33,240 nucleotides of DNA from Geminicoccaceae bacterium (GTDB lineage: Bacteria; Pseudomonadota; Alphaproteobacteria; Geminicoccales; Geminicoccaceae). Positions within the stretch are counted from its first letter, which is position 1. Each line of letters begins with the position of its first letter. The notes beneath the pieces were generated by a model. It worked only from the letters and a program-made list of their open reading frames with translations. It was not told the origin of the DNA and did not search any database. Shown piece by piece: positions 1-33,240 of this stretch. A program made the translations under genes and the position numbers. The stretch covers positions 1 to 33,240 of the forward strand of contig JAGREO010000039.1 in assembly GCA_020446525.1 (NCBI GenBank). Direction: 5' to 3'.

Positions 1-234
1 GACAGCTCAGCTACACCACGCAGTGGGACACGACCCGGCTTGGATCGGATGCATGTCTCTCAGATCGCTACGCGCCTGGAGCGGGATGGACTGATCGAGC
101 GCACACCCTCGGAAGCCGACCATCGATCGAAACGCGTTCGGCTCACCTCGTCGGGACACGACCGGTTGGTAAGCGCGATGCCCGTGGTCGAGGCTCATGA
201 CCGGGAGTTCTTCCGTAACACGACGACGCCATAG
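1..234 (+). pseudogene. MarR-family regulator, partial and probably decayed
   Basis: The frame is open from the left edge to TAG at 232-234. It contains LDRMHVSQIATRLERDGLIE followed by the wing-like RTPSEADHRSKRVRLTSSG, which is the recognition helix and beta-wing of a MarR-type winged-helix DNA-binding domain. Upstream of TTG at 40 this frame no longer resembles MarR. Frame 2 does, reading TAQLHHAVG up to base 28, so 11 extra bases (29-39) appear to split the helix-turn-helix. After DREFF the frame stops early, while another frame continues DDAIARDPAELRSN, as expected for the C-terminal helix. Two frame breaks suggest a pseudogene, though a partial intact gene starting at TTG 40 cannot be excluded. 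The upstream half is outside the window. Confidence 0.5.
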
Positions 235-262
235 CCCGCGATCCTGCGGAACTGCGTAGCAA

Positions 263-285
263 CTCGGGTTCGGAACCGGGTCGAG
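263..285. terminator. weak hairpin between convergent genes
   Basis: CTCG at 263-266 pairs with CGAG at 282-285, and GGTT pairs with AACC inside, leaving a small bulge. It lies in the 66-base gap between the MarR remnant and the end of the exonuclease gene. There is no T-run, so a terminator role is only inferred from its place between convergent genes. Confidence 0.22.
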
Positions 286-300
286 GATCGAAGTTCCGTC

Positions 301-1374
301 TCAAGCGTCCTCCTCCTCGTAGCCCACCATCGCCAGCGCCCGGGCCTCGATGCCGCGTACCTCGAGCGCACGGGCCAACGCCTCCTCGCGGCCGTGGGTG
401 ATCCACACCTCTTGGGCACCGGTGGCCACACAACTCGCGATCAAGCCGTCCCAGTCGGCATGGTCGGAAAGTACGAGCGGCAGCTCCACGCCGCGCTGAC
501 GGGCCCGCTGCTTGACCCGCATCCAGCCCGAGGCCATCGCCACGAGCGGATCGGGCAACCGCCGGGCCCAGCGGTCGGCGATGGCGGAAGGCGGCGCCAG
601 GACGATCTCACCGGCCAGTTCGGCACGCACCCTGCCCCGCCCGCCGGCCGCGACGTCGATCGTCGCCGGGCGCAGATCGCCGAGCCTCACACCGTGCGCC
701 TCATAGAGCGCGCACAAGGGCATCAGCGCGCCGTGCAGCCAGATCGGCCGGTCGTAGCCAGCCCGCCGCAATTCGGCGATCAGGCGCTGCGCCTTGCCCA
801 GTGCATAAGCGCCCACCACGTGGCAGCGTCCGGTGAAGAGATGGCGACTGTCCAGCAGTTTGGCGATCTCGCCGGCGGGCTCGGGATGGCGGAAGACCGG
901 CAGGGCGAAGGTGGCCTCGGTGACGAAGACGTCGCACGGCACCGGCGCGAAGGCGGCACAGGTCGGATCGGCCACGTCCTTGTAGTCGCCCGAGCAGACC
1001 AGCCGCGCACCCTCATGCTCGATCAGCACCTGCGCCGAGCCGAGTACGTGGCCGGCCGGCAGCAGCGTGACCCTGGTCTCCCCCACCTCGATCGTCTCGC
1101 CATAGGCCGCCGCCTGTTGCCGACGCCCCGCCCCCTGCCCCAGCCGGGCGCGCATCACCGCCAGCGTCTCGGTCGTCGCCAGCACCCGGTCGTGTCCCGG
1201 ACGCGCATGGTCGGCATGACCGTGGGTGACGATCGCCCGTTCCACCGGCCGCAGCGGATCGACGAAAAAGCCGCCCGGCCGGACGAAGAGCCCTTCGGGC
1301 CGGACTTCCGTCCATCGGGCGGGATGCCGGCCACCCGAATTTCCGGGAGCGGAACGACGGGCCCGATCGATCAT
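301..1374 (-). CDS. ligase-associated DNA exonuclease (metallo-beta-lactamase fold)
   Basis: A 357-residue protein with the metal-binding HGHADH motif at residues 51-56. Further conserved elements are the histidine in LLPAGHVLGS, the aspartate in CSGDYKD, and the C-terminal LSDHADWDG and WITHGREE segments. This is the layout of the beta-CASP-like exonucleases that bacteria usually encode beside a cisplatin-resistance-type ATP-dependent DNA ligase and an Lhr-like helicase. Those proteins are thought to form a DNA-repair pathway. The start at 1374 is chosen because GGAGG lies 6 bases upstream; the frame stays open for 46 further codons to 1512, but that extension reads into the repeat array and is arginine-rich and unlike the family. 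The ligase partner is not adjacent here but lies 20 kb away at 21594-23378. Confidence 0.88.
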   Translation of the reverse strand: MIDRARRSAPGNSGGRHPARWTEVRPEGLFVRPGGFFVDPLRPVERAIVTHGHADHARPGHDRVLATTETLAVMRARLGQGAGRRQQAAAYGETIEVGETRVTLLPAGHVLGSAQVLIEHEGARLVCSGDYKDVADPTCAAFAPVPCDVFVTEATFALPVFRHPEPAGEIAKLLDSRHLFTGRCHVVGAYALGKAQRLIAELRRAGYDRPIWLHGALMPLCALYEAHGVRLGDLRPATIDVAAGGRGRVRAELAGEIVLAPPSAIADRWARRLPDPLVAMASGWMRVKQRARQRGVELPLVLSDHADWDGLIASCVATGAQEVWITHGREEALARALEVRGIEARALAMVGYEEEDA

Positions 1375-1502
1375 CGCACGCCTCCGCCTCGACCAATATT
1401 TGCGTTCATCAACGCCCTTCCTTCCGGTCGTCCGTTCCCGGCCGGCTCGCGCCTCGCCCACCCGCACGGAGACCGTCGACCCAGTCACTCTGCGTGGCGG
1501 GC
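1375..1502. other. upstream region of the exonuclease gene
   Basis: No gene is supported in these 128 bases. They hold the exonuclease ribosome-binding site (GGAGG on the minus strand) and must contain its promoter, but no convincing -35/-10 pair is visible. Confidence 0.4.
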
Positions 1503-1937
1503 TTCGGTACATCGTTCACAAGAGAGCCCTCGTCCAGACTCGGTACATCGTTCACATCCTCGGGCGACCGCTCGTTCGAGAGAGCTCATGAGCCCGTTCA
1601 TCCACGGCGTCACGCCCGAGTGCCGGCGCGGATTCGCAGAGTCCATACCATTCGGTACATCGTTCACATCTTTCGTTCGAACCCCTTATGGCGGCAAGCG
1701 GAGGCGCATGGGCTCGAGGCGTGCCCGGCGGTCGTCCCGTTCGGTACATCGTTCACGGGGGGCGCCCCTTCGGGGCGGCGATTCGGTACATCGTTCACAA
1801 TCCACAAGCTGTCGCCATCGGCCGCCCGAGCCGTGAAAACCATCCACAGGACTCGGTACATCGTTCACATCGATTCGGTACATCGTTCACGTTTCGACTC
1901 GGTACATCGTTCACACATATTCGGTACATCATTCACA
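1503..1937 (+). repeat. array of nine 18-bp direct repeats (iteron-like or transposase-binding)
   Basis: The unit is YTCGGTACATCGTTCACA. Copies begin at 1503, 1539, 1651, 1740, 1782, 1852, 1874, 1898 and 1920, all in the same direction. The core GGTACATCGTTCAC is unchanged in eight of them; the last has ATT for GTT. The copies at 1740 and 1874 lack only the final A. Start-to-start distances are 36, 112, 89, 42, 70, 22, 24 and 22 bases, so the last four sit about two helical turns apart. On the minus strand each unit reads TGTGAACGATGTACCGA. The irregular spacing and lack of unique spacers exclude a CRISPR array. Either iterons of a replication origin or multiple transposase-binding sites at the end of an IS21/IS481-like element would fit. 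No transposase or rep gene lies nearby. Confidence 0.85.
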
Positions 1938-2326
1938 TTTCTTGCCGCAAACCATTGAGATAAAAGAATGATTAGCGCCTATAACTCTCTAACAGACTCT
2001 TCTCTAACGTTCTAACGCCGAATCGCCACCTGCGACGACGGAGTTCGGCCCCCGATCGAGCCTCCATCGCAAGGCTCCAAGACGCTCGAAGCCGGGTGGA
2101 GTTTGCTTCGCACACATCATCGATGCGCCCGTGCAGAAGCAGGCTTGCAACGAGGTCGGAGAAGATCGGAGGCCGGTTCCCTTCGACCTCCGTCCCCGAC
2201 TCTTCGTCCTCATGGTGAAGAGGAAAACGGCATTGGGTTACGCAATCCGAGCGAAGCACGAGCCGTGTTAACCCATGAAAAGGACGAGAAGGCGACACTG
2301 AGGGCTCCTCGTCTCCTCTGATTCGT
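1938..2326 (+). other. low-GC stretch and non-coding leader before the glycosyltransferase gene
   Basis: No credible gene is seen. Bases 1938-2010 are clearly AT-richer than the rest of the window and abut the repeat array. A weak promoter-like pair, TTGAGA (1955-1960) and TATAAC (1980-1985), has a poor 19-base spacer. Downstream there are long-range complementary segments TGGGTTA (2234-2240) and TAACCCA (2269-2275), followed by GACGAG with CTCGTC, and then the intrinsic terminator at 2327. This could be a short non-coding transcript or an attenuated leader of the gene at 2392. Short frames here (for example 19 codons from ATG 2212) lack ribosome-binding sites. Confidence 0.35.
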
Positions 2327-2361
2327 GGCCGGCGACCCTTCTCGTCGCCGGCCATTTTTTT
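2327..2361 (+). terminator. intrinsic terminator upstream of the WecG-like gene
   Basis: A perfect 10-bp stem, GGCCGGCGAC (2327-2336) with GTCGCCGGCC (2344-2353), has a 7-base loop and is followed by A and seven T (2355-2361). It points along the plus strand and ends 30 bases before the start codon at 2392. No upstream plus-strand gene needs a terminator, so it ends either a small non-coding RNA or an attenuated leader. Confidence 0.85.
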
Positions 2362-2391
2362 CGGGCGGAGACATTCGGGAGGTCTTCGCCC

Positions 2392-3150
2392 ATGCAGTCC
2401 GTCAGGCTCTTCGGTCTGCCCTTGACCGCAACGACCCGTAGCGACGCCATCGTCGAGGCCGTGCGCGACGCCTGGGACACGAACCGCCCTCTCTCGATCA
2501 CCTTCGTCAATCCCCTCGCCTGGACGCTGGCGCGTCGCGACGAGGCTTATGTCGGCCTTCTGGACCGCATGGACATGGTCCTGCCCGACGGGATCGGTGT
2601 GGTCGCCGTCGCCCGCCGGCTGCTGCGCCAACCGCTCGAGCGCTTCAGCTTCGACGCCTCCTCGCTCTATCATCCGGTCATGGCCGAACTCGCCGACGGC
2701 AAGCATGGTCTGTTCGTCATCGGCGCCGCACCCGGTGTCGCCGAGCGCGCCTGTGGGCGTATCAGGGCGCGTTATCCGGAAATCCGCATCGTCGGGTGCC
2801 TCGACGGCTTCACGGGCGCCGAGGAGGCCCTGCAGCGCGTCCGGGAGGCACCTGCGGACATGGTCCTTTGCGGCATGGGGGCACCGCACCAGGAAAAGCT
2901 CCTGCTGGCGTTGCGCGAGGCGGGTTTTCGCGGCGTGGCCTTCACCTGCGGCGGCTTTCTCGATCAGTTGGCCCAGAGCGAGACCTATTACCCCGCCTGG
3001 ATCGACCATCTCGAGTTGCGCTGGCTCTGGCGCATCGTCAAGGAGCCGCGCCGCCTCTTCAGACGCTATGCGCTCGACTATCAGCCGTTCGTCCGGTTGA
3101 GCCTCGCGGCCCTGCTCACCGGACGCTCACGACACGGCGAACCGGCCTGA
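2392..3150 (+). CDS. WecG/TagA/CpsF-family glycosyltransferase
   Basis: A 252-residue protein of the GT26 (WecG/TagA/CpsF) family, whose members add a sugar to a lipid-linked glycan intermediate on the cytoplasmic face of the membrane. Recognisable elements are ITFVNPLAW near residue 40, the LPDGIGVV motif with the proposed catalytic aspartate near residue 64, the FVIGAAPGVAE nucleotide-binding loop, LCGMGAPHQEKLL, and the C-terminal WLWRIVKEPRRLFRRY stretch implicated in membrane association. Length is typical. GGGAGG lies 8 bases before ATG 2392. It stands alone, behind a terminator and with aroE convergent downstream. Exopolysaccharide or capsule assembly is likely, given the Wzc-like kinase further along, but the sugar cannot be told from sequence. 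Confidence 0.88.
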   Translation: MQSVRLFGLPLTATTRSDAIVEAVRDAWDTNRPLSITFVNPLAWTLARRDEAYVGLLDRMDMVLPDGIGVVAVARRLLRQPLERFSFDASSLYHPVMAELADGKHGLFVIGAAPGVAERACGRIRARYPEIRIVGCLDGFTGAEEALQRVREAPADMVLCGMGAPHQEKLLLALREAGFRGVAFTCGGFLDQLAQSETYYPAWIDHLELRWLWRIVKEPRRLFRRYALDYQPFVRLSLAALLTGRSRHGEPA

Positions 3151-3241
3151 GCGGAGGAGCACATCTTCGCGCCGTCGCTCCCGGTCTCGCCGCCCGTATA
3201 TCACCGGTTCCCCTCCGGCTTCGTGCGCCCGGCGTTGCGCA

Positions 3242-4120
3242 TCAGCCTCCGAGCCGCTCGAGCAGGAGTGCACGCGTCGCCTCGTCCACCGCAGGCTCGC
3301 TTCCGCCCCAATGACGAAAACCCGGCGCCGCCTGATGCAACAGCATGCCGAGACCGTCGACGGTGCGCAGACCGCGCAGCCGGGCAGCGCGCAGCAGCGG
3401 TGTCCAGAGCGGCACATAGACGAGATCGGCCACCACCGCGTCGGTGGGCAGCGCGTCCAGGGCCAGATCGAGCGGCGGCTGGCCGTTCATGCCCAGACTG
3501 GTGCCGTTGACTGCAAGCCCGGCGCCGCCCAGTGCCGCTTCACGATCCTCCCAGTCCACGACCTCGACCCGCGCGTCGCTCCAGGAGGCGAGTGCGGCGG
3601 CCAGCTCCTCGGCGTGCGCGCGCGTCCGGTTGATCAGCCGAACATGACCGATCCGCGCCTCGATCAGGCTGCAGGCGACGGCTCGCGCCGCGCCGCCGGT
3701 GCCGACGATCACCGCCGGCCGGCCACGACCCGTCCCGACGACGTCCCGCCAGCCGGGTGCCCGGCTTTCCAGATTGGCGAGAAAGCCGTAGCCGTCGGTG
3801 TTGCGGCCGAGCCTGCGGCCTTCGGCATCGATCAATACCGTGTTGACGGCACCCATCCGCTCGGCCGTTTCATCCGCTTCGTCGACCAGAGCGAAGGCGC
3901 GTTGCTTGTGCGGGATGGTGACGTTGACGCCGGCGAAGCCCAGCTTCGGCAGGGCGGCGAAAGCCTCTTCGAAATCCTCGGGCCGCACCGCCAGAGGTAC
4001 GTAGAACCCTGCGACCCCGGCCCGCGCGAACCAGTGCCCGTGCAGCACCGGTGAGAGCGAATGGCCGATCGGCCAGCCGATCACGCCCGCCAGCCGCGTT
4101 CCGCCGTCGATCCCTCTCAT
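3242..4120 (-). CDS. aroE: shikimate dehydrogenase
   Basis: A 292-residue NADP-dependent shikimate dehydrogenase, which reduces 3-dehydroshikimate to shikimate in the chorismate pathway in the cytoplasm. The N-terminal substrate domain has GWPIGHSLSPVLH, with the shikimate-binding SLS, and NVTIPHK with the catalytic lysine; the partner aspartate is in RNTDGYG. The nucleotide domain has VIVGTGGAARAV (GxGGxxxA) and LINRTRAHAEEL, where NRT is the usual NADP-phosphate contact. The start at 4120 overlaps the stop of the upstream lysE-like gene by ATGA, so translation is probably coupled. In many alphaproteobacteria aroE lies beside coaE and dnaQ; that arrangement is not present here. Confidence 0.95.
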   Translation of the reverse strand: MRGIDGGTRLAGVIGWPIGHSLSPVLHGHWFARAGVAGFYVPLAVRPEDFEEAFAALPKLGFAGVNVTIPHKQRAFALVDEADETAERMGAVNTVLIDAEGRRLGRNTDGYGFLANLESRAPGWRDVVGTGRGRPAVIVGTGGAARAVACSLIEARIGHVRLINRTRAHAEELAAALASWSDARVEVVDWEDREAALGGAGLAVNGTSLGMNGQPPLDLALDALPTDAVVADLVYVPLWTPLLRAARLRGLRTVDGLGMLLHQAAPGFRHWGGSEPAVDEATRALLLERLGG

Positions 4121-4728
4121 CGCTCGGCCAGGGCCAGCCTGGCACCCAGGGCCACGAACGCGGCGGCGAAGGAGCGACGCAGCCAGGCCAGGACGGACGG
4201 CCGCTCGATCACCTGCCGGCGTATCGTGGCCGCCGCCACGCCATAGCCGACGAAGACGACGAAAGTGAGACCCATGAAGACCGCGCTGAGCTCGAGCATG
4301 CGCAGCACCGGCGCGGTGGCTCGCGGATCGACGAATTGCGGCAGGAAGGCCAGAAAGAAGATCGAGAGCTTGGGGTTGAGCAGATTGACCAGGATCGCCG
4401 CCAGGATCGTCCGGCCCGTCGAGCGTGGCGCCCGCCTCTCGTCGATCTCCAGCGGCCCGCGCTCCTCGAGCACCGCCCAGGCCATGTAGAGCAGCCAGAC
4501 GACGCCGGCGATCTTGAAGATCTGGAAAGCGAGCGCGCTCACGTGCAGGAGTGCCGCCAGCCCGGTAACGGCAGCGACGATGTGCGGCACGATTCCGAGT
4601 GTGCAGCCCGCCGCGGCGACGAGGGCGGTACGGCTGCCGCCGGCCAGCCCGGCCGCGAGCGTGAACAGCACGCCGGTGCCCGGTGCGATCACCACGATCA
4701 GCGAGGTCAGAAGAAATTCGAGGCTCAA
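4117..4728 (-). CDS. LysE-family amino-acid/metabolite exporter
   Basis: A 203-residue inner-membrane protein with about six hydrophobic segments. Family marks are the N-terminal IVVIAPGTGVLFTLAAGLAG, the GVVWLLYMAWAVL helix and LVNLLNPKLSIFFLAFLPQF, the conserved NPK segment of LysE/RhtB translocators. These export amino acids or related small molecules. The start is TTG at 4728, supported by AGGGAGG five bases upstream; no better ATG lies near. It is the first gene of a two-gene minus-strand unit with aroE (4-base overlap) and diverges from creatinase. The substrate is unknown. Confidence 0.87.
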   Translation of the reverse strand: MSLEFLLTSLIVVIAPGTGVLFTLAAGLAGGSRTALVAAAGCTLGIVPHIVAAVTGLAALLHVSALAFQIFKIAGVVWLLYMAWAVLEERGPLEIDERRAPRSTGRTILAAILVNLLNPKLSIFFLAFLPQFVDPRATAPVLRMLELSAVFMGLTFVVFVGYGVAAATIRRQVIERPSVLAWLRRSFAAAFVALGARLALAER

Positions 4729-4854
4729 CGCGCCCTCCCTTCGTCCCGGTCTCGCCTCGCCACGAATTCGAGGCTAGAGGAGGTGCCGAACGAGCGCCAG
4801 CCGTTCTCGCCCGATACACACGAACTGGGTGCGCACGAACCTGGAGGAAAAGCC
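4729..4854. promoter_or_regulatory. divergent control region between lysE-like gene and creatinase
   Basis: These 126 bases must carry promoters in both directions. Ribosome-binding sites are clear at both ends: AGGGAGG for the minus gene and GGAGG (4843-4847) for the plus gene. No strong -35/-10 pair or operator is visible. The 11-mer AATTCGAGGCT occurs at 4715-4725 and again at 4765-4775. Confidence 0.4.
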
Positions 4855-6066
4855 GTGAAGAACATGCCGGACCTGATCGAGATCGAGAACGGAACGCCGG
4901 TCGAGGGCACTTTCTCGAAGGCCGAAATGGAAAGCCGGCTGACCAGACTGCGCCGGCTGATGGACGAGACGGGCGTCGGCGCCGTCCTCTTCACTTCCTA
5001 TCATAACATCGACTATTATGCCGATTTTCTCTATTGCTCGTTCGGACGCAAATACGGACTGGTCGTCACCCGAGACAGGCTCGTCTCGATCTCGGCCAAT
5101 ATAGACGGTGGTCAGCCTTGGCGACGGACCTTCGGCCACGACAACCTCGTCTATACCGACTGGCGACGGGACAATTATTTCCGGGCGGTGAAACAGCTCG
5201 TCGGTACGGCCGGGGTGGTCGGCATCGAGTACGATCATCTCGATCTGCAGACCATGAAGAAACTCGAAGATGCCCTGCCCTCGGTGCGCTTCGTCGACGT
5301 CTCTTCGGGCGTCATGCGCCTGCGGATGATCAAGTCGGCCGAGGAGATCACCCACATCACCGCCATGGCGGCGGTCGCCGACAAGGGCGGCGAGGCCTGC
5401 CGCGAGGCGATCGCGCCCGGCGTGCCCGAGCACGAGGTGGCGCTCGCCTCGACCGGCGCCATGGTGCGGGAGATCGCAAAGATATGGCCGCATGCCGAGC
5501 TGATGGACACGTGGACGTGGTTCCAGTCCGGCTCGAACACCGATGGTGCGCACAATCCGGTGACCTCGAGGCGGATCGAGGAAGGCGACATCTTGAGCCT
5601 CAACTGCTTTCCCATGGTCTCCGGCTATTACGTGGCGCTCGAGCGAACGCTGTTCTGCCGTCGTGCGAGCGATGCGCACCGGCGTCTTTGGGAGATCAAT
5701 TGTCGGGTGCACGACGAAGGCAAGAAGCTGCTGGTGCCCGGTGCCCGGTGCATGGACGTGGCGCACGCCCTGAACGAGATCTATGCCGAGCACGATCTGC
5801 TGCACCGCCGGACCTTCGGCTACGGCCACAGTTTCGGCGTGCTCTGCCACTATTACGGCCGTGAAGCCGGGCTCGAGCTCAGGGAGGACGTCGAGACCGT
5901 GCTCGAGCCCGGCATGGTGGTGTCGATGGAGCCGATGATCATGATCCCCGAGGGCGAACCCGGTGCCGGCGGCTACCGCGAGCACGACATCCTGGTGATC
6001 ACCGAGGACGGCAACACCAACATCACTCATTTCCCCTACGGCCCGGCGCACAACATCGTCGGTTGA
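4855..6066 (+). CDS. creatinase (creatine amidinohydrolase)
   Basis: A 403-residue protein, the same length as Pseudomonas creatinase, which hydrolyses creatine to sarcosine and urea. It belongs to the M24 pita-bread fold but is metal-independent. It keeps long near-identical segments: TSYHNIDYYADFLYCSFGR, ISANIDGGQPWRRT, LMDTWTWFQSGSNTDGAHNP (with the catalytic histidine, residue 233 here), RTFGYGHSFG, and SMEPMIMIPEGEPGAGGYRE. The start is GTG 4855, with GGAGG seven bases upstream; the in-frame ATG at 4864 is less well placed. No sarcosine oxidase or creatininase gene accompanies it in the window, so the rest of the pathway must be encoded elsewhere. Confidence 0.95.
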   Translation: MKNMPDLIEIENGTPVEGTFSKAEMESRLTRLRRLMDETGVGAVLFTSYHNIDYYADFLYCSFGRKYGLVVTRDRLVSISANIDGGQPWRRTFGHDNLVYTDWRRDNYFRAVKQLVGTAGVVGIEYDHLDLQTMKKLEDALPSVRFVDVSSGVMRLRMIKSAEEITHITAMAAVADKGGEACREAIAPGVPEHEVALASTGAMVREIAKIWPHAELMDTWTWFQSGSNTDGAHNPVTSRRIEEGDILSLNCFPMVSGYYVALERTLFCRRASDAHRRLWEINCRVHDEGKKLLVPGARCMDVAHALNEIYAEHDLLHRRTFGYGHSFGVLCHYYGREAGLELREDVETVLEPGMVVSMEPMIMIPEGEPGAGGYREHDILVITEDGNTNITHFPYGPAHNIVG

Positions 6067-6121
6067 GCCGGCGAACGAGCATGAAGCAACCCGGGATCGT
6101 TACGGAAACGCAAGCGCTCGC

Positions 6122-6643
6122 ATGAGTGGTCTTCTCGGCGAATGGGTCGATCACTTCTTTCGCCTCGCCTACAGGCTCGGTTACCCCCTCGCCCGGCGGT
6201 GGTGGCGCTGGACCGGCGGACGGGCGCAGGGTGCAGCCGTGGCGCTGCGGGTGAACGGAGCGCTCCTGGTGGTCCGGGAATCCTATCGCGACGGCCTCGG
6301 CCTGCCCGCCGGCGGGCGGGCGGCGGGCGAGAGCGCACGCGAGGCGGCCGTGCGCGAGCTGGCCGAGGAGGTCGGTGTGCGGTTGCGTGTCGAACAATTG
6401 ACCCTAGTGCGTGAGCGCACGTTCAGATGGCACGGCCGGCAGATCACCGACAGCCTGTTCGAGGCGGTGCTCGACGAACGGCCGGCGGTCGCGGTCGACC
6501 GGCGGGAGATCATCTGGGCCGGCTGGATGGCGCTCGCCGACATCCCCTCGAGCGACGCTCAGCCGACCCTGCGTTTCTATCTCTCGGAACGACGATCTCC
6601 GAGGGCCGATCGGAACGAGGCGCCGGTCTTAACCGGGCGGTAA
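6122..6643 (+). CDS. Nudix hydrolase
   Basis: A 173-residue protein with a perfect Nudix box (Gx5Ex7REUxEExGU) in GGRAAGESAREAAVRELAEE followed by VGV, near residues 62-84. Nudix enzymes hydrolyse nucleoside diphosphates linked to another moiety; the box binds the metal. The N-terminal 35 residues, basic and aromatic (HFFRLAYRLGYPLARRWWRW), precede the fold, an extension seen in NUDIX proteins sometimes described as membrane-associated. The substrate cannot be assigned. It lies 55 bases after creatinase on the same strand and may be cotranscribed. No good ribosome-binding site is seen before ATG 6122. Confidence 0.88.
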   Translation: MSGLLGEWVDHFFRLAYRLGYPLARRWWRWTGGRAQGAAVALRVNGALLVVRESYRDGLGLPAGGRAAGESAREAAVRELAEEVGVRLRVEQLTLVRERTFRWHGRQITDSLFEAVLDERPAVAVDRREIIWAGWMALADIPSSDAQPTLRFYLSERRSPRADRNEAPVLTGR

Positions 6644-6782
6644 GGTTCGAGCGCTAGAGTGACGATCGGATATTCGAGCGTGCCGCGCCCGTCCGATCGG
6701 TGGCCGCCCTCCCCTTGCCCCGAGTGCCGACGGCGAGCGCTGCGGACTCTCGATCCCCGCGGACCAGTGACGAGGAGTGGCG

Positions 6783-7673
6783 ATGCGTCTCGCCTATACG
6801 ATCAGCGGCTACAAGCAGCCGAGCCAGTTCCGCTGGCTGCTGGAGGCCGTCTGGCACGCGGACGATCTTTTCGCGGTGCACGTCGACGCACGCACGCCGG
6901 AGCCCGTGTTCCAGGCCTTCCAGAGAGTCGCGGCGGGTCGCTCCAACGTCTTTTTCGTCGCGCGCGAGCGGGTGGTCTGGATGGGGTCGGGCCTGCTGCG
7001 TGCGGAACTGCGAATGATCCGGCGGCTGTTGAGCGAGCCCGGCGGCTTCGATCACCTGATCGCGCTCTCCATGCAATGCTACCCCTTGAAGCGACGCGAA
7101 GCGATCGTGGCCGAGCTCGAACGTGAGCCGTGCCGGAACTTCATCCGTATGCTCGAGCTTCACGATCAGCCCTTCGAGGTGCGCCGGCGGCCCTATCTGA
7201 TGAGCTTCGAGCGGGCCGACAAGGTGCTGCGCACGCCCCTGCCCCGGCTGGTGCCGAAATCCACGCCGATCCGCTTCAAGGGCTCGTGGTGGCGCGTGCT
7301 GAGCCGGGATTTCTGCCGCTGGCTGGTCGACGATCCGATCACCGTGCGCTACGCGGCCTTCCTGGCGCACGTCCGTGCTCCCGACGAGCTGTTCTTTCAG
7401 AACCTGATCATGGCTTCGCCGTTCGCCGCCACCCTGGCGGACGATCACCGTCACGAGATCACCTGGACGGGCCGCGGCGGCAGCCCGGACACTGTGGGCA
7501 TGGCCGACCTGCCGCGGCTCGAGGCGTCGCCCATGTGGTTCACCCGCAAGGTCGACGAGATCGTCGACCGGCCGGTCCTCGAACGTCTCGCCGCCCGTAT
7601 CGGCGCCCCGGTTCCGCCGCCGGTCGGGATCGGGGACGACGAAGCCGGTTCGAGAGAGGTTGCCGCCGCATGA
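6783..7673 (+). CDS. GT14-like (core-2/I-branching) glycosyltransferase
   Basis: A 296-residue protein of the core-2/I-branching GlcNAc-transferase / xylosyltransferase-like family (GT14). Marks are the N-terminal LAYTISGYKQPSQFRWLL, HVDARTPEPV (where many members have HVDxK), a run near ALSMQCYPLK, the family-typical FKGSWWRVLSRDFCRWLV, and RAPDELFFQNLIMAS with the catalytic acidic pair. Bacterial members usually act in surface-polysaccharide synthesis. The start is ATG 6783, with GAGG seven bases upstream; GTG 6777 is possible. Its stop overlaps the next start as ATGA (7670-7673), so the two proteins are probably made together. Confidence 0.85.
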   Translation: MRLAYTISGYKQPSQFRWLLEAVWHADDLFAVHVDARTPEPVFQAFQRVAAGRSNVFFVARERVVWMGSGLLRAELRMIRRLLSEPGGFDHLIALSMQCYPLKRREAIVAELEREPCRNFIRMLELHDQPFEVRRRPYLMSFERADKVLRTPLPRLVPKSTPIRFKGSWWRVLSRDFCRWLVDDPITVRYAAFLAHVRAPDELFFQNLIMASPFAATLADDHRHEITWTGRGGSPDTVGMADLPRLEASPMWFTRKVDEIVDRPVLERLAARIGAPVPPPVGIGDDEAGSREVAAA

Positions 7674-9301
7674 GGGATTTCGCCCGGCTCACGATGCCCG
7701 CTCCGCCGTCCGCTGCAGCACCCTGCCCTGCTCCGCCTCGCTCGGTCGCGGCCACTGCGGTTTCCTCGAACAACGCCACGACCACCCTATCCGCGCCCGC
7801 CCTTTCAGGCCCGGCTGCACGGCTGCGCGGCCGGCTGCTGACCACCAGGCGGCTGGTCAAGAATCTGGAGGAAGAGAGCCGGGCTTTCGCCGGTGCCGCG
7901 CTGCGTCGCGTCGGCCTGGAGCGCCGGCATGCCCCGGCACCCCTGTTCGAGCCCGTACCCTTCGACGTCCGGCCGTTCCCGCACCGTGCCGGCGATCGGA
8001 TCGAAGGCTCCGACGATGCCGAGGAGCTCCGGGCGATCGTCGCCACACCGGCCGGCGACGCCTGCATGCACACCTTTTTCGACGTCTGCCCGATCAGCCC
8101 CTCCGGTCGCTATCTCGCCGTCACCCGCCTGCCCTTCGAGCATCGCGGACCCTGGCCCGGCGACATGGCGGAGGTCTGCCTCGTCGATCTGTGCGCCTGG
8201 ACCATCCAGGCGGTATACCGTACCTCGGGCTGGGCGCTGCAGCTCGGTGCCAATCTGCAATGGCATCCGACGTCGGATATTCTCTACACCAACGATCTGA
8301 AGGTCGAACCTCGCGGATATCGGGGCGTCGGCGTGGCGATCGATCCGGCCGACCGCTCGTGCCGTCGCTACGACGCGCCCTTTTATGCCGTCGATCCGTC
8401 CGGCCGGTTCATGCTGGGGCCGGCGCTGGACCTGGTCAACCGCACGCAATACGGCTACGGAGTGCCCGAGGGCCTGTTCGGTCGCCGCCGGCTGGCGCGT
8501 GGTGCCGCCGGCGACGAGGGCATCTGGCGCACCGATCTGGAGAGCGGCCGGGTCGAGCTCCTGGCGAGCATCGCCGACCTGGTCGATGCTTCGCCGGCGC
8601 GCGCGTTGCTGCGCAGCGGCGTCAACTATCTCTTTCACACCAAGATCGCACCCTGCGGCGGGCGGCTTTTTCAGGTCCTGCGCTCGATCGATCTGGCCGA
8701 TCGTCCGGGTGCCGTGCGCAGCCGCATCATGACCTTGGACACCGACGGCGGGCATGTGCGCGAGGCCCTGCCGCACGAAGCCTGGGACCGTGGCGGCCAC
8801 CATCCGAGCTGGCTGGCCGACGGCGACATCCTGATGAATCTGGTTCCGGATTCGGTCCCTGAGACGGCAGCCGAGGGGATGCGGTTCGTCCGCATCGCGC
8901 AGGACGGTTCCGGATCGCCCGAGCCGATCGGTCCCTGGCGCGGCAGCGGTCATCCGAGTGTCGACCCGACCGGCCGCTTTCTCGTCACCGACGCCTATCT
9001 CAACGAAGGCTTCGGGGCGCCGGACGGGCGCGCGCCGCTCAGGCTGATCGACCTCGCCGGTGGCCGGGAACGGCACGTCCTGCAGCTCGACTGCGGCCCG
9101 CCGAACCTGCGCGCCCGCCGGGTCGACCCGCATCCCGTCTGGGGCCGCGACGGCCGGTCGCTGATCCTCAACACGGTGATCGACGGGCGTCGCCAGGTGG
9201 TGATCGCCGATCTCGGCGACCGGATCGATCGGCCGCCGGGCGAGCGACCGACCGATCCGCCCTCACCCGCGACGCCGGGAGTCTCATCCGACGTCGGATG
9301 A
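7670..9301 (+). CDS. predicted TolB/WD40-like beta-propeller protein, function unknown
   Basis: A 543-residue protein without a recognised enzyme family. After a low-complexity N-terminus (Ala/Pro/Ser to about residue 50) and a basic helix, it contains blade-like repeats: PISPSGRYLAVTRLP, LQWHPTSDILYTND, AVDPSGRFMLGP, HHPSWLADGDILMN, GHPSVDPTGRFLVTDAY and HPVWGRDGRSLILNT. The pattern hP.(W/S)..DGr.L is that of TolB and WD40-like beta-propellers. There is no convincing signal peptide. It is coupled by ATGA overlap to the GT14-like enzyme, suggesting a joint role in glycan synthesis or recognition. Two copies of the parS-like palindrome lie inside it, at 8265 (encoding HPTSDI) and at its 3' end (9286, encoding SSDVG). 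The start at ATG 7670 is set by the coupling. Confidence 0.7.
   Translation: MRDFARLTMPAPPSAAAPCPAPPRSVAATAVSSNNATTTLSAPALSGPAARLRGRLLTTRRLVKNLEEESRAFAGAALRRVGLERRHAPAPLFEPVPFDVRPFPHRAGDRIEGSDDAEELRAIVATPAGDACMHTFFDVCPISPSGRYLAVTRLPFEHRGPWPGDMAEVCLVDLCAWTIQAVYRTSGWALQLGANLQWHPTSDILYTNDLKVEPRGYRGVGVAIDPADRSCRRYDAPFYAVDPSGRFMLGPALDLVNRTQYGYGVPEGLFGRRRLARGAAGDEGIWRTDLESGRVELLASIADLVDASPARALLRSGVNYLFHTKIAPCGGRLFQVLRSIDLADRPGAVRSRIMTLDTDGGHVREALPHEAWDRGGHHPSWLADGDILMNLVPDSVPETAAEGMRFVRIAQDGSGSPEPIGPWRGSGHPSVDPTGRFLVTDAYLNEGFGAPDGRAPLRLIDLAGGRERHVLQLDCGPPNLRARRVDPHPVWGRDGRSLILNTVIDGRRQVVIADLGDRIDRPPGERPTDPPSPATPGVSSDVG
8265..8278. promoter_or_regulatory. parS-like palindrome, copy 1
   Basis: ATCCGACGTCGGAT, a perfect 14-bp palindrome, inside the propeller gene. 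It is 1.4 kb from parA and the leftmost perfect copy. Confidence 0.75.
9286..9299. promoter_or_regulatory. parS-like palindrome, copy 2
   Basis: ATCCGACGTCGGAT, extended to the 16-bp palindrome CATCCGACGTCGGATG (9285-9300). It overlaps the last codons of the propeller gene and adjoins its TGA stop. Confidence 0.82.
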
Positions 9302-9410
9302 CCCGGTGCGGATCCTCGTCGCCGATTGATCCCGAGCAGCACGATATCCTGCCCCGAAAGGACACCGGCACGAGTTGGACTTCGAGACAGGTTGCGGTTT
9401 GGGCGGAAAT

Positions 9411-9424
9411 ATCCGACGTCGGAT
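9411..9424. promoter_or_regulatory. parS-like palindrome, copy 3
   Basis: A perfect ATCCGACGTCGGAT in the gap before parA. Confidence 0.85.
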
Positions 9425-9454
9425 GTTCGCGCGCCCGGCTGCCCTCGTCGTCAT

Positions 9455-9468
9455 ATCCGACATCGAAC
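9455..9468. promoter_or_regulatory. degenerate parS-like site
   Basis: ATCCGACATCGAAC matches the palindrome at 11 of 14 positions, with the left half intact. It lies between perfect copies 3 and 4 and may be a weak site or a decayed copy. Confidence 0.4.
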
Positions 9469-9520
9469 GAACAATGACGCCGGTGTCGATCGATACGATG
9501 TCACGCAGCGCTCGCGCGAC

Positions 9521-9534
9521 ATCCGACGTCGGAT
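9521..9534. promoter_or_regulatory. parS-like palindrome, copy 4
   Basis: A perfect copy, extended to the 16-bp palindrome CATCCGACGTCGGATG (9520-9535). Confidence 0.85.
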
Positions 9535-9577
9535 GCGCCCATGGCCGGGCGGCGGCCGGCGGGTACGTGTGCCGGAT

Positions 9578-9591
9578 ATCCGACGTCGGAT
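9578..9591. promoter_or_regulatory. parS-like palindrome, copy 5
   Basis: A perfect copy, 76 bases before the parA start and 57 bases after copy 4. It is well placed to act as an operator. Confidence 0.85.
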
Positions 9592-9667
9592 GTCGCGCGA
9601 CGATCGTCAGTCGGCTGTTGCATCCGCGTCCTATCACGTGGGCGCCCGGCGGGCCTATGTGGAGACC

Positions 9668-10507
9668 ATGACGCTCATCATCGCGGTCGCCAACCAGAAA
9701 GGCGGGGTCGGCAAGACCACCACCGTCGTCAATCTCGCCCAGGCATCGGCGGCGCACGGACTGCGGGTGCTGATGATCGACGCCGATCCGCAGGCCAGCC
9801 TGACCATCTATGCCGGCGCCGACCCCAGGGCGCTCGAGGCCGAGGGTCGGACCATCCATCACTGGCTGCTCGAAGATCGGACACCGGACGAGGTGATCGT
9901 GCCGACCGGGACGGGCGGGGCGGACCTCTTGCCCTCGAGCATCCGGTTCGCCTCCGCCGAGAGTGAGCTTCTTTCCGCCTGGAACGGCGCCAGCCTGCTG
10001 CGGGAACGCATGGGCAGCCTCGTCGAGCAGGCGGGAAGCGGCGATCGGCGGCGGCGCTACGACCTCGTGCTGATCGACTGCTGCCCGTCGCTGGGCCTGC
10101 TGACCGTCAACGCGCTCGCCGCCGCACACCAAGTGCTGGTGCCGGTCAAGACCGACTATCTCTCCTTGATGGGTGTGTCGTTGCTGCTCGAGACGGTCGA
10201 ACGGGTGCGGGCCCGCCTCAATCCCGGCCTGGAGATCATGGGCGTGTTGCCGACCATGTACGACCGGCGCAACGCCCACGATCGCGAAGCGCTCGACGAA
10301 CTGATCGAGCTTCTCGGCGAGCGGCAGCGCGTCTTCACGCCGATCGGCCGATCGACGGTGTTCGATCAGGCTTCGGTCGAAGGTGTCGCGACGCTGATCA
10401 GCCGTCCGGAGCACAAGGCCCTCGACGGCTATCGCGAGATCGTGGCGCGGCTCACCCGACGAACGGCCGGCGAGCGTCGCGAGGAGGTGACGATCGATGG
10501 GCGCTGA
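9668..10507 (+). CDS. parA: ParA-family partition ATPase
   Basis: A 279-residue ATPase of the ParA/Soj type, which forms ATP-dependent gradients on the nucleoid and moves ParB-parS complexes apart. The deviant Walker A is KGGVGKTT (residues 11-18, with the signature lysine 11), Walker A' is LMIDADPQAS and Walker B is LVLIDCCPSLGLLTVNAL, in which the usual DxPP is DCCP. It lacks an N-terminal DNA-binding domain, so it is of the short Soj-like class rather than the P1 type. GGAG lies five bases before ATG 9668. It overlaps parB by 11 bases. Confidence 0.95.
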   Translation: MTLIIAVANQKGGVGKTTTVVNLAQASAAHGLRVLMIDADPQASLTIYAGADPRALEAEGRTIHHWLLEDRTPDEVIVPTGTGGADLLPSSIRFASAESELLSAWNGASLLRERMGSLVEQAGSGDRRRRYDLVLIDCCPSLGLLTVNALAAAHQVLVPVKTDYLSLMGVSLLLETVERVRARLNPGLEIMGVLPTMYDRRNAHDREALDELIELLGERQRVFTPIGRSTVFDQASVEGVATLISRPEHKALDGYREIVARLTRRTAGERREEVTIDGR

Positions 10508-11420
10508 AGCCGCCGACGAAGACACGATCGGACCGCGGCAGCGAACGGCACGGGCTTCCGCGGAGCGGAAGCCCGTGGCGGGCAAGGGCAGGGGACGGCC
10601 ATCGCTCAAGGATCGCATGGCTCGTGACAGCTTCTTTCAGACCTCGGCCGACCTGCCGCGCGTCGTCGAGATCGACCTCGACCGGCTGACGGCCAACCCC
10701 GAGCAGCCGCGGACCCGCTTCGACGCGGCGGCGATCGACGATCTGGCCGCGTCCATCGAGCGGCACGGCCTGCTGCAGCCGGTGATCGTCCGCACCTCGG
10801 GCGAGGGCTCTTATGTGCTGATCGCTGGCGAGCGGCGCATGCGCGCCTGTCGCAAGCTCGGACGCAAGACCATTGCGGCCATTCTCACCGACGGCGACGC
10901 CGGCGAGATCGCCCTGATCGAGAATCTGCAGCGCGAGAATCTCGACCCGTTCGACGAGGCCGCCGCCGTCGCCCGGCTGATGGCCGAGCGCGGTTACAGC
11001 CAGAACGAGATCGGCAAGATCATCGGCAAGCGGCAGAACACCGTGAGCGCGCTGCTGTCGCTGACCACCTTGCCCGAGCGGATCCGCCGCGAATATCCGA
11101 CGTCGGATCGGGTGTCGAAAAGCTGGCTGATCGAGCTTGCCCAGGTCCAGGGCGAGCGGGAGCAACTGCGTCTCTGGGACCGGGCGAAGAGCGCGCCCGT
11201 CACCGTCCGCGAGATCCGCGGCGCCCGCGGCACGACCGATGCGGCCTCCACCGGCGACGACGTCGTCGTGACCGCCCGCATGGCGCGTCGTCTGCTCGAC
11301 CGGCTGAGCCGGCTGCCGGCACAGGGTCTCGACGCCGACGACCGGATCCGGGCCGACCTTCTCCGTCTCCATCGCGAACTCGGCTCGAAGCTCGGCCTGA
11401 AGACACCCGACGACACATGA
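10497..11420 (+). CDS. parB: ParB-family centromere-binding protein
   Basis: A 307-residue ParB/Spo0J protein. After a basic N-terminus (about 55 residues) comes the ParB N-domain, VVEIDLDRLTANPEQPRTRF, then SIERHGLLQPVIVR, and the CTP-binding GERRMRACRKLG and ENLQREN boxes. The helix-turn-helix is YSQNEIGKIIGKRQNTVSAL, followed by LSLTTLPERIR. Its recognition helix (KRQNTVSALL) differs from that of the common chromosomal Spo0J, matching the non-standard palindromes nearby. The C-terminal part should dimerise. GAGGAGG precedes ATG 10497, within the end of parA. A parS-like palindrome lies within the gene at 11095. Confidence 0.94.
   Translation: MGAEAADEDTIGPRQRTARASAERKPVAGKGRGRPSLKDRMARDSFFQTSADLPRVVEIDLDRLTANPEQPRTRFDAAAIDDLAASIERHGLLQPVIVRTSGEGSYVLIAGERRMRACRKLGRKTIAAILTDGDAGEIALIENLQRENLDPFDEAAAVARLMAERGYSQNEIGKIIGKRQNTVSALLSLTTLPERIRREYPTSDRVSKSWLIELAQVQGEREQLRLWDRAKSAPVTVREIRGARGTTDAASTGDDVVVTARMARRLLDRLSRLPAQGLDADDRIRADLLRLHRELGSKLGLKTPDDT
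11095..11108. promoter_or_regulatory. parS-like palindrome, copy 6, inside parB
   Basis: A perfect ATCCGACGTCGGAT within parB. It encodes part of EYPTSDRV just after the helix-turn-helix. Confidence 0.75.
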
Positions 11421-11801
11421 TGATCAAAGAATAAAAACCTAACACTTATCAGCATCACCGTCGCTTCGTCACGGTCTGCCCTTCGAACCTGCATCACGAG
11501 CCGACGTCTCGTCCTCGATGTGAGGATCCGGGGCATGGTCGTGCGTTCATCCATCGGGACCGTCGCCGGCGGTTCCGGGAGGGGGAAGGGCGGGGAGCGC
11601 CGTTGGCTAACCGTTTCTTTACGAGTTACGGGCATCATCCTCGCAAACGAGCGGGTTCATTGGCGAGGATGCGTGCATGGCGGTGCGCCGCTGGTCATTT
11701 GCGATCGACCGTGACGAACGGCATGCGGCGGGCGCGCCGCGCGACACCACGTCGTGTGCGACGCCGGTCGCTCGCCGGTCGCCGCATCGCACGGGGCGGC
11801 G
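11421..11801 (+). other. gap between parB and the GGDEF-EAL gene
   Basis: No gene is supported in these 381 bases. CATCCTCGC (11636-11644) and GCGAGGATG (11663-11671) form a 9-bp inverted repeat with an 18-base centre, a possible hairpin or operator. A low-GC stretch follows parB (about 11416-11455). The next gene's frame is open from GTG 11754, but ATG 11802 is preferred. Confidence 0.4.
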
Positions 11802-14024
11802 ATGCTGAACGACGTCGTATCGGCGATCGCGCATCCACCGGTGCCGCAACATCGGCGCCCCCGGAAGATCGCCTGTCTCTTCTTCGGGGCCCTGCTGCTG
11901 GCCGGCCTCGCGCTCGTGACGACCACACAGCCGCAGTGGTCGGCCGCTCCCGCGACGGGGGAGGGGGGGCTGCCGGCGTTCGTCGTGTTCGGACCCTCGC
12001 TTTCGATCCCCTGGTTCGACTTGCGGGAAGAAGACGGGCCGACGACCGGTCTCTTGGGCCTCTCGGTGCTGGTCACGCTCGCCGCCTCGTTGTGGGCCCT
12101 GCGTCGTAAGCGTGCTTCAAAACGACGGGAGAACGCCCTGGATCGTGCACGCGCGGCACATCGGCGGCTCGAGACGGCGCTCGAGGCATCGACCGACGCC
12201 ATCGCCCTGTTCGATGCCGACGAGCGGCTGGTGACGTGCAACGCCCGCTACCGCGCTCTCTACGCCTCGTCGGCCGACATCCTGCGGCCCGGCATCCGCT
12301 TCGAGGACCTGCTGCGGCACGGCGTGGCGCAGGGCGGCCACGATCCGGACGATCGTCCGGCGGAGGCGATCGCCGCGGAGGTGCTGGCCGCCTTCCGTCG
12401 GGCCGACGGCCGGGAGATCGAGCGGCGGCTGGCCGACGGCCGGCTGGTGTGCTGTAGCGAGACACGGCTCGAGGACGGCGGTCTGATCGGTGTGTATCGC
12501 GACGTCGGCGAGCTCAGGGCTCGTGAGCGGGCCCTTCTCGCCAGCCAGCGGCGTTACGAGCGGTTGGCCCGTCGCGATCCGTTGACCGGGCTCGGCAATC
12601 GGGCGTGTTTTCTGGAGACCCTGAACGGCCTGCTGGCCGAGGCCGATCGGGCCGCGGGTCCGGGCGGCGAGCGTCACACCATCGTTCTTCTGGCCGATAT
12701 CGACCGGTTCAAGGAGATCAACGAGACCTTCGGACATCAGGTCGGTGATCTGGTGCTGCAGGCGGCGGCCGAGCGGCTGGTGTCGATCGTTCCCGATGGA
12801 GGCAGCGTCGCGCGGGTCGGCACCGACGAATTCGCGCTTTTGGTGCCCCTGATCGCGGAAAAGGGGGCCGGGAGCGACGCGGCGAAGGAGAAGGCGTCGG
12901 CCTTGGCCGAGCAGGTGCTCGCCTCGTTCCGTCACCAGATCGTCCTCGATCGCCAGCGGCTGATCGTCCGGGTGACCCTGGGTCTGGCCATCCATCCCGA
13001 TCACGCGACGACCGGCTCGGATCTCCTGCGGCTGGCCGATCTTGCGCTCTGCCGCGCCAAGCAGATCGATCGCGGGGGTCACGTGATCTGCGACCCGGCC
13101 ATCCTCGCCATGCGTGCCCGTCGCCGCACCGTCGAACGCTCCTTGCGACGGGCACTCGCCGGCGGCGAGCTCGACCTGGCGGTGCAGCCCAAGCTGTCCC
13201 TGGCGCGCCAGCGGATCGTCGGGGTCGAGATGCTGCTGCGCTGGTACGATCCGGTGGCCCGTGAGAACATGCCGCCCGGCGAGTTCATCCCGGTCGCCGA
13301 AAGCAGTGCGATGATCCTCGACATCGATCGCTGGGTGCTGGCGGAGGGCTGCCGGCGGGCGGTCGTCTGGAAGACCGAGCACGATCTCGATCTGCAGGTC
13401 AGCATCAATCTGTCCGGTGCCCACTTCAGGCGGCCGGAGCTGCCCGATCTGGTCGCCCGCACCCTGGACGAGACGGGTCTCGAACCGCGCCTTCTGGAAA
13501 TCGAGATGACCGAGGGCGTGCTCGTCCAGGACCGCAAGATGAGCGAATACATCATTCGTCAGTTGCACGATCTGGGCGTGTGCATCGCGTTGGACGATTT
13601 CGGCACCGGCTATTCGAGTCTCGCTTATCTGCGCGACCTGCCGCTCGACCGGCTCAAGATCGACCGTTCCTTCGTCATGGATCTGGAAACCAATCCGCGC
13701 AACCGGGCGATCGTCAAGACCTTCATCGGCCTGGGTCACGAGCTCGGCATGACCATCGTCGCCGAAGGGGTCGAGACCGACGGCCAGTTGCGCCTGCTCG
13801 AGGCGCTCGGCTGCGACGACGTGCAGGGCTATCTGCTCACCCGGCCGATGCCCCAGGCGGCCTTGCTGCCGTGGCTCGAAGCCGGCCGCTGGAAGACGAT
13901 CACCGCCGGTGCGGACCACGATGGAGAGAGCGTGCCCGATCGAGCGGCCGTCGCCACGCGACCGCATCGGGGCCTCGTCGATCTCGGCGCGGCACATCCT
14001 GCCGGCCCGCCTTACTCCCCGTAA
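11802..14024 (+). CDS. membrane-bound PAS-GGDEF-EAL cyclic-di-GMP protein
   Basis: A 740-residue protein. Two membrane segments (about residues 23-43 and 83-103) flank a short periplasmic loop; then come a PAS-like sensor (TALEASTDAIALFDADERLV), a GGDEF domain (RRDPLTGLGNRACF, ADIDRFKEINETFGHQVGD) and an EAL domain. The GGDEF signature is VGTDEF (GTDEF, residues 340-344), so cyclase activity may be weakened or lost. In the EAL domain the signature is EML (E476), but the other metal and catalytic residues are visible: INLSGAHF, IEMTEG, LDDFGTGYSS, LKIDRSF and VAEGVET. Phosphodiesterase activity is therefore likely. ATG 11802 is preferred over GTG 11754; neither has a strong ribosome-binding site. 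It follows parB by 381 bases. Confidence 0.9.
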   Translation: MLNDVVSAIAHPPVPQHRRPRKIACLFFGALLLAGLALVTTTQPQWSAAPATGEGGLPAFVVFGPSLSIPWFDLREEDGPTTGLLGLSVLVTLAASLWALRRKRASKRRENALDRARAAHRRLETALEASTDAIALFDADERLVTCNARYRALYASSADILRPGIRFEDLLRHGVAQGGHDPDDRPAEAIAAEVLAAFRRADGREIERRLADGRLVCCSETRLEDGGLIGVYRDVGELRARERALLASQRRYERLARRDPLTGLGNRACFLETLNGLLAEADRAAGPGGERHTIVLLADIDRFKEINETFGHQVGDLVLQAAAERLVSIVPDGGSVARVGTDEFALLVPLIAEKGAGSDAAKEKASALAEQVLASFRHQIVLDRQRLIVRVTLGLAIHPDHATTGSDLLRLADLALCRAKQIDRGGHVICDPAILAMRARRRTVERSLRRALAGGELDLAVQPKLSLARQRIVGVEMLLRWYDPVARENMPPGEFIPVAESSAMILDIDRWVLAEGCRRAVVWKTEHDLDLQVSINLSGAHFRRPELPDLVARTLDETGLEPRLLEIEMTEGVLVQDRKMSEYIIRQLHDLGVCIALDDFGTGYSSLAYLRDLPLDRLKIDRSFVMDLETNPRNRAIVKTFIGLGHELGMTIVAEGVETDGQLRLLEALGCDDVQGYLLTRPMPQAALLPWLEAGRWKTITAGADHDGESVPDRAAVATRPHRGLVDLGAAHPAGPPYSP

Positions 14025-14254
14025 GGTGCGGCCTGGTAGGAGCCGGCCCGATGAGAGTCGGTCTCGTGAAAATCCGGTCTGGTGCAATCCGGCCGTGCCG
14101 CCCGAACGCGCGATCCGGTGCGAACGCCCATCCGACGTCGGATGGGTGGGTTTCGAGCCTCTGCACGACCGGGCGAGAGCGGGCCGGATCCCGGCTCATC
14201 GCTCCGTCGCGTCTCACGACCGGTCGGAAGCGCGCAAGCCCCCTGAGGTTCGGC
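14025..14254. other. gap between convergent genes with a parS-like site
   Basis: No gene is supported. The stretch holds the longest parS-like palindrome of the window (14127-14146) between the 3' ends of the GGDEF-EAL gene and glgP. No T-run terminator is seen. Confidence 0.4.
14130..14143. promoter_or_regulatory. parS-like palindrome, copy 7
   Basis: A perfect copy that extends to the 20-bp palindrome CCCATCCGACGTCGGATGGG (14127-14146). It lies 2.7 kb beyond parB, in a gap between convergent genes. Confidence 0.8.
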
Positions 14255-16846
14255 TCAAAGAGGCGCCGGCACGCTCAGGCGCGTCGGCGCGGCGGCATCG
14301 TCCGGTGTCCCGCCCTCGGCTTCGATGCCCGGCGCCCGTGGGCCGCCGGTCGCGCCGACCCCGGTCGCGGTGTCCTTCGTGGTCTCCCCGGTGCGCCAGA
14401 TTTCGGCGGCATAGCCGCGGATGGTGCGATCGGAGGAGAACCAGCCCATGCGGGCGGTGTTGCGGGCCGCCGTCGCGTGCCAGCGGTCGGCATCGCCGTA
14501 GAGATGTTCGGCACGGCGCTGGGCCGCGCGATACTCGTCGAAATCGGCGGTCACCATGAAATGGTCGGCCTGTCTGAGATCGTCGACGATGGGGCGGAAC
14601 CGGCCCGGATCGTCGGGCGAGAAGTGACCGCGCTCGAGCAGCTCGAGGGTCCGCGCCAGTACCGGTGAGGCGGCGATCGCCTCGGCCGGCCGCCAGCCGG
14701 CCTGACGCTTGGCGCGGACCTCCTCCGCACTCAGCCCGAAGATCAGGATGTCGTCGGCACCGACGCGCTCGCGCATCTCCACATTGGCGCCGTCCAGCGT
14801 GCCGATGGTGACCGCTCCGTTCAGGCCGAACTTCATGTTGCCGGTGCCCGAAGCCTCGAGCCCGGCCGTGCTGATCTGCTCGGAAAGATCGGCCGCCGGG
14901 ATCATCACCTCGGCCAGGCTGACATTGTAGTTGGCGAGGAACAGGAGCTTGAGACGGTCGCCGACCAGCGGATCGGCGTTGATCGTCCGGCCGACGTCGC
15001 CGGCCAGCTTGATGATCAGCTTGGCCCGCCAATAGGAAGGAGCGGCCTTGCCGGCGAACAGCTTGACGCGGGGCTGACGGTCTCGCTCGGGATGCCGGCG
15101 GATCTCGTCGTAGAGGGCGATCGCCTCGAGGATGTTGAGCAGCTGGCGCTTATATTCGTGGATGCGCTTGATCTGGATGTCGAAGAGCGCCGACGGATCG
15201 AGGACGACACCCGTCCGCTCGGCCACGAGGGCCGCCAGCCGCGCCTTGTTGCGCCGTTTGGCGGCGGCGAACCGGCCGAGAAAAGCCGCATCGTGCAGAT
15301 GCGGCTCGAGCTGGCCGATCTTTTCGAGATCGGTGATCCATCCGTCGCCGATGGTCTCGCTGACCAGCGAGGCCAGGGCCGGATTGCAGCCCAAAAGCCA
15401 GCGGCGGGGTGCTATGCCGTTGGTCTGGTTGGTGATGCGCTCGGGAAAGTGCTTGTGCAGGGTGGCGAAGACGGTCTTCTTCATCAGCTCGGAATGCAGG
15501 GCCGAGACGCCGTTGACCCGGCGCGCCCCGACGAACGCCAGATTGCCCATGCGCACCGAGCGGCCATACCCCTCCTCGATCAGCGACACCTCGCCCAGGA
15601 AAGGGTCGTCGTTGGCCGGGCGGGCGCGCAGCTCGTCGAGCACGTGGGCGTTGATCTCGTAGATCAGCTGCATGTGCCGCGGCAGCAGCCGCTCCATGAG
15701 CTGCACCGGCCAGCGCTCGAGCGCCTCGGGCATCAGCGTGTGGTTGGTGTAGTGGATGCAGCCGCGGGTGATCGTCCAGGCCTGCTCGAAATCCATGCCG
15801 TGCTCGTCGATCAGCAGACGCAGCAACTCGGGCACGGCGATCGCCGGATGGGTGTCGTTGAGCTGCAGGGCGACGTGCCGGTCCAGCTCGCCGAGATCGG
15901 CATGGGTCGAGAGATGACGCCGCAGAATGTCCATCAGGGAGGCGGCGGTGAAGAAATATTCCTGCCGCAGGCGCAGCTCCTGCCCGGCCTCGGTGCTGTC
16001 GTTGGGATAGAGCACCCGGCTGATGCTCTCGGCCGCCACCTGATCGGCGACCGACTGCATGTAGTCGCCCCGGTTGAACGCATCGAGATCGATCAGATCG
16101 CCGCTCTGCGCCGACCACAGACGCAGCGTGTTGATGTGGCTGCCGCCATAGCCGGCGATCATCGTGTCGTAGGCGACCGCCAGAACCCGCTGGCCGCCCT
16201 CCCAATGATGCGTCCGCCGGCCGTCGGCGTCGCGATCCTCGCGCACCCGCCCGCCGAAACGGATCGGATAGACCGCCTCGGGCCGCTCGAACTCGAAGGG
16301 ATTGCCGAAGGCCAGCCAGTTCTCCGGCCGCTCGACCTGCCAGCCGTCGTCGAGCCCCTGCTTGAACAGGCCGTGCTCGTAGCGGATGCCGTAGCCGAAG
16401 CCGGCGACCCCGATGGTCGCCATGCTCTCCATGAAACAGGCCGCCAGCCGGCCCAGACCGCCATTGCCCAGAGCGGCGTCGGATTCGGCCTCGAACACCT
16501 GATCCAGCTCGACCCCGAGGCCGGCCAGGGCCTCGCGCACCGGCTCGACCAGCTTGAGATTGCGCAGGCTGTCGGCCAGCAACCGGCCGATGAGAAATTC
16601 GAGCGACAGGTAATAGACCCGCTTCTTGCCGGTCGCGTAGATGTCGCGGGTGGTGTCGATCCAGCCGTCGACCATCCGGTCGCGCACCGCCAGGGCCGTC
16701 GCCAGAAACCAGTCGTGACGGGTGGCGTGCTCCGGATCCTTGCCGACGCTGTAGATCAGCTTGCCGAGAATGGCCTTTCTGAGGCCGTCGGCGTCGAGCG
16801 AGCGCCGGTTCAAGACGAACTCGTCGGTGGCGGGTCGGCTGGTCAT
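14255..16846 (-). CDS. glgP: glycogen/starch phosphorylase
   Basis: An 863-residue GT35 phosphorylase, which releases glucose-1-phosphate from glycogen or maltodextrin using pyridoxal phosphate. Conserved segments include KKRVYYLSLEFLIGRLL, ALGNGGLGRLAACF, GYGIRYEHGLF, ALQLNDTHPAIAVPELLRLL, TNQTNGIAPRRW, DIQIKRIHEYKRQLLN and EASGTGNMKFGLNG, where lysine 672 binds the cofactor. Length is slightly above the usual 800-850 because of a proline/alanine-rich C-terminal tail of about 40 residues. The start is set at ATG 16846, where similarity begins; an upstream ATG at 16915 would add 23 residues unlike the family. No other glycogen gene is adjacent. Confidence 0.94.
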   Translation of the reverse strand: MTSRPATDEFVLNRRSLDADGLRKAILGKLIYSVGKDPEHATRHDWFLATALAVRDRMVDGWIDTTRDIYATGKKRVYYLSLEFLIGRLLADSLRNLKLVEPVREALAGLGVELDQVFEAESDAALGNGGLGRLAACFMESMATIGVAGFGYGIRYEHGLFKQGLDDGWQVERPENWLAFGNPFEFERPEAVYPIRFGGRVREDRDADGRRTHHWEGGQRVLAVAYDTMIAGYGGSHINTLRLWSAQSGDLIDLDAFNRGDYMQSVADQVAAESISRVLYPNDSTEAGQELRLRQEYFFTAASLMDILRRHLSTHADLGELDRHVALQLNDTHPAIAVPELLRLLIDEHGMDFEQAWTITRGCIHYTNHTLMPEALERWPVQLMERLLPRHMQLIYEINAHVLDELRARPANDDPFLGEVSLIEEGYGRSVRMGNLAFVGARRVNGVSALHSELMKKTVFATLHKHFPERITNQTNGIAPRRWLLGCNPALASLVSETIGDGWITDLEKIGQLEPHLHDAAFLGRFAAAKRRNKARLAALVAERTGVVLDPSALFDIQIKRIHEYKRQLLNILEAIALYDEIRRHPERDRQPRVKLFAGKAAPSYWRAKLIIKLAGDVGRTINADPLVGDRLKLLFLANYNVSLAEVMIPAADLSEQISTAGLEASGTGNMKFGLNGAVTIGTLDGANVEMRERVGADDILIFGLSAEEVRAKRQAGWRPAEAIAASPVLARTLELLERGHFSPDDPGRFRPIVDDLRQADHFMVTADFDEYRAAQRRAEHLYGDADRWHATAARNTARMGWFSSDRTIRGYAAEIWRTGETTKDTATGVGATGGPRAPGIEAEGGTPDDAAAPTRLSVPAPL

Positions 16847-17133
16847 CGCGGATCCGATGGTCGTTGCGCAGGTGGCCGGTCGCGATAGACGTTTTCCCCA
16901 TGTCAATGCAAGCATCTTGTCGCACCGCGACCCGGGTCGGCCCGCTTCACCGCGGCGCGTGGCGGGCCGGTGACGCGACTTTACCGGATCGTGGAACAGG
17001 GCGGTGATACCGTTCGCCGTGCGGTTGCCCCCGAGCTACCGCGTCGGGGCCACCCGGCGAAGAGGCCATCCGGTCGAGACCCGGTGTGCAGACCCGGGCG
17101 AGGGGAGGCGGGCCGCCGCAGCCGGCGGACCGG
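16847..17133. other. gap between the autokinase gene and glgP
   Basis: No gene is supported in 287 bases. Near 17100-17125 the minus strand can form a small GC hairpin just after the autokinase stop, but it has no T-run. The glgP promoter should be here, but no strong motif is visible. Confidence 0.3.
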
Positions 17134-19419
17134 TCAGTTGACGTAGTAACGCTGGCTCTGACCGTAATATTCGCCCAGATCGCCATAGCCGTATTGCGCG
17201 TGCTTCTTCAGATCGACTTGGGTGATGACCGCACCGGCCGGTTCGATGCCGACGTCGCGCAATACCTGGACGCTGTCCTCCGCGGCACTGGCGACGGTCG
17301 CACCCCAGCGCAGGACGAAGACCACCCGCTCGGCCAGGAGTGCCGCGACCCGGGTGTCGGTGACACTGGCCAGCGGGGCGGAATCCAGGACGATATAGTC
17401 GTAGGAATTGCGGCAGAGATCGATCAGCTGGTGCATCCGCTGGCTGTCGAGCAGATCGGTCGGGTTGGTGGTCTGGCCCTTGATCGGCAGGAAGTGCAGG
17501 CCGGTCTCGAGGTCGTGCTGGATGATCTCCTCGAGCGCCCGGTCGCCGGCCATATATTCGACCAGACCGGCCGAGACCTGCCAGCCCAGCTCGCGATGCA
17601 CGCTCGGATGACGCAGGTCGAGATCGATCAGCAGCACCCGCTTGTGGCTGCGGGCGGCGAAGGTGGCGAGACTGACGGCGAAAGTGGTCTTGCCCTCCTG
17701 CGGCAGCGAGGAGGTGACCAGGACCACCTTGGGCTGCTTGTCGACGTTGGAGAGCTTGATCGCCATGTAGACGCTGCGCACCGCCTCGGCATAGGCCGAG
17801 AGCGGCTTGTCCATCAGATACTGATAGGGCTTCTGGTTGCGCTTGAGCTGGGTCAGGAGCGGCACCATGCCCAGCGTGTTGAGGCCCAGGAGACGCTCGA
17901 CCTCGCGGGCGCTGCGCACGCCGCGATCGAGCCGGTCGAGCACCACGACGACCAGCGAGGAGACGGTGAAGCCGATCAGCAGGCCGGCGGCGGAGAACAG
18001 CTTGACGCCGGGCGAGCTCGAGGTGGTCGGCGGCTTGGCCGTGGCGACGATGCGCACGTCGGGCTGCACCAGGGTCTGGTTCTCCCGCAGCTCCTTCGAG
18101 CGCTGCAGGAAATCCTCGTAGATCTGCTGGCTGGAGGCGGCCTGACGCTGCAGCTCGGCGAGTTTGACCTCGGCCGCCCGGTCGAGGGTCGCATCGGATT
18201 TGAGCGTGCCCAGCCGTGCCTCGATGTCGGCGATCCGCGAGGCGGTCACCTGCACCTCGTTCTCCAGCGTGCGGGTGATGCGGTCGACCTCGGCGGAAAT
18301 CTTCGCCTGCAACTCGGCCTGCTCACGCTCCAGATCGAGCATGCGCGGGTGGCGCGGGCCGTAGAGGGCACTGTATTCGGCCCGGCGCCGCAGCAGCTCG
18401 GTCTCCTGATCGCGCAGCCTGAGGATGAGCGGCGAATTGGCGACCTCGCTGATCGCCCCCAGATCCTGGCCCGAGGCCCGCACGTCGCGCGCCAGCCGCA
18501 ACCGCGCCTGCTTCTCGGCCAGCTCGCCGCGGGCGACGATCAGCGTGCGGTTGAGCTCGGAGAGATCCTGCTGGCTCAAGGTGGTGCCCTCGGTCGGGAC
18601 CACGTCGATCGACGAGGCGAAGGCGGCGACGGCCTCGGCGGAAGCGCGCACCTCCTCCCGCAGTTCGGCCAGCCGCTCGTCGTAGAAGCTCGAGGTGCGG
18701 TCGGTCGCCAGAAGCTTGGAGTTGAGCTGCTCGTTGACGTAGATCTCGGCGATCCGGTTGGCGATCCGCGCCGCCTTGTCGGGGTCGCCCGCCTGAAAGG
18801 CGATGCGGATCAGCGAGGAGGCGCCGTCGTTGAACAGCCGCAGATTGCCGGCGAAGACGTTGAGCGCCCGCTCGCGCGAGAGCCGGGCGACGTCGGCGTC
18901 GATCGCCAGCGGCTCCGCCCCGGTGCCGACGAAGCCCATCTCCATCAGCCATTCCTGGGGCAGCAATCCCGCCGCCTTCTCGAGCGGCTGCTTGATCCAG
19001 GAGAGCGGCGGCTCGTCGAACGGGTCGGTCTGCGGCACCAGCGCCGGGTTGAACTCGGGATCGGCGTAGAGATCCAGATCCTCCATAACCCGCGCCAGAT
19101 AGCTGCGCGACTGCAGCAACTGGATCTGGGTGGCGATGGTCTGCTCGTCGATGGTCAGCCCGCGGGCCACCGCCTGACGGTCGAGCACCGGATTGTCGAC
19201 CGGCTCGATCAGCACGCTGGTCTCGGCGGTGTAGCTCTTGTCGATGGTGGTGCCTAGCAGGCCGCCCAGAAGGGCCGTGATCAGGCTGACCGCGGCGATC
19301 ATCCATTTGCGCCGCCTGAGCGCGCCGAACAGGCTCATCACGTCGATGGTGTCGACATCGTCGAACAGGCGCTGGCCCGGATCGACGTTGCCTTGGTGCG
19401 AAACGCGCATCTTGCTCAT
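17134..19419 (-). CDS. Wzc-like polysaccharide co-polymerase / BY-type tyrosine autokinase
   Basis: A 761-residue inner-membrane protein controlling export and chain length of an exopolysaccharide. The Wzz-like domain starts at DDVDTIDVMSLFGALRRRKW, with a first membrane helix at about residues 40-58 (MIAAVSLITALLGGLLG). A long periplasmic coiled-coil region (about 220-440) and a proline-bearing second helix (LLIGFTVSSLVVVVLDRL) follow. The cytoplasmic kinase has Walker A SSLPQEGKTT, Walker A' VLLIDLDLRHP and Walker B YDYIVLDSAPL. It ends in a tyrosine cluster (YGYGDLGEYYGQSQRYYVN), the usual autophosphorylation site. Domains are fused as in Gram-negative Wzc. No wza, wzx or wzy gene adjoins it. 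Confidence 0.93.
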   Translation of the reverse strand: MSKMRVSHQGNVDPGQRLFDDVDTIDVMSLFGALRRRKWMIAAVSLITALLGGLLGTTIDKSYTAETSVLIEPVDNPVLDRQAVARGLTIDEQTIATQIQLLQSRSYLARVMEDLDLYADPEFNPALVPQTDPFDEPPLSWIKQPLEKAAGLLPQEWLMEMGFVGTGAEPLAIDADVARLSRERALNVFAGNLRLFNDGASSLIRIAFQAGDPDKAARIANRIAEIYVNEQLNSKLLATDRTSSFYDERLAELREEVRASAEAVAAFASSIDVVPTEGTTLSQQDLSELNRTLIVARGELAEKQARLRLARDVRASGQDLGAISEVANSPLILRLRDQETELLRRRAEYSALYGPRHPRMLDLEREQAELQAKISAEVDRITRTLENEVQVTASRIADIEARLGTLKSDATLDRAAEVKLAELQRQAASSQQIYEDFLQRSKELRENQTLVQPDVRIVATAKPPTTSSSPGVKLFSAAGLLIGFTVSSLVVVVLDRLDRGVRSAREVERLLGLNTLGMVPLLTQLKRNQKPYQYLMDKPLSAYAEAVRSVYMAIKLSNVDKQPKVVLVTSSLPQEGKTTFAVSLATFAARSHKRVLLIDLDLRHPSVHRELGWQVSAGLVEYMAGDRALEEIIQHDLETGLHFLPIKGQTTNPTDLLDSQRMHQLIDLCRNSYDYIVLDSAPLASVTDTRVAALLAERVVFVLRWGATVASAAEDSVQVLRDVGIEPAGAVITQVDLKKHAQYGYGDLGEYYGQSQRYYVN

Positions 19420-19786
19420 GAATTCTTCGGCCTGGGGCGTTGGTGGGTCCTGCGGCGTTGCGGGCGCTCGAAAGGTGCGTAGGCTTCCGGTCGCCCCGAC
19501 GAAACCGTTTTCGCACCGGCCGGGGCGTCTGCGGCGATCCGGCGCGACGAACCGCCCCTACCGTGTCGCGTGCGCCACGACCCGACACGATCGAGGCGCG
19601 TCACGCGCAAGAGATGAAATCTTCCTTTCGTCGAACGGCCTTTCGTCTCGGCGGACAGCCTTTCGCCGGGCAAGTCACCAAGCGAGCCTCTCGACCGGAA
19701 GGCGACCCTGCCGAAGGACGCGGCCGCCCGCACATGGTCGACCTCGGGACATCATACAAGATGTTCGCGCACGATGCGCCGTGAAA
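19420..19786. other. gap upstream of the autokinase gene
   Basis: No gene is supported in 367 bases. CCTTTCG occurs three times, at 19624, 19639 and 19659 (GACGAAAGG-like on the minus strand), about 205-240 bases before the autokinase start; these could be regulator sites. No clear -35/-10 pair or terminator is seen. Confidence 0.3.
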
Positions 19787-20578
19787 TCAACGATCCAGCC
19801 GCACGATGGTGCCGGCGAAGCGTGCGTCCGGTGCCGTGAAGCGCTCGAGCACCAGGGGATCGTGCCCCGGCACCACCCGCTCGAGCCGGCCTTCGGCCAG
19901 GGCCCGAAGACGATCGTAGCCGCGCAGGGTGGCCTCGACGTCGTGGGTGATGATGAAGGGCCGATGACGCTCGAGGTTCTCGTAGAAATGCGCCGTGTCC
20001 GAGGCCAGCACCAGCGGCCCGCTCCGGGTCTCGACCCGCACCGCCTGCACGCCTTTGGCGTGACCGCCGATCAGATGCACGGTGACGCCGGGTGCGATTT
20101 CGGCGTCGCCGCGAACGAAGCGTACCCGGCCCGAATAGACGCAGCGGACCATCTGCACCACGTGCTCGACGCTGTAGGGGTGGCGCAATGCCTCGTGCGC
20201 CATGCAGTAGCCGGTGGCATAGGCCATCTCCGCCTCCTGCAGATGGAAGCGGGCACGGGGAAAGGCGTCCAGCGTGCCGGCATGGTCGTAGTGCAGATGG
20301 GTGACGATCACGTCCTCGACCTGCCCGGCGTCGACGCCGAGCAGCGCCAGGGCGGCGCGGGGATGATGGGTGATCGCCCGCCCGCGCGCCGCGCCTTCGG
20401 CCTCGTCGAAGCCGGTGTCGACGACGATCGTCCGCTGCCCGTCGCGGATCACCCAAAGAAAATAATCGATCGGCATCGGTGCGGCGTCGTGCGGATCGAG
20501 GCCCAGGAACGTCTCGCGCCGGGTGCGCGCGGCGAACCCGGCATAGCGGATGGCATAGACCTCGTAGTGCGGCGTCAT
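19787..20578 (-). CDS. MBL-fold metallohydrolase (AHL-lactonase-like)
   Basis: A 263-residue metallo-beta-lactamase-fold enzyme. It has THLHYDHAG, the HxHxDH metal motif, near residue 100; the third histidine in LIGGHAKGVQ; the bridging aspartate in LASDTAHFYE; and the late histidine in VVPGHDPLVL. The order and spacing are those of the AttM/AiiA-like N-acyl-homoserine lactonase group, but the same layout serves other lactones and esters, so quorum quenching is only one possibility. The start at ATG 20578 follows GGAGAGGAG; the frame extends six codons upstream. It diverges from the methyltransferase unit. Confidence 0.83.
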   Translation of the reverse strand: MTPHYEVYAIRYAGFAARTRRETFLGLDPHDAAPMPIDYFLWVIRDGQRTIVVDTGFDEAEGAARGRAITHHPRAALALLGVDAGQVEDVIVTHLHYDHAGTLDAFPRARFHLQEAEMAYATGYCMAHEALRHPYSVEHVVQMVRCVYSGRVRFVRGDAEIAPGVTVHLIGGHAKGVQAVRVETRSGPLVLASDTAHFYENLERHRPFIITHDVEATLRGYDRLRALAEGRLERVVPGHDPLVLERFTAPDARFAGTIVRLDR

Positions 20579-20705
20579 CTGCGTCTCCTCTCCCATCGGC
20601 GAAACCCCTTCGCGCGGCCCGTCCGCAGAAGAGCCCCGATCGCCCCTTGCGCCGGATCAAGGCGCGGGTGTGGGATTCGCACAAGAGAGAAGCGAGCCCG
20701 TCCAT

Positions 20706-20729
20706 CACGAAACCGGCCACGAAACCGGC
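20706..20729 (+). repeat. 12-bp tandem repeat
   Basis: Two copies of CACGAAACCGGC (20706-20717 and 20718-20729), followed by a partial CGAAAC. It lies in the gap between the divergent MBL and methyltransferase genes. Confidence 0.7.
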
Positions 20730-20790
20730 CGAAACAGGTCGGGGCGTCCCCGGATCATCCGACGTCGCCCCGCCCGAGGAGATGACGTCC

Positions 20791-20859
20791 ATGGTGATCG
20801 AAACGCCGCACGAGGACATTCCCGCCCCTCCGGCCTTTCTTCCGGCTCGCGGCCGATGA
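20791..20859 (+). CDS. possible 22-residue leader ORF coupled to methyltransferase
   Basis: ATG 20791 is preceded, nine bases upstream, by GAGGAG (20776-20781). The frame encodes MVIETPHEDIPAPPAFLPAR plus GR and ends at TGA 20857-20859, overlapping the methyltransferase ATG as ATGA. The good ribosome-binding site here, and the absence of one before the methyltransferase, suggest that translation enters at this small ORF and passes on. The product resembles no family I recognise. It may be a coupling device, not a functional peptide. Confidence 0.4.
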   Translation: MVIETPHEDIPAPPAFLPARGR

Positions 20860-21479
20860 GCGACGCCGACCGGCTGCGCTGGCAGCGCCGCTACGGCGAA
20901 CGGCCCTTCGAGCCGCGACCGGCGGAGTCCTGGCTGATCGACCGGGCGCTGCCGGTGGCGGGTCCCGTCGCCGACCGCACGGTGCTCGACGTGGCGGCGG
21001 GCGAGGGTGCCAACGCCCTCGAGCTCGCCGCCCGGGGCGGCCGGGTCACGGCACTCGACATCGCTCCAAGGGCGCTCGACCGCCTGCAGGCGGAGGCGCG
21101 GCGCCGCGGCCTCGATCTGCACACCGTCGTGCGCGATCTCGACGCGCCCGACGCTCTCGACGGCCTGGGCTCCTTCGCGCTGGTGGTGATCGTCAAGTAC
21201 AAGCCGAGCGGAGCGCAATGGCGGGCGGTCGTCGACCGGCTCGAGCCCGGCGGCCATCTCTGTCTCTGCTCGTTCGCCCTGACGGAGCCGCAGGGAGACG
21301 CCCCGAAGCCGGAGGAGGGTGCTTTCGACCGGCGCGGCCGCCGTTCCGCCTATCTGCTGGACCGGGCGGAGCTGCAGCCGCAGCTCGAGCGCCTGGGATG
21401 TGCGCTGCTGCTGCACGAGGCCTTCGAGCGCCGCGGCGACCGGCTCGAAGGGTTCGTCTGGCGCAAGCGCGACGTGTGA
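20856..21479 (+). CDS. class I SAM-dependent methyltransferase
   Basis: A 207-residue Rossmann-fold methyltransferase. Motif I is VLDVAAGEGANALELAARGG (residues about 45-64), motif II is VTALDIAPRALDRL, an acidic loop follows at VVRDLDAPDAL, and motif post-I/III is LEPGGHLCLCSF. The N-terminal WQRRYGERPFEPRPAESWL resembles the TehB/thiopurine-methyltransferase-like group. The substrate is unknown. The start is fixed by the ATGA overlap with the 22-codon ORF upstream; a longer frame upstream (from 20670) has unlikely composition. The DNA ligase gene follows after 114 bases on the same strand. Confidence 0.82.
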   Translation: MSDADRLRWQRRYGERPFEPRPAESWLIDRALPVAGPVADRTVLDVAAGEGANALELAARGGRVTALDIAPRALDRLQAEARRRGLDLHTVVRDLDAPDALDGLGSFALVVIVKYKPSGAQWRAVVDRLEPGGHLCLCSFALTEPQGDAPKPEEGAFDRRGRRSAYLLDRAELQPQLERLGCALLLHEAFERRGDRLEGFVWRKRDV

Positions 21480-21593
21480 GCCCGAGCGGCTTCGACCGCC
21501 CGACCGGGGTACCGGCCGGGGGTACCTGGCCGGGTGCGACGGGCCGGGGCGCCGACTGGCCGGGCGGTGCTTCGATCCTTATCTCATCGGATC

Positions 21594-23378
21594 ATGGAAC
21601 GTTTCGCCCTTCTGCTCGAGCGGCTGCTGTTCAGTCCGCAACGCAACGTCAAGCTGGCGCTGATCGAGGATTACGTCCGCCACACGCCCGATCCGGATCG
21701 GGGCTGGGCGGTGGCGGCGCTGACCGGCACGCTGGACTTGCCGCACGCCAAACCGGCGCTGATTCGCGATCTGGTGCGCACCCGCACCGACGATGAGCTC
21801 TTCGCCCTGTCCTACGACTTCGTCGGCGATCTGGCCGAGACGGCGGCCCTGATGTGGCCCGAAGCGCAGCACGCCGGTGCGGGTGCGGCACCCGACCCGA
21901 CCCAGCCCGGCCCGACCCAGCCCGGCCCGACCCAGCCCGGCCCGGCCCAGCCCGGCCCGGCGGGGCCCGGCCTGGCGCAGGTCGTGGAGGGCCTGCGCAC
22001 GGCAGCCCGCAGTGCCGTACCGGAGCTCCTGGCCGGCTGGCTCGACCGGCTCGATGCCGACGGCCGCTGGGCGCTCTTGAAGCTGATCACCGGCGGCCTG
22101 CGGGTCGGCGTCTCGGCCCGGCTGGCCAAGACCGCACTCGCCCGCATGGGCGGCATCGAGGTTGCCCAGATCGAGGAGCTCTGGCATGCCCTCGATCCGC
22201 CCTACGAGCCGCTCTTTCGCTGGCTCGAGGGGCGGGGCGAGAAGCCCCGGACGGATGCGCGGCCGGTCTTCAGGCCGCTGATGCTGGCCGCACCCCTGGA
22301 GGAGGCGGACCGCACCGCGCTCGATCCCGCGGCCTTCGTCGCCGAATGGAAATGGGACGGCATCCGCGTGCAACTGGTGGCCCAGGAAGGTGAGGCGCGG
22401 CTCTATTCGCGCTCCGGCGACGACATCTCGGGCAGCTTTCCGGAGATCGTCGCGTCGATCGCATCCCTCGCCGTCGACCGGCTGGTGCTGGACGGCGAAC
22501 TGCTGGTGGTCCGGGAAGGCGTGGTCGCCGGCTTCGCCGATCTGCAGCAACGGCTCGGCCGCAAGAATCCGGGTGCCGCCCTTCGGACCGCCCATCCGGC
22601 CTTCGTTCATCTCTACGACATCCTGATCTTGAACGAGACGGATCTGCGCGATCGGCCGTTCGTCGCGCGGCGGGCCGCGCTCGAGGCGTTCGTCGCCGGA
22701 CACGCACCGGCGTCGATGGACCTCTCACCGCTGCTGGCCTTCAGCGACATGGAGGATCTCGCCCGCCTGCGCGACGCCTCGGCCGGCAGCGAGCGCGAAG
22801 GGCTGATGCTCAAGCGCAGGGATTCCATCTATGTCGCCGGCCGGCCCAGGGGTCTCTGGTACAAATGGAAACGCGATCCGAGGCTGGTCGATTGCGTGTT
22901 GATGTACGCCCAGCGCGGCCACGGCAAACGCTCCTCCTTCTATTCCGATTTCACCTTCGGCTGCTGGAGCGGCACAGCCGATTCCGGGGACGGCGCCGCC
23001 GGTCGGCTGGTGCCCGTGGGCAAGGCCTATTTCGGCTTCACCGACGTCGAACTCGCCGAGCTCGACCGCTTCGTGCGCAACCACACCACGGCCCGCTTCG
23101 GGCCGGTGCGCGAGGTCGAAAAGAGCCTGGTGCTGGAGATCGCCTTCGACGCGGTGCAGGCCTCGACCCGTCACAAGTCCGGCGTCGCCCTGCGCTTTCC
23201 CCGCATCCACCGGATCCGCTGGGACAAGCCGGCCGGGGAAGCCGACCGCCTGGCCGTGCTCGAGGCGATGATCGAAGGCGGAGCCGGCCCGGGGAGAGCG
23301 GCCGGGGAGGCGGGGGATCGGCCTCCCCCGGAGAACGAGAATAGGAAGAGAACGAGAATAGGAAGAGAACGAGAATAG
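21594..23378 (+). CDS. ATP-dependent DNA ligase (cisplatin-resistance / LigB-like type)
   Basis: A 594-residue ligase. The N-terminal helical DNA-binding domain (LLERLLFSPQRNVKLALIEDYV) is followed by the adenylation domain with the nucleotidyl motif EWKWDGIR (lysine 253 takes the AMP). Later motifs are RLVLDGELLV (motif III), EGLMLKRRDSIYVAGRPRG (motif IV) and LWYKWKRDP (motif V), then an OB-fold. This is the bacterial ligase usually encoded beside the exonuclease found here at 301-1374. Two oddities come from tandem DNA repeats: a GPTQP run near residues 102-120, between N-terminal helices, and a charged C-terminal tail (NENRKRTRIGRERE) made by a 17-bp repeat. No strong ribosome-binding site precedes ATG 21594; the frame is open to 21534. 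Confidence 0.92.
   Translation: MERFALLLERLLFSPQRNVKLALIEDYVRHTPDPDRGWAVAALTGTLDLPHAKPALIRDLVRTRTDDELFALSYDFVGDLAETAALMWPEAQHAGAGAAPDPTQPGPTQPGPTQPGPAQPGPAGPGLAQVVEGLRTAARSAVPELLAGWLDRLDADGRWALLKLITGGLRVGVSARLAKTALARMGGIEVAQIEELWHALDPPYEPLFRWLEGRGEKPRTDARPVFRPLMLAAPLEEADRTALDPAAFVAEWKWDGIRVQLVAQEGEARLYSRSGDDISGSFPEIVASIASLAVDRLVLDGELLVVREGVVAGFADLQQRLGRKNPGAALRTAHPAFVHLYDILILNETDLRDRPFVARRAALEAFVAGHAPASMDLSPLLAFSDMEDLARLRDASAGSEREGLMLKRRDSIYVAGRPRGLWYKWKRDPRLVDCVLMYAQRGHGKRSSFYSDFTFGCWSGTADSGDGAAGRLVPVGKAYFGFTDVELAELDRFVRNHTTARFGPVREVEKSLVLEIAFDAVQASTRHKSGVALRFPRIHRIRWDKPAGEADRLAVLEAMIEGGAGPGRAAGEAGDRPPPENENRKRTRIGRERE
21899..21973 (+). repeat. 15-bp minisatellite in the ligase gene
   Basis: Three identical units GACCCAGCCCGGCCC start at 21899, 21914 and 21929, followed by a one-base variant at 21944 and a degenerate unit at 21959. 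The unit length is a multiple of three and encodes GPTQP-like pentapeptides. Confidence 0.9.
23304..23328 (+). other. GC hairpin at the ligase 3' end
   Basis: GGGGAGGC (23304-23311) pairs with GCCTCCCC (23321-23328) around a 9-base loop, inside the last codons of the ligase gene. It has no T-run. It may be part of a transcription end or an mRNA stabiliser. Confidence 0.35.
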
Positions 23379-23398
23379 GAGGAGAACGCGCATAGGAC
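23331..23398 (+). repeat. 17-bp tandem repeat across the ligase stop codon
   Basis: Units of GAGAACGAGAATAGGAA start at 23331 and 23348, a one-base variant starts at 23365 and a diverged unit at 23382. As 17 is not a multiple of three, each added unit changes the frame, so repeat number sets the ligase C-terminus and stop. Confidence 0.9.
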
Positions 23399-23408
23399 GC
23401 GGGCGGCC

Positions 23409-24068
23409 TCAGCCGAGGCGCGCGCGGGTCTCTTCGTCCAGGAGGGCGCGGATGCGGGCCAGAAGAGGATGCGCCGCCGTCCGGTCGGCGCCGTAGAGCA
23501 GGTTGAAGGCGTGATCGAAGCCGGCAGGATTGCGGCCCTGATGGTGCTGCATGATCGTCTCGAGCTTGTCCAGGCCCTTGACCAGCACGGCCTCGGGCGT
23601 GGCGGCGTCCCGATACTCGTCCCACAAGGCGAGAAAATGCGCGCGCAGATGCGCCGGCAGGGCGGCGCTCAGGGTCTGCAGATCGGCCCGCTCGCGCGCC
23701 GCCCGGCCGTCGTCGGCGTGCTGCCGGGTCGCCGGCACGTCGCCGCTGATGGCCTCGCCCAGATCGTGCAGGACACAGAGCTCGAGCAGCCGGGTCCGAT
23801 CGAGGGTCCGGCCGGCCCCGACCGCCATGTCGGCGAAGACCATCGCCCAGAGGCACAGCCGCCAGCTGTGCTCGGCACTGCTCTCCTGCCGGCCGCTTCG
23901 GGTATGGGCGCTGCGCAGCACGTCCTTGAGGCGCTCGGCCTCGCGCAGGAACGTCAGCCGCGCTTCGATCGCCCCGTCGTCCGGGATCGCCCCGTCGTCC
24001 GGGATGATGGGACCGTCCGGGATCGCCGCTTCGGGCCGGTCGGCGCTATTCGATGATCCGGGCGACAC
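23409..24068 (-). CDS. HD-domain phosphohydrolase (YfbR-like)
   Basis: A 219-residue HD-superfamily protein. The metal residues are visible in order: SSAEHSWRL (His), LCVLHDLGEAISGD (His-Asp) and KGLDKLETIMQ (Asp). This matches the YfbR/HD_3 group of 5'-deoxynucleotidases, so nucleotide clean-up is likely but unproven. The first 35 residues are a repeat-rich extension (IPDGPI, IPDDGA, IPDDGA) encoded by an 18-bp tandem repeat and not part of the fold. The GTG start at 24068 overlaps the end of the upstream GT2 gene by 23 bases; no other start lies between it and the domain. It is the third gene of a minus-strand unit with two glycosyltransferases. Confidence 0.83.
   Translation of the reverse strand: MSPGSSNSADRPEAAIPDGPIIPDDGAIPDDGAIEARLTFLREAERLKDVLRSAHTRSGRQESSAEHSWRLCLWAMVFADMAVGAGRTLDRTRLLELCVLHDLGEAISGDVPATRQHADDGRAARERADLQTLSAALPAHLRAHFLALWDEYRDAATPEAVLVKGLDKLETIMQHHQGRNPAGFDHAFNLLYGADRTAAHPLLARIRALLDEETRARLG
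23967..24020. repeat. 18-bp minisatellite in the HD-protein gene
   Basis: GATCGCCCCGTCGTCCGG occurs twice (23967, 23985), followed by a diverged unit at 24003. On the minus strand it encodes the IPDDGA hexapeptides at the N-terminus. Confidence 0.88.
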
Positions 24069-25062
24069 GGTAATCCTTCTGCTCCTTGGTGTAGGCGAAG
24101 GTGATGATCTCGCCGATCAGCCCGACCGAGACGATCTGGATGCCGAGCACGACCAGCAGCGAGGAGAGGATCAGGGCCGGCCGATCGATCAGCGCCACCC
24201 CGAGGAACAGACGGGCGAACACCAGCCAGGCGGTGATCAGGCCGCCCGTGACGAAGATCGCGAGGCCGATGCCGCCGAAGAAGCGGAACGGCTTTCGGAC
24301 GAAGCGGATGATGAAGAAGGCGGTGAGCACGTCGAGCAGCAGCGACGGCTTGCCCTTGAGCCCGATCGGCCGCCGCTGGCTGGCCCGGGCCTCGAGCGGG
24401 ATCTCGGCGACCGCGAAGCCGTGGCTCTGCGCCAGGATCGGCAAGAAATTGTGCTGGTCACCATAGAGCACGATCTCCTCGGCCACCGCCTTTCTCATCA
24501 TCCGCACGCCCGAGCGCAGATCGCGAAAGCCGGTGCCGAGAAAGAGCCGCACGATCTTCTCGAACTGCCTCTCGGCCGGCCGGTCGGGCGCCTGGCGGTC
24601 GACCACCACCAGATCGTGGCGCAGCCCGGCCTCGACCAGCCGGCGGAGCTCGTCACCCACCACCTGCGGATGATCGGGCAGGGTGACGATCCAGGCCCCG
24701 GCCGCATGACGAAAGGCCACCGCCAGGGCCGCCGCCTCGCCCTGCGCCTGCGGCAGATGCAAAATGTCGAGGCTCACCGAGGCACCGGCGGCGTCCCGTG
24801 TCGCGGCCGCCCTTCGGGCCTGCAGCAGGGCTTCCATCGCGGCCGGCCGGTCGCCGTCGAGCACGTAGACGAACTGCAGCTTCGCACAGCAGCGGCCGAG
24901 GGCTTCGGCATAGAGCGCGTGGGTGGCGGCGATCTCGGGCCGGTCCTGCATCACCGGCACCACGACGCTCACCGGATCGGTGACCGGAACGGATTTCCGA
25001 TCCGGCTTCGGCTTCGCATCGGATGCCGCATCGCGCACGGGCAGGGGGTCGGCGACGGTCAT
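24046..25062 (-). CDS. GT2-like glycosyltransferase with degenerate active-site motifs
   Basis: A 338-residue membrane glycosyltransferase-like protein. An N-terminal GT-A-like domain (VSVVVPVMQDRPEI, then LDILHLPQAQGEAAALAVAF) is followed by two membrane helices (about residues 255-280 and 290-315) and a basic tail. It looks like a paralogue of its upstream neighbour. Where active members have a DDGS-type strand and a DxD-type metal site (MDGDLQ), it has YVLDGDRP and TLPDHPQV, so catalysis is doubtful. LRSGVRMMRKAVAEEI replaces the usual CSLKAYR region. Its start overlaps the neighbour's stop (ATGA, 25059-25062). It could be a partner subunit or a divergent transferase acting on undecaprenyl phosphate. 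Confidence 0.75.
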   Translation of the reverse strand: MTVADPLPVRDAASDAKPKPDRKSVPVTDPVSVVVPVMQDRPEIAATHALYAEALGRCCAKLQFVYVLDGDRPAAMEALLQARRAAATRDAAGASVSLDILHLPQAQGEAAALAVAFRHAAGAWIVTLPDHPQVVGDELRRLVEAGLRHDLVVVDRQAPDRPAERQFEKIVRLFLGTGFRDLRSGVRMMRKAVAEEIVLYGDQHNFLPILAQSHGFAVAEIPLEARASQRRPIGLKGKPSLLLDVLTAFFIIRFVRKPFRFFGGIGLAIFVTGGLITAWLVFARLFLGVALIDRPALILSSLLVVLGIQIVSVGLIGEIITFAYTKEQKDYRVARIIE

Positions 25063-26132
25063 GAAAGGTTTCCCGAAAGAGGGCCGGTGTCCGGCTCGCC
25101 GCGGATCGGCCGGGCCTTGAGCCGCAGGAAGGGCTCGAGCCGCCGGGCGACGCTGGCATAGACCAGCGTGCCCAGCAGCCCGAGAAAGAGGGTCGAGAGG
25201 GTCAGCATGCCGAACAGCATGGCCACGCCGGGAAAGACGATGCCCGGCTGCCCGGCGCTGTCGACCGCCCGCAGGATGGCGAAGAAGGTCGTCACGAGGC
25301 CCAGCCCCGCCGCCGTCAGGGTCAGCCGGGCGAACCAGACCATCGGCCGCCGGTTGAAGGCGAGAATGGCGGCGATCGACAAAAGATCGAGAAACACCTT
25401 GTAGATCCGCGAAAAGCCGTATTTCGAGGCGCCGAAACGGCGCGCGTGATGCCGCACCTTGATCTCGGCGATCCGCGCGCCGCCGAGCGAGCTCATCGCC
25501 GGGATGAAGCGGTGCATCTCGTTGTAGAGCGGGATCTGCTTGATCAGCTCGGCGCGATAGGCCTTGAGCGAGCAGCCATTGTCCTTGATCGGCACACCGG
25601 TGGCCCGGCCGATCAGCCAGTTGGCGGCCTTCGACGGCAACACCCTCGACCAGTGATCCTGCCGGTCGTGACGCCAGCCGACCACCAGATCGTATCCCTC
25701 GTCGATCTTCGCCAGAAAGAGCGGAATGTCGGCCGGGTCGTTCTGCAGATCGCCGTCCATGGTGATCAGGATGCGGCCCCGCGCATGCTCGATGCCCGCC
25801 GCCATCGCCGCCGTCTGGCCGTAATTGCGGCGGAACGCGACGATCCTGAGACGCACCGGACCGGTCTGCCGCTCGAGCCGCATCGCCCGCTCGAGGGTGC
25901 GGTCCCTCGAGCCGTCGTCGACGAAGACGATCTCCACCGGCCGACCGAGATCCGCGACCGACCGCCGGATCGCCTCGTACATCGGCGCGACATTGTCTTC
26001 CTCGTTGAACAGGGGGACGATGATGGACAGGTCCGGGATCGACGGGTCCGGGATCGACGGGTCCGGTGCGGAACGCCCTCCGGCTTCGTGCACGGGCCCG
26101 GCCCCGCTCGGGACGATCGCCTGGGTCGACAT
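25059..26132 (-). CDS. GT2 polyprenyl-phosphate glycosyltransferase (DPM1/GtrB/ArnC-like)
   Basis: A 357-residue enzyme that should move a sugar from a nucleotide donor to undecaprenyl phosphate at the inner membrane. Motifs: LSIIVPLFNEEDNV, EIVFVDDGSRDRTLE, FRRNYGQTAAMAAG, the metal-binding ITMDGDLQNDP, GWRHDRQDHWSR, KDNGCSLKAYR, and HARRFGASKYGF. Two C-terminal membrane helices (LTAAGLGLVTTFFAIL and FGMLTLSTLFLGLLGTLVYA) complete the GtrB-like layout. The start at ATG 26132 is likely; the frame is open to 26252. The N-terminus contains DPSIPDPSIPD, encoded by a 15-bp tandem repeat. It is the first gene of the operon with the GT2 paralogue and the HD protein. Confidence 0.88.
   Translation of the reverse strand: MSTQAIVPSGAGPVHEAGGRSAPDPSIPDPSIPDLSIIVPLFNEEDNVAPMYEAIRRSVADLGRPVEIVFVDDGSRDRTLERAMRLERQTGPVRLRIVAFRRNYGQTAAMAAGIEHARGRILITMDGDLQNDPADIPLFLAKIDEGYDLVVGWRHDRQDHWSRVLPSKAANWLIGRATGVPIKDNGCSLKAYRAELIKQIPLYNEMHRFIPAMSSLGGARIAEIKVRHHARRFGASKYGFSRIYKVFLDLLSIAAILAFNRRPMVWFARLTLTAAGLGLVTTFFAILRAVDSAGQPGIVFPGVAMLFGMLTLSTLFLGLLGTLVYASVARRLEPFLRLKARPIRGEPDTGPLSGNLS
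26030..26074. repeat. 15-bp minisatellite in the GT2 gene
   Basis: GGTCCGGGATCGACG at 26030 and 26045, then a diverged unit at 26060. On the minus strand it encodes the DPSIP repeats before the first GT2 strand. It shares GTCCGGGATCG with the 18-bp repeat at 23967. Confidence 0.88.
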
Positions 26133-26255
26133 CGGGATGCTGATTTCCTTCGATGGGCCGCACGCGTCACGAGAGACGCACGGGCCGTCCGGGCGCACCG
26201 CATACCAAGCCCGAAGGCGCGCCGGCAACCCGAAGCGTCCCTGCGACCACACGAA

Positions 26256-26300
26256 GGTGCGCGTAAGGGGGGTGCGCGTAAGGGGAGGGCGCGTCCGGGG
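26256..26300 (+). repeat. 15-bp tandem repeat between GT2 and MOSC genes
   Basis: GGTGCGCGTAAGGGG at 26256 and 26271, then the variant AGGGCGCGTCCGGGG at 26286. It is non-coding. It lies in the 177-base gap after the MOSC gene and before the GT2 operon, which must also hold the operon promoter; no clear promoter is visible. Confidence 0.88.
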
Positions 26301-26309
26301 TGGCGGCGG

Positions 26310-27026
26310 TCAGCCCTGCAGGCGGCGGGTGGTGTCCTCCTGCCAGTCGGGATCGGTCTTCCTGGCGAAGGCCTGCCGCCAGCCGGGTGCGAGAACGGCG
26401 AGGGCCGCCGCCTCGGCCGCCTCGACGGGATCGAGGCGGGGGGCGAAACGGGCGGCGATCAGCCGGGCCAGGGGCCAGTCGGCATGCCGCCGCTCGACCA
26501 GCCGCATCACGTCGCCGATCGCCACGCGGCCGGGCCGGAGCACACGGTGATACCAGCCGGTCCGTCCGGTCTCCTGAAAACGCGCCGCCATGCGCGGCTC
26601 GCCCAGATGCGCGTTCAGCTTCCAGCAGGGCTGACGGCCCTGCGTCACCTGCACCAGCGCCGTACCCAGCTCGAAGACGTCGCCGATGCAGACGCTCGTC
26701 TCGTCCCACGGCTCCCCATCCGCTCCGCCCGCACCCGTCGAGAGGTTCTCGCCGAAGCCGCCCGGCACCAGCCGTGCCGCGAGGCGGGGGAATTCGGCGC
26801 GCCAGGCGGCATAGTGCCCGGCCGCATAGTGATGCACCGCCTTGTCCGGCCCGCCGTGCACCCGAGGATCGGCCTGCTCGTCGAGGAGAAAGCCCTCGGT
26901 CTCCAGGATCAGCGGCGCCTCGTCCGCCGCCACCGGCCGCTTGCCGATCGCCGAAGCCGGCCGCCCCGGCCAGCGCCGTTCCGCCCGGCCGACGAACAGC
27001 CCGGTGACGATGTCCGAATGCACCAT
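26310..27026 (-). CDS. MOSC-domain protein (YiiM-like)
   Basis: A 238-residue MOSC-domain protein of the YiiM/3-alpha type. Signature segments are DPRVHGGPDKAVHHYAAGHY, PGGFGENLST, CIGDVFELGTALVQVTQGRQ followed by PCWKLN (with the conserved cysteine), GRTGWYHRVLRPG and IGDVMRL. YiiM proteins take part in molybdenum-cofactor-dependent reduction of N-hydroxylated compounds, which is the likely role. AAAGGAG lies four bases before ATG 27026, giving a clear start. It diverges from the YihY-type gene. No reductase partner is adjacent. Confidence 0.9.
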   Translation of the reverse strand: MVHSDIVTGLFVGRAERRWPGRPASAIGKRPVAADEAPLILETEGFLLDEQADPRVHGGPDKAVHHYAAGHYAAWRAEFPRLAARLVPGGFGENLSTGAGGADGEPWDETSVCIGDVFELGTALVQVTQGRQPCWKLNAHLGEPRMAARFQETGRTGWYHRVLRPGRVAIGDVMRLVERRHADWPLARLIAARFAPRLDPVEAAEAAALAVLAPGWRQAFARKTDPDWQEDTTRRLQG

Positions 27027-27185
27027 GTTCTCCTTTGCCTCGAATACCGGCCGCCGATCCCCCCCGCGCGCGCCCCCGCCCGCAACGCACGGCCCGAAAC
27101 CGTGAAGATGACCGGAAACCGACCGATCGTCACGATCGTTCATCCCGCGTCGCCCAACGTCGCGAGAGAGACCGCAGGAGAGAGC

Positions 27186-28166
27186 ATGACGACGCAGACC
27201 GACGAAGGCCGCCGGAACGAGGAGGGGCGCGGGCGGCGCGCCGAGACGCCGCGGGCGATCCCCAAACCCGGCTGGTACGACATCGCCCTTCGCACCAAAA
27301 ACGAAATGAGCGCCGACCATGTCTCGATGGTCTCGGCCGGCGTCGCCTTCTACGGCCTGCTCGCCCTGTTCCCGGCGATCGCCGCCCTGGTCTCGATCTG
27401 GGGTCTGGTGTTCGACCCGCAGGAGGTGGTCCGGCAGATCGACCAGTTGCGTGGCATCCTGCCCGAGGAGGCGGCGGCGATCGTCGAGGATCAGGCGACC
27501 AAGGTCGCCTCCGGCGCCGGCTCCGCGGTCTCGCTCGCGGCGATCGGCGGTCTGGCCCTGACCCTCTACAGCGCCGCCAAGGGCATGAAGGCGCTGATCG
27601 AGGGTTTGAACATGATCTATGACGAAGAGGAGAAGCGCGGCTTTTTCGCCCTCAACCTGACGGCGCTGCTGCTCACCCTGGGCATGCTGGTGGTGATGAT
27701 CGCGACCCTCGTCATGATCACCGTGGTGCCGGCGCTGCTGGGCCATCTGGGGCTGGGCCCGATGATCGAGACCCTGGTGACGTGGCTGCGCTGGCCGATC
27801 CTGTTCGTCGTCATGATCCTCGCCCTGGCGGTGCTCTACCGCTTCGCCCCGAGCCGGGCGAAGCCGCGCTGGCGCTGGGTGAGCCCGGGTGCGGTGATCG
27901 CCACGGTCCTGTGGGTCGCCGGATCGATGGCCTTTTCCTTCTACGTCCGCAGTTTCGGCAGCTACAACGAGACCTACGGCTCGATCGGCGCGGTCGTCAT
28001 CCTGCTGATGTGGTTCTGGCTGTCGGCCCTGATCGTGCTGATGGGCGCCGAGCTCAATTCCGAGATCGAGCACCAGACCGGACACGACACCACCACCGGT
28101 TCGCCCGAACCCATGGGCGAACGCGGCGCCCACGCCGCCGACACGCTCGGCGCCCGCCAGAACTGA
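27186..28166 (+). CDS. YihY/BrkB-family inner-membrane protein
   Basis: A 326-residue protein with about six membrane helices, of the YihY/BrkB (UPF0761) family. These were once annotated as RNase BN and are now regarded as membrane proteins of uncertain function. Marks are DHVSMVSAGVAFYGLLALFP, the LYSAAKGMKALIEGLNMIYD segment, LYRFAPSRAKPRWRWVSPGA, and FGSYNETYGSIGAVVILLMW with LIVLMGAELNSEIEH. The N-terminal 40 residues are charged and cytoplasmic. AGGAGAG lies before ATG 27186. A hairpin follows the stop codon after seven bases. Confidence 0.92.
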   Translation: MTTQTDEGRRNEEGRGRRAETPRAIPKPGWYDIALRTKNEMSADHVSMVSAGVAFYGLLALFPAIAALVSIWGLVFDPQEVVRQIDQLRGILPEEAAAIVEDQATKVASGAGSAVSLAAIGGLALTLYSAAKGMKALIEGLNMIYDEEEKRGFFALNLTALLLTLGMLVVMIATLVMITVVPALLGHLGLGPMIETLVTWLRWPILFVVMILALAVLYRFAPSRAKPRWRWVSPGAVIATVLWVAGSMAFSFYVRSFGSYNETYGSIGAVVILLMWFWLSALIVLMGAELNSEIEHQTGHDTTTGSPEPMGERGAHAADTLGARQN

Positions 28167-28173
28167 CCGTTCG

Positions 28174-28193
28174 CGACGGCCCCCCCGCCGTCG
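28174..28193 (+). terminator. hairpin after the YihY-type gene
   Basis: CGACGGC (28174-28180) pairs with GCCGTCG (28187-28193) around six C. It starts seven bases after the stop codon. There is no T-run, so it is a terminator-like structure only. Confidence 0.4.
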
Positions 28194-28279
28194 GACTCCT
28201 CCGTCGTGGGACTCCCGTGGACCGGGATCGGCAATCGGGGGCGGGGGCGCGGCCGCCGGTGAGCGACACGCGACGTGAT

Positions 28280-28303
28280 GGGGGCCGGATCGCTCCGGCC
28301 CCC
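28280..28303. terminator. hairpin between convergent genes
   Basis: GGGGGCCGG (28280-28288) pairs perfectly with CCGGCCCCC (28295-28303). It lies 32 bases beyond the stop of the minus-strand repeat protein and 114 bases beyond the YihY-type gene, so it may serve both. The downstream sequence is only moderately T-rich. Confidence 0.5.
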
Positions 28304-28335
28304 GTCCGCTCTCTTCAGCGCGTTTCGGTGATGGG

Positions 28336-28875
28336 TCAGCAGTCGGAGGCGCCGATCAGGCCGATCGCCGTGCAGCCGCCCTCGGTCGAGACCGACTGGC
28401 GGATGGTGGTGGTCTGGGTCAGGCTGCCGCCGACGTCGGCACCGTTGATCTTGCCGATCTCGGTGGCGCCGCCCTTGCCCAGGCCCAGGAACCCGCCGGA
28501 CTTGTGGCTGACGTCGGCCAGCACCGTGGTCGTCTGGCGCAACTGGCCGCCGACCTTGGTGTTCTTGATCGAGCCGACCTCGAGCGTGCCGCCCTCGTTG
28601 GTCAGGTTGCGGCGCACGAAGGTGGTCTGCACCGCCTGGCCGCCGACGTCGATGTTCTCGATGTTGCCGACATTGGTCGTCGACTTGGCACCGAGCCCGC
28701 CGAAACCGCCGCTCTCGACGCTGACATTGCCGTTGACCGTGGTGCGCTGGGTCAGCGTGCCGCCGACCTTGACCCCGCCCGAAGCCGCCTGGGCGTGGAC
28801 CTCGCCGGCGGCCATCAGCGCCAGGGCGGCGACCGAAGCGGTGGCGAAAGACTTGAAGCTGGTGACCTTGCGCAT
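28336..28875 (-). CDS. small secreted internal-repeat protein, function unknown
   Basis: A 179-residue protein with a clear signal peptide (MRKVTSFKSF, then hydrophobic ATASVAALALMAAG, cleavage near VHAQA). The rest is four repeats that alternate long and short. Each opens with VGG, a Q-x-T-T-x strand and a V/L-x-x-x strand, then either SGGFxGLG plus a spacer (repeats 1 and 3) or a bare EGG (repeats 2 and 4), and closes with the xVGxI turn. Examples are VGGTLTQRTTV, VGGQAVQTTFV, VGGQLRQTTTV and VGGSLTQTTTI. The pattern suggests a beta-solenoid or amyloid-like surface fibre, but no named family is recognised. Only the C-terminal repeat has cysteines (GGCTAIG, SDC). GAGGAG lies eight bases before ATG 28875. 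Confidence 0.8.
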   Translation of the reverse strand: MRKVTSFKSFATASVAALALMAAGEVHAQAASGGVKVGGTLTQRTTVNGNVSVESGGFGGLGAKSTTNVGNIENIDVGGQAVQTTFVRRNLTNEGGTLEVGSIKNTKVGGQLRQTTTVLADVSHKSGGFLGLGKGGATEIGKINGADVGGSLTQTTTIRQSVSTEGGCTAIGLIGASDC

Positions 28876-29188
28876 CTGACGTCTCCTCGTCGGGTTGTCG
28901 ATGAGCGGACCCTAACCGCGGATCGACCAACCGGAGGTGACACGCATCACCCGCTCCCCACTACCTGTGATCCACGACACAGGGCCGGTTCGTAGCGCAG
29001 CGGACGAATTTCGACCATCGCGACCCATGCCGGGTGGCCGTATGGATCGTTAATATTTCGAGAATTTTTGGCATATTTAAGTGTTCATTAACAACAACTC
29101 GTAGAGCAAAATAACTCGTTTCGATCGATACGCACGGTATCCCCGCCAGGCCTTTCGGCACTGTCGTGAATTCGTTCACCGGTCGAAG
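28876..29188. other. low-GC divergent control region
   Basis: No gene is supported in 313 bases. Bases 29040-29130 are markedly AT-rich for this genome (TTAATATTT, GGCATATTTAAG, CATTAACAACAACT) and probably carry the promoter of the three-gene unit at 29189, though no consensus -10 is placed well. CCTGTG (28964-28969) with CACAGG (28978-28983), and GTGAA-TTCG-TTCAC (29166-29179), form small hairpins; the latter sits just before the start codon. Confidence 0.4.
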
Positions 29189-30775
29189 ATGGAAATACAC
29201 ATGGACTGCATTTCGCAGGCGCGTCGGCGCAAGATCGGCCAGAAGCTCTATGTGGTCGCTTGGGTCATCGAAGGCATCGCGGTATCTGCGGGACTGCTGA
29301 TCGCCGTGGCGATCGGTATGGACGCCCATCATGCGGCCGGCGGCCATGGGCTCTCCTTGGACGTCGTTCTCGCCTCCGGCGGCTTTTTGGTCGTCGCCTG
29401 CGCCGAGCTGACCAAGATACCCGTGGCGACGACGCTGGTGCATGCTCGCTGGACGTGGAAGCCGGTGCTGTTCGTCCTTCTCGCCTTGATGAGCGTGATC
29501 ACCTTCGAGACCATTTTCTTCAGTCTCGAGCGCGGCTTCACCATGCGCATGCAGGCGGTCGAGCGACAGAGACAGGCCGTCGAAGAGCTGGAAGATGAAC
29601 GATCGAGACTCATGACGGATCTCGCCCGTTCCAAGGAGGCCGCCACGGATACGCAGGTGCTGCTCGTCGGCCCGGCGGACGAACTGCGCCGACGGACCGC
29701 CGAACGCGTCGAGGAATTGAAGGCCGAGCTCGCGACCCTGGATCTGAACGCCCTTCCTCCTGCGGCGCTCGATCTCGATCGACGCATCGCCGAACGCCGC
29801 CAGGCCATCGGCGATCTGCGCGATCTCGCGAAGACGGAACGCAACGAGCGCATCGACCGCTTCGAAAGCCAGCGCGAGAGCTACCTGCGTCGCATCGAGG
29901 ATGCGCGCAAGGCCGGGGACGAGCGGTCCGTGCGCAAATGGGAGCAAGCCCTGGAAAAGCTGCCCTATCCGAAAAAGGAGCTCGACGAGATCCAGAAGCG
30001 GCACGGCGTGGAAATCTCCAAGGTCGAGGCGCAGATCGTCGAGCTTCGTCAACAGCGCGCAGCGCTGGACATCACGCCATCGGCCGATCTCGTCGCACGC
30101 CGGCGGAGTCTGCAGGAAAGGATCGACGAAGCTTATGACGACCAGCGCGCGCTCGAGCGAGAGCAGGGAGCACGAGCCGCCGAGCGCAGCGAAAAGGCTG
30201 CCGCCCGTCTCGACGCGGTTGCCCTCACCGAAGAACGCCTGCGTGTGGTCGAGAAAAATCTGGTGCCCGCGCGCGCGGCCTACCTCGAACTGTCCGAGCT
30301 CGATCAGATTTATCGTATCGCCGCCTTCTGGTTCGGCAAAGCGCCGGCCGAGATCGGCTCGCACGAGGCCAAGCAGGTGGCGGCCTTCTGGTTCGGCTCG
30401 ATCGCGGCGCTCGCAGCTTTGGCCGGTGCCGCCACCGCCATTCTCGGTGAAGGGTTGATCCGTCTGAGCGAGCCGCGGCCGCGCCAGCGACGTGCCATGG
30501 GCCTGGCGGGCCTGCTCCGCCGCCTGCTGCTCTCCTGGCGCTGGCAGCGGGTGCGCACCGTCGAGCGCATCGTCGAAGGGCCGCCGGTCGAGAAGGTCGT
30601 GGAGAAGATCGTCGACAAGATCGTCGAACGACCGGTCAAGGAGTTCATCTACGTCCCGCTTCTCACCGACGATCCCGACGCCGTGCGCAGCATCCTCGAG
30701 CGCGATCTGCCTCGAGGTGTCGGCGAGATCCTGAAGCCATCCGCTTGGGGAGACGGCCATGCAGTGCCGGCATGA
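29189..30775 (+). CDS. large membrane coiled-coil protein, function unknown
   Basis: A 528-residue protein I do not recognise. The N-terminus has three membrane helices (about residues 20-43, 57-77 and 91-112). A long charged, heptad-like coiled coil follows (about 115-375), interrupted near PPAALDLDRR and LPYPKKELDE. A fourth helix lies near 403-428 (VAAFWFGSIAALAALAGAAT). After a basic stretch comes a valine/glutamate repeat (PVEKVVEKIVDKIVERPV), leading into KEFIYVPLLTDDPDAVRSIL. ATG 29189 is the first start; ATG 29201, with GGAAA before it, is equally possible. The next gene starts 17 bases inside its end, so the two are coupled. The layout suggests a membrane scaffold spanning a distance, but this is inference. 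Confidence 0.72.
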   Translation: MEIHMDCISQARRRKIGQKLYVVAWVIEGIAVSAGLLIAVAIGMDAHHAAGGHGLSLDVVLASGGFLVVACAELTKIPVATTLVHARWTWKPVLFVLLALMSVITFETIFFSLERGFTMRMQAVERQRQAVEELEDERSRLMTDLARSKEAATDTQVLLVGPADELRRRTAERVEELKAELATLDLNALPPAALDLDRRIAERRQAIGDLRDLAKTERNERIDRFESQRESYLRRIEDARKAGDERSVRKWEQALEKLPYPKKELDEIQKRHGVEISKVEAQIVELRQQRAALDITPSADLVARRRSLQERIDEAYDDQRALEREQGARAAERSEKAAARLDAVALTEERLRVVEKNLVPARAAYLELSELDQIYRIAAFWFGKAPAEIGSHEAKQVAAFWFGSIAALAALAGAATAILGEGLIRLSEPRPRQRRAMGLAGLLRRLLLSWRWQRVRTVERIVEGPPVEKVVEKIVDKIVERPVKEFIYVPLLTDDPDAVRSILERDLPRGVGEILKPSAWGDGHAVPA

Positions 30776-31364
30776 CACCTCGTTGCTCTACAAGGCCGCG
30801 GAGATCGTCAACGACCGCACCGCCATCCCCTCCCGCAAGGCCGACGCGGCCGCCTATCGCATCCGCCGGCTCGCCGACGCCCGTGGTCTGCTGGCGGCCG
30901 GTGTCGCCATCGCCATCGCCGCTCTGGGTATCGGCATCGGCATGAGCTTCGCCTGGCCTCCGACCGTTGCGAAGAGTGTGTCGGACACCGGTGTCCGCGC
31001 GGGCTTGCGCCGTCTCGAGCGCGAGTACGGCGCGAGCAGCGAAATCACTCCATCGAAAGCGACGACCAACTACGCCGTCTTCAAGGCGATCGAGGTCCAA
31101 CACTTCGCCCGTACGTGGAGGATTCAGGCGGGCCATCATTTCGATACGAGCGAAGACCCGATTTGGGCACGTGCGTGGTGTTACACGAGCGTTCTGCGCG
31201 ATGGCGTCGTCATTCGACTCGATCTCGCCGATCGGAAATCCGCGACAGCGTCGGCATGGACGTCGCCGACCACACCGCAAATGCTGCAGGTTCTCGACCT
31301 GACCAACCGGCAGGTAGCGGAGCTGGCGCGCGATTGTCCGTGGCTGGAATCCGACATGCTCTGA
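30759..31364 (+). CDS. single-pass membrane protein, function unknown
   Basis: A 201-residue protein with a cytoplasmic N-terminus of about 45 residues, one membrane helix (LLAAGVAIAIAALGIGIGMS, about 44-63) and an outside domain with YAVFKAIEVQ, WRIQAGHHFD, WARAWCYTSVLRDGVVIRLD and LARDCPW. No family is recognised. The start at ATG 30759 overlaps the previous gene by 17 bases and follows GGGGAG (30747-30752), so it is well supported. Two cysteines in the outside part may form a disulfide. It is the second gene of the three-gene unit. Confidence 0.68.
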   Translation: MQCRHDTSLLYKAAEIVNDRTAIPSRKADAAAYRIRRLADARGLLAAGVAIAIAALGIGIGMSFAWPPTVAKSVSDTGVRAGLRRLEREYGASSEITPSKATTNYAVFKAIEVQHFARTWRIQAGHHFDTSEDPIWARAWCYTSVLRDGVVIRLDLADRKSATASAWTSPTTPQMLQVLDLTNRQVAELARDCPWLESDML

Positions 31365-31452
31365 GATCCGGCGCGAAATCCGTCATCTTTCCCGCCTCGA
31401 CCGGCTTCTCACGATCCCGAATCGAATCAGCCCCGCAAAGGACCAGACGGCC

Positions 31453-31797
31453 ATGTCTCTTCGCAGCTCGTCGTCGTTGTCGCTCGCTTTGCTCTTCACC
31501 CTCGCGGCGGCCGGCCCCGCTGCCGCCGTGCGCATGCGGAGCCATGGAAGCCTGAACGAGTGCATCGTGACCTGGGGTTCGTTCTGCCCGGTCGAATCGT
31601 TCGGCTTGAGCCTGCTCGCGACGGCAGGCCTCACGGCACTGGCGTTCGCCGTCTGGTTCGTCGCCAGCAAGCTCTGCGACGGCGCACGGAAGGCGGGCCA
31701 CGGAGGCATCGCCGCCATCTTCGCGCTCGCCGCCCGCTACCCAATTTTCGCCTTCGGCGCAGTCGTTCTCGCCATTGCCGCACTTTTCGACAAGTGA
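31453..31797 (+). CDS. small exported membrane protein, function unknown
   Basis: A 114-residue protein with a signal-peptide-like N-terminus (SLALLFTLAAAGPAAAV, cleavage near AAA), a short loop with two cysteines (NECIVTWGSFCP) and two hydrophobic segments (about residues 52-71 and 84-110). No family is recognised. It lies 88 bases after the previous gene on the same strand and is the last of the unit. ATG 31453 is preceded by AAGGA about 11 bases upstream. An inverted repeat (31883-31910) lies about 85 bases beyond the stop. Confidence 0.62.
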   Translation: MSLRSSSSLSLALLFTLAAAGPAAAVRMRSHGSLNECIVTWGSFCPVESFGLSLLATAGLTALAFAVWFVASKLCDGARKAGHGGIAAIFALAARYPIFAFGAVVLAIAALFDK

Positions 31798-31882
31798 TGG
31801 ACGAGCGTTCGCCGAAGAAAAGGGATCATCCTCCTGCGACGCCCGAGATCCCCGACGGCGCGCCCCTCCCGCTTCTCACGGT

Positions 31883-31910
31883 GAAAGCGAAACAGTTCCC
31901 GTTCGCTTTC
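31883..31910. terminator. hairpin between convergent genes
   Basis: GAAAGCGAA (31883-31891) pairs with TTCGCTTTC (31902-31910) around a 10-base loop. It sits in the 276-base gap between the small exported protein and the DUF1127 gene. No T-run follows on either strand. The rest of the gap shows no gene. Confidence 0.38.
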
Positions 31911-32073
31911 GAGAGCCGAACGCCACCATTCACGCTTCTCCCGACCCGACCGACGGATTCGGGGGAAAAGCGGGTGGTCCCGAGGGTGCGATCCTCCGGC
32001 GCCGGCTTCGTCCTCCCGGCAACAACCGGAAAAAGGGGCCGAAGACAGGCGCCGGAAACGGAGGGGCGTCCGG

Positions 32074-32679
32074 TCAGGCGGCCATTCGCCCGGCCGCCGG
32101 CCCTGGGTGGCCGACGGCGCCGATCCGGCGGTTCCGGCCATCGGTTCGAGGAGCGATGCGGTGTGTCGTCGGCTCGTCCGCACGGCGTACCGGTCGGGCC
32201 CCTGTCGATCGGGGGAGCCGTGGCAGGGGCGGGGCCGGTCGGATGGCGGCGGCGTCGAGGTGGGCCAGCCGGTCGCGGGTCAGGCCGATGTCCGCGAGCA
32301 TGCGGTCGTCCAGCGTGCGCAGGTGATCGAGCGTCCTTTCGTGCCGCCGGCGGCGTGCGAGGGGTTCGATCACGCGGTGGCGCAGCGTGCCGCCGAGGCG
32401 CTCGAGGCCCCGGTGGAGCGTGCGGGCGATCGCGGCGTTCGCCGAGTAGCGCGGCCGGTCCGTTCCGGTCCGAGGTGCGGTGCCACGTGTGAGGCCGGGG
32501 CTGCGGGCGAGCCGCCCGACCGCCCGGCCCGCCGCGGTCCAGAGGCGGTGGATACCGTCGGCGACGAATTCCGCCTGCCGCCGCCGCACGTCACCCACGA
32601 TCATCCAATGGTCGTGCGAGCCATAACCGAGAGCATGCCTGCCCAACACCGACCGCGCGTCCACCGTCGTTCTCGTCAT
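32074..32679 (-). CDS. DUF1127 (YjiS-like) domain protein, unusually long
   Basis: A 201-residue, arginine-rich protein. The DUF1127 motif is ERTLDHLRTLDDRMLADIGL at about residues 114-133, followed by TRDRLAHL. Small DUF1127 proteins of alphaproteobacteria are typically 45-75 residues and are linked to RNA binding, phosphate and carbon metabolism; this one adds about 110 residues before the domain and 65 after it, both low in complexity. ATG 32679 is preferred; TTG 32682 adjoins it. GGAGAAAGGAAG lies upstream. A near-consensus promoter is at 32719-32748. The long flanks could be poorly conserved, so the functional unit may be the domain alone. Confidence 0.7.
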   Translation of the reverse strand: MTRTTVDARSVLGRHALGYGSHDHWMIVGDVRRRQAEFVADGIHRLWTAAGRAVGRLARSPGLTRGTAPRTGTDRPRYSANAAIARTLHRGLERLGGTLRHRVIEPLARRRRHERTLDHLRTLDDRMLADIGLTRDRLAHLDAAAIRPAPPLPRLPRSTGARPVRRADEPTTHRIAPRTDGRNRRIGAVGHPGPAAGRMAA

Positions 32680-32718
32680 CAATTTTTTCTTCCTTTCTCC
32701 ATAAAGTTACGCTCGATC

Positions 32719-32748
32719 ATTATATAATATTGAATTCATATTTTTCAA
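32719..32748 (-). promoter_or_regulatory. sigma70-type promoter of the DUF1127 gene
   Basis: On the minus strand, TTGAAA (32743-32748) and TATAAT (32719-32724) are separated by 18 bases in an AT-rich stretch. Transcription would start near 32712, giving a leader of about 33 bases with the ribosome-binding site. Confidence 0.75.
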
Positions 32749-32982
32749 AGGCGATTCTATTCAAAAAATGTATCAAGAAAAACCCATTTTTTACTTCCGA
32801 ACGGTCGAACCTGCCCCGCGCCGTCCGCGATCGCCACACCGCCCCTCCCGCCTCCGCCGACCCAACTTGCAGAATCAAAAAAAGAAGCCGGAGGTTCGGA
32901 GGGTGCAACCCTCCGGTCCCTGCCGAGGCGGCGCATGCCAATCCCGGGCGTCCCAAAAAAAGCCCTTGCGTTGCTCGTGTTA
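32749..32982. other. intergenic region with a terminator-like element
   Basis: No gene is supported. The stretch holds the upstream part of the DUF1127 promoter region, a GC hairpin with a T-run on the minus strand (32877-32916), a second A7 run (32954-32962 region) and the promoter of the gene at 33002. Confidence 0.4.
32877..32916 (-). terminator. minus-strand terminator-like hairpin
   Basis: On the minus strand CCGGAGG (32910-32916) and CCTCCGG (32888-32894) pair, followed by CTTC and seven T (32883 to 32877). An alternative inner stem, CGGAGGG (32897-32903) with CCCTCCG (32909-32915), competes. No minus-strand gene lies just to the right in the window, so what it terminates is unclear; it might insulate the DUF1127 promoter from antisense transcription. 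Confidence 0.55.
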
Positions 32983-32994
32983 TATGACTATAAT
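32966..32994 (+). promoter_or_regulatory. strong sigma70-type promoter
   Basis: TTGCGT (32966-32971), a 17-base spacer and a perfect TATAAT (32989-32994). Transcription would start near 33000-33002, at or just before the ATG at 33002, so the mRNA may be leaderless. Confidence 0.75.
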
Positions 32995-33001
32995 CATTGT
33001 C
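32983..33001 (+). promoter_or_regulatory. Fur-box-like operator over the -10 element
   Basis: The 19-mer TATGACTATAATCATTGTC matches the classical Fur box (GATAATGATAATCATTATC) at 14 of 19 positions. ATGAC (32984-32988) and GTCAT (32999-33003) also form an inverted repeat centred on the -10 box. Binding here would block transcription. The site could also belong to another dimeric repressor. Confidence 0.5.
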
Positions 33002-33240
33002 ATGACCAGAGACCCGTCACCCTCCCTCGAGCGCCATTTCTTCGCCTGCAGCCATCTGCGCTGCGAGGACTGGCTGCGCATGTTCTGGCTCTTGGCCATG
33101 GGCCGGGGGCTGGAGCACGTCGCACGCTGGTGCAAGGTCAAGAAAGAGACGCTGCAGGGGATGATCCGCGATCCGTGGTTCTCGGGCCTGCGCAGCGATC
33201 TCCGGGTGATGCCGCCCAATTGTCTGCACCGGCCGGGCGT
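33002..33240 (+). CDS. unrecognised protein, partial (runs off the right edge)
   Basis: An open frame of 79 complete codons from ATG 33002 to the window end, with GC-rich third positions typical of real genes here. The product begins MTRDPSPSLERHFFACSHLR and is rich in Trp, Cys and Arg (CEDWLRMFWLLAMGRGLEHV, ARWCKVKKETLQGM, IRDPWFSGLRSDLRVMPPNC). No family is recognised; ARWCKVKKETLQGMI could be a helix-turn-helix, but this is not firm. There is no ribosome-binding site because the promoter lies directly against the ATG. The Fur-box-like operator hints at iron control. Confidence 0.6.
   Translation, partial: MTRDPSPSLERHFFACSHLRCEDWLRMFWLLAMGRGLEHVARWCKVKKETLQGMIRDPWFSGLRSDLRVMPPNCLHRPG

Follow-up and report, generated by a model that had tools for sequence, protein, structure and literature searches.

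The question raised by this locus is what a short, apparently secreted protein built almost entirely of imperfect repeats might do, and by which route it would leave a cell in whose genome its gene stands alone. The window, i.e., the whole stretch of DNA that was analyzed, comprises 33,240 nucleotides and is contig C172 of a Geminicoccaceae genome (G000; 3.77 Mb in 379 contigs). The gene has an intact frame and AGGAG precedes its ATG. It is laid out as follows.

28336..28875, minus strand: repeat-protein gene, an open reading frame with an ATG start encoding 179 amino acids, proposed solenoid subunit
28786..28875, minus strand: signal peptide region, residues 1 to ~30, ending HAQA (by eye)
28648..28767, minus strand: repeat 1, residues 37-76, 40 amino acids, long, with SGGFGGLG
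28555..28647, minus strand: repeat 2, residues 77-107, 31 amino acids, short
28435..28554, minus strand: repeat 3, residues 108-147, 40 amino acids, long, with SGGFLGLG
28339..28434, minus strand: repeat 4, residues 148-179, 32 amino acids, short, with Cys168 and Cys179 in a recurrent tail

By eye, the N-terminus of the window protein is signal-like, and the N-termini of its relatives are similar. Four imperfect repeats fill residues 37-179, and their internal similarity is far above chance, the best off-diagonal score in self-alignment being 164 (lag 71) whereas none of 2000 shuffled versions of the mature sequence scored above 72. A preliminary description of this DNA had given the repeats as opening VGGxxxQxTT and closing VGxI. 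The count of four stands, while the exact opening is present in only three of them (repeat 2 deviates, with VGGQAVQTTF) and the closing is better written as [VI]GxI, the actual endings being VGNI, VGSI, IGKI, and IGLI. The insert SGGFxGLG was found exactly as described in repeats 1 and 3 and is absent from repeats 2 and 4. The two cysteines of repeat 4, which that description did not mention, form part of an ending, C-x2-[IL]-G-x2-G-x2-4-C, that closes the last repeat in 11 of the 11 sequences of one alignment of the family (A2). Members from G126 and G458 are without this ending, and those read end IGxIG[DE].

The best Pfam matches of the window protein (E 0.14 and 0.16) were far below the cut-off, NCBIfam gave no match, the best match among PDB sequences was insignificant (E 0.72), and a search of the PDB with the repeat profile A3 returned nothing. 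An outer-membrane β-barrel of the OMP_b-brl type (PF13505) was considered and rejected, with 12.6 bits for the window protein and at most 20.9 bits for ten relatives against a cut-off of 28.7. The repeat motif had been said to differ from that of curlin, and this proved correct: no match to the curlin repeat (PF07012) was listed for the window protein up to E 10, in a search in which HMMER filters drop most matches above E 0.1, and curli membership was rejected on this ground.

The protein nevertheless has relatives. A first scan of genome contigs with the window protein alone as query found nothing; a family profile from whose construction the window protein had been left out (rep14) matches it at E 2.3e-16. 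Within the order, the family was found in nine of 31 genomes (E 1e-4), all of them Geminicoccaceae and the window's own included. The first search for relatives was run at E 0.01, and the frames matched at L006 (G004), L007 (G027), and L008 (G017), which looked unrelated or wrong by eye, were dropped before counting. At greater distance, the repeat profile A3 (E 1e-5) flagged four of 385 genomes of the class (G126, G375, G000, and G013) and three of 398 genomes of the phylum (G725, G458, and G000), of which G458 belongs to another class; the family is patchy in the Pseudomonadota. The 13 repeat-positive genomes referred to below are the nine Geminicoccaceae plus G126, G375, G725, and G458, with G012 counted on a fragment at a contig start (L019; its other locus, L027, is doubtful) and G025 counted on L018, the N-terminal part of which does not look intact. 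Three queries found no family match in viral contigs, and the repeat protein of a relative found none in plasmids or phages. Two similar secreted-looking proteins with long tails rich in glycine, serine, and aspartate, L063 (G020:C191) and L065 from 624 (G012:C448), are encoded on the contigs that hold the divergent repeat genes of these two genomes.

Repeat number differs among these relatives, a point that had been proposed as a check. Read by eye, it ranges from 2 to 6: two in Skermanella, G375, and two of the three G003 proteins; three in G008, G013, G126, G458, G005, and others; four in the window protein and twice in G020; and six in G001, a member of the same genus as the window. Within each relative read, also the one from the window's genus, the repeats are of near-equal length (about 35-38 residues, by eye), and the 40/31 alternation of long and short repeats was seen only in the window protein. 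Because the relatives that were read have repeats of equal length, the alternation looks derived in the window's lineage. It had earlier been taken to suggest an ancestral duplication of a two-repeat unit. This idea finds no support, both because of the equal repeats of the relatives and because repeats 2 and 4, the two short ones, have less in common than any other pair (39% protein identity, compared with 55% for repeats 3 and 4 and 52% for repeats 1 and 3).

Structure prediction, also suggested in the preliminary description, lends support to the supposed likeness to a β-solenoid. AlphaFold2, given an alignment of eight sequences, returned an all-strand model of the window protein with a mean pLDDT of 71.3, in which residues 1-33 and 57-61 are below 50. 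For a regular relative (L046), likewise with an eight-sequence alignment, the mean pLDDT was 84.9, with block means of 91-98 over residues 31-170, and the model shows a 36-residue periodicity, each period having one long strand and one or two short ones. From the secondary structure and the confidence values, we read the predicted strands as a β-solenoid with one repeat per coil. No weight is given to the handedness of the solenoid, because AlphaFold2 models of curlin are reported to be unreliable in this respect when alignments are sparse (PMC10192328).

The suggested resemblance to functional amyloids holds in rank but not in strength. The FapC fibril is the first Foldseek match of both models (E 0.045 for the window protein and 1.8e-3 for L046), and the CsgA fibril ranks first in VIA-align (Z 6.1 and rmsd 8.8 for the window protein; Z 7.5 and rmsd 8.3 for L046), where such Z values may reflect only a common arrangement and a missing family proves nothing. 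Neither model had a match among solved structures at E 0.001 or better, and the BFVD viral fold library gave none at E 0.001. The TTT/TxT ladders on the presumed β-helix, together with weak fold matches to several ice-binding proteins, could instead suggest an ice-binding or other ligand-binding β-helix unrelated to fibers. We give this reading hardly any credence: its scores are weak and common to many β-helices, the repeat family is linked to an exporter gene (see below), and one relative (G013) comes from HRbin40, which by its name is presumably from a hot-spring collection.

The neighborhoods of the relatives' genes point to a route of secretion. The Pfam model of CsgG (PF03783) was run across 35 genomes, i.e., the 13 repeat-positive ones and 22 Geminicoccaceae without the repeat family. 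Weak matches lie directly beside repeat genes in G008 and G725; the model also matches in eight of the 22 genomes without the family, and a CsgG-type gene as such is therefore unspecific. The two neighboring proteins, which we refer to as exporters, are 510 and 521 amino acids long and have DUF4384 and PG_binding-like domains, PG_binding_1 being below the cut-off in G725. With these two as tblastn queries, the same gene was found near repeat genes at L045, L049, L053, and L060, as well as at L054, L056, L057, L058, and L051. Eight of the 13 repeat-positive genomes have it linked to a repeat gene, and so does Skermanella stibiiresistens (L051). The exporters are about 508-540 amino acids in length; DUF4384 was present in all six that were tested and PG_binding_1 was above the cut-off in five of these.

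A second gene, ORF2, encodes a small secreted-looking protein and lies between the repeat gene and the exporter in seven of the eight linked genomes (not in G375). The full order of six-repeat protein, ORF2, and exporter is seen at L053, in the window's own genus. An ORF2 profile found 17 copies, eight of which had been used to build it, in 50 sequences (49 loci and the window), all of them in loci that hold the exporter. A gene for a DUF2807 protein (putative adhesin head) adjoins the exporter in G012 (L094 1172-1963, by Pfam), and DUF2807-like genes were noted by eye at L090 7150-9424 (G000) and L049 9328-10200 (G013).

A search of plasmids with the exporter returned two records, from Azospirillum lipoferum 4B and A. 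ramasamyi. Plasmid AZO_p4 of the former (L136 3927-7497; NC_016587.1) carries a two-repeat protein with a weak profile match (AZOLI_RS26745; E 0.0016), an ORF2-like gene (AZOLI_RS32780; E 0.006), and, two further genes after the latter, the exporter (AZOLI_RS26730; E 1.1e-114), all three annotated as hypothetical or DUF4384. In the 13-kb stretch from A. ramasamyi, neither repeat profile matched at E 0.01.

The similarity of the exporter to CsgG, as judged from profile comparisons, is weak. When the exporter profile was compared with all PDB sequences, the top five matches were CsgG, the best at E 6.9e-5 over profile positions 134-203 (~70 positions), and hhalign against four CsgGs gave E 3e-5 with a probability of 73% over CsgG columns 7-265 of 333. 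Among six exporters, PF03783 was over the cut-off in one (L057), below it in three, and absent in two. The NCBIfam model of HfaB (NF037935; cut-off 300 bits) scored 24.5 and 19.4 bits for two exporters, the best E being 1.3e-5, and did not match the exporter of L057. By a simple pattern, a lipobox-like motif occurs within the first 60 residues of seven of the eight exporters in the exporter profile (A9) and is missing in L057. We take the exporter to be a divergent member of the CsgG superfamily, not a strict CsgG or HfaB. CsgG-like pores are reported to be taxonomically broad, in a paper whose available text does not mention DUF4384 (PMC13397529).

Exporter and repeat family also occur together across genomes. 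At E 1e-10, A9 matched in 11 of the 13 repeat-positive genomes, with no match in G020 and G025, and in none of the 22 repeat-negative ones (Fisher p 1.9e-7); for the Geminicoccaceae alone, the counts are 7/9 and 0/22 (p 1.4e-5), and both p-values are optimistic because the genomes are related. Some secondary A9 matches in G003 and G375 cover nothing but the DUF4384 end. Proteins at L135 (8842-9975), L095, and L096 match the profile less well, and since those of L095 and L096 match only its DUF4384 end, DUF4384 has other contexts.

The window genome possesses, outside the window, an apparent curli locus (G000:C277; L091 8577-11977) with a CsgG gene, two genes for curlin-like proteins, one of which has a PF07012 match, and a further ORF that we take, from its motif, to be CsgF-like. 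The only PF03783 match and the only PF07012 match of this genome (E 0.001 in each case) are on C277, and the repeat gene of the window is not encoded beside csgG (PF03783, E 0.001). The window protein might therefore be imagined as a curli subunit that has diverged, with export through the ordinary CsgG encoded on C277, which has a curlin-repeat match beside it, the more so as CsgA is among its fold matches. This we judge very improbable, given that the protein itself has no curlin-repeat match, that genes of its family adjoin the DUF4384-type exporter in those eight of 13 genomes, and that nine of the 13 (all but G000, G005, G375, and G725) have no PF07012 match at all.

Searching for the exporter first (E 1e-40) identified it in eight of 385 class genomes and 19 of 398 phylum genomes, two of them in common, and added 19 genomes, none of which A3 (E 1e-5) had flagged. 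The four and three genomes that A3 did flag, apparently in the same samples, all possess the exporter; because it flagged just these, A3 misses most exporter genomes at class and phylum distance. Of the 19 added loci, 16 are evaluable, L123, L129, and L131 being cut by contig ends. An internally repeated ORF (z > 6) lies within 3500 bases upstream of the exporter in 12 of the 16 (L117-L122, L124-L127, L130, and L133), representing seven families, although these loci are partly related (four are of family f193 and three of f197); no upstream repeat protein was found within that distance at L116, L128, L132, and L134. The L117-L122 proteins resemble the window's family in hhalign (E 1.2e-5, probability 81%), and a profile of their type finds L056 (E 8.7e-13), L053 (E 4.2e-9), and L054 (E 1.9e-7). 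Neither repeat profile matched the proteins of L124-L127, L130, and L133 at E 0.01, and sequence comparison establishes ancestry shared with the window's family for only six of the 12 positive loci, i.e., L117-L122. The repeat protein of L133 ends CQSIGTVGSDC, as in the family.

The internal-repeat score is to be read with its background in mind. L117 has three ORFs with z > 6, of which two, encoded opposite the exporter on the other strand, are repeat proteins and the third (212 amino acids) is what we take to be a Sel1/TPR-looking protein; antisense readings account for some of the high-scoring ORFs of L118 and L133, and glycine runs in L126 and L127 may raise the score. Among control ORFs, 34 of 309 were above z 6 in a set that contained the repeat family itself. 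The 30 of these that were listed include 19 family members and three antisense readings of them, leaving at most 12 control ORFs outside the family, the glycine-rich L063 and L065 among them.

In the window genome, the exporter (511 amino acids; C349:15441-16973) has an open frame and is adjoined by ORF2, with no repeat gene beside them (next ORF upstream of ORF2, ~145 bases). As the subunit gene is on C172 and ORF2 and the exporter are on C349, the components would act in trans. G005 likewise has its repeat gene and exporters on different contigs. The repeat gene of the window is convergent with a BrkB-family gene (27186-28166), and a divergent gene (29189-30775) encodes a 528-amino-acid protein with no Pfam match, in which membrane and coiled-coil segments were noted by eye. 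Three noncoding features flank the repeat gene.

28280..28303, no strand assigned: G+C-rich inverted repeat between the convergent repeat and BrkB genes, possible terminator (read directly)
28937..28950, no strand assigned: palindrome GTGA-N6-TCAC upstream of the repeat gene
29166..29179, no strand assigned: second copy of the GTGA-N6-TCAC palindrome, immediately ahead of the divergent 29189 gene

The inverted repeat has no clear T run and is absent from the terminator-scan list, and a promoter scan of 28150-29250 found no sigma-70-like site. The palindrome, which we take to be CRP-type, occurs exactly twice in the window, both times in the 313-base interval between the repeat gene and its divergent neighbor upstream; two sites were reached in 5 of 100 shuffles. 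One or two such sites lie within 300 bases upstream of five of 17 repeat genes (the window's and four others) and none upstream of the remaining 12, against a background of 0.018 per 300 bases that was computed over overlapping loci, with two Skermanella genes being paralogs. The same-genus relative's repeat gene also has an upstream site. In the 49 loci searched, CHASE2-adenylate cyclase genes lie near the exporter at L116, L117, L134, and L135. At L051 and L058, and by tblastn also at L116, the exporter has nearby an MscS-type channel carrying a cyclic-nucleotide-binding domain. These are at most hints of cyclic-nucleotide control of the system.

The isolation of the window gene could also mean that this copy is a stray or decaying relic, its operon lost and its repeats irregular, which stands outside any export system. 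Besides the separation from exporter and ORF2, such decay would fit the lengths of its repeats, those of 2 and 4 being ~5 residues shorter and those of 1 and 3 ~4 residues longer than in the same-genus relative (by eye), and a model of lower confidence than the one for the regular relative. We consider this unlikely, as the intact frame, the signal-like N-terminus, the AGGAG before the ATG, and the Cys tail have all been retained, the same genome keeps the exporter frame open, the GTGA-N6-TCAC site recurs upstream of the same-genus relative's gene, and G005 shows a comparable separation.

The explanation that we favor, and hold to be probable, is that the window protein is a structural subunit of a curli-like, non-curli secretion system with a CsgG-superfamily pore of its own. 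At the level of sequence, it is founded on the repeats and their family, the domains of the exporter and its relation to CsgG, and the co-occurrence and linkage of the two genes. From this gene association, we infer that the DUF4384-type exporter would export the window protein, and we further infer that subunits probably polymerize, with ORF2 in an accessory role. The signal peptide would take the protein across the inner membrane, presumably by Sec, and export, probably in an unfolded state, would follow through the outer-membrane pore with its peptidoglycan-binding and DUF4384 domains. Outside the cell, each repeat of 31-40 residues would form one coil of a β-solenoid, and end-to-end stacking of subunits would probably produce a surface fiber, for which ORF2 would probably serve as nucleator, anchor, or chaperone. 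Against this explanation, two repeat-positive genomes (G020 and G025) gave no exporter match, four evaluable exporter loci have no repeat protein upstream, the similarity to CsgG is weak, the window's subunit gene is unlinked to the exporter in its own genome, and the Cys tail might close off the solenoid and so prevent stacking.

The latter point raises the main competing account, in which the same pore exports the protein but the product stays a single folded β-solenoid, an adhesin or coat, closed by its disulfide-capable tail. We regard this account as improbable, though deserving of serious attention. The Cys pair that ends the last repeat throughout A2 would suit such a closure, and the DUF2807 "putative adhesin" gene adjoining the exporter in G012 would suit an adhesin. 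β-Solenoids are described as common among non-fiber proteins, often as monomeric scaffolds (PMC10192328), and MafA, which has been compared with CsgG, secretes a non-fiber substrate (PMC7738311). A closed monomer sits less well with the G126 and G458 members that were read without the Cys tail, or with repeat numbers of 2 to 6, as in stacking subunits. Moreover, CsgG exports curlin, and HfaA, a curlin-like protein, requires HfaB for its placement at the outer membrane (PMC6707917).

If the favored explanation of a curli-like fiber system is right, it would bring a repeat family and a CsgG-type pore that are both new, and would add a surface-fiber system to bacteria whose genes now read "hypothetical" and "DUF4384," among them the cultured A. 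lipoferum 4B, in which it is open to direct testing. A broader proposal, the prospects of which we see as evenly balanced, is that a further class of functional-amyloid machinery exists beside curli and Fap, characterized by CsgG-family pores with peptidoglycan-binding and DUF4384 domains, a diverse family of solenoid subunits with repeats of ~35-38 residues, and a dedicated ORF2 partner, spread within the Pseudomonadota over several families and no fewer than two classes, and possibly under cyclic-nucleotide control. According to the available text of a survey of curli systems, the Pfam CsgG model, and even the survey's own curated one, catches many non-curli CsgG paralogs, and CsgG was concluded to be a member of a larger family (PMC3521004). 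The broader proposal, if true, would supply substrates for some of the paralogs set aside as non-specific in earlier curli surveys, and for one branch of them concrete candidates, both substrates and a partner gene, are put forward here.

In the available portions of the openly licensed literature, no description of this export system was found, and, judged by titles and abstract openings, none of the papers found on DUF4384 alone concerned export. Several known systems resemble it in part. In Ca. Kryptonia, a conserved gene cluster combines a CsgG-like transporter with a presumed secreted protein for which no curlin identity is claimed; the neighbors there differ, having subtilase and carboxypeptidase-regulatory-like domains, in a comparison made by description only (PMC4737851). 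The MafA lipoprotein complex of the Neisseria MafA/MafB system is likened to CsgG by its authors, whereas its substrate is a fratricide protein and not a fiber, again as compared by description only (PMC7738311). Fap was compared by fold alone: its FapC fibril is the first, albeit weak, Foldseek match, and FapC is reported to place one repeat in each cross-β layer (PMC12392863). The Fap pore, FapF, is a trimeric β-barrel (PMC12822426), in contrast to the CsgG-like exporter described here. The holdfast anchor of Caulobacter (HfaA/HfaB/HfaD) shares the combination of a CsgG-like outer-membrane protein with secreted subunits; the Hfa models (E 0.1) matched none of the five repeat proteins and the one ORF2 that were scanned. 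Curli (type VIII secretion, with CsgA/CsgB subunits and the CsgG pore) differs in that the repeat of the present family is 31-40 residues long, has another motif, and does not match PF07012, and in that the exporter carries PG_binding_1 and DUF4384 and is accompanied by an ORF2 of its own; in the window genome, a separate CsgG and curlin repeats are encoded on C277. What the two systems have in common are secreted subunits of imperfect repeats that presumably form a β-solenoid, variable repeat number, and a CsgG-related exporter, and the comparison with curli is strengthened because the gene for this exporter is linked to the repeat family.

Follow-up and report, generated by a model that had tools for sequence, protein, structure and literature searches.

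A conserved, overlapping pair of membrane protein genes without a named family, sporadic in the Alphaproteobacteria and possibly acting at the cell envelope

The described systems that resemble the genes analysed here include the following two. In ZorAB of the Zorya system, a multi-TM and a single-pass protein are encoded by adjacent genes, with acidic residues in the membrane helices and defence genes in the neighbourhood. Proteins with the DUF4407 domain (PF14362), as judged by inspection of those from L061-L064, consist of three TM helices, a coiled coil, one further TM helix and a cytoplasmic tail. Both sets of features are shared by a pair of overlapping genes, ORF1 and ORF2, in the window studied, which is the whole of a 33,240-base contig (C172) from an alphaproteobacterial assembly of 379 contigs and 86.8% completeness. 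No description of this pair was found in open-access papers of PMC or in PADLOC 2023, and it is new as to family, profile and fold insofar as no match of these kinds was found.

The original prediction for this locus, made from the sequence alone, was of a module of three membrane protein genes. All three ORFs were found at the coordinates then given, with the features ascribed to them (Table 1): hydropathy and a structural model recover the four hydrophobic helices, long coiled coil and VEK-type repeat of ORF1, ORF2 has a single TM helix and overlaps ORF1 as described, and ORF3 begins with a signal-like segment and contains two hydrophobic helices. The AT-rich stretch preceding ORF1 is likewise present and is a probable promoter area; no sigma-70 consensus site was found in it, the promoter and terminator scan being uninformative. 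Chance ORFs can be excluded for ORF1 and ORF2, which have relatives at 28-47% and 33-45% identity respectively, and the existence of these homologues, together with the low dN/dS of the Microvirga copies of ORF1 and ORF2 and a 53% identical homologue of ORF3 in another genome, indicates that the three ORFs are real. The true start of ORF1 may be Met5, at 29201, where its relatives begin. An antisense ORF of 605 aa (28961-30778, minus) was rejected as spurious.

Table 1. Coordinates and features of the three-ORF locus in the window
Feature	Position	Strand	Basis or remark
AT-rich upstream region, probable promoter area	29040..29120	.	GC 0.31 vs 0.68 window-wide
ORF1, 528 aa membrane protein: N-in, TM1-3, coiled coil (predicted periplasmic), TM4, cytoplasmic tail	29189..30775	+	homologues, dN/dS, model
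TM1-TM3, about residues 22-40, 54-80, 93-111; invariant E28, E73, K/R76, E107	29252..29521	+	hydropathy, residue table
Coiled coil, about 285 residues (112-396), predicted periplasmic	29522..30376	+	hydropathy, model; only generic coiled-coil structure matches
TM4, about residues 397-415; invariant W401-F402, G413	30377..30433	+	hydropathy, residue table
Cytoplasmic VEK repeat and conserved terminal motif KEFIYVPLLTDDPDA (residues 484-498)	30560..30682	+	only in homologues with ORF2 downstream
ORF1/ORF2 overlap, 17 nt, ORF2 ATG inside ORF1 end	30759..30775	+	same overlap size in 11/13 loci
ORF2, 201 aa: conserved cytosolic N-terminus, one TM, predicted periplasmic domain	30759..31364	+	homologues, model
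ORF2 TM helix, residues 44-62, rich in glycine and alanine, no charged residue	30888..30944	+	alignment, hydropathy
ORF2 predicted periplasmic domain, residues 102-195: four strands, two helices, invariant C141, C193	31062..31343	+	pLDDT about 90, invariant columns
ORF3, 114 aa	31453..31797	+	starts 88 bp after ORF2

None of the three proteins had been assigned to a family, and this assessment stands: scans with Pfam, NCBIfam, PHROGs and PADLOC gave nothing above chance for ORF1, ORF2 or ORF3. The best PADLOC 2023 match was to the coiled coil of ORF1 (E 0.069), with none for ORF2 or ORF3, and a match to an inward-rectifier K channel (E 0.054) was set aside as chance. Structure searches with ORF1 retrieved only generic coiled coils (SMC, chemoreceptors, p85 iSH2), and a search of PDB sequences likewise returned coiled coils only. 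For ORF2, the best fold match had a Z of 5.0, which is not meaningful, and none was found among PDB sequences.

The coupling of ORF1 and ORF2, from which a complex had been judged likely, is borne out by their relatives. In all 13 close alphaproteobacterial loci, ORF1 is followed directly, in the same orientation, by a homologue of ORF2; the two form an operon whose overlap measures 17 nt at 11 loci, 26 nt in M. ciceri and 32 nt in Devosia. Conservation of gene order between genomes had been named as a check; the order is kept for the pair, but the flanking genes differ between loci and ORF3 is not among them. The pairwise identities of ORF1 and ORF2 rise together (r = 0.97, a value dominated by the Microvirga group and equalled in none of 2000 permutations). 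Between Microvirga copies, dN/dS is 0.06-0.08 for ORF1 and 0.09-0.12 for ORF2; by this measure purifying selection on the pair is strong. Searched with ORF2, the plasmid collection yields just the two records obtained with ORF1, in which members of the pair are labelled 'hypothetical protein' or 'PAN domain-containing protein'.

Genome G008, from the same family as the window, holds a relative of ORF1 at 46% identity. Microvirga contributes six further loci, M. zambiensis accounting for two of these, and others come from Mesorhizobium ciceri, Bauldia, a Devosia MAG and two more Rhizobiales assemblies, with more distant ones in G269, G179 and G667 and, outside the class, in G963 and G1057, which from their gene content appear gammaproteobacteria-like. 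A single-sequence scan of genome contigs was empty; relatives came from an alignment-based scan. Within the window's family, the ORF1 profile also gave weak matches in the coil region, which were discounted as coiled-coil noise. On the M. ciceri plasmid (L005) the ORF1 homologue (11950-13676) is split into overlapping frames, 12010-12531 and 12492-13676, by a frameshift, sequencing error or decay, and the pair there adjoins a divergent gene of about 31.5 kb encoding an Ig-like repeat protein (1-10794).

The pair is sporadic across the Alphaproteobacteria as sampled here, being present in 2 of 31 genomes of the window's family, in 3 of 385 of the class (the window itself included) and, as clear cases, in 2 of 397 genomes of a Microvirga-centred sample; it is also carried by large plasmids. 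The GC3 of ORF1 and ORF2, at 0.79, is slightly below that of the neighbouring genes measured (0.80-0.95). No relative was detected in 50,697 phage records or, by a pattern scan of IMG/VR, in viral contigs, and PHROGs gave nothing above chance.

Across 14 homologues of ORF1, E28, E73, K/R76 and W401-F402 are present in all and E107 in 13, and the invariant or near-invariant positions lie in the membrane helices rather than the coil. TM1 has A24, E28 and G35, TM2 has E73 and K/R76 near its inner end, TM3 has F106 and E107, and TM4 has W401-F402 and G413. That charged and aromatic residues are the most conserved, and within the membrane, points to a helix bundle that may transmit or conduct something. 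The approximately 285 residues between TM3 and TM4 are almost wholly helical in the AlphaFold2 model, which has a mean pLDDT of 79.5, with most of the coil at 80-95; in several distant members the coil extends to 326-430 residues. Positively charged residues (K/R-rich segments) are concentrated in the N-terminus, the TM2-TM3 loop and the tail. Taken with the four TM helices, the positive-inside rule hence places both ends of ORF1 inside and the coil outside, so that the coil is probably periplasmic.

Beyond TM4, a basic stretch and VEK-type repeats lead into KE-x-x-Y-[VI]-P-x-LTDDP, which is present in all close relatives aligned. ORF1 had been pictured as a scaffold whose KEFIYVPLLTDDPD tail is a docking end; the tail is indeed real, conserved and found together with the partner gene, but scaffold is an incomplete description of a protein in which conservation is highest in the membrane helices. 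The wider form of the tail, [KR]E-x-x-[YH]-[VI]-P, and an adjacent ORF2 homologue are both present at 15 loci and both absent from 3, without exception. The 15 include the distant G269 and G667, in which a weak but significant ORF2 homologue follows ORF1 (E about 1e-5, four-protein search). The tail-less homologues of G179, G963 and G1057 have no ORF2 gene downstream, G963 being judged on about 500 bases only. The tree does not fully separate tail-bearing from tail-less homologues, so that shared ancestry alone may be insufficient to account for the link between tail and partner, although with its long branches the tree falls short of proof. Since ORF1 homologues with neither tail nor ORF2 occur in one alphaproteobacterium and in two genomes outside the class (L054 8388-9914, L055 7543-9036), the membrane part would seem to have some function by itself.

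In ORF2, the N-terminus (M..RH.T..L...A....IP...A.A.A) and the TM helix are strongly conserved, and a variable linker separates the latter from the C-terminal domain, in which W120, G125-H126, W136, W140-C141-Y142, C193 and W195 are invariant; C141 and C193 would fit a periplasmic disulphide. What lies beyond this shared core, itself without a known family in the searches above, varies. The window copy ends there and that of G008 has a short extension, whereas Microvirga, M. ciceri and others have PAN domains fused at the C-terminus (PF00024/PF14295 above cut-off in L004, L005, L011, L013 and L015; PF00024 in L010), and a ClpP-like domain with a conserved CLSAC serine and GVHR histidine is present in L007, L011, L013 and L015 (best match to a solved ClpP, E 8.7e-5). 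The Pfam scan detected no PAN domain in the window ORF2, which also lacks the ClpP fold with its conserved Ser and His, and is a minimal version without these fused parts. Exchangeable outer heads on a constant core suggest that the core may report on, or act on, something at the cell envelope.

The surroundings of the pair were compared at 13 loci (L004, L005, L007, L009, L010, L013, L015, L016, G269, G179, G667, G008 and the window); loci on very short contigs, and the two solo homologues from outside the class, did not enter the comparison. A defence gene lies within 10 kb in 6 of the 13, a count for which the neighbour proteins were partly hand-picked and L004, G179, G008 and the window were judged by annotation or reading only. 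CBASS is found near the M. ciceri locus, PDC-S11 near L007, PDC-S02 about 450 bp upstream of L009, which also has PDC-S37, a type IIG restriction-methyltransferase near L015, McrBC in G269 and AbiU/AIPR in G667. As controls, 20 windows of 16 kb elsewhere in G442, G440, G446, G441, G179 and G667, on the contigs of the test loci, were searched with the same library at E 1e-15; regulators and housekeeping ATPases made up most of the matches, and one or two genes (PDC-S48, ATPase-Toprim) might serve in defence. For this small set of loci, the p value by Fisher's test is 0.008 if one control window is counted, 0.026 if two and 0.06 if three. Mobile genes of all kinds gather in islands, and such islands tend to hold defence genes. 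The copies in the window and in G008 stand among ordinary chromosomal genes for envelope, transport and sugar functions, not among defence genes.

The explanation proposed, to which a probability of roughly 0.45 is attached, is that ORF1 and ORF2 constitute a two-subunit accessory inner-membrane complex that reads envelope events, plausibly as part of an anti-phage response. Its components are not equally firm. That the two proteins form a membrane complex is predicted with high confidence, while for a sensing or effector function at the envelope the odds are about even, and a defence role is less likely than not. On strong grounds, the periplasm is the predicted location of both the ORF1 coil and the ORF2 C-terminal domain, and the two cytosolic parts, the ORF1 tail and the ORF2 N-terminus, are predicted to work together. 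It appears, with moderate strength, that the complex senses a periplasmic or cell-surface event and switches the ORF1 membrane bundle in response. In such a mechanism, ORF2 with a PAN head (glycan or protein binding) or ClpP-like head (proteolysis) would read the event, the ORF1 stalk would relay it into a change of the bundle, and the Glu/Lys/Glu residues would provide an ion pathway or conformational relay. On the cytoplasmic side, no nuclease, toxin, hydrolase or other effector domain was seen.

On weak to moderate grounds, namely a patchy distribution, partial carriage by plasmids and enrichment near known defence genes, the complex might protect against incoming DNA, with phage adsorption or entry as the probable stage of action. 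The fullest form of this proposal is rather doubtful. It envisages a new two-protein anti-phage system of the Alphaproteobacteria in which the periplasmic stalk and an exchangeable PAN or ClpP-like head would sense phage entry at the envelope, the charged four-helix module would open or switch in response, and the conserved YVPxLTDDP tail would signal to the cytosol.

The principal rival, itself somewhat unlikely, is an accessory envelope-organising or surface-polymer complex (a scaffold, polarity factor or cell-wall link) with no role in defence, in which the ORF1 stalk would position ORF2 and the fused PAN and ClpP-like domains would bind or trim envelope components. A periplasmic coiled coil and the domains fused in relatives would suit such a complex, as would the position of the pair beside the giant Ig-like repeat gene of M. 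ciceri and the envelope, transport and sugar genes around the window and G008 copies, but it accounts poorly for the very patchy distribution, the lack of conserved flanking genes and the enrichment near defence genes, and a scaffold needs no invariant membrane charges. It is improbable that ORF1 is a distant branch of DUF4407: helix order is the same and, on inspection, acidic residues lie near similar membrane positions, yet the window ORF1 does not match the DUF4407 profile at E 1, only 1 of 14 homologues touches it, scoring 14.9 bits where the cut-off is 31.3, and in the coiled coil alone, and hhalign gives no alignment of the two families, DUF4407 being represented by only five sequences. 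Still less credible is a defence motor driven by ions, of the MotAB/ExbBD/ZorAB type; a multi-TM protein with a single-pass partner, buried acidic residues and a defence neighbourhood would be expected of one, but no ZorA, ZorB, MotA or ExbB-type subunit was matched in PADLOC, Pfam or NCBIfam, and ORF2 has neither an acidic residue in its TM helix nor a Pfam match to a peptidoglycan-binding domain; the long domain, moreover, is predicted to lie on the opposite side of the membrane from the ZorA tail. Least tenable is a three-gene unit of ORF1, ORF2 and ORF3: although ORF3 is a real gene on the same strand just downstream, it is absent beside every other copy of the pair, and its sole homologue found (L060 363-752, minus), next to a sensor-kinase gene, belongs to a genome (G020) from which ORF1 is absent, so that ORF3 is not part of a conserved unit and only the pair survives from the module as originally drawn.

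ORF3 is a real, independent family of small membrane proteins with a conserved TWG-x-FCPVE motif. Elsewhere in the window, a parA-parB pair is accompanied by five copies of the 14-bp palindrome ATCCGACGTCGGAT (at 9286, 9411, 9521, 9578 and 11095, within 9286-11420), an arrangement like parABS and possibly the mark of a secondary replicon, and nine direct copies of a TTCGGTACATCGTTCAC-like sequence at 1494-1939, the last ones at 22-24 nt spacing, resemble replication iterons or an operator array. An exported 179-aa protein with repeated VGGTLTQRTTV-like units and no Pfam family match is encoded divergently from ORF1 (28336-28875, minus), and a DUF1127-domain protein (E 3.2e-9) is encoded close to the contig end (32074-32682, minus).

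If the preferred reading of ORF1 and ORF2 as an envelope-reading complex is correct, it would describe a sporadic, hitherto unnamed membrane complex with exchangeable periplasmic heads, and would give bacterial immunity a sensor that faces the periplasm, or else represent a transmembrane signalling unit of a new type; its mechanism could be tested with few mutants, given the strict tail-partner link and the invariance of E28, E73, K/R76 and E107. PDC-S02, PDC-S11, CBASS, McrBC and AbiU share neighbourhoods with the pair and are not homologous to it, and PAN/Apple-domain and ClpP-like proteins are related to it only through the heads of some ORF2 relatives. DUF4407 proteins resemble ORF1 in architecture; in sequence and profile, no similarity was found outside the coiled coil. 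ZorAB, without homology to the pair in PADLOC, resembles it in gene arrangement and intramembrane acids, but where ZorA has its tail in the cytoplasm (PMC11890865), the long domain of the pair is predicted to project into the periplasm.
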